Part shown: piece by piece, positions 1-64,000 of the stretch
Layout: every line of letters starts with the position of its first letter
Position numbering within the stretch: the first letter of the stretch is position 1
Assembly (NCBI GenBank): GCA_008011715.2
Contig: CP136508.1
Span: 1,054,001-1,118,000, forward strand
DNA: 64,000 bases
From: [Empedobacter] haloabium
GTDB lineage: Bacteria; Pseudomonadota; Gammaproteobacteria; Burkholderiales; Burkholderiaceae_D
Direction: 5' to 3'
Notes under the pieces: model-generated
The model's input: the letters and a program-made list of their open reading frames with translations, nothing else
Databases searched by the model: none
Told to the model about the DNA's origin: nothing
Program-made: the position numbers and the translations under genes

Positions 1-763
1 TACCTACGACGAGGAATTCGGCGGCCTGCTGGGCCCCGGCTGGCTGCTCGAGCAGAACGTGACGCGGCCGGACATGGTCATCGCGGCCGGCTTCTCCTAC
101 CAGATCGTCACCGCGCACAACGCCTGCCTGCAGCTGGAGATCACCGTGCACGGCAAGTCCGGCCACGGCGCGATGCCCGAGACGGGCGTGGATGCGCTGC
201 AGGCGGCTACGAAGATCCTGAACGCGATCTATGGCCAGCTGCCCGAACTGAAGAAGATCAAGTCACAGGTGGCCGGCATCGACTCGCCGACCATGCTGGT
301 GGGCCGCATCGATGGCGGTACCAATACCAACGTGGTGCCGGGCAAGGTCGTGATGAAGATGGACCGGCGCATGATTCCCGAGGAGGACCCCGTCGCGGTC
401 GAGGCGCAGGTGCGCCAGCTGATCGAGGACGCGGTGCGTGACGTGCCGGGTATCCGGCTGGAGATCCGGCGCCTGCTGTTGTCGCACGCGCTGCGGCCGT
501 TGCCGGGCTCGCAGGCGCTGGTGGCGGCGTTGCAGAAGAATGCCGAGGCGGTGTTGGGCGAGACGATTCCGGCCGTCGGCACGCCGCTGTATGCCGATGC
601 GCGGCTGTACGGTGAGCGCGGCATCCCGGCGGTGCTGTACGGCGCCGGCCCGCGCACGGTGCCGGAGTCGAATGCAAAGAAGGCGGATGAGCGGCTGCTG
701 CTGGAGGATTTGCGGCGGGCGACCAAGGTGGTGGCGTTGACCTTGGCGGATTTGCTGGGGTAA
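1..763 (+). CDS. M20-family metallopeptidase / amidohydrolase, 3' part
   Basis: The reading frame is open from the left edge, so the true start lies outside the window. The visible 253 residues are the second half of an M20 (ArgE/DapE/ACY1/hippurate-hydrolase type) zinc amidohydrolase. The dimerisation domain begins around the GKSGHGAMPETGVDA segment, which is typical of aminoacylase and amidohydrolase members. A second catalytic-domain stretch follows, ending in LYGAGPRTVPESNAKKADE, where a late metal-ligand motif normally sits. The family hydrolyses N-acyl amino acids or small peptides. The substrate cannot be read from this fragment. The first metal-binding half is not visible, so the protein could also be an inactive relative. 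Confidence 0.8.
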   Translation, partial: TYDEEFGGLLGPGWLLEQNVTRPDMVIAAGFSYQIVTAHNACLQLEITVHGKSGHGAMPETGVDALQAATKILNAIYGQLPELKKIKSQVAGIDSPTMLVGRIDGGTNTNVVPGKVVMKMDRRMIPEEDPVAVEAQVRQLIEDAVRDVPGIRLEIRRLLLSHALRPLPGSQALVAALQKNAEAVLGETIPAVGTPLYADARLYGERGIPAVLYGAGPRTVPESNAKKADERLLLEDLRRATKVVALTLADLLG

Positions 764-777
764 AGCTGCCGGGGTTG

Positions 778-869
778 GGGTCTGTCCCCGCATGGGGACT
801 GACCCCGGTTTTTATCGCGCAGCCGGCGTTCCGGATTAAAACCGGGGTCAGTCCCGGAGGGACAGACCC
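778..869. repeat. 92-bp nested palindromic element, family 1, between convergent genes
   Basis: Outer arms GGGTCTGTCCC (778-788) and GGGACAGACCC (859-869) are inverted. Inside them, an 18-bp inverted pair lies at 795-812 and 838-855 (GGGACTGACCCCGGTTTT and its complement). A tail resembling AAGCCTGACGCGCCAAC follows at 871-887. Related elements sit at 42244, 53091 and 58281. It lies between the converging amidohydrolase and S9 peptidase genes and could fold as a bidirectional 3'-end hairpin. Confidence 0.8.
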
Positions 870-894
870 AAAGCCTGACGCGCCAACGGTGGGC

Positions 895-3261
895 TTATTT
901 CAACGTCCGCTCGAACAGCTGGAAGATGCGGCGGTACTGGTCATACCAGCTCTCCGGCTGCACATACGCGTGCCGCTCCAGCGGGTAGCTGGCCAGCTCC
1001 CAGTGGTCCTTCTTCAGTTCGATCAGCCGCTGCGCCATCCGCACCGAGTCCTGGTAGAACACGTTGTCGTCCACCATGCCGTGGGCGATCAGCAGGTGGC
1101 CTTTCAGGCGGTCGGCGTATTCGATCGGCGAGGACACCCGGTACGCTTCCGGATCCAGGTCAGGGGTGTTCAGGATGTTGGCCGTGTAGCCGTGGTTATA
1201 CGAGGTCCAGTCCGTCACCGGACGCAGCGCGGCGCCGGCCTTGAACAGCTCCGGCTCGCGCATCAGCGCCATGAACGTCAGGAAGCCGCCGTAGCTGCCG
1301 CCGTAGATGCCCACCTTGTCGATGTCGCCCTGGTGGTGGGCGGCCAGCCAGCGCGCGCCGTCCACGTAGTCCTCCAGCTCGGGGTGCCCCATCTGGCGGT
1401 AGATGGCCGTGCGCCAGTCGCGCCCGTAGCCTTTCGACGCGCGGTAATCCATGTCCAGCACGATGTAGCCTTTCTCCACCAGCAGGTTGTGGAACATCTG
1501 CTCGCGGAAATAGACTGGGTAACGCTTGCTGACGTTCTGCAGGTAGCCGGCGCCGTGCACGAACATCACGACCGGGTACTTGCGGCCCGGTTCCAGCGTC
1601 GCCGGGCGGTACAGCTTGGCCCACACGGGCTGGCCACCATGCGTCGACGGGACCGCCACGAACTGCGGCACGATCCATTCGCGCGCCTTGAACGCGGCGC
1701 TGCGCGTGTCGGTCAGCTTGACGGCTTCGCCGCCGGCGGCAGGCACGATGGCCGCCTGGGCCGGCACGTAGGAAGCCGACCAGCGCACCAGCAGCCGGCG
1801 CTGGTCGGGCGACAACGAGAACTCTTCCACGCCGCCGTCCAGGCGCGTCACCTCGCGCACGCCGCCATCCTTGGGCGATACCGCACACACTTCGTACTCG
1901 CCCGGCGTACGGCGGTTGCACATGACCCAGGCCGCCGAGCCGTCGCTGTTCCACGTCACCTGCGTCGCTTCCCACTTGCCGCTGGTGAGGGCGCGCTGGC
2001 GGCCGTCGGCGCCCAGCGTATACAGATGCGAGTAACCGGTTTCCTCGGACAGGAACCACAAGGTGCGGTTGTCCGGCAGCCAGCCGAATTCGTTGTAGCT
2101 GTTGTTGATCCAGGCCTGGTCCGTCAACCTGTGCAGCGGTTTCAGGCGCGCGCTGGCCAGGTCGACCGAGGCGATCCAGCGGTCCTTGTTGTCGACGGCG
2201 CGGATGCTGAGCGCCACCTGGCTGCCGTCGCCGCTCCAGGCGATGCCATTGCCTTCGTCGTCGTCCAGCCGCACGGCGCGGTTGCCCTTGACGGGTTCGA
2301 GCTTGCGTGCCGCGCGCATTGCGGCCAGCGGATCGGTGGCGATGCCTGGCAATGCGTCGAGCGGGATGTCGCGCAACGAGCCGCTGCGCAGGTCGACCAG
2401 CTTCAAGGTTTGTGCCAGCGGCAGGTTGCGGCCCACGCGCGTGCGCTGGTCGTCGAATTCCTCGTAGCCGGATTCCGTCACGTAGCGGGGCAGCTTGCCG
2501 ACGCGACCGTTCTCGGCCGACTTGGGCGACGTGGCCAGCAGCAGCCAGCGGCCATCCGGCGACAGTGCGCTGGCATCGATCACGATCTTCTCGCCCAGGT
2601 AGATCGGCGCCGGTGCCCGCGTGGCGTCGGCACGCCGCTCCGCTTCGGTCTGCGCGCGGCTGGCGTCGCGCTCGTCCTTTTGCCGCTTCAGCGTCGCGAT
2701 CAGGCGCAGCTGCATGGCGCGCAGGTAGTCCTCGTCCGGCTCGGCGGCCGGGTCCTTCATCGTGCGCGGCAGCGCCAGCGGAGCGACCAGGCGCTCGGCC
2801 CGGTTCCAGCTGAACCAGTCGTGCCCCACGCGGAACTGAACGGCACGGCCGTCGCTGGAATATTGCGGGTCGGCGGCTGCCGTCGTGTTGCGGCTGATCT
2901 GCGTCAGCGTGCCCGTCTTCAGGTCGCGCTCGAACAGGTCGCCGTTGCGCAGCATGACGGCGCGGCTGCGCTCGCGGTTGTAGACCAGGGTGGGCGCGTC
3001 CAGGTCGGCCAGTTCCGCCTCGCCCACCTTGCGCGGCGCGGTGCCGGCCGCGAACGTGTCGCGCAGCGGCGAACCGGCGCGCTTCTGCTTGTAGTAGGCG
3101 GTCCTGCTGTCCCAGCTCCACCAGGCGCTTTCGACGGGTGTGCCGATCCAGTCGGGATGGGCCATGGCCTGGTCGAGCGTGACGGGGGTGAAGGCCAGGG
3201 CAGGGGTGACAACGATGGCGGCAAGCAGGGCGGCCGGCAGGAGAGGGATGGGTAGGCGCAT
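895..3261 (-). CDS. S9-family prolyl oligopeptidase / dipeptidyl-peptidase IV-like, exported
   Basis: A 788-residue serine peptidase. It starts at the ATG at 3261, directly before a signal peptide (MRLPIPLLPAALLAAIVV...PALA); a longer reading frame upstream adds 21 residues of non-signal sequence. An N-terminal beta-propeller region of about 500 residues (DPP IV-like) is followed by the alpha/beta-hydrolase domain. The nucleophile motif GGSYGG has Ser656. The acid is probably Asp731/732 in HGMVDDNVF and the histidine His764 in LERHAY. The family removes dipeptides or cleaves peptides after proline in the periplasm. It is transcribed alone, converging on the upstream amidohydrolase. Substrate specificity cannot be judged from sequence. 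Confidence 0.88.
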   Translation of the reverse strand: MRLPIPLLPAALLAAIVVTPALAFTPVTLDQAMAHPDWIGTPVESAWWSWDSRTAYYKQKRAGSPLRDTFAAGTAPRKVGEAELADLDAPTLVYNRERSRAVMLRNGDLFERDLKTGTLTQISRNTTAAADPQYSSDGRAVQFRVGHDWFSWNRAERLVAPLALPRTMKDPAAEPDEDYLRAMQLRLIATLKRQKDERDASRAQTEAERRADATRAPAPIYLGEKIVIDASALSPDGRWLLLATSPKSAENGRVGKLPRYVTESGYEEFDDQRTRVGRNLPLAQTLKLVDLRSGSLRDIPLDALPGIATDPLAAMRAARKLEPVKGNRAVRLDDDEGNGIAWSGDGSQVALSIRAVDNKDRWIASVDLASARLKPLHRLTDQAWINNSYNEFGWLPDNRTLWFLSEETGYSHLYTLGADGRQRALTSGKWEATQVTWNSDGSAAWVMCNRRTPGEYEVCAVSPKDGGVREVTRLDGGVEEFSLSPDQRRLLVRWSASYVPAQAAIVPAAGGEAVKLTDTRSAAFKAREWIVPQFVAVPSTHGGQPVWAKLYRPATLEPGRKYPVVMFVHGAGYLQNVSKRYPVYFREQMFHNLLVEKGYIVLDMDYRASKGYGRDWRTAIYRQMGHPELEDYVDGARWLAAHHQGDIDKVGIYGGSYGGFLTFMALMREPELFKAGAALRPVTDWTSYNHGYTANILNTPDLDPEAYRVSSPIEYADRLKGHLLIAHGMVDDNVFYQDSVRMAQRLIELKKDHWELASYPLERHAYVQPESWYDQYRRIFQLFERTLK

Positions 3262-3417
3262 GTGGTTCCGGTCTGGAGGCGGCCGCTCGTGACGGCCGTT
3301 GGGTGACAAAAAGCAACGGGGCATTCTAACGCAGCAAGTCGTGCGACGGTTCCCTGACGGCCGTCAAAGTGTCGGATTTTTTTACAGTCGCACAGGCGTT
3401 CCCTCTGGGCGTGGCCG

Positions 3418-3433
3418 TGGCACGAAGGTTGCT
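3418..3433 (+). promoter_or_regulatory. sigma-54 (RpoN) promoter
   Basis: TGGCACGAAGGTTGCT matches the sigma-54 consensus TGGCACRNNNNTTGCW at every fixed position, with GG at -24 and GC at -12. The expected start is near 3444, about 30 bases before the ATG of the Het-C/VWA gene, and a ribosome-binding site GGGAGA lies at 3467-3472. PEP-CTERM systems are known to be linked to the sigma-54 regulators PrsK/PrsR, which fits the PEP-CTERM gene downstream. Confidence 0.75.
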
Positions 3434-3475
3434 GCAAAGCTCTCAGCCCTGCTTGGGCACCACTAGGGAGATACT

Positions 3476-6193
3476 ATGAGACCGCAAGTCAACCACTTAC
3501 ATCGCCAGCTGTTGTGCCTGCTGGCGCTGCTCGCGCTGAGCCTGCTGATGGCGCAACGCAGCTGGGCCTTCTGTCCGAAGAACGGGCTGTTGTGCCTCGT
3601 CACCGCCAGGTCGAACGGCGCGCTGACGCACCAGGACATCACCCAGCGCGGCATCGAGGAGCTGGACAAATCCTACTTCGGCGTGCCGAAGCTGACCAAC
3701 TCGATGCAGAAGGCGCTGGACGAGATCATCGAGGCCAACGCCCGCGTCGACGAGGACCAGACCAGCTCCGCCAAGCACTTCGACGGCGAGAGCGGTGCCG
3801 CCGCCCAGGCGCGCCTGGCGGACCTGAAGCGCAACGTGCTGGACGCGCTGCGCAGCGATCCGATCAACGCCCATGGCGCGCGCGAAAACCTGGGCAGTGC
3901 GCTGCACACGATCCAGGACTTCTACTCGCACAGCAACTGGGTCGAGAGCGGCAATAGCGGCGCCCACCCGGGCGTGGGCCGGCCCGTCAGCCTGCCGTTC
4001 TCGGGGCCGACCGAGACGGCCTGCTCGGGCTTCGTCGATACCGGCAGCTTCTGCGCCAACTCGTCGATCATCGTCACCCCGAACCTGACCAGCGGCTACT
4101 ACGGCGGCGAGGACCGGGTCAAGCCCGGCCCCTTCAAGTGCAGCCACGGCGGCCCGCTGGACAAGAGCTCGCCGTCGAGCGATCCGCTGGGCTACTTCCG
4201 CGAGGGGATCAACAAGGACACGCTGTACTGCGACATCTCGCCGCACAGCAGCTTCCACAACGCCGCCGCCACGGCGGCCATCGCGGCCACCAAGCAGTTC
4301 GTGGCCGACATCAAGGCCGAGATCACGGAGCCGCAACTGAAGGCCCTGCTGGGCGCAGGCCCCACGCTGGCGTTCGCGATCGACACCACCGGCAGCATGG
4401 GCGGCGTCATCGCCGGCGTGCGCGCGTCCGCGATCAGCATCGTCAACTCGCGCCTGGGCACGGACGAGGAGCCGCTGCAGTACGTGCTGGCGCCGTTCAA
4501 CGATCCGTCCACGGGCCCGAACGTCTCGACCAACGATGCCAATGCGTTCAAGGGCGCGATCAGCGGCCTGTATGCCGACGCCGGCGACGATTGCCCGGAA
4601 CTGGCGATGACGGGCATGTACAACGGTCTGTCGCTGTCCAACCCGAGCGGCAACCTGTTCATGTACACCGACGCCTCGGCCAAGGACGCCGGCCTGGCCA
4701 GCGCCGTGATCGGCCTGGCCAAGTCGAAGGAAATCAAGGTGTTCCCGATCCTGTTCGGCAGCTGCTCGCCGATCGAGCCGGGTTACCTGCGCGTGGCCGC
4801 CGAAACGGGCGGCCAGCCATTCCTGCTGTACCAGTCGGAAGCGGGCACCGTCACGCAGCTGGCCGACCTCGTGGGCCGCAACAACGCGGTGCAGGTGCTG
4901 TCCGTGGCCGACACGTTCGCCAGTGCGAAGACCTATGAAATCCCGGTCGATGCGTCGATGACGCGCCTGACCGTGTCCGTCAGCGGCATCCAGCGCGCGC
5001 TGCCGACGGTGAAGCTGGTGAACCCGAACGGCGTCGTCATCACGCCGTCCAGCGCGGCCACGTACCTGAGCCTGTCGAGCGGCGTCATCATCTCGGTCAA
5101 CGCACCGCAGCGCGGGCGCTGGAAGCTGACCGTGTCCGGCTCGACCGACACCTTGTACGTCAACGCCTCCGGCACCGGTTCGCTGGCGCTGGCTTCGTTC
5201 AACCTGGCCAAGTTCGGCGGCCAGCCACCGCACCAGGGCCTGTTCAAGCTGGACGGCGAACCGGCACCGAACCAGTCGGTCTATGGCGTGGCCGCGCTGA
5301 CGCCGGGCGCCTCCACCGCGCAGTTCATCATGCGCACCAAGGCGTATGCCGACATCGGCGCCATCCCGATGGAGCGCGACGGTACCGACGGCGGCAAGTA
5401 CTTCGGCCAGTTCGCCGTGCCGGCGCAGCCGTTCCTGCTCTACGTGACGGGCAACGACAGCACCGGCAGCCCGTACCAGCGCGTGTTCAGCATGTCCGTC
5501 ACGCCCCAGGGCGTATCCGTCATCGCGCCGCCGGCACAGGACCTGCGTCCCGGTGTTCCGGCCACGATGGTGTTCCAGGTGCGTAACGACGGCAGCGACG
5601 ACACCTTCGGCGTGACCGCCACCGACGACCTGCACTACATCACCGGCGTGGCACCGTCGTCGCTGACCCTGAAATCGGGCGAAACCGCCAACGTCGTGGT
5701 CAGCCTGGTAGCGCCGGCCGGCGCCAGCCCGGGCACGGCGGACACGATCACGGCGGCCGTGCAGAGCACGACCAATCCGTCCTCGCGCAACAGCGCTTCG
5801 GTGACGAACTTCGTTACCGGCGCGGAAGCCGTGCCGGGCAAGCCGAACTTCGTCGCCCAGGTACTCGGCCAGGAGCAGGTGGCGCCAGGCGTGATCGGTG
5901 TCGACGTGCGCTTCACCAACACCGGCGTCGGCACGGCGCGCGCGATGACGATCGCCTCGATCCGCCCGAAAACCCTGGCGGGCACCGGCACCGTCACGCT
6001 CAACACGGCGCTGTCGCCGGCGCTGCCGTTCGTCACCCCGAACGTGGACGTGGGCGGCTACTTCACCGTGCGGCTGACGTTCAACGTGCCGGCCACCGTG
6101 CAGCGCTTTGCCATTACCGAAGCGGGCAGCGTGAACGACATCGACGGCGCGCCTTACAGCCTGTCGCACGCGCAATCCATCATTGTCCGCTAA
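3476..6193 (+). CDS. Exported Het-C-like / von Willebrand factor A domain protein
   Basis: 905 residues with an N-terminal signal peptide (about 1-31, ending QRSWA). Residues about 45-280 resemble the Het-C / zinc-phospholipase-C-like fold; the hallmark LHTIQDFYSHSNWVE is near residue 142. A VWA domain follows, with MIDAS motif DTTGSMG starting at Asp303. The remaining 450 residues look like three or four Ig-like or CARDB-type beta domains. This combination resembles the VWA7/Het-C family. It has no PEP-CTERM tail of its own. The next gene follows 22 bp later, and both probably share the sigma-54 promoter. The likely role is surface or matrix adhesion; that is inference. Confidence 0.7.
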   Translation: MRPQVNHLHRQLLCLLALLALSLLMAQRSWAFCPKNGLLCLVTARSNGALTHQDITQRGIEELDKSYFGVPKLTNSMQKALDEIIEANARVDEDQTSSAKHFDGESGAAAQARLADLKRNVLDALRSDPINAHGARENLGSALHTIQDFYSHSNWVESGNSGAHPGVGRPVSLPFSGPTETACSGFVDTGSFCANSSIIVTPNLTSGYYGGEDRVKPGPFKCSHGGPLDKSSPSSDPLGYFREGINKDTLYCDISPHSSFHNAAATAAIAATKQFVADIKAEITEPQLKALLGAGPTLAFAIDTTGSMGGVIAGVRASAISIVNSRLGTDEEPLQYVLAPFNDPSTGPNVSTNDANAFKGAISGLYADAGDDCPELAMTGMYNGLSLSNPSGNLFMYTDASAKDAGLASAVIGLAKSKEIKVFPILFGSCSPIEPGYLRVAAETGGQPFLLYQSEAGTVTQLADLVGRNNAVQVLSVADTFASAKTYEIPVDASMTRLTVSVSGIQRALPTVKLVNPNGVVITPSSAATYLSLSSGVIISVNAPQRGRWKLTVSGSTDTLYVNASGTGSLALASFNLAKFGGQPPHQGLFKLDGEPAPNQSVYGVAALTPGASTAQFIMRTKAYADIGAIPMERDGTDGGKYFGQFAVPAQPFLLYVTGNDSTGSPYQRVFSMSVTPQGVSVIAPPAQDLRPGVPATMVFQVRNDGSDDTFGVTATDDLHYITGVAPSSLTLKSGETANVVVSLVAPAGASPGTADTITAAVQSTTNPSSRNSASVTNFVTGAEAVPGKPNFVAQVLGQEQVAPGVIGVDVRFTNTGVGTARAMTIASIRPKTLAGTGTVTLNTALSPALPFVTPNVDVGGYFTVRLTFNVPATVQRFAITEAGSVNDIDGAPYSLSHAQSIIVR

Positions 6194-6215
6194 GACGCAT
6201 TCCAAGGAGATTGCC

Positions 6216-6803
6216 ATGAAACTGACTCGTTACTACAACCGGCTGCGCGGCGGCATCGCGGCGGCCGGCATCGCGGCGGCGATGCTGCTGGCGCCGCTGG
6301 TGCAGGCCGCGCCCTTCACCTTCACCTTCTCGACGCTGCCGGGCGGCGGCGTCCTGACCGGCAATGCCGGCCAGCTGGTCGGCTGGGGCTACAGCCTGAC
6401 CAATACCGACACCGCCAACTGGTTCGTGCCGACCGAGCTGTCGGCGTCGTCGATCGCGCTGGGCACGCTGGACGGCGCCTACTTCGACTTCCCCGTGCTG
6501 GCACCGGGCGCCACGCAATCGGTCGCGTTCGATGCGGCCCTGCTGGCCGGCCTGTACGGCATCGAAATCGATGCCGGTGCCACGCTGGGGCAAAGCGAGA
6601 ACGGCCTGTTCACCCTGGCAGGCGAATGGTGGAGCGGCGATCCGCTGGCCGGTGGCGTGTTCCTGCAGGCCGGCGAGGCCGTGGTGGCGCCGTTTGCCGT
6701 GCAGGTAGGCGCGACGGCGGTGCCGCTGCCCGGTACGGTGGCGCTGTTCGCGATCGGGATGCTAGGGCTGCTGGCGGCGCGCCGGCGCGGCCAGCTCCGG
6801 TAA
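6216..6803 (+). CDS. PEP-CTERM sorting-domain exported protein
   Basis: 195 residues, started at the ATG preceded by AAGGAG (6204-6209). A signal peptide (about 1-29, ending LVQAA) precedes a small beta-rich domain. The C-terminus has the PEP-CTERM arrangement: VPLPGT, a hydrophobic helix (VALFAIGMLGLLAA), then a basic RRRGQLR end. Such proteins are processed by the exosortase system and often join extracellular matrix or exopolysaccharide. The motif here is VPLPGT rather than VPEP, a common variant. It is likely cotranscribed with the VWA gene upstream. Its last 42 bases overlap the convergent gene below. Confidence 0.82.
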   Translation: MKLTRYYNRLRGGIAAAGIAAAMLLAPLVQAAPFTFTFSTLPGGGVLTGNAGQLVGWGYSLTNTDTANWFVPTELSASSIALGTLDGAYFDFPVLAPGATQSVAFDAALLAGLYGIEIDAGATLGQSENGLFTLAGEWWSGDPLAGGVFLQAGEAVVAPFAVQVGATAVPLPGTVALFAIGMLGLLAARRRGQLR

Positions 6804-7358
6804 CGCGGCCAGCCAGGCAGCCAGCTCGGCGGCGGCGGCTGGCGACGGGGCGGCGGGCCGGATGTCCAGGTAGCGTCCCGGCCCGGTCCGCCCCAGCAGC
6901 CGGAACGACTTGCCGTGCAGCGTGCGCGCGCCGTACTGCACGATCACGATGTCGCTGCCGCCGGCGGCTGGCGCCACGTGGACGATGAACGTGGCGCGGT
7001 AGTCGTTGCCGTCCTGGCGCCAGTGGTAGTCGCTGGCGGGCAGGATGACGACATCGTGGCGGCGTTGTGCCGGCGGCAGCGCCAGCCAGGCGGACAACGC
7101 CGGCGTCGGTGTTTCGCCGCGCAGCTCGCCATCGGGCGGGAATAGCGGATGGGAAAAGGGGTAGGCCTGGCGGTAGCGCAGCGCCAGCGGGTGGCTGGAC
7201 GGCACGCGTGCCACCCCGGCCAGGATGGCGGCGGACACGCGTTCCGGCGCCAGCGCGACGTGCAGCCGCGGCGATGCGTCCGATGGGAATGACGGGCTGG
7301 CGTACAAGCCCGTGCAACATGCCAGCGCGACGATTGAAATCATGCGCGCGCCGGTCAT
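6762..7358 (-). CDS. Hypothetical exported protein at the end of the stressosome operon
   Basis: 198 residues. It starts only 4 bases after the stop of the hybrid kinase, so it is probably the last gene of that operon. The N-terminus (MISIVALACCTGLYASP, from an internal Met at residue 6) looks like a secretion signal. The middle has a charged segment, RHDVVILPASDYHWRQDGND, and a predicted beta region. I do not recognise the family. It converges with and overlaps the PEP-CTERM gene by 42 bp, which is unusual but possible. A compositional artefact is a minor alternative, though the coupling to the upstream stop supports a real gene. Confidence 0.55.
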   Translation of the reverse strand: MTGARMISIVALACCTGLYASPSFPSDASPRLHVALAPERVSAAILAGVARVPSSHPLALRYRQAYPFSHPLFPPDGELRGETPTPALSAWLALPPAQRRHDVVILPASDYHWRQDGNDYRATFIVHVAPAAGGSDIVIVQYGARTLHGKSFRLLGRTGPGRYLDIRPAAPSPAAAAELAAWLAALPELAAPARRQQP

Positions 7359-7362
7359 CGCA

Positions 7363-8887
7363 TCACGGCCGCATCAGGCCGCGCACCGTCTCGTTCAGCG
7401 TTTCCATGTTGACGGGCTTGGTCAGGTGGCGATTGAAGCCGGCCGCCATCGCGCCGGCGCGGTCCTTGTCCTGGCCATAGCCGGTCAGCGCCACCAGGAT
7501 GGTCTTTTGCAACTGCGGATAGCCGCGCATCTTTTCCGCCACTTCGACGCCGCTCATGTCCGGCAGGCCGATGTCGAGGAAGATCACGTCCGGCGCCAGC
7601 CGCAAGGCGGCCTCGATGGCGCCGGCGCCATCGTGCGCCATGTGCACGTCGTGACCGGCGAACTGCAGCAGGGCGGAGACGATTTCGGCCGAGTCGATGT
7701 TATCGTCCACCACCAGGATGCGGTAGCTGTCGGCGCGCTTGTCCGGCTCCACGGCGGGGCTGTCGACCGCCTCGTCCTGCGGCGTGCGCACCAGCATCGG
7801 CAGGTGTACCTCGAACGTGGCGCCCTGGCCCAGCCCGGGGCTCTCGACCCGCACTTCGCCGCCGTGCAGGTTGACGAGCGTGCGCACCAGCGAGAGGCCA
7901 ATGCCCAGGCCATCCTGCACCCGGTCGGGCGAATGGCCGGCCTGCGCGAACAGGTCGAAGATCGACCCGGCCTGATCAGGATCGATGCCGATGCCATTGT
8001 CGCTGACGCGGATCACGGCCTGCGCATCTTCCACGCTGGCCGCCAGCGTGATCCGCCCGCCCGGCGGCGTGAATTTAGCAGCGTTATTGAGCAGGTTGCC
8101 CACGATCTGGGCCAGGCGCACGCTGTCGCCGTCGACCCAGATCTCGTGGTCGGGCAGCTGCACCGTCAGCACGTGCTGGCGGCCGGCCATGTTGGGTTCG
8201 GCCGTTTCGACGGCGGTGCGCAGCAGCGCGCACAGCTCCAGCGGCGCGCGGCGCAAGGCGATCTTCCCTTGCGAGATGCGCGAGACGTCCAGCAGGTCGT
8301 CCACCAGCCGTACCATGTGGTCGGTCTGGCGCAAGATCACGCGGCGCGCGTTTTCCTGCGCGGGCGTAGCGTGCGGATCGAGACTGCGCAGCAGCTCGAC
8401 GGCATTGCGGATCGGTCCCAGCGGGTTGCGCAGCTCGTGCGCGAGGATGGCCAGGAACTCGTCCTTGCGGCGGTCCATCTCGCGCAGCTCCCGTTCCACC
8501 CGGCCCAGGCGCAGCAGCGCGCGCACGTTGGCGACCAGCTCCTCCGGCTCGATCGGCTCGAACAGGTAATTATCCGCGCCGCTGTCCAGCGCGCGCACCT
8601 TGTCCGGCGACGACAGGTAGGAGGCGGACGTCTGCAGCACCAGCACCATCGCCGTGAGCGGGTCCTGCTTGAGCTGGCGGCACACCTCGAAGCCGTTCAG
8701 GTCGGGCAGCTTGGTGTCGAGCAGTACCAGGTCCGGCGCCTCGACGTGTGCCTTCTCCAATGCCTCCGCGCCGCTGCCGGCTTCGGTGACGCGAAAGCCG
8801 GCGCGCTGCAGGATCCGCGTCTTGGCGTAGCGGGCCGCATCGGTGTCGTCGACGTTCAGGATCAGGGGGGAGCGCGGGTACCTTCAT
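7363..8887 (-). CDS. REC-HisKA-HATPase-REC hybrid histidine kinase with an apparent 1-base frameshift near the start
   Basis: The protein has a receiver domain (phospho-acceptor Asp in DLVLLDTKLPD), a HisKA domain (H-box HELRNPLGPIRNAVELL), an HATPase domain (DNGIGIDPD, GLGIGLSLV) and a second receiver (ILVVDDN, DVIFLDIGLPD). The first receiver starts LILNVDDTDAARYAK, but no ATG, GTG or TTG precedes it in frame. The ATG at 8887, placed 7 bases after the upstream stop, reads MKVPALP and is one base out of phase. The G run at 8865-8870 (C on the coding strand) has six bases, and five would join the frames perfectly. The first in-frame start otherwise is TTG at 8760, which would remove half the receiver. 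The cause could be sequencing error, mutation or phase variation. Confidence 0.8.
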
Positions 8888-8894
8888 GATTTCT

Positions 8895-10646
8895 CTAGTG
8901 TACATGACACAGGGCGTTCAATTGTGCCAACAGATCCTCCCGTGCGACCGGTTTCGCCAGGTAGGCGTCGGCCCCCAGCGAGAACGCTTTCTGGCGGTCG
9001 GCGACCTCGGAGGCGATGATGACGGGAACGTGCTTGCGCCGCTCGTCGTTCTTGGTCTGCGCCAGCCAGCGCCAGCTGTCCTCGCCGTGCAGGTAGAGAT
9101 CGAGGATGACGGCGGCCGGTTCCTGCGCGGCCCAGGCTTGCTCCGCTTCCCACATGCTGCGCGCGCAAACGGCGCGGTAGGGCGTGTTGCGGAAGAAGCT
9201 GCGGTACAGCAGCATCGTCGAACGATCGTCCTCGACCACCAGCACGGGAATACCGGCGGTGTCGGCCGGCGCCAGCGTGCCGCGGAACGCCAGCGGATCG
9301 GGCATCGTGTCGTACGCGAGCGGGATGGTGGCGGAGAACGTCGAGCCCTTACCTGGCGCGCTGCGCAGCGTGACGGAACCGCCCAGAAGTCCGGCCAGGC
9401 GGCGGCACAGCGGCAGGCCGAGGCCCGTGCCCTTGACCTTGTGCTGCAGGCGGTTCTCGACCTGCGAGAACTCCTCGAAGATGATCTGCTGGTGCTCTTC
9501 GGCGATGCCGATACCGGTGTCCTCGACGTCGAAGCGTACCGCGTCGCCTTTCGGCAGCACCGTCGCGCCGACCTTCACGTAGCCGCTTTCGGTGAACTTC
9601 AGCGCGTTCGAGATGAAATTGCGCAGGATCTGCGACAGCTTGGCCTCGTCCGTCATCATCGTGATGGGCGTGGCGAGTTCGTCGAACAGCAGTTCGACCT
9701 TGCTGCTGACCAGCAGCGGGCGCAGCATGCCGCGCAGCGCCGAGAACATGTCGCCCACCTCGAAAGCGACCGGGCGCACGTCGATCTTGCCCGCCTCGAT
9801 CTTCGCCAGGTCGAGCAGGTCGTCCACCAGTTCGGTCAGCGACTCGGCGCCCTTCAGGATGAACTTCACCTGCTTTTCCTGTTCCGGCGTCAGCTCGCCG
9901 TCGACCCGCTCCAGCAACAGCCGCGACAGCGCGCGGATCGAGCTCAGTGGCGTGCGGAACTCGTGGCTCATATTGGACAGGAAACGCGTCTTCATTTCGT
10001 CCGCGCGGCGCAGGTGGTCGGCCTTCTCGTCCAGCTCCGCGTACAGCGCGACGACACCGCGGTTGGTGTCCTCCAGCTCGCGCGTCAGCTGCACCAGTTC
10101 GTCCTGGCGTGTCTTCAGCTCGGACAGGGTGGCGAGCAGCTCCTTGTTCTGCTGCTGCATCTCGGCCAAGGTCACGTTGGGCGAGAGCGCCACCAGCTGG
10201 GCCCCCATCGCGCCGATCGCGACCGGGGTGACCAGCGGCGCATCGTGCGGCAGCAGCTTCTTCAGCGTGACGACGGTGCCGCCGCTGCCCGTGCGGATGT
10301 CGAACTGGTCCATCAGGCGGCGCGCGCCCAGGATGCCCATGCCCATGCCGGTGCGCGACTGGTAGCGGCCGGACAGCACCAGGTCCACGTCGGCGATGCC
10401 GGGGCCCTGGTCTTCGATGCGGATCACCAGCAGCTGCGGCACCGTCTCGCCCTCGATCGAGAATTCGACGCGGCCGCTGCCGGCGTAGTTGTAGACGTTG
10501 CGTGCCAGTTCCGAGACGGCGGTGGCGATGCGGGCCTGATCCTGGTTGGCGAAGCCGCACAGCTGGGCGATCTGGCGTGCGCGCTGGCGCGACGTCACCA
10601 CGTCCAGCTCTTCTCGCACCGCCAGGTTGAGGATGCGCAGGCTCAT
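8895..10646 (-). CDS. Hybrid sensor kinase: RsbT-like ATPase domain-HisKA-HATPase-REC
   Basis: 583 residues from the ATG that overlaps the upstream stop (ATGA). The N-terminus (about 1-135) is an RsbW/RsbT-type GHKL ATPase domain (ATAVSELARNVYNY, EDQGPGIADVD, GMGMGILGARRLMDQ). A coiled-coil linker follows (EMQQQNKELLATLSELKTRQDEL). Next come HisKA (MSHEFRTPLSSIRALS), HATPase (DTGIGIAEEH, GTGLGLPLCRRLAG) and a C-terminal receiver (LVVEDDRSTM, AAVILDLYLHGED). The stressosome-type switch domain is thus fused to a phosphorelay kinase, which suggests the stressosome output enters two-component signalling here. There is no membrane segment, so it should be cytoplasmic. Confidence 0.88.
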   Translation of the reverse strand: MSLRILNLAVREELDVVTSRQRARQIAQLCGFANQDQARIATAVSELARNVYNYAGSGRVEFSIEGETVPQLLVIRIEDQGPGIADVDLVLSGRYQSRTGMGMGILGARRLMDQFDIRTGSGGTVVTLKKLLPHDAPLVTPVAIGAMGAQLVALSPNVTLAEMQQQNKELLATLSELKTRQDELVQLTRELEDTNRGVVALYAELDEKADHLRRADEMKTRFLSNMSHEFRTPLSSIRALSRLLLERVDGELTPEQEKQVKFILKGAESLTELVDDLLDLAKIEAGKIDVRPVAFEVGDMFSALRGMLRPLLVSSKVELLFDELATPITMMTDEAKLSQILRNFISNALKFTESGYVKVGATVLPKGDAVRFDVEDTGIGIAEEHQQIIFEEFSQVENRLQHKVKGTGLGLPLCRRLAGLLGGSVTLRSAPGKGSTFSATIPLAYDTMPDPLAFRGTLAPADTAGIPVLVVEDDRSTMLLYRSFFRNTPYRAVCARSMWEAEQAWAAQEPAAVILDLYLHGEDSWRWLAQTKNDERRKHVPVIIASEVADRQKAFSLGADAYLAKPVAREDLLAQLNALCHVH

Positions 10647-11677
10647 GGCGTCCACCCCTGGCGGTCGCGCAGTGCCAATACCGTCACGTCATCGCGCCCG
10701 CGCGTGAAGTCGCGGTACAGCACCCCGGCGATGACGGCCGGGTGGCAGCGCGCCAAGCCGGGGTAGTCGCCCAGGTTCCAGCGCGCCGTCAGGCCATCCG
10801 AATGCAGCACCAGCAGGCTGTCCGCATCCCACGGCGCGGCGAATTCCTGCACCTTGCGCATATTGCTGCCGACGATGCCGTTGTGCGACAACAGCTGGCG
10901 CCGGTCGTCGCCGCCGAACAGGTGCGCGCTGATGTTGCCGATGCCGGCGAACGTCAGCTCGTCGCGCAGCATGTCGAAACGCACCGCTGCCACGGCGGCG
11001 CCGCGCGTGGCGCGCAGTGCCGCATGGGCGTCGTCCAGGATGATGGCGGCGCCTTGGTGTGCGCCTTGCATCGCCACCGCGCAGGCCAGTTCGGAAGCCT
11101 CGGCGGCCAGCGGGCCGTGGCCGAGGCCATCGGCCACGATGGCGGTGGCGCTGGTGGCGTCGCCGGCCAGCGCCCAGCTGTCGCCGGCCACTTCCTCGCC
11201 GCGCATCGGCAGGCACACCGCGCCGCAGTGCAGCGCGCGTTCGGGACGCACGGCGCCGCGCTGCCACAGCGCCATCATGACGACGGTGCCCTTGCCGGGT
11301 GCGCTCCAGATGTCGAACTCGCAGGCCAGGCGCTGCATGGCGCCCATGCCGACGCCGTAGCTGCCCGCCGTGGAGGTGCCGTCCGCCATGCTGTCCGCCA
11401 GGCTGGTGATGCCGGGGCCGCGGTCCAGTGCCAGGATTTCGATGCCGTGCGCGTCGCCGCAGCGCAGTGGCCGCAGCAGGATCTCGCCATGGCCGGCATG
11501 TTTCAGCACGTTGGTGGCGGCCTCGCTGACGACGATGGCGACCTCGCCGGCGTCGGTCTCGTCGAAGCCCAGGCGCGCGCACAGGTCGGCCGCGGCGCGG
11601 CGCACCGAACCGACCTGGCTCGCCTCGGCCACGGGATGACAGGTCTGCCTGCCTTGTGCCGCTAGAACGGTTTCCAT
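10643..11677 (-). CDS. RsbT-like ATPase fused to SpoIIE/RsbX-type phosphatase
   Basis: 344 residues. An N-terminal anti-sigma-type HATPase domain (about 15-140; VSEAATNVLKHAGHGE, DRGPGITSL, YGVGMGAMQRLA) is joined to a PP2C-like SpoIIE/RsbX phosphatase domain (about 150-340). The metal-site motifs are GDSW, VADGLGHGP and FTRGRDDVTVL. In Bacillus, RsbX dephosphorylates RsbR and RsbS to reset the stressosome, and this protein occupies the same place in the operon. It overlaps rsbT by 16 bp upstream and the hybrid kinase by 4 bp downstream, so the operon is translationally coupled. Whether the ATPase half acts as a kinase or only binds partners is unknown. Confidence 0.85.
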   Translation of the reverse strand: METVLAAQGRQTCHPVAEASQVGSVRRAAADLCARLGFDETDAGEVAIVVSEAATNVLKHAGHGEILLRPLRCGDAHGIEILALDRGPGITSLADSMADGTSTAGSYGVGMGAMQRLACEFDIWSAPGKGTVVMMALWQRGAVRPERALHCGAVCLPMRGEEVAGDSWALAGDATSATAIVADGLGHGPLAAEASELACAVAMQGAHQGAAIILDDAHAALRATRGAAVAAVRFDMLRDELTFAGIGNISAHLFGGDDRRQLLSHNGIVGSNMRKVQEFAAPWDADSLLVLHSDGLTARWNLGDYPGLARCHPAVIAGVLYRDFTRGRDDVTVLALRDRQGWTP

Positions 11678-12078
11678 TTGCTGATCTTTACTGTCGTGCC
11701 TTGGCCGGGTGCCGATTCGATGTCGAATTCGTCGGCCAGCCGCTTGGCGCCGGACAGGCCGAGGCCCATGCCGCCGCCGGTCGTGAAACCATCGGTAAGC
11801 GCCTGCTTCAGGTCCGGAATGCCGGGCCCGTGGTCGATGAAGGTCAGGCCGATCCCCTGGCGCATGCCATTCATCAGTTTCATCATGTGTGCTTCGCCGC
11901 CGCCGCCGTAGCGCAGCGTGTTGCGGGCCAGTTCGCTGGCCGCCGTGATCATCTTGGTCTGGTCGATCAGGCTGAAGCCGGCGGCGATCATCTGTTCGCG
12001 CACGGACTGGCGCAGCCGTACCACGTCCTCGTCGGACCGGATCGGCAGCACCAGCGCGTCGACGTCGTTATTGCTCAA
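11662..12078 (-). CDS. rsbT: Stressosome switch kinase RsbT
   Basis: 138 residues, the usual length of RsbT. The GHKL ATP-binding motifs are complete: N-box SELARNTLRYGGGGE, G1 box DHGPGIPDL and G2 box GGGMGLGLSGAKRLAD. RsbT phosphorylates RsbS and RsbR and, when released, activates a partner. No RsbU or sigma-B gene is nearby, so the partner here is probably one of the downstream kinases; that is inference. It starts 21 bp after rsbS and overlaps the phosphatase fusion. Confidence 0.88.
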   Translation of the reverse strand: MSNNDVDALVLPIRSDEDVVRLRQSVREQMIAAGFSLIDQTKMITAASELARNTLRYGGGGEAHMMKLMNGMRQGIGLTFIDHGPGIPDLKQALTDGFTTGGGMGLGLSGAKRLADEFDIESAPGQGTTVKISKWKPF

Positions 12079-12099
12079 GGAAGCCGCCTTTCGATGAGG

Positions 12100-12456
12100 T
12101 TAGTCCGCCTGCCGCTGGAGAAGGGCGACGCCTTTTTCCACGTTCAGTGCCGTTTGCACGCCATGCAGGGTCAGGCCCAGCTCCACCAGCGTGATGGCGA
12201 CGGCCGGCTGCATGCCGACCAGCACCGTGCGCGCGTCGAGCACGCGCGCCATCGCCGCCGTGTTGCTGATCATGCGGCCGATGAAGGAATCGACGATGTC
12301 CAGCGCCGAGATGTCGATCAGCACGCCGCGCGCGCGGTCCTTGACGATGCGGCTCGTCAGGTCGTCCTGCAAGGTCATGGCCAGGCGGTCGTGCATGTCG
12401 ACCTGGATGGTGACCAGCAGCAGGTCGCCCATCTTCAGAATGGGGATGCGTTCCAT
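12100..12456 (-). CDS. rsbS: Stressosome STAS-domain protein RsbS
   Basis: 118 residues from the ATG at 12456, seven bases after the rsbR stop; the frame is open another 14 codons upstream, but that part lies inside rsbR. It is a single STAS domain. Ser57 in DIVDSFIGRM corresponds to the RsbT-phosphorylated serine of Bacillus RsbS (Ser59). RsbS forms the core of the stressosome together with RsbR and sequesters RsbT. Its size and position between rsbR and rsbT match the canonical module. Confidence 0.9.
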   Translation of the reverse strand: MERIPILKMGDLLLVTIQVDMHDRLAMTLQDDLTSRIVKDRARGVLIDISALDIVDSFIGRMISNTAAMARVLDARTVLVGMQPAVAITLVELGLTLHGVQTALNVEKGVALLQRQAD

Positions 12457-12463
12457 GCGGGCC

Positions 12464-13330
12464 TCAGGCTGCCTTGTCGGTGCGGGTGACCGTCGCACCC
12501 ACGCGCTTCAGCGCCACCAGGAAGGCATCGGCCAGCGTCGCCTTGGTCGTCACGTCTTCCAGGTTGACGCCCAGGTGCACGATGGTCTGCGCGATCTGTG
12601 GGCGGATGCCGCTGATGATGCAGTCGGCGCCCATCAGGCGGGCGGCTGCCACGGTCTTGAGCAGGTGCTGGGCGACCAGCGTATCGACGGTCGGCACGCC
12701 GGTGATGTCGATGATGGCGATCGACGCGCCCGTCTCGATGATCTTCTGCAGCAGGTTTTCCATCACCACCTGGGTACGCGCGCTGTCCAGCGTGCCGATC
12801 AGCGGCAGCGCCAGCACGTCCTTCCACAGTTGCACGACGGGCGTGGACAACTCCAGCAGCTCCTGCTGCTGGCGCAGGATGACGTTCTCGCGGCCCTTCT
12901 GGTATTGCTCGACCGTGTACAGGCCCATGCGGTCGAACAGGGCGCCGCTGTCGGTCAGCTCCGCCGCCAGCGCGTTGGCGTCGCCGGCCAGCGCCGTGCG
13001 CAGCAGCGCGAACACCGGTTCCTTGAGGGCGAAGATGAACGTGGCCGTTTCGGTCGGCGAGTAGCCCTGGCGCACGCGCGCGGCGGACATCTCCGCCAGT
13101 TGTGCGCGCACGTCGGCAAACGCGGAAGCGTCGAAATCGTAGCCCTGGCCCTTCTCGACGGCCTTCACGACGAGCGGCAGGAAGCGGCTCGCATGCTGGC
13201 GGATGTCCGCTTCGGCGGCCTTGTCACGGCGCACCAGGCGGGACAGCATTCCGCCCAGCCAACCTTCCAGCAGGGCCTCCTGATTGTCATTGAGGATTTT
13301 GGCCAGGTGGCCGGTCGTTGCCATGCTCAT
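12464..13330 (-). CDS. rsbR: Stressosome sensor/scaffold RsbR
   Basis: 288 residues. The N-terminal helical sensor domain (about 1-150, RsbRD/globin-like fold) is followed by a linker helix (GRENVILRQQQELLELSTP) and a C-terminal STAS domain. Thr180 in PLIGTLDSART aligns with the first RsbT-phosphorylated threonine of Bacillus RsbRA, and threonines 210-217 (DITGVPTVDT) cover the second. No heme or flavin ligand can be assigned by eye. It is the first gene of the operon. The 140-bp gap upstream must hold the promoter, but I could not pick a convincing one. Confidence 0.9.
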   Translation of the reverse strand: MSMATTGHLAKILNDNQEALLEGWLGGMLSRLVRRDKAAEADIRQHASRFLPLVVKAVEKGQGYDFDASAFADVRAQLAEMSAARVRQGYSPTETATFIFALKEPVFALLRTALAGDANALAAELTDSGALFDRMGLYTVEQYQKGRENVILRQQQELLELSTPVVQLWKDVLALPLIGTLDSARTQVVMENLLQKIIETGASIAIIDITGVPTVDTLVAQHLLKTVAAARLMGADCIISGIRPQIAQTIVHLGVNLEDVTTKATLADAFLVALKRVGATVTRTDKAA

Positions 13331-13449
13331 ACGGTCTCCAGCGAAGAGGGAAAATTACAGTGAACGAGCAAGTGTAGCAGGTCGGAACGGCAACGAAAGA
13401 GACGATTGGAAATATTTCCTTTCAATACAGCTTTGATGGCACTTTGGTA

Positions 13450-13472
13450 ACGCTACCGTGGCGTGGTAGCGT
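13450..13472. repeat. Hairpin between GH2 gene and stressosome operon
   Basis: ACGCTACC (13450-13457) and GGTAGCGT (13465-13472) form an 8-bp perfect stem with a 7-base loop, touching the stop of the GH2 gene. No T-run follows on the minus strand, so it is not a textbook terminator. The overlapping GGTAACGCTACC (13446-13457) is close to the LacI-family operator pattern, so it may be a protein site about 120 bp upstream of rsbR. Confidence 0.45.
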
Positions 13473-15277
13473 CAATCATGCCGGTCGAAGAACAGCGCCC
13501 GGTGCAGCGCGGCCAGCTCGTCGGGGTCGAACTTCGGCTGGCGGTCGTAGGTCAAGAGGCCGTTCTGCTCGTGTTCCACGTCGATCAGCTGGGTGTAGCA
13601 GATGCCGGCCAGCGCCGTCAGTGTGGCGATGCCTTCCATCAGGTCGCGGTAGCGCAGCCACAGCTCCGCCGTCGTACGGGCGTTGCCGTAATAATCGAAC
13701 AGGCGGTCGCGTTCGGCTTCGGGCACGCCGGCCGGCTGCATCAGGAAGCCGCCCACTTCGCTCAGCACGATGGGCTGGCCGCGGTAGGCACCGCCGGGCA
13801 GGAACAGCGGCTTGTCCTTGTACCAGCCCTTGTCGGGCGGCTGGCCGGTCTGCTGGGTGGTCGCATAGCGCGCCACCAGCTTCTCGGCCGGCTGCGAGTA
13901 GTCGTGGATCGAGCAGACGTCGGTCAGGTTGGTGTGCTCCCAGCCGTCGTTGTCGATCACGTCGCGGCTCGGATCGAGGCGGCGGGTGCGCATCACCAGG
14001 CGTTCCAGGAAGGCCTGCTGGCTGGCATGGCGCTTCAGGGCGGGGAAGCCGAAGCTCTCGACCACGGGCACCCAGGCCACGATGGAAGGATGGTTGACGT
14101 CGCGCGCCACGGCGCGCTCCCATTCGGCCAGCAGGGCTTCCTCCGCGTCGAGCGACCAGTTGCGCGCGTTCGGCATTTCCTCCCACACCAGCAGGCCAAG
14201 CCGGTCGCACCAGTACAGCCAGCGCGGCGCCTCGATCTTCTGGTGCTTGCGCACACCGTTGAAGCCGAGCCGCTTGATCCATTCGACATCGGCGCGCAGC
14301 GCCTCGTCCGACGGCGGCGCCAGCAGCGTATCGGGCCAGTAACCCTGGTCCAGCACCATCAGCAGGAAGGTCTTGCGCCCGTTCAGGTAAAAGTGTGCGT
14401 CGCGCGACGCGAAGCTGCGCAGGCCCACGTAGGCCTGCACGCTGTCGAGCGTGGCGCCGTCACGTACCAGTCGCAGGCGCAGGCCGTACAGGTGCGGGTC
14501 GTCCGTCGACCAGGGCCTGGCGTTGTCGATGGCGACGCGCAGTGTGGCGCTGGCACGCGCCGCCGCGGTGCTGGCGCGGGCAACGACCGGCGCATCCTGG
14601 TCCAGCGACGCCAGCACGTCCAGCTGCACGGTCCAGCCGCCGGCCGGCGCGTGCAGCTGCACTTCCAGCGCCAGCGTGCCGTCCGGGTCGGCCGCGGTCA
14701 GGCGCATCGCGTCCAGCCGCATGGCCGGCACGGGTTCGAGCCACACCGTCTGCCAGATGCCGGTGGTGCAGTAATAATAGATGCGCACCGGCTTGCCGGA
14801 GGACGACTGCTTGCCGCGCGGCTGGCAAGGGTCCTGGCGGTCCTTGACGCGCAGGGTGACGCGGTTGCTGCCGTCGCGCAGGAACGGCGCGATATTGAAC
14901 GAGAACGGCACGTGGCCGCCGCGGTTGCGGCCGGCCAGCAGGCCGTTGATCCACACCTCGGTGGCGTAATCGACCGCGCCGAAGTGCAGCAGCAGGTCGC
15001 CCTCATCCGCGCGCCAGCCGGGCGGCACGTCGAAGCTGCGGCTGTACCAGACGATTTCGTGAATGTCCTTGCTGCCGATGCCGGAGCGTTCGCTCTGGTA
15101 GGGGAAGGGCACCTCGATGGACAGCGGCAGCGCGCGGCCGTCGTGCCAGCCTTCGCTCTTGCCGATGTCGGCATCGTCGAAGGCGAATTCCCAGGTGCCG
15201 TCGAGGCTCAGCCAGGCGTCGCGGCGCCACTGGGGGCGGGGGTGCAGGTCGCGGTCGGAAGCGTTCATGTCCGGCAT
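13472..15277 (-). CDS. Glycoside hydrolase family 2 (beta-galactosidase/glucuronidase-like)
   Basis: 601 residues; the start could also be the ATG at 15268, three codons later. There is no signal peptide, so it is probably cytoplasmic. The order is a jelly-roll sugar-binding domain, an Ig-like domain, then a TIM barrel with GVRKHQKIEAPRWLYWCDRLGLLVWEE. The acid/base glutamate is Glu407 in HPSIVAWVPVVESFG and the nucleophile Glu507 in IVLSEVGG. In this subfamily the residue before the acid/base Glu is normally Asn (WVPFNESWG); here it is Val. The enzyme may therefore have altered specificity or reduced activity. It is divergent from the next gene across an 86-bp promoter region. The substrate is unknown. 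Confidence 0.82.
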   Translation of the reverse strand: MPDMNASDRDLHPRPQWRRDAWLSLDGTWEFAFDDADIGKSEGWHDGRALPLSIEVPFPYQSERSGIGSKDIHEIVWYSRSFDVPPGWRADEGDLLLHFGAVDYATEVWINGLLAGRNRGGHVPFSFNIAPFLRDGSNRVTLRVKDRQDPCQPRGKQSSSGKPVRIYYYCTTGIWQTVWLEPVPAMRLDAMRLTAADPDGTLALEVQLHAPAGGWTVQLDVLASLDQDAPVVARASTAAARASATLRVAIDNARPWSTDDPHLYGLRLRLVRDGATLDSVQAYVGLRSFASRDAHFYLNGRKTFLLMVLDQGYWPDTLLAPPSDEALRADVEWIKRLGFNGVRKHQKIEAPRWLYWCDRLGLLVWEEMPNARNWSLDAEEALLAEWERAVARDVNHPSIVAWVPVVESFGFPALKRHASQQAFLERLVMRTRRLDPSRDVIDNDGWEHTNLTDVCSIHDYSQPAEKLVARYATTQQTGQPPDKGWYKDKPLFLPGGAYRGQPIVLSEVGGFLMQPAGVPEAERDRLFDYYGNARTTAELWLRYRDLMEGIATLTALAGICYTQLIDVEHEQNGLLTYDRQPKFDPDELAALHRALFFDRHD

Positions 15278-15363
15278 ATTAGCGAAGCTTGCTGTTGCTT
15301 GCAGCAGCGGTGCGCGGGGTAGCGTGGCTTCTTTCCGCGCGCAATTTACGGCATACTGCGCGG

Positions 15364-16500
15364 ATGTTGCACAAAAAATCACTCCTGTTGGCGCTGTTCG
15401 GTCCTGCGCTGCTGCCCTTGACCTTGTCTTTGTCCTGCGCGGCCGCGCCGATCGTGCTGACCAAGGGCGAAACCTCCGATTCGATCAACCGCATGTACGC
15501 GAGCCCGGCGGGCGACCTGTGCCTGGCCGGCCAGCGCTTCGATCCGGAAGGGGATGCGCGCACGCGCGGCCTGATCCTGCTGGTCAGCCTGAGCAAGCAA
15601 CGCGTGCTGTGGCAGCGCACGGTCGAGCCGCCGGATGAGAACGAAGGCAGCCGCTTCATGGCCTGCCGCACCGACGGCCAGCTGACCTATGCGGCGGCCA
15701 ATGTCGATACCAGCACGATCCGCACCGATACGCATGGGCTGGTATATGTCTACCAGTTCGACACGGCAGGCAAGATGGCCAAGCCGGTCAGGCTGGCGAC
15801 GACGGCCGACAACGCCTTTGTCTACGACCTGGACGTGGATGCGGATGGCGTCAGCGTCATCGGCATGGCGCAGGACGGGCGCGCGCAGCGCAGGACCAAT
15901 GGCATCTTCCTGGCCCGTCTCGATGCCGGGATGCGCCCGGCCGGCACGACGAAGCTGCCGACCGGCGCCTATGACTGGAGCGCGACCGGCCGGCTGAGCG
16001 GCCGCACCGCGCTGTTGGGCGGCAATTTCGCGCCGGCCGCGATCTCCGGTGGCGACTGGCCGCACGACTACGCCGTCTCGAAGATCGTCGCCGGTAAGTA
16101 CAGTTTCAGCGTACGGCCGCAGCGCGGCAAGCGCGGCGAGATCGCCACCACGATCACGGCCGCCAACGAGATCGTCTCGCTGGGCGTGCAGGGGACGGCA
16201 AGCCGGCTGACGGTGGTGGGGGCCGATGGCAAGGTAAGCACCGACACCGCCGTGCGCAGCACGTTGTGCGAGGTCGGCTCGCTGGCCGCGACCGCGAGCA
16301 CCGTGTATGCCGTGCGCGCGCCCTGCGGCGACCCGACCAGGCCGCACCGGCTGGTTGCCATCGACCGCGCCAGCGGCAGCGAGACCGCCGTCGGCGCAAT
16401 CGTGGGGGTGCCGCAGGAGGTGTTCGTGGCTGCCGACCGGGTGCTGGTCGTGACGAAAAAGGGCGACGACACGCTGCTGCTCGAGACGCTGCAGCGCTGA
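15364..16500 (+). CDS. Exported protein of unknown function, possibly beta-propeller
   Basis: 378 residues with an N-terminal signal peptide (about 1-25, LLALFGPALLPLTLSLSCAAA); the cysteine before AAA might be a lipobox, but the -3 to -1 residues are a poor match. The body shows repeated blade-like segments (GDLCLAGQRFDPEGDARTRG, LDVDADGVSVIGMAQDG, ATASTVYAVRAPCGDPTR), suggesting a propeller. No catalytic motif or named family is recognised. It is divergently transcribed from the GH2 gene and ends 12 bp from the convergent nos operon. A role in periplasmic binding is only a guess. Confidence 0.6.
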   Translation: MLHKKSLLLALFGPALLPLTLSLSCAAAPIVLTKGETSDSINRMYASPAGDLCLAGQRFDPEGDARTRGLILLVSLSKQRVLWQRTVEPPDENEGSRFMACRTDGQLTYAAANVDTSTIRTDTHGLVYVYQFDTAGKMAKPVRLATTADNAFVYDLDVDADGVSVIGMAQDGRAQRRTNGIFLARLDAGMRPAGTTKLPTGAYDWSATGRLSGRTALLGGNFAPAAISGGDWPHDYAVSKIVAGKYSFSVRPQRGKRGEIATTITAANEIVSLGVQGTASRLTVVGADGKVSTDTAVRSTLCEVGSLAATASTVYAVRAPCGDPTRPHRLVAIDRASGSETAVGAIVGVPQEVFVAADRVLVVTKKGDDTLLLETLQR

Positions 16501-16512
16501 GCCTGCCGGCCG

Positions 16513-17517
16513 CTATCTGGCGTGCGCCAGCCGCGCCTGCAGGGCGGGCGACACATGTACCCTGCGTTCCGTATCGACCAGCAGCACCTCGCGCAGGCCG
16601 AGCCGCCGCGCCATCGCCTGCCAGCCCGCCGCGCCCGTGATGAACAGCGGTTTCGAATTGCCGTCCGAACGCAGCCCCACGTCCTGGCCGCCCGAGGTGA
16701 CGATCGTGACCGACGCCACCAGGTCGATCGGGTAGCCGGTGCGCGGGTCGATGATGTGCGGGCGCCGCTTGCCGTCCTTCATGAAGTAGCGCTCGTAGTC
16801 GCCGCTGGTGCCCATCGCCTCGTTGTCGCGCAGCGGCACCATGACGAGCGTCCCGGCGCCGCGCGGGTCGCGGATGCCGACCTGCCACGGCCTGGCGCCG
16901 GGCTGGCCGATCGCCAGCACGTTGCCGCCGATATTGACCAGCGCCGCGCGCACGCCGCCGGCGCGCAGGATGGCGGCGGCACGGTCCAGCGCATATCCCT
17001 TGGCGTAGCCGCCCAGGTCGATCATCACGGCCGGATTGACGCTGCTGATCGTGGTGCCGGCGTAGCGCAGGTCGTCCAGGGTCGGATGGGCGTCGACCCA
17101 GCGCCGGATTTGCGCCGCGGGCGGCGCCTGCGGGCCGAACGTGCTGCTCTGGAAGCCCCACAGCCGGATCAGGTGGCCGATGGTGGGATTGAACAGGTAG
17201 TCCGACTGGGCCGACAGCCGGGCGGCCGATTGCAGCAGGCCGACCATCTCGGCATCGGCCTGGAACGGTTCGCCCCTGGCAATGCTGTCGTTCAGCGCCG
17301 TCAGCATGCTGGGCTGCCAGGCGTGGTACTTGCGGTGCAGCCGGTCGAATTCGGCCAGCACGGCGCCGGCCAGCGCGTCGGCGCGCGCGCGCGAGCCGTC
17401 GTAGATCGTCACCTCGACCGTGGTGCCGAACACGTGGCCGCTTATCTTGTGGCGCGGCGGTTCGCGCGTGCAGCCGCCCAGCAAAATGACGAATGCGATC
17501 AGCAGCAGCCGCGCCAT
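16513..17517 (-). CDS. nosX: FAD:protein FMN transferase ApbE (NosX-type), lipoprotein
   Basis: 334 residues, starting with a lipoprotein signal (MARLLLIAFVILLGGC, Cys16). ApbE-family motifs are present: FNPTIGHLIRLWGF, VMIDLGGYAKGYALD, NIGGNVLAIG, and TSGDYERYFMKDGKRRPHII with DPRTGYP following. ApbE attaches FMN to a threonine of target flavoproteins in the periplasm. As the last gene of the nos operon it fits NosX, whose known target is NosR; the acceptor motif SGATVT is present in the NosR of this cluster. It starts 11 bp after the cytochrome c gene. The upstream in-frame extension overlaps that gene and is not coding. Confidence 0.88.
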   Translation of the reverse strand: MARLLLIAFVILLGGCTREPPRHKISGHVFGTTVEVTIYDGSRARADALAGAVLAEFDRLHRKYHAWQPSMLTALNDSIARGEPFQADAEMVGLLQSAARLSAQSDYLFNPTIGHLIRLWGFQSSTFGPQAPPAAQIRRWVDAHPTLDDLRYAGTTISSVNPAVMIDLGGYAKGYALDRAAAILRAGGVRAALVNIGGNVLAIGQPGARPWQVGIRDPRGAGTLVMVPLRDNEAMGTSGDYERYFMKDGKRRPHIIDPRTGYPIDLVASVTIVTSGGQDVGLRSDGNSKPLFITGAAGWQAMARRLGLREVLLVDTERRVHVSPALQARLAHAR

Positions 17518-17528
17518 GACATTGCTCC

Positions 17529-17843
17529 TCAGCTGCTCTTGGCGACCATGAAGTCGACCACGGCCTTGACTTCGTCGTCCTTCAGCGCCGGGTTGCCGCC
17601 GCGCGGCGGCATCATCTTGAAGCCGTTGATGGCGTTGGTGTAGACCGTTGCCTTGCCCTTGGCCAGGCGCGGCTTCCACGCGGCCTTGTCGCCCACCTTC
17701 GGCGCGCCCAGCACGCCGGCACCGTGGCAGGACATACAGGTGGCCTTGTAGGCCGCTTCGGCCTTGGCATTGTCGGCCGCGCCGGCCAGGGAAGTGCCGG
17801 CGCCCAGCACCAGCGCCGCCAGCAGTTTGTACTTGTTCATCAT
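17529..17843 (-). CDS. Small periplasmic cytochrome c (c5-like) in the nos operon
   Basis: 104 residues. A signal peptide ends near AGAA at residue 23. The heme motif CMSCH has Cys36, Cys39 and His40. The distal methionine is in NGFKMMPPRGGN, a pattern typical of the cytochrome c5 family. ATGATG at the start gives two candidate initiators; AGAGAGAG upstream acts as a ribosome-binding site. It lies 64 bp after nosL and 11 bp before nosX. It probably passes electrons to NosZ; that role is inference from position and fold. Confidence 0.85.
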   Translation of the reverse strand: MMNKYKLLAALVLGAGTSLAGAADNAKAEAAYKATCMSCHGAGVLGAPKVGDKAAWKPRLAKGKATVYTNAINGFKMMPPRGGNPALKDDEVKAVVDFMVAKSS

Positions 17844-17907
17844 CGCTCTCTCTTCATCATTGGGTCGGCAACAGCCGACAGGGTTGGGGGCGGACTGGCC
17901 GCCCGGA

Positions 17908-18405
17908 TCAGTGGCCATGCGCCGGCGCACCCAGCGTGGCCGGCGACAGGTCGGCAAAGGCCAGCACCCGGCCGCCTTCGCGGCCGGCAAAGGCCTCGGC
18001 GTCGGCGCGCTGCGCGAACGGCACCACGGTCGGGCCCATCGAGCCGACCGCGCGGCTGCCGACCACGTAGACCGCCGCGCGCGCGGCGATCCAGTGCCCT
18101 TGCGGGCGCCGCCAGTCGGCCTTGCCCATGTCCTGCACGAAGGGCACCGCGGCACCGCGGGTCTGTTCGGGCGCCAGCATGGTGCGCAGCAGCTCGACCA
18201 CGTCGCAGAAATAGTCGGTCTTGCCGTCGCCGTAGCGGATCTGCGCTTTGGCGCCGGGATAGTCGCGCAGCACCATGCCGTCCAGGGCACAGGCGCTATC
18301 GGCGGCCGGCTCCAGCGCCTGCAGCGAGGCAGCCTGGCCGCAGCCGGCCAGCAGCGCCGCCAGCAGCAGGCGGCGCCAGCGCGGCGTGGATGTGATCTTG
18401 TTCAT
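17908..18405 (-). CDS. nosL: Copper lipoprotein NosL
   Basis: 165 residues, overlapping the nosY stop by ATGA. A lipobox (LLAGC, Cys22) directs outer or inner membrane anchoring facing the periplasm. The copper(I) site appears as CALDGM (Cys39, Asp42, Met44), the NosL pattern C-x-x-D/C-x-M. The C-terminal domain with YVVGSRAVGSMGP and FAQRADAEAFAGREGG is characteristic of the family. NosL delivers copper to apo-NosZ, working with the NosDFY ABC complex encoded immediately upstream. Confidence 0.9.
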   Translation of the reverse strand: MNKITSTPRWRRLLLAALLAGCGQAASLQALEPAADSACALDGMVLRDYPGAKAQIRYGDGKTDYFCDVVELLRTMLAPEQTRGAAVPFVQDMGKADWRRPQGHWIAARAAVYVVGSRAVGSMGPTVVPFAQRADAEAFAGREGGRVLAFADLSPATLGAPAHGH

Positions 18406-19226
18406 CGAAATCTCCAGTAAGCGAAAGTAAAGGGCAGGGCGATCCAGGCGGCCATGACGGCGCACAGCGCGGCCGGCCGGGTCCAGCCGGGCGGCATCAC
18501 GGTGGCGAGGCCGTACATGCCCTGGGCCTGATCGGAGCCGAACACGTTCAGCAGCCGGAACACGTCGGCCGGGTTCAGCATCAGCAGCGCGGCGAAGACG
18601 CCGCTGTCCAGGCCACCGTTGCTGGCCACCAGGGCGCCCATCAGCAACAGGTCGAACACCAGCACGAAGAAGAACCACAGCGCCAGCGCGGCGCCGCTGG
18701 CGCGTACCCGGTCGCCGGCCAGCACGGATACGCACAGTGCGATGCTGAGGAAGGCCCACCCCATCAGGATGGCGCTGCCGACGAAGTACGCGTAACGCCA
18801 GCCGTCGGCCACCGTCAGCTGGGCGGAGAGCGGCAGCACGCCGACGCCGAAGCCCAGCGCCGTGGCGCTCGCCAGCGCGGCGGCCAGGCCGAGGTATTTG
18901 CCGCACAGGATCTCGAAGCGGCTGATCGGCATCGACAGCAGCAGCTCCAGCGCTCCCCGTTCGCGTTCGCCGACGATGGTGTCGTAGCCCAAAATCAGCG
19001 CGATCAGGGGCACGAGGTAGATCACCAGGCTGGCCAGACTGGCGATGGTCGGCTCGATGCCGTGGAACCCGACCTGGCCCTGCTGGGCGGCGCCGAAGTA
19101 GCCGATCGCCAGCGCGAACACGGCGAAGATGGCGGCCACCGCCAGCAGCCAGCGGTTGCGCAGCCGGTCGCGCCATTCCTTGGCGGCCACGATGGCTGCC
19201 TGGCGCCATTCAAACGTGTTCGACAT
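18402..19226 (-). CDS. nosY: NosY, permease of the NosFY ABC transporter
   Basis: 274 residues from the ATG preceded by GGAG (about 19232-19235). The start lies 13 bp inside the nosF end. Six hydrophobic segments are visible (for example WLLAVAAIFAVFALAIGYFG, LASLVIYLVPLIALILGYD, AALALWFFFVLVFDLLLMG). The motif GERERGALELLLSMPISR is typical of ABC-2 permeases of the Nos type. With NosF and NosD it forms the membrane complex needed for copper-sulfide centre assembly in NosZ. Confidence 0.9.
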   Translation of the reverse strand: MSNTFEWRQAAIVAAKEWRDRLRNRWLLAVAAIFAVFALAIGYFGAAQQGQVGFHGIEPTIASLASLVIYLVPLIALILGYDTIVGERERGALELLLSMPISRFEILCGKYLGLAAALASATALGFGVGVLPLSAQLTVADGWRYAYFVGSAILMGWAFLSIALCVSVLAGDRVRASGAALALWFFFVLVFDLLLMGALVASNGGLDSGVFAALLMLNPADVFRLLNVFGSDQAQGMYGLATVMPPGWTRPAALCAVMAAWIALPFTFAYWRFR

Positions 19227-20172
19227 GGCGTGCTCCATAGCCTAGAAATACCTGCTCGAGGGTCGATTCGTGCACCGCCACGTCGGCTGCGTGCGGCACC
19301 AGGGCGGCGAGCACCGCCATCTTGGCCGCGGCCGGACAGCGCACGGTAACGCGACCGGAAGCTTCGTCCCATGTGAGGCCGTTGTCGGTACGCGCAGCGA
19401 GCAGCAACAATGCCGCCACCGTCGCGGCCCGGCGTTCCGGCGCAACGGTGGCGTCGATCCGCAGCGGCAGCGCGACGGCCGTGCGCAGCTGAGGCAGGGT
19501 GCCATGCGCCACCACCCGGCCAGCCTGCAGGATCGCCAGGTCGTCGACCCGTTCCTGGATCTCGGCCAGGATGTGCGAGGTGATGACGATGGTGGTGCCG
19601 CCGGCCTTTGCCGCGGCCAGGATCGCGTAGAAATCGGCGATGCCGCGCGGGTCGAGGCCATTGGTGGGCTCGTCCAGGAACAGCAGCGCCGGCTCACCCA
19701 GCAGCGCCTGCGCCAGCCCGAGGCGCTGGCGCATGCCCTTCGAGTAGGTGTGCACGGGCCGCGTGGCGGCCGCGGCATCCAGGCCCACGCGCTCCAGCAG
19801 CCCGGCGCATTCGGCGCGCGGCACGCCTTTCAGGTCGGCGAACAGCCGCAGCACCTCGTTGCCGCGCAGGTTGTCGTAGGTGACGAAGTTCTCGGGCAGG
19901 TAGCCGATGCGGCGGCGGGCCTGGCGGAATGCGGCGGCGGCGGTGGCCTGGCCCAACACACGTACGCTGCCGTGCGTGGGCACGATCAGGCCCAGCATCA
20001 GGCGGAACAGGGTGCTCTTGCCGGCGCCGTTATGGCCGATCAGGCCGAACATGGCGCCGCGCGGGATCGCCAGCGAGACGTCGTGCAGCGCCTCCAGCGT
20101 TTGAAAGCGGTGCGTCACGCCGTCGACGGCGATGGCGGCGTCGGCAGGAACATCAGTGGGGGAACAGGTCAT
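19210..20172 (-). CDS. nosF: NosF, ATPase of the NosFY ABC transporter
   Basis: 320 residues. Walker A GHNGAGKST (about 46-54), signature YSKGMRQRLGLAQALL, Walker B LLFLDEP and switch histidine in TSHILAE are all intact. A C-terminal regulatory domain of about 90 residues follows the ATPase core. It overlaps nosD by 20 bp and nosY by 17 bp, so translation of the set is coupled. It powers the NosDFY complex for CuZ maturation. Confidence 0.92.
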   Translation of the reverse strand: MTCSPTDVPADAAIAVDGVTHRFQTLEALHDVSLAIPRGAMFGLIGHNGAGKSTLFRLMLGLIVPTHGSVRVLGQATAAAAFRQARRRIGYLPENFVTYDNLRGNEVLRLFADLKGVPRAECAGLLERVGLDAAAATRPVHTYSKGMRQRLGLAQALLGEPALLFLDEPTNGLDPRGIADFYAILAAAKAGGTTIVITSHILAEIQERVDDLAILQAGRVVAHGTLPQLRTAVALPLRIDATVAPERRAATVAALLLLAARTDNGLTWDEASGRVTVRCPAAAKMAVLAALVPHAADVAVHESTLEQVFLGYGARHVEHV

Positions 20173-21433
20173 GCCATTTCTTCCAGTGGGTCGAGGCGGG
20201 CCGCATGCGCGGATGGCGGTCGACGACGCTCGGCGCGCGCAGCAGGGGGAACTGGCGCGCGACGAAGCGCAGGGTTTGCAGCGCCGGGCTGGCGCTGAGC
20301 AGTTTCATCAGCGGGTAACGCCAGCTGAGCCGGTCCACCAGGTCGTTCGCTTCGTACGGCACGTCGCCGCTGGCGTCGCCGTCCTGGTCCCAGCCGCTGT
20401 AGTTGCTCCAGTAGTTGCCGCGTTCGCGGCCCCACAGCACGTCGCGTGCCGCGACGAAGCGCACCTGTTCTTCGTTGCCGATGAAGTCGTTGTCGTCGAC
20501 CCGGTTGTTGGACGAGCCGGCCGACAGATGCACGCCGGTGCGGTTGTTGATGACGAGGTTGCGCCGCACCACGTTGTATTCGGCGTCGTAGATGAAGAAG
20601 CCGCGGTCGTTGCCGGCGACGACGTTGTCCTCGATGACGGAATCCTGGATCGTGCGCAGCATGATGCCGTGGTCGGCATGGCCCCAGGCCACGTTGCGCC
20701 GCACGACGATGTCGCGCACTTCCATCAGCGCCAGGCCGGCGCGGCTGCGATACACCTCGTTGTCTTCCCAGGTGCTGTGATTGGTGTTCATGTAGTGGGT
20801 GCCGTAGCGCACATCGTGGATGCGGTTGCCGCGGAACAGGGCGTCGCGCGAGACGTCCACGTAGATGCCGTCGCGGCTGTCGCTGACGCGGTTGCCGATG
20901 ACCTGGGCGCCGCGCGTGGCATATACCTGGATGCCGTTGCCGCGCGCGGCGGACAGCAGGTCGGCACGGCCACGGATCACGTTGCGCAGCAGGCGGGCGT
21001 CGTCGCTGCCTTCCAGCCAGATGCCGAACAGCGAGGCGAGGATGTCGCAATCGGCGATCGTCACGCGGTGGCTGCCCGGGGTCACGTAGATGGCGGCGTT
21101 CTGCGCGGTCAGGTCGATACCGCTGTCGCGCACCACCAGCCCGGCCACGGTGACGCCCGCGGCCGTGATGCGAATGGTGTCGCCGCTGCCGCCGGCGCTG
21201 ATCGTCGGCTTGCCCTGGCCCTGCAAGGTCAAGGGCTTGTCGATGCGCAGGTGCTCGCGGTAGGTGCCGCGCGCCACCAGTACCGTGTCGCCGGGCCGCG
21301 CTCGCTCGATGGCGGCGGCGATCGACTGGCCCGCCGCCACCGGCACGACGGCCGCGCTGGCGCTGCCGCATGCCAGCGCGAGGAGCGTGGCAATGCGCCG
21401 GGCGATGCGCTGGGCCGCAAGCCGCGTGTTCAC
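20153..21433 (-). CDS. nosD: NosD, periplasmic copper-binding beta-helix protein
   Basis: 426 residues, starting at GTG in a GTGA overlap with the nosR stop. A signal peptide (about 1-27, ending GSASA) is followed by repeated parallel beta-helix (PbH1/CASH) turns such as GNRVSDSRDGIYVDVSRDAL and VIEDNVVAGNDRGFFIYDAE, the NosD architecture. Histidines cluster in the inner face (GTHYMNTNHSTWEDNE). NosD sits on NosFY and handles sulfur or copper transfer for NosZ. Confidence 0.9.
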   Translation of the reverse strand: MNTRLAAQRIARRIATLLALACGSASAAVVPVAAGQSIAAAIERARPGDTVLVARGTYREHLRIDKPLTLQGQGKPTISAGGSGDTIRITAAGVTVAGLVVRDSGIDLTAQNAAIYVTPGSHRVTIADCDILASLFGIWLEGSDDARLLRNVIRGRADLLSAARGNGIQVYATRGAQVIGNRVSDSRDGIYVDVSRDALFRGNRIHDVRYGTHYMNTNHSTWEDNEVYRSRAGLALMEVRDIVVRRNVAWGHADHGIMLRTIQDSVIEDNVVAGNDRGFFIYDAEYNVVRRNLVINNRTGVHLSAGSSNNRVDDNDFIGNEEQVRFVAARDVLWGRERGNYWSNYSGWDQDGDASGDVPYEANDLVDRLSWRYPLMKLLSASPALQTLRFVARQFPLLRAPSVVDRHPRMRPASTHWKKWHDLFPH

Positions 21434-23601
21434 GGCGCTTCCTTGCGCTCGCGCAGCGAGGCGCGCAGGCTGTCCAGCGGCACGAAATAACCGTCGCTGC
21501 CGATCCGGGTCAGTGCCTGGCCGCGGGCCGCGCGCGCCTTGCGTTCCTTCACCAGCGGCGGGCAGGCGTGGTCGTCGTAGTACATCACCATGCAGTCCAG
21601 GCACAGCATGCATTCCATCTGGTCGATGCGGCCATGGGCGTCGATCGCATGCGAGCCGCAGCCGGCCGCGCAGGCATGGCAGCTGGTGCACTCGGCCTTG
21701 CGTTTCAGGCCGAACAGCCGGAAGCGGCCCGGCAGCGCCAGGCCCGCGCCCAGGGGGCACAGGTATTTGCAGTAGGGCCGTTCGCTGAACAGCGACAGGC
21801 CCAGGATGCCGCCGACGAACAGCCAGAACGGCCAGGTGCGGTTCCACACACCGACCAGGAACGTGCTCTTGAACGGCTCGATCTCGGCCAGGTGCTCGGC
21901 CCGTTCCATCGAGAACAGCGAGACGCCGATCAGCACGAAGAACACGCCATACTTCACCCAGCGCAGCTTGTCGTGCAGGGCTTTCGGCAGCAGCCGCTGC
22001 CAGCGCTTCAGGCCGACGGCAGCGCCCAGCTTGAGCATCAGCTGCTGCAGCGAGCCGAATGGGCACAGCCAGCCGCAGAACAGGCCGCGGCCCCACAGCA
22101 GCACGGTAATGATGATGAACCACCAGAACAGGAAGATGAACGGGTCGGACAGGAACAGCTCCCACTTCCACTGATGCAGCAGCGAGTGCAGCCACGTCAT
22201 CACCTGCGTCACACTGGGCTGGGCTTTCAGGTAGAAGCCGAAGAAGGCCACGCTGCACAGCCACAACAAAGTGCGTGGACGGCTGATCCACGGCTTGTGC
22301 TTGCGGTTCGACGTGCGCACCAGCCGGTCGCGCTGCGAGTACAACGCGGCGGTCGCGGCCAACAGCGCCACGAACAGCGCAATCTGCGGCCAGCGTTCCA
22401 GCCAGATGGCCTGCCAGGCCGGGCGTGCCTGCACCACCTGCGGATGGCCGCCCTCCAGGTAGCGCGCCGGTACCCAGTACTGGGCGTCGAAGTGGGCGAA
22501 GCTTTTCACGCCGTCGGCACCACGCTGGTTCGCCAGCAGTTGCAGGGTCCAGGGCCAGGCCGGATTGAAGTTGGCGGAGCGGACAATGAAGATGCCCGAC
22601 TCGCCATAGGCGGGCGTGTCGGGCGGCTGCAGGCGGTACAGGTTCAGGTAGTCGGTATCGCGGAACGTGAACGTCTGCGCATCCTGGCGCACCTGGATGC
22701 GGTCGTAGATGCCGCCGCGCACGAAGCCGGAGCCCTTGAACGAAGTCTGGCCGTTGCCGATGACGAACAACGCATGGTCGTTCGGGCCCAGGTCGGCCAT
22801 CAGGCGGCGGTAGCCATCGTCGCCCAGCAGGCTTTTACCGACCGCCGGCACGTTCAGGTAGCCGAAATACAGGTCGAGCCATGGGCCGTTGGCCGGGTCC
22901 GCGCCCACGTCGGCGGCCGCTACCAGCAGCCGCATGACGCTGCCTTCGTCGACCAGCTTGCGCCAGCCGAGCGTTTCGTCGATCGCGGTGAAGCGGGCCG
23001 GGGGGCGCGCGTCCTGCTGGAAGATGCCGACCTGCCGGCCGATCTCGTAGGCGCTGCGCGAGATCACCTGGTTTTCCGCGATGGCGGTGACGGTCGCGCC
23101 GCTGATCGCATCCAGCCCCGCGCTGCCGTCGCCGCCGTGGCCGATTTCCAGCCTGGCGTCGCCGCGCCGGCCCACGTATTGCCGGATGAAGTCGAGCAGC
23201 GCCGACTCGGGAATCCCGGCCAGCAGGATCGGCTCCGAGTGCTTCAGCACGCGCACGCCCGTGATGATGCCCCGGGTGTCCATGCCGATCAGCGTGACGA
23301 CCGGCTTGCCGGAGTAGGCGGGGATGTCGACCACGTCGGTGGACAGGAACACATAGCCCTGCAGCCGCTCGGCGCCGTCGGGCCCCTTGCCGAAGCCCTG
23401 CACGTATTGCGGGGAACCCATGCGCTGCGAGAAGCGCGTGGCCTGCGGCAGCACGTCGGCGCAGGCCGCGTGGGCGCACAGGTCGGGCCCGTGCAGCAGA
23501 CCGGCCGGCAGTTCGGCGTCGTAGACGGCGGCGCGGGCGGTTGCGAGGCACAGCAGCATGCAGGCCAGCAGTGAGCGGAGGATGAGGGAAATCGGCGTCA
23601 T
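21430..23601 (-). CDS. nosR: NosR, flavoprotein/iron-sulfur electron donor to NosZ
   Basis: 723 residues from the ATG before the signal segment MTPISLILRSLLACMLLCL. The periplasmic FMN-binding domain contains DAISGATVTA, with Thr170 the expected site for FMN attachment by ApbE/NosX. Several transmembrane helices follow (about 400-590). Cytoplasmic cysteine-rich loops include CGWLCPFG, YCKYLCPLG and a ferredoxin-like pair CTSCHACAAGC / CMLCLDCMVMY. NosR carries electrons from quinol to NosZ and is required for nosZ expression. The gene begins 44 bp after nosZ, with a weak ribosome-binding site. Confidence 0.92.
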   Translation of the reverse strand: MTPISLILRSLLACMLLCLATARAAVYDAELPAGLLHGPDLCAHAACADVLPQATRFSQRMGSPQYVQGFGKGPDGAERLQGYVFLSTDVVDIPAYSGKPVVTLIGMDTRGIITGVRVLKHSEPILLAGIPESALLDFIRQYVGRRGDARLEIGHGGDGSAGLDAISGATVTAIAENQVISRSAYEIGRQVGIFQQDARPPARFTAIDETLGWRKLVDEGSVMRLLVAAADVGADPANGPWLDLYFGYLNVPAVGKSLLGDDGYRRLMADLGPNDHALFVIGNGQTSFKGSGFVRGGIYDRIQVRQDAQTFTFRDTDYLNLYRLQPPDTPAYGESGIFIVRSANFNPAWPWTLQLLANQRGADGVKSFAHFDAQYWVPARYLEGGHPQVVQARPAWQAIWLERWPQIALFVALLAATAALYSQRDRLVRTSNRKHKPWISRPRTLLWLCSVAFFGFYLKAQPSVTQVMTWLHSLLHQWKWELFLSDPFIFLFWWFIIITVLLWGRGLFCGWLCPFGSLQQLMLKLGAAVGLKRWQRLLPKALHDKLRWVKYGVFFVLIGVSLFSMERAEHLAEIEPFKSTFLVGVWNRTWPFWLFVGGILGLSLFSERPYCKYLCPLGAGLALPGRFRLFGLKRKAECTSCHACAAGCGSHAIDAHGRIDQMECMLCLDCMVMYYDDHACPPLVKERKARAARGQALTRIGSDGYFVPLDSLRASLRERKEAP

Positions 23602-23645
23602 GGAAAAAATGCCCGCGCGCGCGGCGCGGGCCAAGGCTGATGGGG

Positions 23646-25574
23646 TCAGGCCTCCACCAGGAAGCGGCTGCGCATTTCGAGGTGCAGCGCGTGGCAGAAG
23701 TGCGTGCAGTACATCCAGAACGCGCCCGCATGGTCGGCCTTGAACGTCACCGACTTGGTCTCCTGCGGGTTGACGATGAAGTTGATGTTATAGGTCGGCA
23801 GCGCCAGGCCGTGCGTCAGGTCCTCCACCTTGTCGTGGTTGGTCAGCGTGATCGTCACCTCGTCGCCCTTCCTGACCTTGATGACGGGCATGCTGTAGGC
23901 GGGCGCCTGCGACATCAGGCGCACGTGCACCTTGTTGCCATGGCGTTCGATGCCGGCGTTCTCGGGCTTGACCGCGTTGGGGAAGTCGTCCATGTTGTAG
24001 ATCTGGCGCGTCTTGACCAGGTCGCGCTTGACGATGATGCCGTCGTGCGGCTCCGAGTAGGCCGTGTGGTCGGCGATCAGGCGCATCTTGTCGCCGCTGA
24101 TGTCGATCAGCTGCTCCGTCTCCACGTGCAGCGGCCCGACCGGCAGGAAGCGGTCCTTGGAGAACTTGTTGCCCGAGTTGAGATACTTGCCGTCCGCCTC
24201 CCTGGTCTCGCCCATCGAGGCGTAGTTGTGGCCGGGCTGGTAGTGCACGTCCATCTTCTCCAGGATCACCTTGGCGTTCTTGTCGCCCTTGAACTGGGCG
24301 ATGGCGGCGTCCACGTTCCACTTGACGCACTGGCTGTCCAGGAACAGCGAGGTATAGGCGTTGCCGCGGCCGTCGAAGGCCGTGTGCAGCGGACCCAGGC
24401 CGATTTCCGGCTCCGCCACGACGGCGTCGCGCGCGTCCTTCAGGCCGCCGTCGAACCATTGCAGCACCTTGGCCAGCTCGATCACGGTGGCGGTGGGCGA
24501 GAGTTTGCCGGAGCAGACGAAGTACTTGCCGTCCGGGCTGGCGTTGACGCCGTGCGGGTTCTTGCTGACCGGGACGTAGCAGGTGACCGCCGTCTTCGGG
24601 TCCGGATTGGCTGCCTTGCGGCCGTCGATCACCGGCACCTTGGAGGCGCCGATGGTGGTGAACTTGCCTTCCTTGACGAGGCGCTCGATGCGCTCGACGT
24701 GGAAGAACACGCAGGCGTCGCGCTCGGCCGACATCATGCCGTTCAGGTCCGCCGCGTTCTCCACGTTGTACTGGTTCGAGGCGGCCAGCTTGCCATCGTA
24801 GCTGGTCGCCACCAGGTCCATATTGCCGTCCACGCGGCACTGCCACAGCACTTCCATCGTCTCGGCGCTGACGCACGAGAACAGCGCGCCCCATCTGCTC
24901 GGGTCGTCCAGGTCATGGCCGTCGTTCGGCAGCGGGATGTGGAACTCGGCGCCGCAGAACACCCGCGTGGTGTAGTTGATCTTCGGGTCGACCGGGTCGC
25001 GCTTGTCGGTGAAGATGCCGTGGAAGCCCATCACATTGGGCAGCTGGGTGATCTTGTCGCACTCCATCGTGTCCATGCGGATGCGTGCCAGGCGCGAATG
25101 GATTTTGTCGTTGACGAACAGCCAGCGGCCATCGTAGGTGCCGTCCTTGTAGCTGCCGTGCACGTGGTGGGTATCGCCCGTGTTGTACAGCAGGCTGCCG
25201 TCCGGCTTGGTGCCGATGATGGCCTTCGATTCGTTGGTGATGCCCCAGCCCACCATGCAGTCGACATTGAAAACGGGGATGCGCTTCAGCGTGCGGCCGG
25301 AGGGGATGCCGAGGATGCGCGCCTCGCCGGCATGGCCGGCGCTGATGAAGGCGTAGTATTCGTCCAGCTGGCCCGGCGCGATTTCCGAACCGCCGCCAGC
25401 CTGGTGGGGCTTGGCGGCGGCGGCCTTCTCGCTCGCGCCCTGTTCCTTGCAGGCGGCCAGTCCGAGCGTGACGCCCGCCAGGCCCAGTGCCGCGCCCTTG
25501 CCGAGGAAACCGCGCCGGCCGTGTTCGACCGCCGTAGCGCTTCCGTTCTTGTTGTTGTCATTGCTGCTGTCCAT
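23646..25574 (-). CDS. nosZ: Nitrous-oxide reductase NosZ, clade I (Tat-exported)
   Basis: 642 residues. A Tat signal with HGRRGFLGKG (Arg20-Arg21) marks clade I. The beta-propeller N-domain carries CuZ histidines in THHVHGSYKDG, MGFHGIF, EFHIPLP, GPLHTAFDG, HVETEQ and EPHDGI. The C-terminal cupredoxin domain has the CuA set Cys623, Cys627, His631 and Met634 in CTHFCHALHLEM. It reduces N2O to N2 in the periplasm, the last step of denitrification. As first gene of an eight-gene operon it follows an FNR/Dnr-type box at 25662. No nir or nor genes appear in the window, so the strain might be a stand-alone N2O reducer; this cannot be judged here. Confidence 0.95.
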   Translation of the reverse strand: MDSSNDNNKNGSATAVEHGRRGFLGKGAALGLAGVTLGLAACKEQGASEKAAAAKPHQAGGGSEIAPGQLDEYYAFISAGHAGEARILGIPSGRTLKRIPVFNVDCMVGWGITNESKAIIGTKPDGSLLYNTGDTHHVHGSYKDGTYDGRWLFVNDKIHSRLARIRMDTMECDKITQLPNVMGFHGIFTDKRDPVDPKINYTTRVFCGAEFHIPLPNDGHDLDDPSRWGALFSCVSAETMEVLWQCRVDGNMDLVATSYDGKLAASNQYNVENAADLNGMMSAERDACVFFHVERIERLVKEGKFTTIGASKVPVIDGRKAANPDPKTAVTCYVPVSKNPHGVNASPDGKYFVCSGKLSPTATVIELAKVLQWFDGGLKDARDAVVAEPEIGLGPLHTAFDGRGNAYTSLFLDSQCVKWNVDAAIAQFKGDKNAKVILEKMDVHYQPGHNYASMGETREADGKYLNSGNKFSKDRFLPVGPLHVETEQLIDISGDKMRLIADHTAYSEPHDGIIVKRDLVKTRQIYNMDDFPNAVKPENAGIERHGNKVHVRLMSQAPAYSMPVIKVRKGDEVTITLTNHDKVEDLTHGLALPTYNINFIVNPQETKSVTFKADHAGAFWMYCTHFCHALHLEMRSRFLVEA

Positions 25575-25661
25575 CAGAGACTCTCCCGCTGGTTGTTGGC
25601 TTCATGTCGGGCCACACGGCATATCGACCCGCGCATTGTGTTGGCGGACAGCAAAAAATCA

Positions 25662-25677
25662 CATGATCTGCATCATG
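25662..25677 (-). promoter_or_regulatory. FNR/Dnr-type palindrome upstream of nosZ
   Basis: CATGATCTGCATCATG is a perfect inverted repeat with the FNR/CRP-family layout (half-site, 4-base spacer, half-site); ATGAT-N4-ATCAT differs from TTGAT-N4-ATCAA only at the outer base. Its centre is 95 bp before the nosZ ATG. Oxygen- or NO-responsive FNR/Dnr/NnrR proteins commonly activate nos operons through such sites. Confidence 0.65.
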
Positions 25678-25707
25678 AAAAAGCTGTTTCATGAGTGAAT
25701 CAAAAAT

Positions 25708-25729
25708 AATACATAAGCGCTTATGTATT
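25708..25729. promoter_or_regulatory. 22-bp perfect palindrome, probable MarR operator
   Basis: AATACATAAGCGCTTATGTA plus TT is a perfect 22-bp palindrome centred at 25718/25719, only 17 bp before the marR ATG. MarR dimers bind palindromes of this size. It covers the expected -35 and spacer of the marR promoter, so binding would block RNA polymerase: autorepression is likely. It also lies in the nosZ upstream region. Confidence 0.75.
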
Positions 25730-25733
25730 GCGG

Positions 25734-25739
25734 TATGAT
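25734..25739 (+). promoter_or_regulatory. -10 element of marR promoter, possibly leaderless
   Basis: TATGAT matches TATAAT at 5 of 6 positions. Seven bases downstream is the A of the marR ATG (25746), and no ribosome-binding site exists between. The transcript may therefore begin at the start codon. The -35 region is covered by the palindrome and has no good consensus. Confidence 0.45.
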
Positions 25740-25745
25740 CAGATC

Positions 25746-26243
25746 ATGAAACAAGGACTCGGAACCCAGTTGCGCCACCTGATCGAACTGCTGGACGGTG
25801 CGGTCGCCGCATCGTACGAAGCGGCCGGCATCGATTACCGGCCCCGCTACACGCCCGCGATGCGCGCGCTGGCGCAGGGCGGCGCCCGGACCGTGGGCCA
25901 GATCGCCGAGGCGGCCGGCATCACGCAGCCGGCCGCCACGCAGACGGTGGCGCTGATGCTGAAGGAAGAGCTGGTAACGACGACGCCATCGCCGACCGAT
26001 GCGCGCCAGAAGCTCGTGCAACTGGCGCCGCGCGGCCAGGCGCTGCTGCCGCGGCTGCAGCGCTGCTGGACCGCCACCGGCGCGGCGGCGGCCAGCCTGG
26101 ATGCCGACCTGGCCTATCCGCTGTCCGAGCTGCTGGCGCAGGCCATCGAGGTGCTGGACCGGCAGCCGTTCGGCGAACGGATCCGCGTGGCGCGCGAACG
26201 CCTTGACAAGAACAGTGACAACAACAACGAGGAGCCAACATGA
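25746..26243 (+). CDS. MarR-family transcriptional regulator
   Basis: 165 residues. Winged-helix DNA-binding region: TVGQIAEAAGITQPAATQTVALMLKEELV (helix-turn-helix, about 51-80) and the wing TPSPTDARQKLVQLAPRG. Flanking helices form the dimer interface. MarR proteins usually repress their own gene and a neighbour in response to small phenolics or oxidants. The stop overlaps the CPBP gene by ATGA, so regulator and protease are one unit. The palindrome at 25708 is the likely operator. It is divergent from nosZ, and cross-regulation of nos is possible but untested. Confidence 0.88.
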   Translation: MKQGLGTQLRHLIELLDGAVAASYEAAGIDYRPRYTPAMRALAQGGARTVGQIAEAAGITQPAATQTVALMLKEELVTTTPSPTDARQKLVQLAPRGQALLPRLQRCWTATGAAAASLDADLAYPLSELLAQAIEVLDRQPFGERIRVARERLDKNSDNNNEEPT

Positions 26244-27100
26244 GCACGACCACCACGTCCGCCATCGCCGCCGCGCCGCGGTCCCTGCGCAGCCGCATCT
26301 TCAACCATCCCTTTACGCGCGCCGTCGTGGCCGTGCTGTGCGTGCAGGTGACGTTCTTCGCCGTGCTGATCCCGACCGGCATGCTGCCCAAGCCGTACCG
26401 CCAGGGCTGGCCGATGCTGCTGACGGCGGTGGCCGTGGTGGCGGCCTATCGCTGGTACGTGCGCAAGCTGGAACGGCGCGACGTGCCGGAACTGGCCTTG
26501 CGCGGCGCCGGCCGCGAGCTGGGGCAGGGCATCGGCCTGGGCGCGCTGCTGGTGGTGTTCTGCAGCGCCGTGCTGCTGGCTGCCGGCGCCTGGACGCCGA
26601 CCGGCACGGTGGCATGGACCGTGATGCTCAAGCCGTTGCCGGAGCAGATCATGGTGGCGTTCTTCGAGGAGATCCTGTTTCGCGCCGTGATCTTCCGCCT
26701 GCTGGAGAAGTCGTGGGGCACGACGATCGCGTTTGCCGTGTCGTCCCTGCTGTTCGCACTGGCCCACCTGTCGAACGACAGCTTCGGCTTGCTGCCGGCC
26801 GTGATGACCGCCGTCGCCTCGGCCACGCTGACGGGCGCCTGGCTCGTCACGCGCCGCCTGTGGCTGCCGATCGGCCTGCACTTCGCCTGGAACTACCTGT
26901 TCGACGCCGTGTTCTCGCCGCCCGTCTCGGGCCATCCGGGCCGCGGCTGGATCCAGATCGCCACCGCGGGCCCGGACTGGCTGACGGGCGGCGGCTACGG
27001 CGTGGAAGGCTCCCTCGTCACGCTGGTGGGCTGGGGCGTGGCCGCCATGGTGCTGGTGGCGGCCGCGCGCCGGCGGGGCCACTGGCTGCCCAAGCCATGA
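26240..27100 (+). CDS. CPBP-family intramembrane metalloprotease
   Basis: 286 residues with about eight hydrophobic segments. CPBP (Abi/Rce1) motifs are in order: FFEEILFRAVIFRLLE (Glu-Glu-x3-Arg), FALAHLSND and LHFAWNYLFDAVFS. Members are membrane proteases related to CAAX prenyl protease 2, and in bacteria are linked to bacteriocin immunity or envelope maintenance. Translationally coupled to the MarR gene through ATGA. The substrate is unknown. Confidence 0.85.
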   Translation: MSTTTTSAIAAAPRSLRSRIFNHPFTRAVVAVLCVQVTFFAVLIPTGMLPKPYRQGWPMLLTAVAVVAAYRWYVRKLERRDVPELALRGAGRELGQGIGLGALLVVFCSAVLLAAGAWTPTGTVAWTVMLKPLPEQIMVAFFEEILFRAVIFRLLEKSWGTTIAFAVSSLLFALAHLSNDSFGLLPAVMTAVASATLTGAWLVTRRLWLPIGLHFAWNYLFDAVFSPPVSGHPGRGWIQIATAGPDWLTGGGYGVEGSLVTLVGWGVAAMVLVAAARRRGHWLPKP

Positions 27101-27134
27101 TCACCGCGCCAGCGGGTCGTCACGGCGCGAGGCC

Positions 27135-27164
27135 GGCGTGGCGGGACAAGGCGTGGCGGGACAA
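27135..27164. repeat. 15-bp tandem repeat, two copies
   Basis: GGCGTGGCGGGACAA occurs twice in a row at 27135-27149 and 27150-27164, followed by a partial third GGCGGGG. It sits in the 99-bp gap between the convergent CPBP and WG/Sel1 genes. No hairpin with a T-run is seen. Confidence 0.6.
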
Positions 27165-27199
27165 GGCGGGGAACCGGCGGGTCGAAGCGGTCGCGCTTC

Positions 27200-29656
27200 T
27201 TATTCGCCGAGCTCGCGCAGCAGCTCGCTGAAATACATGGCCCGTTTCGAATGGTGTTGCGCGGCCTTGCCCTTGCCGGCGCTTTTCGCTTCCTGTGCCA
27301 GTTGCCGGTGCAGGCCGGCCGCGGCATCGCAGGCGGCGGCGTGGCCGCGCCGCCGCGTCCCGGGCGTGGCAACGGTCGCCAGTTCGAACAGGCGCAGCGC
27401 TTCGCTCCGATCGACCGGGCCACCGATGCCGTCGCGCCAGCAGCGGCCCAGGTGGTACTGCGCTTCGTCTGAGCCGTAGCGGTCGTCGCCAGCCGCCTGT
27501 TCGTAAAGCGCGCGGGCGCGCACCGGATCGCAAGCGTCGCCCAGTTCCCGTTCGTAGAGCTGGGCCAGCAGATTGGCGGCATCGCGGTAATCCGGATAGT
27601 CGTCGAGTGCCTGCTCCAGCTGCCGCCGCGCCGCATCCGGATCGGCCGGGCAGCCGGTGCCGTCGAGCAGGTAGCGGGCGTAGAGGTACTGCGCTTCCAG
27701 CTGGCCACCGGCGGCAGCCGTGGCGTACCAGCGGCAGGCCTCGGCCGCGTCGCCGGCGGCTGCATACGCCTCGCCCAGCGCCGCGCAGGCCAGGGCGTCG
27801 CCCACGCCGGCGATGACGTGGGGACCCAGCCGCGCGGCCGCAGCGGCGTCGGCGGCGATGGCAGGGGCCTTCCTGGTCTGTTCCAGTTGATAAGCCAGCT
27901 CGGTGACCTCGCTGCCGTCGGCGTACAGGCGCCAGGCCTGGCCGTCGCGCCAGGCGTAAGCGGCCTTGCCCGCGCTCCAGGCCTGTTCGATATCGCTGGC
28001 CGCCAGCACGCCGGCCATCAGGTCCGGCTGGCGCGCTTGGGCGGAAAAGCGTTCGTAGCGTTGTGGGACGAACGGCGTACCGTCCGGGTGGGCGATGCCC
28101 CAGCCCTGGTCGTCGCGGTACATCAGCAGCAGTGCGCGGCCGGCCGCCGCCAGGCTCCAGATGAAGCGGTACTCGCAGGGCAGCACGAGCTGCTGCGCGC
28201 GTGCGTCCCACAAACCCTTGCGGCCGTCCCGCGCATCGACGACGAACAGCGCGGGCACGCCGCTGCTGGCGTCCTCCGACGGGCGCAGCTCCTGCAGCAC
28301 GTCGATCGCTTCGAATTGCGGCGGCACCAGCACCGTGCCGTCGTACAGCGTGGCGCCGACACCTTGCGCGCCCTGCGGCACGACCAGGTAGATGGCCCGC
28401 ACCGTGCCGGAACCGTCGTCGTCCAGCTGGCACAGCAGTTCCAGCTCATTGTGGATCGCGGGTAGTCCCGGCTGGCCGTTGCGCCGGAAGGTGCCGTACG
28501 ACTTGTCGATGCGGACCACCGCGTCGCCGCCGTCCACCAGGCAGCGCACTTCCTTGAACGGTCCGCTGATCCATGGCGTGCCGTCCGCGCACAGCAGGTC
28601 GACCCGTTTCGGCCCGTGCTTGAGCCGCCATGCGGCCAGGTCTTCCAGGTATTCCGCCTTCTTGTAGGTGGTCGCGGTCAGGGGCTTGCCGGTGCGATCG
28701 ATCAAGCCGAAGCCCTCTGCCGTCGCGACTTTGGCGACGCCGGCCGCGTTGAAGTCCGAGCAGCCGTCCAGGAACCGGGCGGCGATCGCTACCCGACCCC
28801 GGGCGTCGAGATAGCCGAACTTGCCATCCTGTTCGAACAGCGCATGGCCTTCGCGCCAGTCGTACAGGTCGTCCAGCCGGGGCGCCATGATTTCCTTGCC
28901 GTCGCGGTCGTACAGTCCCAGCTTGTCATGACGCTCCAGGATGCCGAACGGCTGGCCGTACCCGATCGGATCGATCTCGTCGTAGTAAGCCGGGAGGACG
29001 ACGGTGCCGTCCGCGCGGCGCAGGCCATACAGGCCGGTCTCCTCATCTTCGAAGACATACAAGCCTTCGCATGCCTCGTCGTCGGCGTCCCACCCGCCGT
29101 CGTCCTCCTGGGCGACCAGCCAGCAGCCGAAGCCCAGTTCGTCGGCCGCGTCGTGCGGCGTGAAGTCGTACAGCTTTTCGACGGCGCGATGGTCGTCTTC
29201 CTCGATGGCCGCGCAGGCATGCTCCCAGCGCGCGGCGCAGTCGCGCACGAAGTCGTCCATCATCGCTTCCGGCGAGCCGGTGCCGGTCAGCCAGAAGAGC
29301 TCATTGAGTTCGCCGTAATATGCCGTGCCGCCGGCAGCGGCCAGCGCCGCGCGCAACTGGTCCACCTGCGCCGCGAAGTCGTCCGGTTCGGCCAGCCCTG
29401 GGTGGGCGGCCACGAAGTCCAGCAGCCGGAACAGGCGCTGCTCGGCCAGCACGCGGTCGGCATAGATGCCACCGCAGACGGAGGGCAGGAAGACCTGCTG
29501 CGCATCCTGGCTGGGGCCGTGCATGGCGGCGCTGAACAGCACCTTCCACAACGGCGGCACGAAATTGTTGGCTTCGCCGATGGCGGCCTCGATGGCGGGA
29601 GCCGCCCCGCCGTCCGGCAGCTTGTCCACGGTGTACAGAAAGACCCGGTTGCCCAT
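27200..29656 (-). CDS. Large WG-repeat / Sel1-repeat protein
   Basis: 818 residues from the ATG at 29656; the open frame continues upstream but there it covers the neighbouring oxidoreductase gene in antisense. Residues about 1-200 are acidic with no known domain. About 210-560 hold WG (beta-propeller-like) repeats such as GLYGLRRADGTVVLPAYYDEI, KLGLYDRDGKEIMAPRLDDL and KFGYLDARGRVAIAARF. About 610-780 hold Sel1-like helical repeats (ALGEAYAAAGDAAEACRWYATAA, AQYLYARYLLDGTGCPADPDAARR). No signal peptide. Such proteins act as scaffolds; some are linked to polymorphic toxins or signalling. The partner is not identifiable. Confidence 0.8.
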   Translation of the reverse strand: MGNRVFLYTVDKLPDGGAAPAIEAAIGEANNFVPPLWKVLFSAAMHGPSQDAQQVFLPSVCGGIYADRVLAEQRLFRLLDFVAAHPGLAEPDDFAAQVDQLRAALAAAGGTAYYGELNELFWLTGTGSPEAMMDDFVRDCAARWEHACAAIEEDDHRAVEKLYDFTPHDAADELGFGCWLVAQEDDGGWDADDEACEGLYVFEDEETGLYGLRRADGTVVLPAYYDEIDPIGYGQPFGILERHDKLGLYDRDGKEIMAPRLDDLYDWREGHALFEQDGKFGYLDARGRVAIAARFLDGCSDFNAAGVAKVATAEGFGLIDRTGKPLTATTYKKAEYLEDLAAWRLKHGPKRVDLLCADGTPWISGPFKEVRCLVDGGDAVVRIDKSYGTFRRNGQPGLPAIHNELELLCQLDDDGSGTVRAIYLVVPQGAQGVGATLYDGTVLVPPQFEAIDVLQELRPSEDASSGVPALFVVDARDGRKGLWDARAQQLVLPCEYRFIWSLAAAGRALLLMYRDDQGWGIAHPDGTPFVPQRYERFSAQARQPDLMAGVLAASDIEQAWSAGKAAYAWRDGQAWRLYADGSEVTELAYQLEQTRKAPAIAADAAAAARLGPHVIAGVGDALACAALGEAYAAAGDAAEACRWYATAAAGGQLEAQYLYARYLLDGTGCPADPDAARRQLEQALDDYPDYRDAANLLAQLYERELGDACDPVRARALYEQAAGDDRYGSDEAQYHLGRCWRDGIGGPVDRSEALRLFELATVATPGTRRRGHAAACDAAAGLHRQLAQEAKSAGKGKAAQHHSKRAMYFSELLRELGE

Positions 29657-29699
29657 ATGTCGCGTCAGGATTAAGAAATGTGCAACTATAACAGCGGCG

Positions 29700-30947
29700 T
29701 CATTCGATGCTGGCCAGCGTGGCGGCCCTGGCCGGGAGGATCGGGATGCGCGCGGCTGGCGGCGCCCAGCCGAACAGCTGTTCGCACGCGGCCGCGCAGG
29801 TGCTGCCCTGGCACGGGCCCATGCCCACCCGTGTGGCCAGCTTCGCCTCGCGCCAGTCGCGCCAGGGCGCCAGCTCGGCCGCTGTGACGTCCTCGCAGCG
29901 GCAAACGATGGTGTCGGGCTGGCACAGCGCGCGCCAGGCGGGGCGCGGCGCGAAATGGCGCGCCAGCAGGGCTGCGAAATCCTGCGCTCGCCGCAACGCG
30001 CGCAGGTCGGCCCCGGACGGCGCCAGCCCCAATGCATGCAAGGCGGCGACGCGGCCCTGGGCCAGCGCCTGGTCCACGCCGCCGCCCCCCGTGCATTCGC
30101 CGGCGGCCCAGATATGTGGGACGGTGGTTTGCTGGCGCTCGTCCACCCGCAACGCACCGCGTTCGACGGCGCAGCCGAAGGCCTGGCCCAGTTCCGTATT
30201 GGGCAGCAGGCCGAAGGCGGCGGCGAGCAGATCGCAGTCGTATGCCGTGCGCCCGCGCGCCGTCTCGACGACGATCGTGCGCAGCGTCGCGTCGCCTGTG
30301 GCCTCGACCACCAGCGCGTCCGTCAAGTAGGGTATCGGCCGCAGCTGCGCGAAGAGTTGCGCGGCCTGGCGCAGCTTGTCGTGGTGGCGCAGCGCAAGGC
30401 CCAGGCCGAAGCGCGCCAATGCCGCGCGCGGCTGGTGCTCGACGATGGCCACCACCTGCGCGCCCGCCGCCAGCGCGGTGGTGGCGCTGGCCAACAGGAG
30501 CGGACCGGAGCCGGCGACGACGACCTTGCGCCCCCGTACCGGCAGGCCGCCTTTGATCAGCGCCTGCAGGCCGCCGGCGCCCGTCACGCCGGGCAGGGTC
30601 CAGCCGGGGAACGGCACGAAGCGTTCGCGCGCCCCGGTGCACAGCAGCAGCCGTTCGAACGGCACGCGAGTGCCGCCCGCATCGCTTTCCAGCAGCAGCG
30701 TGCGCGCATCGGCCGCGCCGACGACGCGGGTGTCGCGCACGTGGATAAAGTCGGGATGATCCTGCAACGTGGCCCACAGCGCATCGGCGGCGGGCGCGTT
30801 CCAGGTACCGGGACCGCCGCGCCAGACCTGGCCGCCGGCGGCTCGGTGGTCGTCGATCAGGCAGACCTGGGCACCGCCCAGCACGGCCGCGTGCGCGGCT
30901 GCCAGCCCGGCCGGGCCGCTGCCGACGATGTGCAGCGTAGGGTTCAT
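29700..30947 (-). CDS. FAD/NAD-binding subunit of D-hydroxyproline dehydrogenase (HcnB-like)
   Basis: 415 residues from the ATG in an ATGA overlap with the 2Fe-2S subunit. Rossmann FAD motif GSGPAGLAAAHAA is at the N-terminus; a second nucleotide site GSGPLLLASATTALAAGA lies in the middle. The C-terminal bacterioferredoxin-type cysteine cluster reads CRCEDVT...GMGPCQGSTC. This is the HcnB / opine-oxidase alpha-type architecture. With a 2Fe-2S protein and a DAO-type flavoprotein it forms the three-subunit dehydrogenase that oxidises cis-4-hydroxy-D-proline in hydroxyproline catabolism. Hydrogen-cyanide synthase is the alternative for the set, but the deaminase and epimerase neighbours favour hydroxyproline. 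Confidence 0.82.
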   Translation of the reverse strand: MNPTLHIVGSGPAGLAAAHAAVLGGAQVCLIDDHRAAGGQVWRGGPGTWNAPAADALWATLQDHPDFIHVRDTRVVGAADARTLLLESDAGGTRVPFERLLLCTGARERFVPFPGWTLPGVTGAGGLQALIKGGLPVRGRKVVVAGSGPLLLASATTALAAGAQVVAIVEHQPRAALARFGLGLALRHHDKLRQAAQLFAQLRPIPYLTDALVVEATGDATLRTIVVETARGRTAYDCDLLAAAFGLLPNTELGQAFGCAVERGALRVDERQQTTVPHIWAAGECTGGGGVDQALAQGRVAALHALGLAPSGADLRALRRAQDFAALLARHFAPRPAWRALCQPDTIVCRCEDVTAAELAPWRDWREAKLATRVGMGPCQGSTCAAACEQLFGWAPPAARIPILPARAATLASIE

Positions 30948-31201
30948 GCCAATGTCCCCGTCTGGATCTGCATGCCATCGCGGCAGGCGGTACGGCACGC
31001 CAGCACGTGGGGCTGACCGTCCACAGTGACGCGGCACTCCTGGCAGCGGCCCATCCCGCACAGGGCGAAGCGGCACTGGCCCGTCATGGAGGTGCGGGTG
31101 CGCAACGTGCCGGCCGTGACGATGGCGGCGACGACGCTGGCGCCGGCCGGGACCGTGACGGCGATGCCATCGATCGTCACGCTGCAGCTACGTTCAGTCA
31201 T
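30944..31201 (-). CDS. 2Fe-2S ferredoxin-like subunit of D-hydroxyproline dehydrogenase
   Basis: 85 residues. The [2Fe-2S] motif CRFALCGMGRCQECRV plus a distal Cys in VLACRT is the HcnA-type ferredoxin fold. It overlaps the DAO subunit gene by 8 bp and the FAD/NAD subunit gene by 4 bp, so stoichiometric coupled translation is expected. It probably carries electrons between the two flavin subunits of the complex. Confidence 0.85.
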   Translation of the reverse strand: MTERSCSVTIDGIAVTVPAGASVVAAIVTAGTLRTRTSMTGQCRFALCGMGRCQECRVTVDGQPHVLACRTACRDGMQIQTGTLA

Positions 31202-32306
31202 AGAGGAATCTCGCTGGTGAATAAGGGTCCGGGTCGATGGCGGTGGGCTGCCCGGCCATCAGGTCCGCCAGCAGCAGGGCGGTGCCGAACGCCGTCGTCA
31301 CGCCCAGGCCTTCGTGCCCGGTCGCCAGCCAGGTGCGTGGCCGGCTCGGATGGGCGCCGATGACGGGCCGGCCGTCCGGACTGGCCGGGCGCATGCCGGT
31401 CCAGGAACGGATGACCTGCATTCGCGCCAGTTCCGGCAGCAGGGCGATGGCGCTGCGCAGCACGGCCGCCAGCACCTTGGGATCGACGGCGGCGTCGGCG
31501 ATGCCGTCCTGCCGGCACGAGCCGATCAGCCACTGGCCCGTGGGGCGCGGCTGCACGTTGGCCGCCACCGCCAGGCCGTCCGCGCCGGCCGCCGCCTGCC
31601 CATAGCCCATGCTGACCACCTGGTGGCGCAGGCGGCCGGGATAGCGGTCCGTGATGGCCAGGTGGCCCTTGCGGGGGAACACCGGTATGTCCGGCAGCAG
31701 CGCCGTGGTGGCGCAGCCGGCCGCCACGACGACGTCGTGCGCGTCGAGGCGCTCACCCGTTTGCAGGTGTACACAGCCGGCGCCGATGCCGGTGATGGGG
31801 GCACCGAACAGCGTGGCGCCGCCCAGCGCCGTCAACTGGATCGCCAGGTCGCGCGCGACGGCCGGCGGGTAGACCACGCCGTCCGGCAGAACGCGCACGG
31901 CGCCGGCCAGTCCTGGCCTCAACGCCGGTTCCGCCGCCGCCAGCTGCATGGGTGAGAGCTGATCGGCATGCCAGCCGCGCCGCGCCAGCCGCTCCGCCCG
32001 GGCGGCGGCATGGGCCAGCTGGTCGTCGTCTTCCGCCACCCACAGCGTGCCGCAGCGCACGTGTTCGGCGCGCTGGCCGTGTTCCGCGACATAGCGGTCC
32101 CACAGGCGCAGCGACAGCAGGCACAGGTCCAGTTCATCCTCCGACTCGTCCAGCGCGACCAGGTGGCCCATGCCGGCGGCGGTCGTGCCGCCGCCGGGCC
32201 CGAGCCGGTCCACCAGCAGCACTTGCCGCCCGCGCGCCTGCAGCTCGACGGCGCACGCGGCGCCGACGATGCCGGCGCCGACCACGATCACGTCAGGATG
32301 CGTCAC
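31194..32306 (-). CDS. DAO-type FAD oxidoreductase, catalytic subunit of D-hydroxyproline dehydrogenase
   Basis: 370 residues, starting at GTG in a GTGA overlap with the deaminase stop. FAD-binding VIVVGAGIVGAACAVELQARG is at the N-terminus, and the C-terminal flavin motif is TGHEGLGVTTAFGTALLLADL. The fold is glycine oxidase / D-amino-acid oxidase (DAO). In hydroxyproline pathways this subunit dehydrogenates cis-4-hydroxy-D-proline to 1-pyrroline-4-hydroxy-2-carboxylate, the substrate of the deaminase encoded just upstream. No transmembrane anchor is evident. Confidence 0.85.
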   Translation of the reverse strand: MTHPDVIVVGAGIVGAACAVELQARGRQVLLVDRLGPGGGTTAAGMGHLVALDESEDELDLCLLSLRLWDRYVAEHGQRAEHVRCGTLWVAEDDDQLAHAAARAERLARRGWHADQLSPMQLAAAEPALRPGLAGAVRVLPDGVVYPPAVARDLAIQLTALGGATLFGAPITGIGAGCVHLQTGERLDAHDVVVAAGCATTALLPDIPVFPRKGHLAITDRYPGRLRHQVVSMGYGQAAAGADGLAVAANVQPRPTGQWLIGSCRQDGIADAAVDPKVLAAVLRSAIALLPELARMQVIRSWTGMRPASPDGRPVIGAHPSRPRTWLATGHEGLGVTTAFGTALLLADLMAGQPTAIDPDPYSPARFLYD

Positions 32307-33199
32307 GCCAGCACGGGCAGAGCGGGGCGCTTGGCGATGGCGGTGCGGATGACCTGCTCGACCTGTTCGCGCCGTGCGCCCGTCAGCGGCAGGCGCGGTG
32401 CGCGCACGCGGTCGTTGGAGCCGATGGCGATCTGCTCGGCCAGCTTGATGTTCTGCACCAGGTAGGTCGACACGTCCAGGTCCAGCAGCGGCCGGAACCA
32501 GCGGTAGATGTCGAGCGCTTCGCGCTGCCGGCCGGCGCGCATCAGGCGGTAGATCGCCACCGTCTCGGCCGGGAAGGCCAGGCACAGGCCGGCGACCCAG
32601 CCGGTAGCGCCGACCGCCAGCGCCTCGAACGCCAGGTTGTCCACGCCCGTCAGCAGGGCGAAGCGGTCGCCGAAGTGATTGATGATGTCCGTGCTGCGGC
32701 GGATGTCGTCGGACGATTCCTTGACCGCGACGAACAAATCGATCTTCGCCAGTTCTTCCATGATCGGGATCGTCACGTCGACCCGGTAGGCCAGCCGGTT
32801 CGAATAGATCATGATGGGCAGCTCGCTGGCACTGGCGATCGCCGTCAGCGTCGCCACCGTCTCGCGCGGGTCGGTATGGTAGATCGTGCTCGGCACGACC
32901 ATCAGGCCGTCGGCGCCGGCGCGCGCGGCCTTGCGCGCCAGTTCGCATGCGTCGCGGGTCGCGGCCTCCGCAATCGTCAGCAGCGCCGGCTTCGTGCCGC
33001 TGACCTGTTTGCACAGGCGCAGCACCTCGATGCGCTCGTCGTGCGACAGCATCGGGCCTTCGCCCAGTGAGCCGCAGGCGATCAGGCCGTCCACGCCCGC
33101 GTCCATCTGCAACTGGAAGCAGCGCAGCATCTCGTCCCGGTCAAGCGTGCCGTCGTCCGTGAATTTCGTCGTGACCGCTGGAAGTACTCCGTTCCACAT
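32303..33199 (-). CDS. Dihydrodipicolinate-synthase-family 1-pyrroline-4-hydroxy-2-carboxylate deaminase
   Basis: 298 residues, the usual DHDPS length. TIM-barrel motifs: CGSLGEGPML (phosphate/carboxylate site), Tyr132 in IMIYSNR, and Schiff-base Lys160 in FVAVKESS. In hydroxyproline catabolism this enzyme deaminates and dehydrates Pyr4H2C to 2-oxoglutarate semialdehyde. It is the first gene of the leftward operon, with ribosome-binding site AAAGGAA before ATG 33199 and the promoter at 33227-33255. Family-level identity is firm; the substrate rests on the operon context. The semialdehyde dehydrogenase that completes the path is not in the window. Confidence 0.85.
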   Translation of the reverse strand: MWNGVLPAVTTKFTDDGTLDRDEMLRCFQLQMDAGVDGLIACGSLGEGPMLSHDERIEVLRLCKQVSGTKPALLTIAEAATRDACELARKAARAGADGLMVVPSTIYHTDPRETVATLTAIASASELPIMIYSNRLAYRVDVTIPIMEELAKIDLFVAVKESSDDIRRSTDIINHFGDRFALLTGVDNLAFEALAVGATGWVAGLCLAFPAETVAIYRLMRAGRQREALDIYRWFRPLLDLDVSTYLVQNIKLAEQIAIGSNDRVRAPRLPLTGARREQVEQVIRTAIAKRPALPVLA

Positions 33200-33226
33200 G
33201 ACTATTCCTTTCGTTTGAAAGCATCC

Positions 33227-33292
33227 ATGCTACGGCGCCCGGCCGTGCGGGTCTTGCGCGCAGCGCGCCACCGACACGCCGAAATCGGCACA
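33227..33292 (-). promoter_or_regulatory. Promoter and regulator box of the hydroxyproline operon
   Basis: On the minus strand: -10 TAGCAT (33227-33232), a 17-bp spacer, -35-like AAGACC (33250-33255), and upstream box TGTGCCGATTTC (33281-33292). The promoter at 35097 has the same elements with the same -10/-35 spacing and the same 33-bp offset between CGGGTCTTG and GAAATCGGCACA. The weak -35 suggests an activator, probably the AraC-type protein encoded next door. Confidence 0.65.
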
Positions 33293-33376
33293 AGCGTGGC
33301 GCGCACGTCGCATGCCGCTCCCGCGCGTTTGCCAAGCCCCGCCAAAGCCACTATATTCGCCAGCAGGGAGGGAGAG

Positions 33377-34126
33377 ATGATCGATACAGGAGGCTTGGCC
33401 GATCTCGCGACGGTCGGTATCGAAGCGGTGGAGACGATGTTCGACGGCTTGAACGATATCGCGTTCTTCATCAAGGACAGGGAAGGGCGCTACCTCAGCA
33501 TCAACCACACGATGGTGCGGCGCTGCAGGGCGCGGCACAAGCACGAGGTGATCGGCAAGACGGCGCTGGAACTGTTCCCGCGCGCGCTGGCCGAATCGTA
33601 TTTCGCGCAGGACCGCAAGGTGATGGACAGCGGCGAAGGGATCGACAAGCACCTGGAACTGCACCTCTATCCGGGCCGCAGCCGCGGCTGGTGCATCACG
33701 CGCAAGATGCCCTTGCGCGACCAGGATGGTGCGGTGGTGGGCCTGATCGGCACGTCGCGCGACCTGGGCCTGCCGGACGAGCTGCATCCCGCCTATCGCC
33801 AGATCGCCGAGATCGCCCAGTACATCCGCGAGCACTACCGGCAGACCGTGTGCCTGAAGGAGCTGGCCGCGCAGGCCGGCTTGTCGCTGTCGCGCGTCGA
33901 GCGGTTGTTCCAGAAGGTGTTCCATCACTCGCCCCGGCAGCTGTTGCTGCAGTGCCGGCTGTCCGCCGCACGCGAGATTATCGCCAGCAATCCCGGCATC
34001 CGCATCGCGGAGGTGGCGTACGAATGCGGCTATACGGACCACAGCGCTTTCAGCCGCCAGTTCAAGGCCTACGTCGGCATGAGCCCCACCCAGTATGGCC
34101 AGCAGGTCGAGCGCGGCCTGAAGTAG
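33377..34126 (+). CDS. PAS domain / AraC-type regulator of the hydroxyproline genes
   Basis: 249 residues from the ATG preceded by GGGAGGGAGA. A PAS-type sensor (about 20-125; IAFFIKDREGRYLSINHTMV, GLIGTSRDLG) is followed by an AraC/XylS DNA-binding domain: first helix-turn-helix CLKELAAQAGLSLSRVERLF, second IRIAEVAYECGYTDHSAFSRQF. It is divergent from the catabolic operon and ends 2 bp from the convergent epimerase gene. By position it should activate both leftward promoters through the GAAATCGGCACA box; that is inference. Confidence 0.88.
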   Translation: MIDTGGLADLATVGIEAVETMFDGLNDIAFFIKDREGRYLSINHTMVRRCRARHKHEVIGKTALELFPRALAESYFAQDRKVMDSGEGIDKHLELHLYPGRSRGWCITRKMPLRDQDGAVVGLIGTSRDLGLPDELHPAYRQIAEIAQYIREHYRQTVCLKELAAQAGLSLSRVERLFQKVFHHSPRQLLLQCRLSAAREIIASNPGIRIAEVAYECGYTDHSAFSRQFKAYVGMSPTQYGQQVERGLK

Positions 34127-34127
34127 C

Positions 34128-35066
34128 TCAGGCGCCGGCGATGCCCCCGGCGAATGGGTCGTCGTCCTCGAACACGAGCCTTGCTTCGCCGCTGATCCAT
34201 GCGCGGCCGCGGATGGTCGGCGCGATCCGTGCGCCGATGCGCCGGTAGCTGGCCTCGAACACGCTGCCGATGATGCTCTCCTGCCGCCACACCTGGCCTT
34301 CGGCCAGCCTGCCGTCCGCCGCCAGGCAGGCCAGCTTGGCGCTGGTGCCCGTGCCGCAGGGGGAGCGGTCGTAGGCCTTGCCGGGGCATAGCACGAAGTT
34401 GCGGCTGTCGGCCTGTTGCGAAGGGCCGAACAGCTCCACGTGATCGATCGCCGCGCCATCGGCGCCCGTGATGCCCTGTTCGTGCAGGGCCTGCATCACG
34501 GCCTGCGCGAACGCGGCCAGCGCGCCGATATTGCGCGCCTCCACCGCCAGGCCATGCTGTCCGACCAGGAAAAACCAGTTGCCGCCCCAGGCGATATCGC
34601 CGATCACGGTGCCGAAGCCGGGCACTGCCACAGCCCTCTGCTTGGCCAGCCGCCAGGACGGCACGTTGTCGACGCTGACGGAGCCGTCCGCATGCAGATC
34701 CGCGACCACCACGCCGACCGGTGTGTCGATGCGATGCCGGCCCGGCCCGATACGCCCCAGGTGCGCCAGCGATTTCACCAGGCCGATGGTGCCGTGGCCG
34801 CACATGCCAAGATAGCCTGCGTTATTGAAGAAGATCACGCCGGCCACGCAATCGTCGGCATGCGGCGCGCACAGCAGCGCGCCGACCAGCACGTCCGACC
34901 CGCGCGGCTCGCAGACAGTGCCGGTGCGTACGGCGTCGTGGCTGGCCCTGAAGCGCTCCAGCCGTTCGGCCAGCGGGCCGGTGCCGAGGTCGGGTCCCCC
35001 TTCCACGATCAGGCGGGTGGGTTCGCCACCGGTATGGGAATCGATGATCGTCAGCGTCTTGGTCAT
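34128..35066 (-). CDS. 4-hydroxyproline 2-epimerase (proline racemase superfamily)
   Basis: 312 residues. Both catalytic cysteines are present: Cys89 in GMCGHGTIG and Cys237 in [11 protein letters not shown]. Two cysteines indicate an epimerase or racemase; trans-3-hydroxyproline dehydratases have Thr at the second site. The enzyme converts trans-4-hydroxy-L-proline to cis-4-hydroxy-D-proline, feeding the dehydrogenase. It has its own promoter (35097-35125) that copies the layout of the catabolic operon promoter. It is divergent from the collagenase gene. Confidence 0.9.
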
Positions 35067-35096
35067 GTGGCCTGCAATGGTGAGTGTGTGGCGACA

Positions 35097-35162
35097 AGGC
35101 TACAGTCGGCACCCGTCCGGGTCTTGGCGGTTTGCGGGACGGTTCGCGGCGAAATCGGCACA
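35097..35162 (-). promoter_or_regulatory. Promoter and regulator box of the epimerase gene
   Basis: Minus-strand -10 TAGCCT (35097-35102), 17-bp spacer, -35-like AAGACC (35120-35125), and upstream box TGTGCCGATTTC (35151-35162). The box lies 85 bp from the ATG, against 82 bp in the promoter at 33227. A shared GCATGCCG follows at 35179-35186. Confidence 0.65.
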
Positions 35163-35185
35163 GTTGGCCGGATGGCGCGCATGCC

Positions 35186-35227
35186 GTGCCGATTTGGGCG
35201 GCGCCTCTGGCGAAAGTGGCACAAGCG
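35186..35227 (+). promoter_or_regulatory. Extra regulator boxes facing the collagenase gene
   Basis: An inverted copy GTGCCGATTTG is at 35186-35196 and a direct copy GAAAGTGGCACAAGCG at 35212-35227. The direct copy is identical at 14 of 16 positions to GAAATCGGCACAAGCG at 33281. It lies 78-93 bp upstream of the collagenase ATG, suggesting the same regulator also controls it. Confidence 0.5.
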
Positions 35228-35304
35228 CCGCGATGACATTTCGCTACCATCTGCTGACCCGGCCGCATGCGTGTCGGGACTCATAACTAATCATCGGAGA
35301 CACT

Positions 35305-37926
35305 ATGTACTTGGCAAAGACAGCGGCAAGGCACCGGCATTGGCTATTGATGTCCGCATTCGCGGCGGCGGGACTGGCCAGCGTGGCGGCAACGGCGGCG
35401 CCCGCGCCGCAAACGGCGGACGAGATGCAACAGGCGCAGGCGCGGGCCGAACGCAAGGAGCGCAATCCCAAGGTGGCGAAGATCGAGGACCTGTACCGGG
35501 GCGGCCACCACCAGAAACGCGCGCTCGATGCGAGCGAGCGCAAGCCGAGCGTGGCGCCCAGCACCAACGCCTACCTGAAATACGGCGACGATCCGGACCA
35601 GCAGTTGGAAAGCCGGGCGCTGGTGCGGCCATCGCAGGCGCTCTCGCGCGGCGTGGCCGGCCTCGACGCCAACGCCACACTGGCGGCGTGCGACACGGGC
35701 CTGTTCGCGAACGCCAGCGGGTCCGCGTTGGTCAACGCCGTCAAGTCCAGCACGAGCGACTGCATCAACACGCTGTTCGGCGTGACCGGCACCACGGCCG
35801 GCGCCATCTTCAGCGAGGGCAAGATGGTCACGATCGCCAACGCCTTCGCCAGCGCCGCCGCGTCCTACGACGGCACCAACGCCGGCAGCACGCTGCAGCT
35901 GGTGATGTTCCTGCGCGCCGGCTACTACGTCAATTACTACGACGGTGCCTCCACCGGGCCGTACGGCACCAGCTTGAAGACGGCGATCCGCGCCGCGCTC
36001 GACGCCTTCGTCAACAACCGCAACTTCGGCCTGGTCAACGACGCCCATGGCGAGACGCTGGCCGAATTCGTCACGCTGATCGACAGCTCGTCGGAAAACG
36101 CGCGCTACCTGAACACCGTCGTCAAGCGCCTGCTGAACGGGTTCGACAGCCGCGCCGCCGACTCGTGGTGGATGCGTTCGGCCACCAACAACGCCTTCAC
36201 GGTGCTGTTCCGCGGTCACCAGAATGCCGACTTCCAGGCGCTGGTGAAGGCGGATGCTTCGATCATCGACACGCTGTACAACTTCGCCAACGCGCATTTC
36301 GACCTGCTCGGTAGCGATGACGGCTACCTGGTGGCCAACGCGGGCCGCGAGCTGGGGCGCTTCCTGCAGTATGCGGACAACACGGCCGCGAAGCCGCTGG
36401 CGCGCTCGCGCGCCAAGGCGCTGATCGACCGCAGCAGCATCACCGGTGCCAGCGCCGCGCTGTGGGTGGGCCTGGGTGAGCAGGTCGACTTCTACGACAA
36501 GGCCAACTGCAGCTACTACAATATGTGCAATTTCAGCACGCGCCTGGCCACGGAGGTGCTGCCGATCAGTCATAGCTGCAGCCCGACCTTGCGCCTGCGC
36601 GCCCAGGCGCTGACGCGCGCCCAGCTCGTCGAGGCTTGCACGATCGTCGGCGGCGAGGAGTCCTACTTCCACAATGCCGTCGCCTCGGGTGCCGTGCCCG
36701 TCGCCAACGACAACAACGCGCAACTGGAGATGGTGGTGTTCGCGAGCAGCCAGGACTACGCCACCTATGCCGGCGCCATCTACGGCATCGACACCAACAA
36801 CGGCGGCATGTACCTGGAAGGGAACCCCAGCGCGGCGGGCAACCAGGCGCGCTTCATCGCCTACCAGGCCGAGTGGCTGCTGCCGAAGTTCGAGATCTGG
36901 AACCTGACGCACGAATACATCCACTACCTGGACGGCCGCTTCGACATGTACGGCGACTTCAATGCCGCCATGAGCGTCAACTCGGTGTGGTGGGTGGAGG
37001 GCTTTGCCGAGTACATGTCGTACGGCTACCGCAACGTGTCGTACGACGCGGCCAAGAGCCAGGCCGCGGCGGGTACGTATGCCCTCAGCACGATCTTCAG
37101 GAACGACTACAACTCGGGCCAGGCGCGCGTCTACAACTGGGGCTACCTGGCGGTGCGCTACATGTTCGAGAAGCAGCGTGCCAAGGTGTCGAACGTGCTG
37201 GGCTACTTCCGGCCCGGGAACTACCAGGGCTATGCGAGCTACATGAACAGCGCAAGCATGGGCTCGAGCATGGATGCCGACTTCCGCAACTGGCTGCCGT
37301 GCGTGAACGATCCGTCGCTGCCGCAGTGCGCGGGCAACGCGGCGCCGGTGGCGGACTTCACCACGACCGTGTCCGGCCTGACGGCGAAGTTCACCAGTAC
37401 CGCGACGGACAGCGATGGGCGCGTCGCCAGCTGGTCGTGGCATTTCGGCGACGGCACCACGTCCACCGCCGCCAATCCGTCGAAGACCTACACCACGGCC
37501 GGCACCTACACGGTGACGCTGACGGTGACCGACGACAAGGGCGCCAAGTCGGCCGTCAAGTCACGCACCGTTACCGTCAGCGGTGGCGCCACCTTGCCCG
37601 AGTGCCCGGGCGTCGCGGCGCAGCTGGGCCGCAACTGCGTGCGCTCGAACCTCTCGGCCAGCGCCGGGAATTACGCCTACATGTACCTGCTGGTGCCGGC
37701 CGGCACGCAGCAGATCCGCTTCACCAGTTCCGGCGGTACGGGTAACGCCGACATGTATGCGAGCACGCTGGGACAATGGGCCACGCGCGACTACTACAAC
37801 TATGGGTCGTACAACCCGGGCAACAGCGAATCGGTCGTCGTCTACAACCCGCCGGCCGGATATATGTACATCAGCCTGTACGGCCAGTCGGCATTCTCGG
37901 GAGCCCAGTTGAAGGTCGAGTTCTGA
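35305..37926 (+). CDS. Secreted M9 collagenase with PKD and PPC domains
   Basis: 873 residues with a signal peptide (about 1-32, ending VAATAA). An activator-type helical region (about 100-400) precedes the M9 peptidase domain. Its zinc motif is HEYIH (536-540) with a downstream glutamate Glu565 in WWVEGFAEYMS. A PKD domain (about 683-765; SWSWHFGDGTTS) and a pre-peptidase C-terminal (PPC) domain (about 770-873) give collagen binding. It digests native collagen outside the cell and releases hydroxyproline-rich peptides. The hydroxyproline genes stand immediately upstream. Ribosome-binding site CGGAGA at 35295-35300; terminator at 37948. Confidence 0.9.
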   Translation: MYLAKTAARHRHWLLMSAFAAAGLASVAATAAPAPQTADEMQQAQARAERKERNPKVAKIEDLYRGGHHQKRALDASERKPSVAPSTNAYLKYGDDPDQQLESRALVRPSQALSRGVAGLDANATLAACDTGLFANASGSALVNAVKSSTSDCINTLFGVTGTTAGAIFSEGKMVTIANAFASAAASYDGTNAGSTLQLVMFLRAGYYVNYYDGASTGPYGTSLKTAIRAALDAFVNNRNFGLVNDAHGETLAEFVTLIDSSSENARYLNTVVKRLLNGFDSRAADSWWMRSATNNAFTVLFRGHQNADFQALVKADASIIDTLYNFANAHFDLLGSDDGYLVANAGRELGRFLQYADNTAAKPLARSRAKALIDRSSITGASAALWVGLGEQVDFYDKANCSYYNMCNFSTRLATEVLPISHSCSPTLRLRAQALTRAQLVEACTIVGGEESYFHNAVASGAVPVANDNNAQLEMVVFASSQDYATYAGAIYGIDTNNGGMYLEGNPSAAGNQARFIAYQAEWLLPKFEIWNLTHEYIHYLDGRFDMYGDFNAAMSVNSVWWVEGFAEYMSYGYRNVSYDAAKSQAAAGTYALSTIFRNDYNSGQARVYNWGYLAVRYMFEKQRAKVSNVLGYFRPGNYQGYASYMNSASMGSSMDADFRNWLPCVNDPSLPQCAGNAAPVADFTTTVSGLTAKFTSTATDSDGRVASWSWHFGDGTTSTAANPSKTYTTAGTYTVTLTVTDDKGAKSAVKSRTVTVSGGATLPECPGVAAQLGRNCVRSNLSASAGNYAYMYLLVPAGTQQIRFTSSGGTGNADMYASTLGQWATRDYYNYGSYNPGNSESVVVYNPPAGYMYISLYGQSAFSGAQLKVEF

Positions 37927-37947
37927 GCGTTGCTTCAGAAGCAATGG

Positions 37948-37973
37948 AAAAAGCGGGCTGTTGCCCGCTTTTT
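37948..37973 (+). terminator. Rho-independent terminator of the collagenase gene
   Basis: Stem GCGGGC (37953-37958), loop TGTT, stem GCCCGC (37963-37968), then TTTTT, with AAAAA before the stem. It sits 22 bp after the stop. Confidence 0.9.
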
Positions 37974-38167
37974 CTTTCTGTGGCGCCTCAGCCGCGGTCC
38001 GCGGATCGATGCACAGAGGAATTTGTTGTATTTAAGCCATATTTTGCAATTGAGCAGCGTCAAATGCCATTCTGCATTAGCAAATCGCTATAGTATTTCG
38101 GGTTGCTGAACAAATTGGCAACGACCTCTCGTTGCGGTGCCGGGAACCTCAAGTAGCAGTCAGACCG

Positions 38168-39448
38168 ATGACAAAATTTCAATGCCATTACGAAGTCCTG
38201 AAAGTGACGCGTGACGCCCCCGCCGAGGTGATCCGGGCGGCCTATCGTTCCCTGTCCCAGAAACATCATCCGGACAAGAACGTCGGCAACCCCGAGGCCG
38301 CGCGCGTGATGGCGCGCCTGAACGCCGCCTACAGCGTGCTGTCGGACGCGGAGCAACGGGAACTGTACGACTACCAGATCCTGCACGGCCATGGTTCCGG
38401 CCAATACGAATACCACGAGTCCGCCAACGCGGGCGACTTCAATGGCGAGCCGGGGCGAGCCAGCGAGACGGCCGGGGGGCGCAACGGCAAAGCGCCCGAT
38501 TCGCTGCTGAACCGGGTCCGCGATTATGTCGCCGGACGGCACGGCCGGATCGCGGCCGTCCTGCTCGGATCGACCGCGATCGTGCTGGTGATCGTCGGGC
38601 GATCGAGCTGGCAGGAGCAGCAGTCGATGCGCTTGCTCGAACAGGCGGCCACTTATACGCCGGGCGCCGCGAGCGCGCCGCCCGTTGCCAGCGTCCCAAG
38701 CGGTCAGGCGGAAGTGGAACTGGTGGGCAAGGGCGCAGGCCAGGGCCGCGAGATCCCTGTGGCCCGCGCGACCGGGGACGAGCCGGCGCCAAAGGCGGAG
38801 GCGCCTGCCGCCGCACCGAAGGCGTCCGATTTCGAGCGCCTGACGGCCATGTTGAAGAGCATGGGCCTGGGCCTGCACAAGCTGGACCTGCCTGCAAAGG
38901 AAGCCAAGCCGAAGGAGACCGCGCCGAAGGAAACGACAGCGAAGGAAGACGCGCCCAAACCCGCGCAGGCGGAAAAGGCCGTCGTGGCGGCCAAGGCTGC
39001 CCCGACTCCGGTGGCACAACCTTCCAAGGCGGTGACGGAGGCCGGGCGTGGCCGCGACGAAGCCGAACGTGCCGCGCCGGACACCGCGCGCGTCGAGCCA
39101 AAGCCGCAAGCGGAGCCAAGCCGCGCCAGCGCCGCGGCATCGGCCAGCGCCAACGCGACGAGCAGCGCGCCGCGCCAGGCCCCCGTCGCCGACATGCGCA
39201 CCTGCGCGCCGCCGACGTACCCGCCGAAGGCGCACGCCGCCGGCGAAACCGGCACCGTGCAGGTGGCCTTGCTGGTGGCGGGCGACGGCCGCGTGATCGA
39301 ATCGAAAGTGCAGAAGTCGAGCGGCTCCTCCGAACTGGACAAGGCGGCGCGCAAGGCGTTCTCGCAGTGCCGCTTCAAGGTAGCGAGTGACGACAAGGAT
39401 GCCGATCCGGTGTGGGCGCGGCTGGAATACGTGTTCTCGCTGGACTGA
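38168..39448 (+). CDS. J-domain / TonB C-terminal domain membrane chimera
   Basis: 426 residues. An N-terminal J-domain (about 5-68) has the HPD triad (34-36) and a YDYQ helix IV end. One transmembrane helix (about 128-145; IAAVLLGSTAIVLVIVG) leaves the J-domain in the cytoplasm. A long Ala/Lys/Pro/Glu-rich periplasmic spacer follows (about 150-340). Residues 342-426 form a TonB-C domain (PPTYPPKAHAAGETGTVQVALLV, SSGSSELDKAARKAFSQCRF). A DnaK co-chaperone is thus tied to an energy-transducer-like tail. No ExbB/ExbD genes are adjacent. The function is unknown; it could connect chaperone activity with the envelope. Start taken at the ATG at 38168, where the J-domain begins. Confidence 0.85.
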   Translation: MTKFQCHYEVLKVTRDAPAEVIRAAYRSLSQKHHPDKNVGNPEAARVMARLNAAYSVLSDAEQRELYDYQILHGHGSGQYEYHESANAGDFNGEPGRASETAGGRNGKAPDSLLNRVRDYVAGRHGRIAAVLLGSTAIVLVIVGRSSWQEQQSMRLLEQAATYTPGAASAPPVASVPSGQAEVELVGKGAGQGREIPVARATGDEPAPKAEAPAAAPKASDFERLTAMLKSMGLGLHKLDLPAKEAKPKETAPKETTAKEDAPKPAQAEKAVVAAKAAPTPVAQPSKAVTEAGRGRDEAERAAPDTARVEPKPQAEPSRASAAASASANATSSAPRQAPVADMRTCAPPTYPPKAHAAGETGTVQVALLVAGDGRVIESKVQKSSGSSELDKAARKAFSQCRFKVASDDKDADPVWARLEYVFSLD

Positions 39449-39460
39449 CGCCGGCGCACT

Positions 39461-39509
39461 GCCGAAAAAAAATCCCGGACGAGTAATCGTTCGGGATTTT
39501 TTTCGGCAG
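39461..39509 (+). terminator. Rho-independent terminator of the J-domain/TonB gene
   Basis: GCCGAAAAAAAATCCCG pairs with CGGGATTTTTTTCGGC around a short GACGAGTAATCGTT centre. The long A/T stem can work in either direction and ends 12 bp after the stop. Confidence 0.85.
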
Positions 39510-39728
39510 GACCCATCAGCGGACTGACCGCCCGCCAATGTTGCGCATCAGCGACAACGCTACAGAAGAGCCGCTATGTCCGTTTCCGCACTGAACGCTT
39601 CGATTCCTGGGCATATGCTGGTCCCATGGCTGAGGTTATCGCACTCATCGCCATCGCTGTGCGCCTCGAAGAAGCGGGATCAATCCTGCCGCGGAGTGCG
39701 AAACCTGGTCGTTACAAGGAATAGCAAA

Positions 39729-41579
39729 ATGAACAAGCCCACCTCCACCGCCGCCGCCCATGACGACACCCCGGCGCCGCCGAAAAAAAGAGTGCGGGCT
39801 GCGCCGCTTTCCCTCGCTGCCTGGAAGCAGTTCATCAGTGTGGCCAAGCCTTACTGGCTGGAGGACCAAAAAAAGAAGGCCTGGTTCCTGCTGCTGCTGT
39901 TGATCGCCCTGATGCTGGTCGAAACCCAGCTGGCCGTGATGCTGAACGACCAGACCGGCGAATTGACCTCCGCGCTGGCCGGCAAGAACCGCGACCGCTT
40001 CTGGAACGCGGTGCGCGAGTGCCTGCTGATCCTGGCCTTCGCGGTGCCGGTGTACGCGTTCTATTACTATATGCGCGACCTGTTCGCCAACCAGTGGCGG
40101 CGCTGGCTGACGGGCCGTTTCCTCGATGGCTACCTGAAGGGCCGCAAGTATTACGAACTGGGTTCCGATGCCGACATCGACAATCCCGACCAGCGCATCA
40201 GCGAAGACGTCAATACCTTTACCGGCAAGTCCATCCACTTCCTGCTGATCTTCCTGGGCTCGATCATGCAGCTGGTCGCCTTTTCCGCCGTACTGTGGTC
40301 GATCTCGCACCTGCTGGTCGGCGTGCTGGCGGTGTATGCGCTGGTCGGTACCGTCATCGCCCTGTGGGTGTTCGGTACCCCGTTGATCCACTTGAACTTC
40401 TGGCAGTTGCGGCGCGAGGCGGATTTTCGCTTCAGCCTGATGCGCGTGCGCGAGAACGCCGAGTCGATCGCCTTCTACCGCGGCGAAGCCCAGGAACGGG
40501 CGCACATCGACAACAAGCTCGACAAGGTGATCCAGAATTTCTCCCGGCTGATCAGGAAGCAGCGTTCGCTGAACTTCTTCCAGCGCACGTTCAGCCAGCT
40601 GACCCTGGTACTGCCGTTCGTCATCCTGGCCGACGGCGTGCTGTCGGGCGAGCTGGAAGTGGGGCGCGCCGTCCAGGCCGCCGGGGCCTTCACCGCCGTG
40701 CTGTCGGCGGTTGGCATCATCGTCGACAATTTCGAAAGCCTGAGCCGCTTCGTCGCCGGCATCGGCCGCCTGCAGGCCATGGCCGACCTGATGCTGCCGC
40801 GGCCGGACGCGCAGAGCGCCAACGAAGACCAGCCTCCGCGCATCGAGCGGCGCCCGGGCCAGCACCTTGCGCTGGAAGCCGTCACGCTACATCCGCCGCA
40901 ATCGGAGCGCGTCCTGATCAAGGAGCTGACCTTGAAGCTCAAGCCCGGTGACGCCCTGCTGATCACGGGCGACAGCGGCTGCGGCAAGAGTTCGCTGCTG
41001 CGTGCCATCGCCGGCCTGTGGCACAAGGGCAGCGGGGTCATTCATCATCCGCCGATCGAAGACTGCTTCTTCCTGCCGCAGCAGCCTTACCTGCAGCAGG
41101 GCAGCTTGCGCAGCCAGCTGATCTACCCGAGCGCCGAGTCGAGCCTGAGCGACGCGGAGCTGCTGGAGATACTGAACCAGGTGCACCTGCCGTACCTCGC
41201 CGAGCGCGTCGGCGGCCTGGACGCCGTGCAGGATTGGGACAAGCTGCTGTCGGTGGGCGAGCAGCAGCGCCTGGCGTTCGGCCGGGTGCTGGTGCACGCC
41301 CCGAGCATCGTCATCCTGGACGAAGCCACCAGCGCCCTCGACTGCCGCAACGAGGCCTCGCTGTACGGGCGCCTGCGCGCGTGCGGCACCACCCTGATCA
41401 GCATCGCGCACCGGCCCGCCGTGCTGCGCCACCATACGCATGTGTTGCACTTGACGGGCGATGGCGCGTGGGAGATTCACGAGGCGAGCGGCTATCGGTT
41501 CGCTGAGGCGGATGCCACGACGGATGCCGAGCCGGTGACGCCGAAGCCGTCGCTCAAGGTGGTGGTAGCGGCAGGGTAG
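39729..41579 (+). CDS. ABC transporter with fused permease and ATPase (SbmA/BacA / ABCD type)
   Basis: 616 residues from the ATG behind ACAAGGA. The membrane domain (about 25-350) is the ABC_membrane_2 / SbmA-BacA-like type, with NPDQRISEDVNTFT, the signature loop of this group. The ATPase carries Walker A GDSGCGKSSLLRAIAGLW, signature LSVGEQQRLAFGRV, Walker B IVILDEATSALD and H-loop IAHRP. Relatives such as YddA and Rv1819c move peptides, cobalamin or very-long-chain acyl compounds. It is monocistronic. The direction and substrate are not deducible. Confidence 0.85.
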   Translation: MNKPTSTAAAHDDTPAPPKKRVRAAPLSLAAWKQFISVAKPYWLEDQKKKAWFLLLLLIALMLVETQLAVMLNDQTGELTSALAGKNRDRFWNAVRECLLILAFAVPVYAFYYYMRDLFANQWRRWLTGRFLDGYLKGRKYYELGSDADIDNPDQRISEDVNTFTGKSIHFLLIFLGSIMQLVAFSAVLWSISHLLVGVLAVYALVGTVIALWVFGTPLIHLNFWQLRREADFRFSLMRVRENAESIAFYRGEAQERAHIDNKLDKVIQNFSRLIRKQRSLNFFQRTFSQLTLVLPFVILADGVLSGELEVGRAVQAAGAFTAVLSAVGIIVDNFESLSRFVAGIGRLQAMADLMLPRPDAQSANEDQPPRIERRPGQHLALEAVTLHPPQSERVLIKELTLKLKPGDALLITGDSGCGKSSLLRAIAGLWHKGSGVIHHPPIEDCFFLPQQPYLQQGSLRSQLIYPSAESSLSDAELLEILNQVHLPYLAERVGGLDAVQDWDKLLSVGEQQRLAFGRVLVHAPSIVILDEATSALDCRNEASLYGRLRACGTTLISIAHRPAVLRHHTHVLHLTGDGAWEIHEASGYRFAEADATTDAEPVTPKPSLKVVVAAG

Positions 41580-41597
41580 ATCGATGGAGATTGCGGC

Positions 41598-41630
41598 CAG
41601 CTGTCAGACAGCTGTCAGACAGCTGTCTAA
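41598..41630. repeat. 11-bp tandem repeat beside tRNA-Pro
   Basis: CAGCTGTCAGA is repeated at 41598-41608 and 41609-41619, with a third variant CAGCTGTCTAA at 41620-41630 followed by GACAGCTG. The unit can pair with itself (AGACAGCTGTCT). It lies just beyond the 3' end of the tRNA and after the ABC gene stop. Confidence 0.7.
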
Positions 41631-41668
41631 GACAGCTGCGATGGTCGAAGCCATTGCCAGGAAAAGAA

Positions 41669-41745
41669 TGGTCGGGGTGAGAGGATTCGAACCTCCGGCC
41701 TCTACGTCCCGAACGTAGCGCTCTACCGGGCTAAGCTACACCCCG
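41669..41745 (-). tRNA. tRNA-Pro (anticodon CGG)
   Basis: 77 bases including an encoded CCA (41669-41671). The acceptor arm CGGGGTG pairs with CACCCCG, the anticodon stem CTACG/CGTAG closes the loop TTCGGGA, giving anticodon CGG, and the T arm has the GGTTCGAATC block. It reads CCG codons, which are frequent in this GC-rich DNA. No integrase or att duplication is seen next to it. Confidence 0.95.
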
Positions 41746-41885
41746 ACTGGTAGGAGGCATTATTAAACCAGAACTTTTCGGGTTTTTCAACTATGTCGAG
41801 TTATCTAGACAATAAGAAGGTGCCGCTTGCCGCCGCGGGGTGGCTTGACTATGATGCGGCGACGTAAACTTGTGGCTGCCCCATC

Positions 41886-42233
41886 ATGACCATCACCATC
41901 TACCACAACAACGCCTGCAGCAACTCGCGCGGCGCGCTGGCGCTGATCCGCGAGGCGGGTGTCGAGCCCGTCGTCATCGACTACCTGAAGGAGCCGCCCA
42001 CGCGCGCGCGGCTGGCCGAGATGATCGCGCAGGCCGGGCTGACCGTGCGCGGCGCGATGCGCGACAAGGGTGACTTGTACGAAGAGCTGGGATTGGCCGA
42101 TCCGGCACTGTCCGACGATGCGCTGCTGGACGCCATGGTGGCGCATCCGGCCTTGATCAACCGGCCGTTTGTCGTAACGGACAAGGGTGTGCGCTTGTGC
42201 CGCCCGCCAGCGGTCGTGCACGAGATCCTCTAG
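41886..42233 (+). CDS. ArsC-family reductase (arsenate reductase/Spx-like)
   Basis: 115 residues, full length for the glutaredoxin-linked ArsC family. The active cysteine Cys11 is in HNNACSNSRGAL, and the arsenate-binding arginine region appears as INRPFVVTDKGVRLCRPP. It could reduce arsenate to arsenite using glutathione and glutaredoxin. No arsR, arsB or acr3 gene is nearby, so an annotation as a generic ArsC-family oxidoreductase is safer than confirmed arsenic resistance. Confidence 0.85.
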   Translation: MTITIYHNNACSNSRGALALIREAGVEPVVIDYLKEPPTRARLAEMIAQAGLTVRGAMRDKGDLYEELGLADPALSDDALLDAMVAHPALINRPFVVTDKGVRLCRPPAVVHEIL

Positions 42234-42243
42234 CGGCGCGATA

Positions 42244-42365
42244 AAAACCGGGGTCAGTCCCTGCAGGGACAGACCCCAAGCCTTGACACGTCAACACCCT
42301 CTACGCGCCAAGCAAGCTTCGGCGTCGTCCCGGAGGGACAGACCCCGAGACCTGACACGTCAACA
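42244..42365. repeat. Palindromic element, family 1, with a second partial copy
   Basis: AAAACCGGGGTCAGTCCC (42244-42261), TGCA, GGGACAGACCCC (42266-42277), then the tail AAGCCTTGACACGTCAACA. A partial copy GTCCCGGAGGGACAGACCCC at 42327-42346 ends with GAGACCTGACACGTCAACAT. Arms and tails match the element at 778-887. It fills the gap between converging arsC and TonB-receptor genes. Confidence 0.8.
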
Positions 42366-45323
42366 TCAGAACTTGTAGCGCAACCCCAGCAGATACTCCC
42401 GTCCCGTCACATGGTTGACGACCACGCTGTTGCGCTGGCGGCTGATGAACTGGTCGTTCTCCTCGTCGGTCAGGTTGACGCCCTCGAAGGTCAGATCGAG
42501 CTTGTCGTTGACCTTGTACGACAGCGACAGGTCCACGTTCAGCGACTTGTTCTTGCCTTCCACGTCGTTGTTGTTCTGGCCCGGCACGCGGGTCAGGAAG
42601 GCGTCGCGCTGCGAGGTCGAGACACGGGCGCTGAAGCGGCCGTCGTCGTAGTAGAACGTGGCGTTCCAGGATTTCGGCGACAGGTTCAGGAGGTCGTCCG
42701 TGATCGTCGCGCCGCCGTTGGGCGACACCAGGTACTCCATCGTCGACTTGACGTAGGTGTAGTTCAGCAGGGCGCCGAAGTTCTTGCCGATCCCCGGCAG
42801 GAACGTGAACGGCTGCTGGTAGTTGATCTCGAAGCCGCGCAACTTGCCGCCTTCCGTATTGATCGGCGCCGTCACCGCGAACACCTCGTCGCCCGTGAAA
42901 TTGGTCGGCAGCAGCGACAGCGGCAGGCCCGTGTCGCGGAAGCGCACGTCGGTGCGCAGGCTTTGGATATACGTGTCGATGTTCTTCTGGAACAGGCCCA
43001 GGCCCAGGAAGCTGTTCCTGGCGAAGTACCACTCGAAGCTGGAATCGAACGTCTTGGCGCGGAACGGCTTCAGGTTCGGATTGCCGCTGGTGATCGACAG
43101 GGTGCCGGTGGTGGCGATGGTGCCGCCCGGCGACAGGTCGTTCAGCTGCGGGCGCGTCATGACCTTGGATGCGCCGAAGCGGACGATGAAGTCGGGCCGC
43201 AACGTGGCCGCCACGTTAAAGGCCGGCAGCGTGTCCGAATAGCGGTTGTCCACCGTGACGGCGGTGCCGCCGTTGGACGCCACGTAGCCAGTGGACGACA
43301 GGTCGGTGCGCACGTAGCGCACGCCCACGTTGCCGCGCAGCGGGATGCCGGCCAGTTCCGTGTTGAAGTCGCCCATCAGGTACAGGCCCTTGTCCTCTTC
43401 CCGCACCGAGCGGTTGTTGCCGCGCGCGTTGGCGTTCTCGATCGACGACAGCGTGAAGTCGCCGGGACCGCCGGCCGGGCCGCTCTTGATGCAGTTGCAG
43501 TAGATGTCGTAGGCCTGCGCGATCGCCGGCAGGTTCGGCATCGCCCAGCTGGTCGGCGTGCCCGCCGGCAGCCCGAGGCCCTTGCCGAAGCCCGTCAACG
43601 TGGTCGTCAGGCTGGCCACCGAGGTGCCGGCCGGCGGCGCGAAGATCGTATCGCCCTGGTTCACGCGGCGGAACTCGTACGAATCGAACGTGTACTTCTT
43701 CGCGCTGGCGCCGGCTTTCAGGCTGAAGCGGTCCGGCAGCACGTCCCACGAGACGTTGACGTCCGCCACGTCGGTCGTGTTGGTCGTGCCTTGCGGGCGG
43801 ATGCGGATCTCGCTGGCCGTCGTGTTCGGGATCGAGGATGGCTGCGTGCCGCTTGCCACCTGCGGCACGCCGACGATCGTCAGCGCGCCGCCCGCCTGGG
43901 TCGGATCGAACGGGTAGCCGATCGTCGGCAGACGGTCGTTGTCGCGGAAGTCCATCGTGTAGCCATTGACGTTCAGCGCGTCCAGCGTGGTGGTGGTCTG
44001 GATCGGGTTGCGGAACTTGGACTTGGCGCGGCCCAGCTTTGCGTTCAGGCGCCAGCCTTCGGCCAGGTCCTGCTCCCACGTCAAGGTCGGCTGGGTGAAG
44101 GTCGTCGTCAGCTCGTCGTAGCGCGACTCGGCGCGCACGTCGACGCCATTGAACTTGCCGTACAACAGCGCGCCGTTGGGCGCGTACAGTGCCTCGACCA
44201 CGCTGGTCTGCGGCTTGCCGCCCTGGGTGCCGCCGCGCGAGAACGAGATCGCCTCCAGGTAGTCTTCCTGGCGCGACGCATCCAGCTTCGAGTACAGCAT
44301 GTCGAAGGTCAGCAGCGCGCCGCGCATCGGGCGCCACTGCACCGAGGCCGTCAGGCCGAGGCGGTCCTGGTCGTGCGCCAGGCGGCCGTAGCGCGGGATG
44401 CGCGGCGTGAAGTTGGCGGCGCTGCTGGCCGCGTTGTAGGCGTCCACCGCGCCCTGCGAGAACGGCAGCCGTGCCACGCCTTGCGCGGCCGGGCCGCAGG
44501 TGGCGGCGGTGGAGTTGGCCGGGTTGGCGGCCACGCCCTGCGGCGCACACCAGCCGCCGGACGACGGGCCGTTATCCCAGCGCACGGTGGAGAAGCCTTC
44601 CTCCAGCACCTGCCGCTTCGAGTAGGCGCCCGATACCAGCACGCCCAGCTTGCGGTCCATGAAGGTGTTCGACAGCAGGAAAGCGACGCGCGGATCGGTC
44701 TTCTCCGAGAGGTCGTTGTACTTGCCCTTGGCGGTGATGGTGGCGTTGAAGCCCTTCAGGTCGAACGGACGCATCGTGGTCAGGTCGACGGTGGCGCCCA
44801 GCGAGCCTTCGTCGACGTCGGCCGAGGAGCTCTTGCGCACCGTGAGTGAGCTGAACAGCTCGGACGCGAACACGTTGAAGTCGAAGCCGCGCGAGCGGTT
44901 GGCACCGCCCGAGGAATCCGTGCCGCCCGTCGTCGCCAGGCCTTCGATGCCGTTGATGCGCACGCGCGTAAAGTCCTGGCCCAGGCCGCGCACGGTGATG
45001 TTGCGGCCTTCGCCGGCGTCGCGGTTGATGACGACGCCGGGCACGCGCTGCAGCGATTCGGCCAGGTTCGTGTCGGGGAACTTGCCCATGTCTTCCGCCT
45101 TGATGACGTCGACGATGCCGTTGTCCTCACGCTTCTTGTTCAGGGCGGACTCCAGCGACGCACGCAGGCCGGTGACGACGACCTTGGTCGGTTCGTCGGC
45201 GGCAGGGGTGGTCTGGGCGGTGGCATGACCGAGGACCAGCAAGGCGGTGGACGTGATGGCGCAGCGGGCGGCGGCGTGCGCGCTGCGACGCTTGTGCGCA
45301 CGGCGGGAAGTGGTGGGATGCAT
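42366..45323 (-). CDS. TonB-dependent outer-membrane receptor
   Basis: 985 residues from the ATG behind GGAGATACG; a signal peptide covers about residues 8-37 (ending GHATA). The plug domain begins near VVVTGLRASLESALNKKRE and has FPDTNLAESLQRVPGV and ITVRGLGQDFTRVRINGIE. The C-terminal beta-barrel ends in the aromatic-terminal strand GREYLLGLRYKF. The length and plug sequence fit the carbohydrate-type (CUT) TonB receptors of proteobacteria, not siderophore ones. It stands beside a uronyl hydrolase and a DUF4861 protein, so oligosaccharides from pectin-like polymers are plausible cargo. Confidence 0.88.
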   Translation of the reverse strand: MHPTTSRRAHKRRSAHAAARCAITSTALLVLGHATAQTTPAADEPTKVVVTGLRASLESALNKKREDNGIVDVIKAEDMGKFPDTNLAESLQRVPGVVINRDAGEGRNITVRGLGQDFTRVRINGIEGLATTGGTDSSGGANRSRGFDFNVFASELFSSLTVRKSSSADVDEGSLGATVDLTTMRPFDLKGFNATITAKGKYNDLSEKTDPRVAFLLSNTFMDRKLGVLVSGAYSKRQVLEEGFSTVRWDNGPSSGGWCAPQGVAANPANSTAATCGPAAQGVARLPFSQGAVDAYNAASSAANFTPRIPRYGRLAHDQDRLGLTASVQWRPMRGALLTFDMLYSKLDASRQEDYLEAISFSRGGTQGGKPQTSVVEALYAPNGALLYGKFNGVDVRAESRYDELTTTFTQPTLTWEQDLAEGWRLNAKLGRAKSKFRNPIQTTTTLDALNVNGYTMDFRDNDRLPTIGYPFDPTQAGGALTIVGVPQVASGTQPSSIPNTTASEIRIRPQGTTNTTDVADVNVSWDVLPDRFSLKAGASAKKYTFDSYEFRRVNQGDTIFAPPAGTSVASLTTTLTGFGKGLGLPAGTPTSWAMPNLPAIAQAYDIYCNCIKSGPAGGPGDFTLSSIENANARGNNRSVREEDKGLYLMGDFNTELAGIPLRGNVGVRYVRTDLSSTGYVASNGGTAVTVDNRYSDTLPAFNVAATLRPDFIVRFGASKVMTRPQLNDLSPGGTIATTGTLSITSGNPNLKPFRAKTFDSSFEWYFARNSFLGLGLFQKNIDTYIQSLRTDVRFRDTGLPLSLLPTNFTGDEVFAVTAPINTEGGKLRGFEINYQQPFTFLPGIGKNFGALLNYTYVKSTMEYLVSPNGGATITDDLLNLSPKSWNATFYYDDGRFSARVSTSQRDAFLTRVPGQNNNDVEGKNKSLNVDLSLSYKVNDKLDLTFEGVNLTDEENDQFISRQRNSVVVNHVTGREYLLGLRYKF

Positions 45324-45374
45324 CGTATCTCCAATAATTTTTATTGCTCTGGTATGCGGACCGCCGGCCAAAAC

Positions 45375-45460
45375 TGGTCAGGCCGGTTGGTGCATTCTAG
45401 GGCAGATTTTTGATTATTGGTCAGTCCGCAATAAAGATTTTTTGCTAAGTGGCCGGACCG
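45375..45460 (-). promoter_or_regulatory. Three TGGYCNGRCCR-like operator sites upstream of the TonB receptor
   Basis: Sites: TGGTCAGGCCG (45375-45385), TGGTCAGTCCG (45418-45428) and TGGCCGGACCG (45450-45460). A -10-like TAGAAT on the minus strand (45394-45399) lies between the first two. The pattern is the FadR/PdhR-type GntR operator and recurs at 48273 and 48292. Confidence 0.55.
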
Positions 45461-45512
45461 CAGGGGGAGGGGCGTGGAGGGGTGTGGCGGGATTGCTACA
45501 GTTGAGACCCAT

Positions 45513-45565
45513 GGTGTCAGGCACCTGTTTCAGGGCGTTTCGCCCTGAAACAGGTGCCTGACACC
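45513..45565. repeat. 25-bp-stem palindrome, family 2
   Basis: Left arm GGTGTCAGGCACCTGTTTCA... (45513-45537) pairs perfectly over 25 bp with the right arm (45541-45565), loop TTT. It begins 15 bp after the stop of the DUF4861 gene and 190 bp before the TonB-receptor ATG. The element at 60720 has the same 25+3+25 design. Confidence 0.9.
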
Positions 45566-45579
45566 GGTGTTTTCCTCCG

Positions 45580-46797
45580 TTACGGCTGCGCCTGCAGCGC
45601 CACCTTGACGGGATGGCGTGCCCGTTGCGCCATGTCGGCCACGTAGGCCTTCCATTGCTCCAGGCTGGTGATTTCGCCGGCGCGATTCCAGGCGCCGCCG
45701 GCGTAGTAGCGCAGCGGCTGGCCCGCCTTGACGGGCGCCAGCACCAGGTGGTTCAGCTGGTCCTGCGCGTACTCCGTCGCCCCCGGCAGGATGATGGCCG
45801 TGCCGAATTCGCCCTTGGTCTTCTGCTTGACCCACTGCAGCAGCACGCCGTCCTTGACCTCGCGGTACACGTCGATGTCCGGCTGTTCGCCCTTGTCCGA
45901 AGGCGTCTTGTTCAGGCCCACGGCGGCAAGCAGCGACGCCTTGTCCTTGAACTCGAACGTGCTGTCGATCCGGTCCAGGTAGTGGCCGGCATCCACCGTG
46001 AAGCGCTTGACCTCCGTGACGGGCGTGCCGGCCGCGTCCCAGGCGTCGTAGCGCAGTTCGAACACGCTGCGCACGGGACCGTTGGCCAGCACCTTCCAGT
46101 TGGCGTAGTTGACGCTCGTGTACAGCGTCTTGCCGTCCCAGATGCCGGTGCCGCCGGCGCCGCGCGACTTGCCGACGTTGTACATGTCCATGCCTTCGCC
46201 CTCGTCATGGTGATAGTGGTCGTGGCCCTTGTTGTACCAGCGGTCGACGATCGGGTAGGACACGCGCTTGAACCACAGATCCAGGCCGCTGGTCTGCAGC
46301 ACTTCCTTGCCGCTGCCCGGCGGCGCCGGCGCCATCAGGGCCGGACCGTAGGTGCGGTGCGCCAGCTTGTCGTTTTCCCACGCGAAGTCGTCCAGGCGCT
46401 CGGGCACGTAGCGCGCGAATGCCTGCGCCGGGAACACGGGCGCCACGCCGTCGATGGACTCGACGGTGTAGGTCGCGCTCTTCTCGCCGGCCTTGAAGCT
46501 GTGCTGGAAAATCAGTTCGCCATAGGCCGCGCCGACGTTGTGCGGGTCCTTTGCCAGCGGCGCCACGTTCGTCACCTGGTAGGGCACGGCCTTGCCGTTG
46601 GCGTCCTTGACGGCAATGCGCTGGATCAGCGCGCCGGGCATGGCCTTGTTGACTTCAAGCCAGGGAATCGTCACGGTTTCCGACGGCCGTGCCGTGGACA
46701 GGTCGTGCGACAAGGTCACGCGCAGGCTGGCCGCGTGCGCGGCAGGGAGCAACAGCGTCGCCAGCAGGGCGGCGGCGGTCGGGCGGTGCAAGGTCAT
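45580..46797 (-). CDS. DUF4861-family exported protein
   Basis: 405 residues from the ATG at 46797 behind AAAGGGG, with a signal peptide (about 1-22, ending AAHAA). The body matches the DUF4861 family: KRVSYPIVDRWYNKG, YHHDEGEGMDMYNVGKSRGAGG, GIWDGKTLYTSVNYANWKVLANGP. A histidine-rich segment HDHYHHDEGEG could bind metal. The family commonly neighbours GH88/GH105 and pectate-lyase genes, but its activity is not firmly known. It follows GH105 by 11 bp in one operon. Confidence 0.8.
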   Translation of the reverse strand: MTLHRPTAAALLATLLLPAAHAASLRVTLSHDLSTARPSETVTIPWLEVNKAMPGALIQRIAVKDANGKAVPYQVTNVAPLAKDPHNVGAAYGELIFQHSFKAGEKSATYTVESIDGVAPVFPAQAFARYVPERLDDFAWENDKLAHRTYGPALMAPAPPGSGKEVLQTSGLDLWFKRVSYPIVDRWYNKGHDHYHHDEGEGMDMYNVGKSRGAGGTGIWDGKTLYTSVNYANWKVLANGPVRSVFELRYDAWDAAGTPVTEVKRFTVDAGHYLDRIDSTFEFKDKASLLAAVGLNKTPSDKGEQPDIDVYREVKDGVLLQWVKQKTKGEFGTAIILPGATEYAQDQLNHLVLAPVKAGQPLRYYAGGAWNRAGEITSLEQWKAYVADMAQRARHPVKVALQAQP

Positions 46798-46808
46798 CGG
46801 GTCCCCTT

Positions 46809-48242
46809 TCAATGGTGTTCGCGGTAGTCGGTCTGCCCCGCGCCTTTCGGCTGGTAGTGATAGGTGCGGACCTTGTATTCGATGTTCACGTTCGGGTTCT
46901 TCAGCAGGCGCAGCATCTCGGCGCCGGCCAGCAGCATGGGGCCATAGCCGTGCAGCGCATGCACGCTGGTCGGGCGATGGTAGTAATACACCTGGTCGGA
47001 GGCGAGCGTGGTGCCGACGCAGGTGCCTTCCACCTGGCCCTGTGCGTTGATCTTCGTCGCCAGCCCCGCCCAGCCGGCCTGCGCCACCGAGCCGTACACG
47101 GTCGGGCTGATCCAGCCCTGGTTGACCGCGTGCGCGATCGTGTAGACGAACATCGCGCTGGCCGACGTCTCCAGGTAGGAGTCGCTGCGGTCGATCATCT
47201 GGTGCCACAGGCCCGTGCCGGACTGGCGCTCGGCGATGCCCTTCAAGGCCGCGCGCAACTGGTCCAACACCTTGGCGCGGCCCGGGTGGTCCTGCGGCAG
47301 CACGTCCAGCAGGTCGCTCATCGCCAGTACGGCCCAGCCGTTCGCGCGCGCCCAGTAAAAGCGCGGCGAATCGGGTGCGTGCGCATGCCAGCCGTGAGTG
47401 TAGATGCCGAGCTGCGGGTTGAACAGGTACTTGCTCATATTGAGCACGTTGTTGACCGCGTCGTCGAAATACTTGCGTTCGCCCGTCATGCGACCCATCT
47501 CGGCCAGCGCCGGAATGCTCATGTACATGTCGTCGCCCCACAACGAGACGGCCTGCGGACGCTTGCGCGCCAGCGTGCCGTCGGCCAGGCGGAACTGCTT
47601 GTTGGCGACCCAGTCGCCACACGTGGCGATCATGCCCGCGAGGTCTGGGCCGACCTTGGCGGCGCGGGCGCGCATCAGCGCCGCGCACATCGAGCCGGCA
47701 TCGTCCAGCGCGCGCGGATCGAGGAAGCGCGAGAAGCTGTTGGCACGCTCCAGGTGGAACTTCTGTTCCTGCGCGCGGAAGTAGGGCAGCTTGTCGGCGA
47801 AGAATTGCAGGTGGCGCCGCGTCATCGTGGTGAAACCCTGGTCGCCCGTGACCTCGGCCGCGCGCAGCAGGCCGGAATGCACGACGCCCATTTCGTAGAC
47901 CAGGATGCCGTAGTCGCCGGCGGCGTCCTCGAAGGCCGCTTCCGGCACGGGGTTTTTGAAGTCGGTGATCGGCGCGCCGGTCTTGCGGTTGACCACGCGG
48001 GTCGGCGTGGCCTGGTCCATGTAGGCGCGAATGCGGTGCAGCGCCTCGGTGATCTCGGCCGCCACCGGCATCTTGTACGGCACCGGATACGTGCCTTCGG
48101 AAGGGTCGTTCAGGTTCTTGTTGTCGGGATTGCGGAAGGGGCCCTCCGCATGGGCGGCGCCCAGCAGGGCGCAGCAGGCCAGCGCGGCCAGCACGTTCGT
48201 CTTGACGTTCGTCTTGAGTTTCACCTTGTCTCCGTCGCGCAT
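46809..48242 (-). CDS. GH105/GH88-type unsaturated uronyl (rhamnogalacturonyl) hydrolase
   Basis: 477 residues; the ATG at 48269 would add 9. A signal peptide follows the start (about 8-34, ending GAAHA), so it acts in the periplasm. The alpha/alpha-barrel is recognised by SLWGDDMYMSIPALAEMGRMTG, THGWHAHAPDSPRFYWARANGWAVLA and GLWHQMIDRSDSYLETSASA. In YteR-type enzymes an Asp in the WGDD block starts hydration of the unsaturated uronyl residue. It removes the unsaturated sugar left by polysaccharide lyases. The operator sites 48273-48302 lie immediately upstream. Confidence 0.85.
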   Translation of the reverse strand: MRDGDKVKLKTNVKTNVLAALACCALLGAAHAEGPFRNPDNKNLNDPSEGTYPVPYKMPVAAEITEALHRIRAYMDQATPTRVVNRKTGAPITDFKNPVPEAAFEDAAGDYGILVYEMGVVHSGLLRAAEVTGDQGFTTMTRRHLQFFADKLPYFRAQEQKFHLERANSFSRFLDPRALDDAGSMCAALMRARAAKVGPDLAGMIATCGDWVANKQFRLADGTLARKRPQAVSLWGDDMYMSIPALAEMGRMTGERKYFDDAVNNVLNMSKYLFNPQLGIYTHGWHAHAPDSPRFYWARANGWAVLAMSDLLDVLPQDHPGRAKVLDQLRAALKGIAERQSGTGLWHQMIDRSDSYLETSASAMFVYTIAHAVNQGWISPTVYGSVAQAGWAGLATKINAQGQVEGTCVGTTLASDQVYYYHRPTSVHALHGYGPMLLAGAEMLRLLKNPNVNIEYKVRTYHYQPKGAGQTDYREHH

Positions 48243-48272
48243 GGCGTGCGCTTGCTGTTTCACTACCATTAT

Positions 48273-48302
48273 TGGTCAGACCATTCTAAATTGGTCCGGC
48301 CA
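48273..48302 (-). promoter_or_regulatory. Two TGGYCNGRCCR operator sites upstream of GH105
   Basis: TGGTCAGACCA (48273-48283, palindromic around the centre base) and TGGTCCGGCCA (48292-48302), 19 bp apart. A minus-strand -10-like TAGAAT (48283-48288) sits between them, so a bound regulator would cover the promoter. Confidence 0.6.
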
Positions 48303-48399
48303 GTTACGCAAGGTGGGCTGACCAGCAGCGAGAAGCGCCCGGGCGTGACGCGGCTTTACTATAATCGCAACATCACCCACGATTGAAGAGGCGCAGTAG

Positions 48400-51300
48400 A
48401 TGAGCAGCAGCACCGCAGAGGGCGCACGGCAACCGGGCCTGCAGCGCCTGTTCGACGACACGCGCCGCCGGCTGGTGGAGACGGGCACGCGCAACCGCCT
48501 GGTGCACGTCAACCGCGCCAACACGCGCGGCAACGTGATCGCCATCGTCAACGAGCGCGCCGACGACACCTACGCGCTGCTCGCGGCCGGCAAGGCGCTG
48601 CGCTTTCGCGCGCTGGGGCACGACGCGGACGACACGGCGGCCGACGCCCTGCGCCTGGCCGACGTGGGCGAAGAGGGCTTCGATCCGGAGCGCCAGCGCG
48701 ACGGCTGGCTGGAAACGCGCCTGGGCCCGGACGCGCTGCAAAAGCGCCTGCTGAAGATCGCGCGCGAGGCACGCACGGCGGAAGAGGAGTCCGGCGTCAA
48801 CGTGCTGTACCTGGCGCTGGGCTTCCTCACCTGGCTGGAGCAGAAGCCCGGCACGCCGGCGCGCGAGGCGCCGCTGGTGCTGCTGCCGGTGGAGCTGGTG
48901 CGCAACGCGCGCACGTCCACCTATGACGTGCGCCTGCGCGACGAGGACGTCGTCACCAACCTGCCGTTGCAGCAGCGCCTGAAGGAGGATTTCGGCATCG
49001 TGCTGCCGGAGCTGGAGATCGAGGAAGGCTGGACGCCGGCGGCCTATTTCGCGCAAGTCGAAGCGGTGATGGCGGAGCGCGCCGGCTGGCGCGTCGAGCG
49101 CGACGGCATGCAGCTGGGCTTCTTCTCGTTCTCCAAGCTGCTGATGTACCGCGACCTCGCGCCGGAGGCGTGGCCGGACGGCGCCATCGCGGAACACGCC
49201 CTGACGCGCGGCCTGCTGTATGAGGGCTTTACTCCGGCGGCACCGCTGGCCGGCCCGGCCGACCGGCTGGACGACGTGCTGCCGCCGGCGCGCCTCTGCC
49301 ACGTGGTCGATGCGGATGCCTCGCAGGCCGTCGTCATCGAGGAGGCGCGGCTGGGCCGCAACCTGGTCGTGCAGGGGCCGCCCGGCACCGGCAAGTCGCA
49401 GACGATCGCCAACATCATCGCGGCTGCCGTCCACGACGGCAAGCGCGTGCTGTTCGTGGCCGAGAAGATGGCGGCGCTGTCGGTGGTGCACGACCGGCTC
49501 GTCAAGGCGGGCCTGCGCGACGTCTGCCTGGAGCTGCATTCGCGTAACGCCAACAAGAAGGCGGTGCTGGCCGAGCTGGCGCGCACGCTGAACGCGGCGG
49601 CGGACGTGCCGGCGATGCCGCCGTCGCCCGACGCGCTGGCGCAGGCCGTGACCACGTCGAACGCCATCGCCGAGGCGCTGCACCGCCCCATCGGCAGCAG
49701 CGGCGAAACGCCGTTCTCGGTGCTCGCACTGCAGGCGCGCCTGATCGGGCAGGGCGTGCCGGCGCCGACCATCGACGGCGCCGCCGTCGCGGCGCTGGCG
49801 CCGGCCGCGCTGGAGCGCCTGCTGGCGCACGTGGAGCGCTTCGGCGCGCTGCTGGCGGCCGAGGGCGATTTCGACGCGCACCCGTTTGCCGGCACCCGCA
49901 ACCTCGATCTGCAACCGGTGCAGCTGACGCGCCTGGTGCCGCTGCTGGAACAGGGCGCGCAGGCGGCCGAGGCGCTGGCGCAGGCGCTGCAGGCGGCGGC
50001 GGGCACGCTTGGCGTCGCGCTGCCGCCCACGCGCAGTGCCAGCCAGCCGCTGGCCGGCACCCTGGCCGTGCTGCGCGGCCTGCCGTCGGACGGCCACGCC
50101 GTCGCGGCACGGCTGCTGGCCTGCGCCGACCTGCCGCGCCTGCGCCAGACCTTGGCCGCCGGCCTGGCCTGGCGTGCCGCGCACGATGCGGCCGCGGCCA
50201 CCTTTGTCGATGCGGCCTTCGGTGCCGCCGCGCCGCTGCACCTGCGCGCGCCGCTGCTGGCGGGCACGGCATCGTTCTTCACGCGTTGGGGCGGTGCCTA
50301 CCGCGGCGCGTCGCGCGAGCTGGCCGGCCTGCTGCGCGGCGCCTTGCCGAAGCGCGCGGCCGAGCGCGTCGCACTGGTCGACACGCTGCTCGACGTGCAC
50401 GCGCGGCGCGAGCGCTGGCAGGCCGACGAGCCGTTCGCCGCTGCCGCGCTGGGCGCCGCCTGGCGCGCCGGCCAGACCGACTTCGGCCGGCTGCTGGCGC
50501 TGGCCGACTGGTGCGGCGCGGCGCAGGCGGCGCCGCTGCGGCTGGCGGCGGATCGCATGCTGGCGGTCGCCGCCCAGCCGGCCCAGGTGGACGCGCTGCT
50601 GATCGCCATCGCCACGGCCGAACGCGGCATGGGGCCGCTGGACGAGGTCCTGGCCACGCTCGATGCCGATTTCGGCGCCGACTACCGGCTGGACGACGCC
50701 ACTCGCCGCCTGCGCCGCATGGCGCTGGCCCTGCCGCGCTACGGTGGCTGGGTGGCGCTGCGCCAGGCCTACCAGGCGCTGGCCGATGACGGCGTGCCCG
50801 AGGTGGCGCGGCACATGCGCGATGGCACGCTGGAGGCCGGCGCGGCCGCCATCGAAATCCGCTTCGCCCGCGCCGAGCACCTGTGGAACGCGGCGCGCGA
50901 GGCCGAACCGGTGCTGCGCGCACTGGGTGGCCAGGACCGCCATGCGCTGGCGGCTCGCTTCGCTGCGCTGGAACGGCAGCACCTGAAGGACAACGTGACG
51001 GCGATCGTCGCGCGCCACCTGGCGCAGGTGCCGCAGGGGGCGCAGGGCAATATGAAGGTGATACGCGGCGAGATCGGCAAGAAGCGCGGCCACATGGCGC
51101 TGCGCAAGCTGTTCGCCAGTGCGGGCGACGCGCTGCAGCGCATCAAGCCGGCCATGCTGATGAGTCCCATCTCGGTGGCCCAGTTCGTGCCGCCCGGCGC
51201 GCTGGAATTCGACCTGCTGATCATCGACGAGGCCTCGCAGGTGCGGCCCGAGGACGCGCTGGGCGCGATCGCACGGGCGCGCCAGATCGTCGTGGTCGGC

Positions 51301-53055
51301 GACCAGAAGCAGCTGCCGCCGTCGTCGTTCTTCGACCGGCTGCTGAGCGACGAGGCGGAGGAGGAAACCGAGGATGCCGAAGCCGACGCAGGCCTGCTGG
51401 GCAGCGCCGCCAGCGTCGGCGCGCTCGAGAGTGTGCTGAGCCTGTGCGAGGCGCGCGGGCTGTCCGGCCGCATGCTGCAGTGGCATTACCGTTCGCGCGA
51501 CCCGTCGCTGATCCGCGTGTCGAACGCGGAGTTCTATGGCGACGCCCTGGTGCTGCCGCCGTCGCCGCTGGAACGCAATCGCGCTTTCGGCCTGTGCTTC
51601 ACGCGGGTGGCGGGCGTGTACGACAAGGGCGGCAAGCGCGACAACCGCATCGAAGGCGACGCCATCGTCGCGCGCGCGGCCGAACATGCGCGACGAAATC
51701 CTGCGCTGTCGCTGGGCATCGTCACGTTCTCGTCCAGCCAGCGCAACCTGATCACGGAATTGCTGGAGCTGGCGCGCCGCGCCGATCCGGTGCTGGACGC
51801 GTTCCTGCGCGAAGGGAAGAGCGAGGACGTGTTCGTCAAGAACATCGAGAACGTGCAGGGCGACGAGCGCGACGTGATCCTGGTCAGCGTCGGCTACGGC
51901 CCGACCGAAGCAGGCGGCTGGCTGGCCAGCATGTCGTTCGGCCCCGTCAACGCGGAGGGCGGCGAGCGCCGCCTGAACGTGCTGTTCACGCGCGCGCGCC
52001 TGCGCTGCGAGGTGTTCGCTTCGTTCGACCCGGCCGACATCGATCCGGCGCGTACCAGCCGCGCCGGTCCGCACATACTGAAGCGCTACCTGCAGGCGGC
52101 GCAGGCACGCGGTGCGGCGGACTTGCCGGCTGCCGGCGCGCCGTCCTCCGTGCTGGCGCAGGACGTGGCGGAAGCCATCCGCGCCCTGGGCTACGTGGTG
52201 GATGCGCAGGTGGGCTCGGCCGGCTTCCATCTGGACCTGGCCGTGCGCCACCCGGAGCGGCCGGACACTTACCTGCTGGCGCTCGAATGCGACGGCCCTG
52301 CCTGGCGCGACGCGCGCTGGGCGCGCGAGCGCGAGCGGCTGCGCCAGGAGGTGCTGGCGCACCTGGGCTGGCGCCTGCACCGCGTGTGGAGCACGGACTG
52401 GTTCTACCGTCGCGACGGCGAGATCGAGCGGCTGCGTGCGGCGCTGGAGCAGGCGCGCACGGCGGCACACGACGTGCCGCCGATCGACGGCGCCAACAAC
52501 GGCGTGGCAATCCCGGTGCCGCAGGACGAACCGGTGCCTCCGCTTGAGGCGGCGCCCGCGCCTGTCATGCCGCAGATGCCGCTGTACCAGCGCTGCATCG
52601 TTCCGATGGGCGAAGGCGAGCCGCACGAGCTGGCGCCGGCACGGCTGGTGGAACTGGTCACCACCATCGTCACGGCGGAGGGGCCGATCCACGTGGAGGA
52701 AGCGGCGCGGCGCGTGGCGGCCTGCTTCGGCAAGGACAAGGCGGGCGCGCGCATCCTGACCGCGGCGCGCACGGCGCTGGAAACGGCGGATTTGCTGTCG
52801 GACGGCACGTTCTGGTTCACCCAGGCGCAGCACGACGCAGCACCGGTGCGTGACCGCTCGCAGGAGAGCGGCGCCACCGTCAAGGCAACCAGTATCTCGC
52901 CACTCGAACTGCGCGCGGCGCTGCGGCTGGCGCACGAGCAGAATGGCGGCGGCAGCGCGGCGGAGATGATCCGCTGCGCGGCACGGCTGCTGGGGTTCAA
53001 GCGGGTGGGGGCGGAGTTGAGCGAGCGGCTGGCCGCGGCGCTTGAGAACGGCTGA
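48400..53055 (+). CDS. DUF4011 - SF1 helicase - Vsr-like nuclease - DUF3320 protein (Hhe-like)
   Basis: 1551 residues. An N-terminal DUF4011 region (LVETGTRNRLVHVNRAN) leads to a superfamily 1 Upf1-like helicase split by a long insert: Walker A GPPGTGKS (326-333), Walker B IIDEAS (Asp943-Glu944), GDQKQLPP, HYRSRDPSLI, VQGDERDVILVS and NVLFTRARLRCEVF. A Vsr/MTES_1575-type nuclease domain follows with LDLAV, LALECDG (Glu1296, Asp1298) and WAREREREL-like helix. The end is a DUF3320 domain. This layout resembles the single-gene antiviral system Hhe. All key residues look intact. It stands alone, between a GH105 operon and gntR/ispB. A repair role is the alternative. Confidence 0.85.
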   Translation: MSSSTAEGARQPGLQRLFDDTRRRLVETGTRNRLVHVNRANTRGNVIAIVNERADDTYALLAAGKALRFRALGHDADDTAADALRLADVGEEGFDPERQRDGWLETRLGPDALQKRLLKIAREARTAEEESGVNVLYLALGFLTWLEQKPGTPAREAPLVLLPVELVRNARTSTYDVRLRDEDVVTNLPLQQRLKEDFGIVLPELEIEEGWTPAAYFAQVEAVMAERAGWRVERDGMQLGFFSFSKLLMYRDLAPEAWPDGAIAEHALTRGLLYEGFTPAAPLAGPADRLDDVLPPARLCHVVDADASQAVVIEEARLGRNLVVQGPPGTGKSQTIANIIAAAVHDGKRVLFVAEKMAALSVVHDRLVKAGLRDVCLELHSRNANKKAVLAELARTLNAAADVPAMPPSPDALAQAVTTSNAIAEALHRPIGSSGETPFSVLALQARLIGQGVPAPTIDGAAVAALAPAALERLLAHVERFGALLAAEGDFDAHPFAGTRNLDLQPVQLTRLVPLLEQGAQAAEALAQALQAAAGTLGVALPPTRSASQPLAGTLAVLRGLPSDGHAVAARLLACADLPRLRQTLAAGLAWRAAHDAAAATFVDAAFGAAAPLHLRAPLLAGTASFFTRWGGAYRGASRELAGLLRGALPKRAAERVALVDTLLDVHARRERWQADEPFAAAALGAAWRAGQTDFGRLLALADWCGAAQAAPLRLAADRMLAVAAQPAQVDALLIAIATAERGMGPLDEVLATLDADFGADYRLDDATRRLRRMALALPRYGGWVALRQAYQALADDGVPEVARHMRDGTLEAGAAAIEIRFARAEHLWNAAREAEPVLRALGGQDRHALAARFAALERQHLKDNVTAIVARHLAQVPQGAQGNMKVIRGEIGKKRGHMALRKLFASAGDALQRIKPAMLMSPISVAQFVPPGALEFDLLIIDEASQVRPEDALGAIARARQIVVVGDQKQLPPSSFFDRLLSDEAEEETEDAEADAGLLGSAASVGALESVLSLCEARGLSGRMLQWHYRSRDPSLIRVSNAEFYGDALVLPPSPLERNRAFGLCFTRVAGVYDKGGKRDNRIEGDAIVARAAEHARRNPALSLGIVTFSSSQRNLITELLELARRADPVLDAFLREGKSEDVFVKNIENVQGDERDVILVSVGYGPTEAGGWLASMSFGPVNAEGGERRLNVLFTRARLRCEVFASFDPADIDPARTSRAGPHILKRYLQAAQARGAADLPAAGAPSSVLAQDVAEAIRALGYVVDAQVGSAGFHLDLAVRHPERPDTYLLALECDGPAWRDARWARERERLRQEVLAHLGWRLHRVWSTDWFYRRDGEIERLRAALEQARTAAHDVPPIDGANNGVAIPVPQDEPVPPLEAAPAPVMPQMPLYQRCIVPMGEGEPHELAPARLVELVTTIVTAEGPIHVEEAARRVAACFGKDKAGARILTAARTALETADLLSDGTFWFTQAQHDAAPVRDRSQESGATVKATSISPLELRAALRLAHEQNGGGSAAEMIRCAARLLGFKRVGAELSERLAAALENG

Positions 53056-53090
53056 CTGCCAGCGCAACCCTTTTCACCCCACGGCAACGA

Positions 53091-53134
53091 CCGGGGTCAG
53101 ACGGGGACGCCAAGTCCCGCCGGGTCTGGCCCCA
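53091..53134. repeat. Palindromic element, family 1, degenerate copy
   Basis: CCGGGGTCAGACGGGGAC pairs imperfectly with GTCCCGCCGGGTCTGGCCCC across GCCAA. It lies between the convergent helicase and gntR genes, 36 bp after the helicase stop. Confidence 0.75.
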
Positions 53135-53195
53135 GCTCTTGCTTCTGCGGTTCTGGTTGAAGCTGGTGGCGCTCCGAAAAAAACGACGGTCCCGG

Positions 53196-53885
53196 TCAGC
53201 CGCGCGAGAACGTGCGGGTAACCCGCTCCAGGTGCGCCCGCATCGCATGCCGCGCCCCGGCCGGATCGCGCGCGGCGATGGCTTCCAGGATCTTGCGGTG
53301 GTCCGGCAGCGTCTCCAGGCGCAGTTCCTCGGTCTGGTAATGTTCCTTCAGCTTGTGCCACAGCGAGCCGCGGTTGTTCCACAGGTACTCGATGACGCCG
53401 ACGAAGGCCGTGTTGCCGGTGGCGCGCGCGATGGCCAAGTGGAAGTTGCGGTCGGCCTGTTCGTTGCTCGCGCGGTCCTCGTGGCGGCGCTCCATCTCCT
53501 CGACGGCGCGCAGGATGGCATCGACCTGGGCGGCCGTGGCGACCTTGGCGGCGATCGCCGCGATTTCCGATTCGATCAGGCGGCGGGCGGCCAGCACCTC
53601 GAACGGGCCCGGTCCCGTTTCCGGCACCTCGGCCGGCAGCGGCTGTTCGCACACGTACACGCCCGAGCCACCGCGCACTTCGACGACGCCCCCCAGTTCC
53701 AGGGCGATCAGCGCCTCGCGCAAGGAAGCGCGGCTGACCGACAGCTTGGCCGACAGCTCGCGCTCGGCCGGCAGGCGCGCGCCCGGCGCGATGTTCTCGT
53801 CCTGGATCATCTGCTGGACGCGCTCGGCGACGACGCGGTACAGCCGCGGTTCGGGAGCGCCGTTGTCGCCGTTGGGCTTTTTCAT
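53196..53885 (-). CDS. GntR-family (FadR/FCD subfamily) transcriptional regulator
   Basis: 229 residues. The winged helix-turn-helix reads LPAERELSAKLSVSRASLREALIALELGGVVEVRGGSGVYV (about 32-72, shown in part), followed by an FCD ligand domain with metal-site residues in FHLAIARATGN and HRKILEAIAARD. FadR-type members bind TGGTnnnACCA palindromes and often sense uronates or organic acids. The TGGYCNGRCCR sites at 45375-45460 and 48273-48302 fit this. It starts 13 bp after ispB and may be read through from it. Confidence 0.87.
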   Translation of the reverse strand: MKKPNGDNGAPEPRLYRVVAERVQQMIQDENIAPGARLPAERELSAKLSVSRASLREALIALELGGVVEVRGGSGVYVCEQPLPAEVPETGPGPFEVLAARRLIESEIAAIAAKVATAAQVDAILRAVEEMERRHEDRASNEQADRNFHLAIARATGNTAFVGVIEYLWNNRGSLWHKLKEHYQTEELRLETLPDHRKILEAIAARDPAGARHAMRAHLERVTRTFSRG

Positions 53886-53898
53886 GGCCGGCTTGGTC

Positions 53899-54882
53899 TT
53901 AGTGATTGCGGTCGACGGCGAAGCGGGCCAGCTGCAGCAGCGAGTCCTTGTAGCGGCTGTCCGGCATCGCCGCGATGGCGTCGATGGCGCGCTGCGCCGC
54001 CACCTGCGCTTCGCGGCGCGTGTAATCGAGCGCGCCACTGCTGGTGATGGCGGCCAGGATCGTATCGAAATGCTGCTCGTCGCCGTTCTCGATGCAGGCG
54101 CGCACCAGCTGGCGCTGTTCTTCCGTGCCGTGCTCCATCAGGTAGATCAGCGGCATGGTCGGCTTGCCCTCGCGCAGGTCGTCGCCCACGTTCTTGCCGA
54201 TCTCGCTGGCGTCACCCGCGTAATCGAGCACGTCGTCAATCAGCTGGAAGGCGGTGCCCAGCGAGCGGCCGTATTCGCCGGCGGCGGCGATCTGCTCGTC
54301 GTTGGCGCCGGCGACCAGTGCACCCAGTTCGGCGGCCGCCTCGAACAGCTTGGCCGTCTTCGAGCGGATCACCTGCAGGTAGCTGTCCTGGGTGACGTCC
54401 GGGTCGTGCATGTTCAACAGCTGCAGCACCTCGCCCTCGGCGATGACGTTGGTGGCGTCGGACAGGATGCTCATGATGCGCATATTGTCCAGCGAGACCA
54501 TCATCTGGAACGCGCGCGAGTACAGGAAGTCGCCCACCAGCACGGAGGCCGCGTTGCCGAACAGCGCGTTGGCGGTGGCGCGGCCGCGGCGCAGCGACGA
54601 TTCGTCGACGACGTCGTCGTGCAGCAGGGTGGCCGTGTGGATGAATTCCACGACGGCGGCCAGCTCGTGGTGCGCCGTGCCCTTGTATGAGTAGGCGTTC
54701 GCCACCAGCAGCACCAGCACGGGCCGGATCCGCTTGCCGCCGGCGCTGATGATGTATTCCGCGATCTGGTTGACCAGCGCCACCTCCGAGTGCAGGCGCT
54801 GGCGGATCACGCCATTGACGGCGTCCATGTCGGCGGCGATGGTGCTGATGATGTTATTCTGGCTGGCTGGTTGGGTGGACAA
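53899..54882 (-). CDS. ispB: Octaprenyl diphosphate synthase
   Basis: 327 residues. Polyprenyl synthase motifs are complete: first Asp-rich LLHDDVVDESSLRRG, second FQLIDDVLDYAGD, plus GGKRIRP near the N-terminus. It extends farnesyl diphosphate with isopentenyl diphosphate to make the C40 side chain of ubiquinone. It is divergent from rplU, the common order in proteobacteria. Confidence 0.93.
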   Translation of the reverse strand: MSTQPASQNNIISTIAADMDAVNGVIRQRLHSEVALVNQIAEYIISAGGKRIRPVLVLLVANAYSYKGTAHHELAAVVEFIHTATLLHDDVVDESSLRRGRATANALFGNAASVLVGDFLYSRAFQMMVSLDNMRIMSILSDATNVIAEGEVLQLLNMHDPDVTQDSYLQVIRSKTAKLFEAAAELGALVAGANDEQIAAAGEYGRSLGTAFQLIDDVLDYAGDASEIGKNVGDDLREGKPTMPLIYLMEHGTEEQRQLVRACIENGDEQHFDTILAAITSSGALDYTRREAQVAAQRAIDAIAAMPDSRYKDSLLQLARFAVDRNH

Positions 54883-54981
54883 GGCGGACCTGCGTTGGAC
54901 GGATTGAGGTGGTCCGAATTATACGACATGCACGCTTCACGTTGCCGACATACCACGAGCCGATGTCTTTGTGAATACTTT

Positions 54982-55010
54982 TTGACGCGATTTATCCATC
55001 CATGTATAAT
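54982..55010 (+). promoter_or_regulatory. Sigma-70 promoter of rplU-rpmA
   Basis: -35 TTGACG (54982-54987), 17-bp spacer, -10 TATAAT (55005-55010). The predicted start near 55017 gives an 86-base leader before rplU. It is the strongest housekeeping promoter seen in the window. Confidence 0.9.
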
Positions 55011-55102
55011 CATTGGTTCCCCGGCCTCCGTCCAGGCGCAGCAGCACCGCGCCAGGGTGTCGAGCAAGGGATTTTTAATAACATTTGATGAGGTTTCAAA
55101 TC

Positions 55103-55414
55103 ATGTACGCGGTCATAAAAACCGGTGGCAAGCAATACAAAGTTGTCGCTGGCGAAAAACTCAAAGTAGAACAGATACCTGCTGACATTGGTTCCGAACT
55201 CACCATCGATCAAGTTCTCGCCGTTGGCGCGGGCGACAGCATCAAGTTTGGTGCTCCACTGGTTGAAGGTGCAAAGGTTCTGGTGAAAGTGGTTTCCCAA
55301 GGTCGTCACGACAAGGTCAAGATCTTCAAGATGCGCCGTCGTAAGCACTACCAGAAGCACCAGGGCCATCGCCAGAACTACACCGAAATCCAAATCGTTT
55401 CGATCAACGGCTAA
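55103..55414 (+). CDS. rplU: 50S ribosomal protein L21
   Basis: 103 residues, normal length, starting [14 protein letters not shown], the universal L21 start; an in-frame ATG six codons earlier is disregarded. Basic C-terminal half [22 protein letters not shown] binds 23S rRNA. First gene of the rplU-rpmA operon, 37 bp before rpmA. Codon use is less GC-extreme than in the neighbours, as expected for a highly expressed gene. Confidence 0.97.
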
Positions 55415-55451
55415 TCGCTGTTATCTGAATTCAGCAATCAAGGAGCATTAA

Positions 55452-55715
55452 ATGGCACACAAAAAAGGTGGCGGCACTACCCGCAACGGCCGCGATTCCG
55501 AATCAAAACGCCTGGGCGTTAAGGTTTACGGCGGTCAGACGATCAATGCAGGCGGCATCATCATCCGTCAGCGCGGCACCCCAGTGCGCGCCGGCGAAGG
55601 CGTTGGCACCGGCAAGGACCACACCCTGTTCGCACTGGTCGACGGCGTGGTCAAGTTCGTGACCAAAGGCGCTGGCAACCACAAGTTCGTCACCGTCGTT
55701 CAAGCTGCACAGTAA
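55452..55715 (+). CDS. rpmA: 50S ribosomal protein L27
   Basis: 87 residues. The N-terminus [20 protein letters not shown] is the standard L27 tail that reaches the peptidyl-transferase centre; there is no cleavable Firmicutes-type extension. [16 protein letters not shown] is conserved. Ribosome-binding site AAGGAG at 55440-55445. A terminator follows at 55799. Confidence 0.97.
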
Positions 55716-55798
55716 TCCAACGGATTACGACAGGCCCTGGCTCCGCGGCGTTCGCGCCGCAGGGCGGTGCCTCACAGGCGAAACGCTTGTGGATAGAG

Positions 55799-55825
55799 GG
55801 CTCTGCCACCGGTGGAGCCTTTTTT
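55799..55825 (+). terminator. Rho-independent terminator after rpmA
   Basis: Stem GGCTC (55799-55803) and GAGCC (55815-55819), inner self-complementary CCACCGGTGG, then TTTTTT. Upstream, GCGGCG-TTCG-CGCCGC (55745-55760) is a stable UUCG-capped hairpin without a T-run. Confidence 0.75.
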
Positions 55826-55839
55826 GTTTTGGCGCTGTC

Positions 55840-55874
55840 CTCGGTAAGGACTGATGTTGTCAGTCCTTACCGAG
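55840..55874. repeat. 15-bp perfect inverted repeat in the obgE leader region
   Basis: CTCGGTAAGGACTGA (55840-55854), loop TGTTG, TCAGTCCTTACCGAG (55860-55874). It ends 29 bp before the obgE ATG and is followed by no T-run, so it may be a leader hairpin or protein site rather than a terminator. Confidence 0.8.
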
Positions 55875-55900
55875 TGCAGGGCCCACTTTTCAGGCGGTAG

Positions 55901-57013
<1,113 letters not shown>

Positions 57014-57133
57014 AATCGCAGTACCTGTGACTTGCCGGACTTGCCATACGCAGGTCCCGGCAACGTCTGCGGCAAAGCCGGGCGACACGCCGGGTGACAC
57101 CAGATCCCTCATTCGACAAGAGATTGGCCGCAC

Positions 57134-58258
57134 ATGACTTCCTCCTCCCTGATTCAAAAAGCGAACCGCCTGATCGTCAAGGTCGGCTCCTCGCTCGTGA
57201 CCAATGACGGCCGCGGGCTCGATCACGCCGCCATCGCGCGCTGGGCCGCGCAGATTGCCGCCTTGCGCGCGCTGGGCAAGCAGGTCGTGCTGGTGAGCTC
57301 CGGCGCCATCGCCGAAGGCATGCTGCGCCTGGGCTTCGAGCATCGCCCCACCGACATCCACGCGCTGCAGGCCTGCGCCGCCGTGGGCCAGATGGGCCTC
57401 GCGCAGATCTACGAAACGAGCTTCCGCGCGCACGGCATCGGCACCGCCCAGGTGCTGCTGACGCACGCCGACCTGGCCGACCGCGAACGCTACCTGAACG
57501 CCCGCTCCACCCTGACCACGTTGCTGAGCCTCGGTGTGGTCCCGATCATCAACGAGAACGACACGGTCGTCACCGACGAGATCAAGTTCGGCGACAACGA
57601 CACGCTGGGCGCACTGGTGGCTAACCTGATCGAAGCGGACGCGCTGATCATCCTGACCGACCAGCGCGGCCTGTTCTCGGCCGATCCGCGCAAGGACCCG
57701 GCGGCCTACCTGATCGAGCGCGCCAGCGCGGGCGATCCGGCATTGGAAGCGATGGCCGGCGGCGCCGGCTCCAGCCTGGGCCGCGGCGGCATGCTGACCA
57801 AGATCCTGGCCGCCAAGCGCGCCGCCAAGTCCGGCGCGCACACGGTGATCGCGTTCGGCCGCGAGGAGGGCGTGCTGACGCGCCTGGCCAACGGCGAGGC
57901 GATCGGCACCGAGCTGCAGGCGCAGACCGGTCACCTGACGGCGCGCAAGCAATGGATGGCCGACCATCTGCATACGGCCGGCCAGGTCGTCATCGATGCC
58001 GGCGCGGTAGCCAAGCTGTCGCGCGAGGGCAAGTCGCTGCTGCCGATCGGCGTGACCGAGGTGCGCGGCGAATTCGGCCGCGGCGCCGTCATCACCTGCG
58101 TCAGCGAAGGCGGCGTCGCGATCGCGCGCGGGCTGACCAACTACACCAGCGGCGAAGCGCGGCGCATCCTGCGCAAGCCATCCAGCGAGATCGAAGGCAT
58201 CCTCGGCTTCGTCGAGGGCCCGGAGCTGATCCACCGCGACAATATGGTGCTGCTCTAA
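57134..58258 (+). CDS. proB: Glutamate 5-kinase
   Basis: 374 residues: amino-acid kinase domain (about 8-245; [57 protein letters not shown]) and a C-terminal PUA domain (about 285-370). It phosphorylates glutamate in the first step of proline synthesis and is normally inhibited by proline. It follows obgE by 120 bp. Confidence 0.95.
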
Positions 58259-58280
58259 ACCTACCCACGACCGAAACTCC

Positions 58281-58307
58281 GGGGTCAGACCCGGCGGGTC
58301 TGACCCC
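58281..58307. repeat. Palindromic element, family 1, short perfect copy
   Basis: GGGGTCAGACCC (58281-58292), loop GGC, GGGTCTGACCCC (58296-58307). Perfect 12-bp stem between convergent proB and nth, 22 bp after the proB stop. Confidence 0.85.
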
Positions 58308-58361
58308 AGTTCTCCGCTTTTGGGTGAAAAAAAGCTTGCGGCGCGCGCGGGAGCGTAGGCC

Positions 58362-59009
58362 TCAGACCACCGCCGGCGCTGGGGTTTTCTGCTTGAACTC
58401 GCACAGGTCGGCGATCATGCAGTTCCAGCATTGCGGCTTGCGCGCCACGCAGGTGTAGCGGCCGTGCAGGATCAGCCAATGGTGGGCGTCCTGCAGGAAC
58501 TCCTTCGGCACGAACTTCAGCAGCTTCTGCTCGACGATGTCGACGTTCTTGCCCGGCGCGATGCCGGTGCGGTTCGAGACGCGGAAGATGTGCGTGTCCA
58601 CCGCGATCGTGGGGTCGCCGAAGGCCGTGTTCAACACCACGTTGGCAGTCTTGCGGCCCACGCCCGGCAGCGACTCCAGCGCTGCGCGGTCGTGCGGCAC
58701 CTCGCCGCCGTACTGGTCGACCAGGATGCGGCAGGTCGCCATCACGTTCTTCGCCTTGGTGCGATACAGGCCGATGGTCTGGATGTACGTCGTCAGCTCG
58801 TCGATGCCCAGGTCGAGGATCGCCTGCGGCGTGTTCGCCACCGGGTACAGCTTGCGGGTGGCCTTGTTGACGCCGACGTCGGTGGCCTGCGCCGACAGCA
58901 GCACGGCGATCAGCAGTTCGAACGGCGTCGTGTATTCCAGTTCCGTGGTGGGGTGGGGATTGGCTTCGCGCAGGCGGCGAAAGATCTCGTGGCGTTTGGC
59001 GGCGTTCAT
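58362..59009 (-). CDS. nth: Endonuclease III
   Basis: 215 residues from the ATG in an ATGA overlap with rsxB. Helix-hairpin-helix [13 protein letters not shown] carries the catalytic lysine, [11 protein letters not shown] the catalytic aspartate, and the [4Fe-4S] cluster ligands [17 protein letters not shown] have C-x6-C-x2-C-x5-C spacing. It removes oxidised pyrimidines and cleaves abasic sites. Confidence 0.95.
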
Positions 59010-59728
59010 TGCTCTTTCGGTTTGTCTTCCACGGCGGCCTTGGCCGCTTGCGCTTTCAGGCGGGCCCGTTCCATCGCGGCGGCGATGATCGCGCGCTTGC
59101 GCTCCTTCTCGGCCAGTTCGGCGGCATTCTCGGGATTGAGGCGATCGACGGCTTGCATCTTGGCTTGCGCCTTGGCGGCCAGGCGGGCGTCGTTTTCCTC
59201 GCGCTCGCGTTGCAGGCGCGCGTTGCGGAAGTCGTGCCGGTCGCGCGCGGCATCGGCGTCCTGCTGCGTCCAGGCATCCCAGCCCGTCGTTTCCGTGACC
59301 GGGTACATGACGATGCAGTCGACCGGGCAGGGCTTCACGCACAGGTCGCAGCCGGTGCACAGCCCGGGAATGATCGCGTGCATCTGCTTGGCCGCGCCGG
59401 CGATGGCGTCCACCGGGCAGGCCTGGATGCACAGGGTGCAGCCGATACACAACGCTTCATCGATGAAAGCCACGGCGCGCGGCCGTTCCAGCCCGTTGAC
59501 GGGGTTGAGCGGGATGACGGGAAAGCCGGTCACGGCCGACAGCCGGCGAATGCCTTCGGCGCCGCCGGGCGGGCACTGGTTGATCGGTGCCGCGCCCGCC
59601 GCGATGGCTTCGGCATACGGCCGGCAGCCGGCATAGCCGCACTTGGTGCACTGGGTCTGCGGCAGCACGTCCTCAATGCGGTCGGCGAAGGTGGTCGGTT
59701 CGGTCACTGGTGTACGTAGCAAAAACAA
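59006..59728 (-). CDS. rsxB: Electron transport complex protein RsxB/RnfB (soluble betaproteobacterial form)
   Basis: 240 residues. An Fe-S domain ([17 protein letters not shown] with a later Cys in INQCPPGG) is followed by two 4Fe-4S ferredoxin motifs ([28 protein letters not shown]) and a charged coiled-coil tail (about 155-240). The N-terminal membrane helix of Rnf complex subunits is missing. No other rnf/rsx gene is present. Coupled to nth, whose Fe-S cluster suggests a shared redox theme; that is inference. The start could also be a GTG seven codons later. Confidence 0.88.
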
Positions 59729-59865
59729 GACAGACCGACATTATCCCCCATCCGCGCCGGACGCGACCACCATGCGGCGCCCGGCTAAGCGGCGGTAGGA
59801 GATTGCCGACCCGCACACGGCTGGGGGTGCCTGGCATTTGGGCAGCCATTGTGGGAGCATATTGC

Positions 59866-60657
59866 ATGGACGAAGCCAGGCAACAATTGCATGGAAGAGC
59901 AGGGTGGCGATACGCCGTCGCCATGGCTGTGCTGTGTGCCACGCCGCTCGCATGGGGGCAGTCGCAGACAATCCGCGTGGCCGGGGAGGCATGGGCGCCG
60001 TACCTGACCCCCGCGTTGCCGGAGGATGGCCTGACGGGCGCGATGATGCGCGCCGTGCTGGGCCGGCTGGGCTACAACGCCACTGTCGATTATTATCCAT
60101 GGCGCCGCGCCATGGAGATCGGCCTGCGCGATCCGCGTTATGCCGGATTCCTGCCGGTGCTGCGCACGCCCGAGCGCGAGAAGCTGTGCCATTTCTCGAC
60201 GCCGCTGGCGCGCACCAGCTACGTGCTGGTATTCCTGAAGGACCGTCCGGTGCGGGCCGACAGCCTGGCCGACCTGCGCGAGCTGCGCGTCGGCACCGTC
60301 TCCGGTTATTCGTACAGCGAGCAGTTCGACACGATGGCGGCGCAGCGCCAGATCGAGGTCGAGGAAGCCGTCAACGACGAGACCAACCTGCGCAAGCTGC
60401 TGGCGCGGCGCTTCCCGTTGACGATCATCGACCGCCAGGTGCTGCGCTACCTGCTGGCCACGCAGCGCTTCACTCCGGCCGACCGGGAGCGCATCGCCAC
60501 CAGCGATGGCTTGTTCCGCGACCGCACGATGCACTTGTGCTTCCGCCGCACGGCCGTGGGGCAGATGCAGCAGCAGGCGTTCGACAACGCGGCGCGTGAG
60601 CTGGATCTGCCGAAGCTGGAGAAGGAGTACTGGCGGCGGATCGGCTACGACGGGTAG
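59866..60657 (+). CDS. Periplasmic solute-binding protein, family 3-like
   Basis: 263 residues with a signal peptide (about 1-33, ending PLAWGQ). The two-lobed SBP_bac_3 fold is suggested by IRVAGEAWAPYLTPALPEDGLTGAMMRAVL, YYPWRRAMEIGL, and LRVGTVSGYSYSEQFD. No transporter genes stand beside it, so it may serve a distant permease or act as a sensor, as many stand-alone proteins of this type in Oxalobacteraceae appear to do. It converges with phaZ. Confidence 0.8.
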   Translation: MDEARQQLHGRAGWRYAVAMAVLCATPLAWGQSQTIRVAGEAWAPYLTPALPEDGLTGAMMRAVLGRLGYNATVDYYPWRRAMEIGLRDPRYAGFLPVLRTPEREKLCHFSTPLARTSYVLVFLKDRPVRADSLADLRELRVGTVSGYSYSEQFDTMAAQRQIEVEEAVNDETNLRKLLARRFPLTIIDRQVLRYLLATQRFTPADRERIATSDGLFRDRTMHLCFRRTAVGQMQQQAFDNAARELDLPKLEKEYWRRIGYDG

Positions 60658-60719
60658 CCAGGAGAAGAGACCCAGGGTGACAGGCACCGCGGGTTCGCGG
60701 TCGCTCCGGGAAGACCCAT

Positions 60720-60772
60720 GGTGTCAGGCACCTGTCTGCGGGTCAGAGACCCGCAGACAGGTGCCTGACACC
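60720..60772. repeat. 25-bp-stem palindrome, family 2, with decayed flanking copies
   Basis: Left arm 60720-60744 (GGTGTCAGGCACCTGTCTGC then GGGTC), loop AGA, right arm 60748-60772, perfectly complementary over 25 bp. Half copies flank it: GGTGACAGGCACC (60676-60688) and GGACAGGTGCCCGACACC (60783-60800). It lies between convergent genes. Confidence 0.9.
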
Positions 60773-60806
60773 GTAGGGCTACGGACAGGTGCCCGACACC
60801 GCAGGG

Positions 60807-62042
60807 TTATGCGTGCTGGCGGATGAATTCCGTGATCTTCGGGCAGACGATCTCGCGCCAGCGGCGGCCCGAGAAGATGCCGTAGTGGCCGGCCTGCGGC
60901 ACCACGAAGTCTTCCTGCTTGTCGGCCGGGATGCCGGTGCACAGCTCGTGCGCCGCTTGCGTCTGGCCGGCGCCGGAGATGTCGTCCAGCTCACCTTCGA
61001 TCGTCAGCAGCGCGACGTTGGTGATGTCCTGCGGGCGCACCAGCTGGCCGCCCACTTCCCACGTGCCCTTCGGCAGGCTGAAGTCCTGGAACACGGTCTT
61101 GATGGTGTCGAGGTAGTACTCGGCCGGCATGTCCAGCACGGCGTTGTACTCGTCGTAGAACTTGCGGTGGCTTTCCGCCGGCTCGTCGTCGCCGCGCACC
61201 AGGTGCATGTAGAACTCGCGGTGCGACTGGGCGTGGCGACCCGGGTTCATGGCGATGAAGCCGGCATGCTGCAGGAAGCCCGGGTAGACCTTGCGGCCGA
61301 AGCCCGGATAGTTCGGCGGCACCGGATAGATCACCGTGTTCTCGAACCAGGAGAACGGCTTTTCGGTGGCCAGGTTGTTGACGGCCGTGGGCGACTTGCG
61401 CGGGTCGATCGGACCGCCCATCATCGTCATCGTCTTCGGCAGTTTCGGATCCTTGTTGGTCGCCATCAGCGAGATCGCGGCCAGCACCGGCACGGTCGGC
61501 TGGCAGACCGAGATCACGTGCACGTCCGGGCCCAGGTGGCGGATGAAGTCCTGCACGTAGTAGATGTAGTCGTCCAGGTGGAACGCACCTTCGGACAGCG
61601 GCACCATGCGCGCATCGGTCCAGTCGGTGATGTAGACGTCGTGTTCCGGCAACAGGCCGCGCACGGTGTCGCGCAGCAGCGTGGAATGGTGGCCGGACAG
61701 CGGCGCCACCAGCAGCACGACCGGCTGTGCCAGTTCCACGGCTTCGGCCGTGGAGACGTCCTTGCGGAAGTGGATCAGGCGGCAGAACGGCTTGGTGACC
61801 GTGGCATGCTCGAGGATGCCGACGGGCTTGCCGTTGACGGTCGTCGTGTCGATGCCGAACGCCGGTTTTTCGTAGTCTTTGCCCAGGCGATACAGCAACT
61901 CGTAGCCGGCCGCGATCCGTTGCGAGAACGGCGTGTGCGCGAAGGGCGAAACGGGGTTGCTGAACAATTTGGACGACGCTTCCGCCCACTGCATCAGCGG
62001 GTTCAGGAAGGTGCGTTGCATTTCATGAAGTTGGTAAAGCAT
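60807..62042 (-). CDS. phaZ: Intracellular polyhydroxybutyrate depolymerase
   Basis: 411 residues, no signal peptide. Nucleophile Cys180 in HVISVCQPTVPV matches the Cys183 type of Ralstonia PhaZ1, not a Ser lipase box. The acid/His are probably in IEGELDDISGAGQT and VPQAGHYGIFSG. It mobilises stored PHB granules in the cytoplasm. Promoter at 62102-62129. Confidence 0.93.
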   Translation of the reverse strand: MLYQLHEMQRTFLNPLMQWAEASSKLFSNPVSPFAHTPFSQRIAAGYELLYRLGKDYEKPAFGIDTTTVNGKPVGILEHATVTKPFCRLIHFRKDVSTAEAVELAQPVVLLVAPLSGHHSTLLRDTVRGLLPEHDVYITDWTDARMVPLSEGAFHLDDYIYYVQDFIRHLGPDVHVISVCQPTVPVLAAISLMATNKDPKLPKTMTMMGGPIDPRKSPTAVNNLATEKPFSWFENTVIYPVPPNYPGFGRKVYPGFLQHAGFIAMNPGRHAQSHREFYMHLVRGDDEPAESHRKFYDEYNAVLDMPAEYYLDTIKTVFQDFSLPKGTWEVGGQLVRPQDITNVALLTIEGELDDISGAGQTQAAHELCTGIPADKQEDFVVPQAGHYGIFSGRRWREIVCPKITEFIRQHA

Positions 62043-62101
62043 AGGGAATCCTGGGTCGTGAAGCGCCGCAAAAAAGGCTGCGGGCGGGAAATCATGAGCC
62101 C

Positions 62102-62129
62102 ATTATAGGCCGTTTTTTCTTGACGTAAA
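62102..62129 (-). promoter_or_regulatory. Promoter of phaZ
   Basis: Minus strand -35 TTTACG (62124-62129), 16-bp spacer, -10 TATAAT (62102-62107). It lies 60 bp before the ATG. Confidence 0.7.
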
Positions 62130-62208
62130 GCATTTTGCGATGCAAAAAAGTCGGCTTGAAACCCGCTTGTTTACGTCGTTTTTAAAACGATAAACGTGCC
62201 CCGGAAAC

Positions 62209-62235
62209 AAAAAAAGCAGCGTTTCCGCTGCTTTT
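62209..62235 (-). terminator. Rho-independent terminator of the ferredoxin-NADP reductase gene
   Basis: GCAGCG (62216-62221) and CGCTGC (62226-62231) around TTTC; on the minus strand a run of seven T follows (62209-62215). It is 30 bp after the stop at 62266. Confidence 0.88.
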
Positions 62236-62265
62236 GTGTAGGACAGGTCCGAGCAAAAAGTCGGA

Positions 62266-63333
62266 TCAGTCGAACACCGGCGACTCGACGCCCAGCACCT
62301 TGTGCAGCTTGGGCGACGTCGTGGTGTATTGCATGTGGATCTTCTTGTCCGGGAAGATGTACGGCGCAGCGCCGAACGCGGCCAGCGCGGCTTCGTGGAA
62401 GCCCGACAGGATCAGCTTCTTCTTGCCCGGGTAGGTGTTGATGTCGCCCACGGCGAAGATGCCCGGCACGTTCGTCTCGAACTTCTCGGTGCTGACGACT
62501 TTCAGCTGCTTGCGCTCGATGTCCAGGCCCCACTCGGCGATCGGGCCCAGCTTCGGCGACAGGCCGTAGAACACCAGCAGCATGTCCAGCGGCACGCGGC
62601 GGGTCACGCCGTCGGCGCCCGTCACGCGCAGTTCGGACAGCTTGCCGTCCTTTTCCTCGATGCCCGAGACCTGGCCGATGATCAGCTGCATCTCGTATTC
62701 TTCGCACAGCTGCTTCATCTTCGCCACGGAAGCCGGCGCGGCGCGGAAGTCCTCGCGGCGGTGCAGCAGCACGACCGACTCGGCCTTGCCGACGAAGTTC
62801 AGCGCCCAGTCCAGCGCCGAGTCGCCGCCGCCGCAGATGACCAGGTTCTTGCCTTCGAACTGGGCCGGGTCCTTGACGCGGTAGAACAGCTGCGAGCCTT
62901 CATAGGCCTCGATACCGTCGACCTTCATCGTGCGCGGCTGGAACGAACCGACGCCGGCGGCGATGAAGATGGTCTTGGTGATGAACTTGGTGCCCAGGCT
63001 GGTTTCGACGTCGAAACGGCCGTCTTCGCGCTTGTGCACGACGGTGACTTCCTGGCCCAGGTGGAAGGTGGGGCCGAACGGTTCGATCTGCTTGAGCAGG
63101 CCGTCCGTCAGTTCCTGGCCCGTGCAGGACGGGATCGCGGGAATATCGTAGATCGGCTTGTCCGGATACAGTTCCACGCACTGGCCGCCGACGGCCGCCA
63201 GGGAGTCGATGACGTGGGCCTTGATTTCCAGCAGGCCCAGTTCGAAGACCTGGAACAGGCCGACCGGGCCGGCGCCGATGATGACGGCATCGGTTTCGTA
63301 ATTGCCACCGGGAGGGGTGCTGACGATATTCAT
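62266..63333 (-). CDS. Ferredoxin-NADP(+) reductase, thioredoxin-reductase type
   Basis: 355 residues. FAD site [22 protein letters not shown] site [15 protein letters not shown] with HRREDFRA, and the C-terminal [27 protein letters not shown]. The CxxC redox pair of true thioredoxin reductase is absent, which marks the FNR2 family. The next gene upstream is fdxA, a likely ferredoxin partner for electron exchange with NADPH. Confidence 0.9.
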
Positions 63334-63460
63334 AGCGATTTTCTATCCTGTGATTGCAAAGGGAACGTCGATCTCTGCCTGCCGACCGCGACATGCAAGA
63401 CGGCGTACCGGGGCCGTGCGGTGGCGCGAACCGCGTGCGCCACCTGTCACGGCAGGTGGA

Positions 63461-63784
63461 TCAGCGCACCAGCAGGTGCGTTTTTTCCTTGACGTCCTTG
63501 AACTGCTCGGCTTCCGGCAGGGCTGGCTTGGTCTTCGTGATCGAAGGCCAGTTGCGGGACAGGTCCGCGTTGATCTTGATGAATTGCTGCTGGTCCGACG
63601 GCACGTCTTCTTCGGCGAAGATGGCGTTGACCGGGCATTCGGCCACGCAGACGGCGCAGTCGATGCACTCGTCCGGGTCGATTGCCAGGAAATTCGGGCC
63701 TTCACGGAAACAATCTACCGGGCAAACATCGACGCAGTCCGTGTAACGGCAGCTGATGCAAGATTCGGTGACAACGTGGGTCAT
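63461..63784 (-). CDS. fdxA: Ferredoxin FdxA (7Fe/8Fe type)
   Basis: 107 residues from the ATG at 63784 ([12 protein letters not shown]). N-terminal cluster ligands [18 protein letters not shown] are the [3Fe-4S]/[4Fe-4S] arrangement of Azotobacter ferredoxin I; a second motif is [13 protein letters not shown]. The C-terminal extension ([20 protein letters not shown]) is normal for the family. It stands 127 bp upstream of the reductase and is probably cotranscribed. Confidence 0.93.
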
Positions 63785-63912
63785 AGCGGTCCTATTTATG
63801 TTGGTGCGCTGGAATGCGGAGTTGACAACGTGCGGGGCGCCGCCGCGTGTCCGGGGCCGTGGATTGTGCCTGCGGCGATGGCGATCGGCGTCCCCTCCAG
63901 CAAAAGCACTGT

Positions 63913-63941
63913 ATTTTAGGGCAATTCGCTCTTTCTCACAA
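63913..63941 (-). promoter_or_regulatory. Candidate fdxA promoter
   Basis: Minus strand -35 TTGTGA (63936-63941), 17-bp spacer, -10 TAAAAT (63913-63918). The start near 63906 would give a leader of about 120 bases. The rest of the sequence to the window end shows nothing else. Confidence 0.5.
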
Positions 63942-64000
63942 TTCAGGCTTAGACACAATACAAATAAGCAAATGCGCGCAGCGGCCGCACGGTCGCCGCG

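Follow-up and report, generated by a model that had tools for sequence, protein, structure and literature searches.

A shared promoter layout at hydroxyproline genes beside an LhpR-type PAS-AraC regulator gene, with a probable variant at a collagenase gene

Two hydroxyproline promoters in the window—the whole stretch of 64,000 nucleotides of [Empedobacter] haloabium DNA that was analysed—are built to one plan: on the transcribed (minus) strand, both read TGTGCCGATTTC-N24-CAAGACC-N17-TAGCMT. Judged from the DNA and its counterparts in relatives, this plan is likely to be the operator-promoter of an LhpR-type PAS-AraC activator, whose predicted regulon would reach the deaminase-dehydrogenase operon, the epimerase gene, and probably an M9 collagenase gene.

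The regulator of PAS-AraC (LhpR) type (33377..34126, plus strand) has 249 residues and features a PAS_4 domain at residues 22-130 and an HTH_18 domain at residues 163-242, both over the Pfam cut-off. Its gene adjoins those of a proline racemase, a DHDPS-type deaminase, and an FAD oxidoreductase. The DHDPS-family protein (32303..33199, minus strand) is assigned by context as pyrroline-4-hydroxy-2-carboxylate deaminase. On the same strand lie an ORF with an FAD-dependent oxidoreductase (DAO) domain from residue 241 (31194..33014), the true start of which is internal, and an FAD/NAD(P) oxidoreductase gene (Pyr_redox_2; 29700..31076), the third gene of a probable operon. The member of the proline racemase family (34128..35066, minus strand) is taken by context as hydroxyproline epimerase. 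The M9 collagenase (35305..37926, plus strand; 873 residues, with PKD and PPC domains) is the only strong M9 match in the genome. Just past it, the ORF at 38132-39448 combines matches to a DnaJ domain and to a TonB C-terminal domain, which is an unusual fusion. The regulator gene has a likely sigma-70 promoter, TTGCCA-N17-TATATT (33329..33357, plus strand); a promoter of this form occurs in 11 of the 16 relatives' loci checked and is unmatched in L022, L026, L032, L033, and L034.

At the deaminase operon, the minus strand carries the box TGTGCCGATTTC at 33281..33292, the CAAGACC element in the -35 position at 33250..33256, and the -10-like hexamer TAGCAT at 33227..33232, offset by 60 from the start of the box. 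The epimerase promoter repeats this on the same strand with the box at 35151..35162, CAAGACC at 35120..35126, and TAGCCT at 35097..35102, again at offset 60; the identical architecture that had been proposed for the two promoters is thereby confirmed in box, spacers, CAAGACC, and -10 offset. Read on the other elements of the original prediction, GAAATCGGCACA stands at 33281 and 35151, CGGGTCTTG starts 33 bp ahead of it at both sites, and GCATGCCG starts 29 bp past the 33281 copy and 28 bp past the 35151 copy. The last of these, put forward as a third shared element, is not conserved: GCAAGTCG replaces it in G065, and G070 has none at that place. A tandem repeat 21-22 bp past the box, as in AraC-like sites, was looked for by eye in the hydroxyproline promoters and was not visible. 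AAA at offset 28-30, a possible inverted half-site, can be seen by eye in many epimerase and sister-collagenase promoters, not in deaminase promoters.

A motif scan of the whole genome (6,478,808 bases), which the original prediction had proposed, finds two exact copies of the 12-mer box, both in this window and both at the two promoters. With one mismatch allowed, there are 21 places in all versus 7 for the reversed control. The composite TRTGCNNATTTC-N24-CAAGACC with up to three mismatches occurs at 14 places versus 6 for the control; only the deaminase and epimerase promoters have zero mismatches, and the next-best place has two. Seven of 12 weak composite places elsewhere in the genome were inspected, and none has TANNNT at offset 60. 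Within the window, the bare 12-mer with up to two mismatches is found 8 times against a mean of 5.05 expected, no excess over chance; the strength of the signal, therefore, lies in the composite and its conservation.

A regulator search yielded 13 named loci in Massilia, Telluria, and Pseudoduganella, 12 with the deaminase operon and one (L022) with an orphan regulator, and the promoters of these loci were compared with those of the window and of three genus genomes. The box, the CAAGAC element, and the -10 hexamer lie at the same offsets in all 16 deaminase promoters and in 13 of the 14 epimerase promoters compared; in the fourteenth (L026), the -10 is shifted one base later. The box differs by 0 to 4 mismatches among the compared promoters, and L033 reads CAAGAAA. 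The L033 epimerase promoter, at the edge of its locus, falls outside the comparison of 14 and was seen in the scan of 17 genomes; L034 has no epimerase in its locus, and L022 has neither deaminase nor epimerase. Unchanged spacing is found beside PAS-AraC (LhpR-type) genes in Massilia, Telluria, Pseudoduganella, Burkholderia, Paraburkholderia, and Caballeronia. The functional selection suggested from two promoters alone thus finds support before orthologous genes, and the box, whose absence upstream of orthologues in related strains would have counted against it, is conserved there.

Across 17 whole genomes with one mismatch allowed, the pattern occurs at 33 places versus 2 for the reversed control, and 32 of the 33 are deaminase or epimerase promoters. 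The remaining one, at 12798 of L022 in Pseudoduganella guangdongensis, precedes a gene pair for a TonB receptor and a prolyl oligopeptidase beside the orphan regulator. Over 2626-12798 of that locus, the orphan LhpR-type regulator is flanked by a prolyl-oligopeptidase gene and two for TonB receptors, and the full operator at 12798 stands before one of these genes. A relaxed exact pattern is present in at least 103 of 392 family genomes, with no reversed-control place among the matches listed. That the shared layout arose by chance or by recent duplication of one promoter is so improbable as to be negligible: the chance-level count of the bare 12-mer in the window would fit it, and it is refuted by the 33 versus 2 places, the family-genome scan, and the composite counts in the genome itself. 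Moreover, the 24-bp and 17-bp spacers are not conserved in promoters of the window type, so the layout is not a copied stretch.

A scoring matrix was trained on 24 promoters, excluding those of the window, G028, and G065, with training scores of 29.5-46.3 bits. The genus has a second regulator clade, with 45-49% identity in the regulator, and in all 14 loci taken from it (L114-L127, our selection from the matches of the regulator and epimerase searches) the matrix recovers the epimerase promoter. It also finds one to three sites of at least 20 bits in five of six Burkholderia, Paraburkholderia, and Caballeronia loci (10 sites) and a single weak site of 16.5 bits in a Deinococcus locus; no operator is found at the loci of LhpR relatives in Variovorax, Pseudoalteromonas, and Caballeronia sp. 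M1242. The pattern offers a precise, searchable candidate operator for the PAS-AraC (LhpR-type) regulator family, and its very low background makes regulons readable from sequence. No published operator for the family is among the literature matches listed, a scope that does not take in Li and Lu 2016.

Regulator and operator go hand in hand across 55 genus genomes when presence of the regulator is taken as a match at E 1e-50 or better: among the matches listed, the pattern occurs in 50 of 50 genomes with the regulator and in none of the five without it. The epimerase gene, too, is missing from four of these five, so that only G078, which keeps the epimerase and misses both regulator and operator, separates the regulator from its target. 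The G078 epimerase locus (L128) and that of the second epimerase of G028 (L129), neither with a neighbouring regulator, contain no operator-like site as judged by the matrix (best scores of 3.9 and 0.8 bits). Together with the co-occurrence, these operator-free loci point to the PAS-AraC protein, proposed from the outset as the natural binder, as the likely binder of the operator.

Counting back from the -10 hexamer at offset 60, the predicted operator-promoter would have the box TRTGCNGATTTC at about -72 to -61, CAAGAC in the -35 place after 24 bp of free sequence, and a -10 of the form TANNNT. The invariant CAAGAC in place of TTGACA suggests a contact of the activator there. The regulator would sense hydroxyproline or an early metabolite of it, bind the box and probably also the CAAGAC element, and recruit RNA polymerase where a normal -35 is lacking. 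In the window it would act on the deaminase-dehydrogenase operon and on the epimerase gene; an operator at 35185-35250 would probably bring in the collagenase gene as well. Such wiring would form a feed-forward loop, in which collagen fragments release hydroxyproline and hydroxyproline calls for more protease and more catabolic enzymes. One sensor could then run the chain from collagen fibre to nutrient.

The probable collagenase operator is a variant of the plan and lies on the plus strand. Its box, CGTGCCGATTTG at 35185..35196, carries two mismatches, is in the right orientation, and has its counterpart in each of the two other genomes found to share the gene order of the window (G028 and G065); it is new relative to the original prediction. 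The -10-like TACCAT at 35245..35250, identical in G028 and G065, lies at offset 60 from this box—the same offset as at the deaminase and epimerase promoters. Between the two lies an inverted half-site, TGTGCCACTTTC on the minus strand at 35212..35223, which overlaps the collagenase -35 region and is kept in all three genomes with this gene order. The third box originally placed before the collagenase is this 35212 copy: its match to the deaminase box at 14 of 16 positions stands, against 11 of 16 for the epimerase box, and its orientation is inverted for a collagenase operator. Collagenase membership in the set thus finds support in substance, through the 35185-35196 box instead of the one at 35212 and with a much weaker score. 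The CAAGAC counterparts are degenerate, reading ACAAGCG (35221..35227, plus strand) in the window and ACAAGCC and ACAGGCA in the other collagenase promoters; in the proposed operator, the inverted half-site would overlap the CAAGAC place.

The collagenase promoters score 5.4 (window), 11.8 (G028), and 11.0 bits (G065) against the 29.5-46.3 bits of the training promoters. These scores are reached by 21, 2, and 2 of 1,349,463 non-site positions, which over some 173 intergenic-strand positions gives a chance expectation of about 0.003 for the window and about 0.0003 for each relative. The signal is, hence, good, though it falls well short of the hydroxyproline promoters; the three collagenase promoters are not independent since they come from close relatives. 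The operator could serve the two hydroxyproline promoters only, with the collagenase boxes being extra epimerase half-sites or chance matches and the collagenase controlled otherwise. The 35212 box is indeed oriented like an epimerase half-site, starting 61 bp upstream of the epimerase box, and the two mismatches, the degenerate CAAGAC, and the 5.4 bits in the window fit such a reading as well. We regard it as doubtful, however: all three genomes preserve TACCAT and both boxes, right-way and inverted, with variable bases in between, and the low chance expectations speak against coincidence. In addition, G070 has the hydroxyproline cluster with its epimerase operator but no collagenase there, and both extra boxes are missing from it.

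A different reading makes the 35212 box not a regulator site but the -24 element of a sigma-54 promoter that drives the collagenase. The sigma-54 consensus is TGGCAC-N5-TTGC, with GG-N10-GC, and TGGCAC and GG-N10-GC are indeed found in all three collagenase promoters. However, the -12 TTGC is missing in all three, which have CCGC, GCGC, and GGGC instead; GC at a given place is common in DNA of such G+C content, and Pfam shows no sigma-54 activator among the neighbouring genes tested. The part of PMC8264665 available reports that expression of lhpH in P. aeruginosa depends on NtrBC, which would lend the sigma-54 reading some weight; on balance, it is quite improbable.

Collagenases of the genus are accompanied by regulators of the same family. 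In 37 genus genomes searched, all 17 with a full M9 match have a PAS-AraC-family regulator as its neighbour. The 26 sister regulator loci, which comprise all matches at 58-64% identity in the regulator search, have an M9 collagenase directly downstream in every case, and these collagenases are 36-41% identical to that of the window. In a tree of the regulators, from which L102 was omitted because it duplicates L022, a branch supported at 78/85 has the sister regulators on one side. The window regulator clusters with those of G065 and G028 (100/99), nested among the hydroxyproline regulators of Massilia type. The sister collagenase promoters (L069-L083, L103-L113) carry a different operator, TGTGCNGWTC, followed at a greater distance by a -10-like TAGTAT or TAGCAT; by eye, they also show a repeat some 22 bp ahead of the box. 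In the distant G056, the 12-kb stretch around the M9 gene contains no PAS-AraC-family regulator.

The pattern also marks other genes in relatives, as read in 24 pattern loci beyond the epimerase promoters, of which L207 and L218 are one place. Since the loci of the 20-locus set and the family-scan places were picked by the pattern itself, its conservation there is not independent evidence; these additional targets extend the regulon and are no test of the operator. In 12 genus genomes, the pattern lies 71-96 bp before a gene for a GH127-family beta-L-arabinofuranosidase (L221-L229, L231, L208, L214), an assignment based on Pfam for four of them and on at least 78% identity of all twelve to L221 over the compared part. 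Enzymes of this kind act, according to the available part of the source, on arabinosides of plant hydroxyproline-rich glycoproteins. The position of the pattern suggests that these 12 genomes couple the breakdown of plant extensin to the sensing of hydroxyproline. Further places precede TonB receptors (G004, G014, G034, G087, G213) and M24 prolidase-like genes (G334, G286); in G334, the pattern also stands before a second proline-racemase family gene, a deaminase, and an epimerase. The matrix adds an operator at the TonB receptor beside the G012 collagenase locus. The operator-bearing TonB receptors of L218, L219, L220, and L230 are 85-86% identical to the L080 reference (9068-11980), and all five genomes with an L080-type receptor and operator carry the sister regulator and collagenase. 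The L080-type receptor is a candidate collagen-peptide receptor.

These targets raise a wider reading, to which we give about even chances: hydroxyproline would induce a regulon of modular build around one rigid operator, in which one PAS-AraC sensor controls the catabolic enzymes and each lineage adds front ends for the hydroxyproline polymers that it encounters. Animal collagen would be attacked by M9 collagenase and plant extensin glycans by GH127 arabinofuranosidase, and TonB receptors, prolyl oligopeptidase, and prolidase would deal with the peptides. The sister regulator linked to collagenases would, in this reading, have arisen as a duplicate devoted to control of the protease. Such a regulon predicts that soil bacteria induce extracellular collagenase by sensing hydroxyproline—the residue that marks these polymers—and that relatives possess a hydroxyproline-induced arabinosidase for plant glycoproteins.

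Among known systems, class II promoters of the AraC family (targets of AraC, RhaS, and XylS) feature an activator site upstream of and next to a poor -35, with strict spacing of this site to the -10. The hydroxyproline promoters of the window resemble them in the upstream site, the poor -35, and the strict -10 spacing but show no tandem half-site; conserved instead are one 12-bp box and CAAGAC 24 bp on. The closest named relative is LhpR (PA1261) of Pseudomonas aeruginosa, described in the accessible parts of PMC6608401 and PMC8694187 as an AraC-family activator of hydroxyproline catabolism and transport. Like LhpR, the window regulator is a PAS and AraC-type protein beside hydroxyproline genes. 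The window regulator shares 46% identity with a plasmid-borne P. aeruginosa homologue (L131), which adjoins transporter and proline racemase genes; unlike the window, this lhp-type stretch contains no collagenase, and the matrix finds no operator in it (best score -0.7). At 6700-7000 of L131, a sigma-54-like TGGCAC-N5-TTGC is seen by eye before the transporter gene, in place of an operator of the window type. Literature matches listed on collagenase or hydroxyproline with AraC-family control contained nothing relevant besides PMC6608401. According to the portion of that paper available, HypR of Streptomyces coelicolor places the hydroxyproline operon and the M9 collagenase gene SCO5912 under one hydroxyproline-responsive regulator, a GntR-type repressor with the site CTNTGC(A/C)ATGTCAC; wiring of this kind, therefore, exists. 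Unlike HypR, the window regulator is a PAS-AraC protein and presumably an activator, and its operator is unrelated to the HypR site given there. In the window, hydroxyproline genes and an M9 collagenase gene share a neighbourhood and, by the predicted operators, a layout, and may be under one regulator. If true here, similar wiring under an unrelated Streptomyces repressor would represent regulatory convergence.
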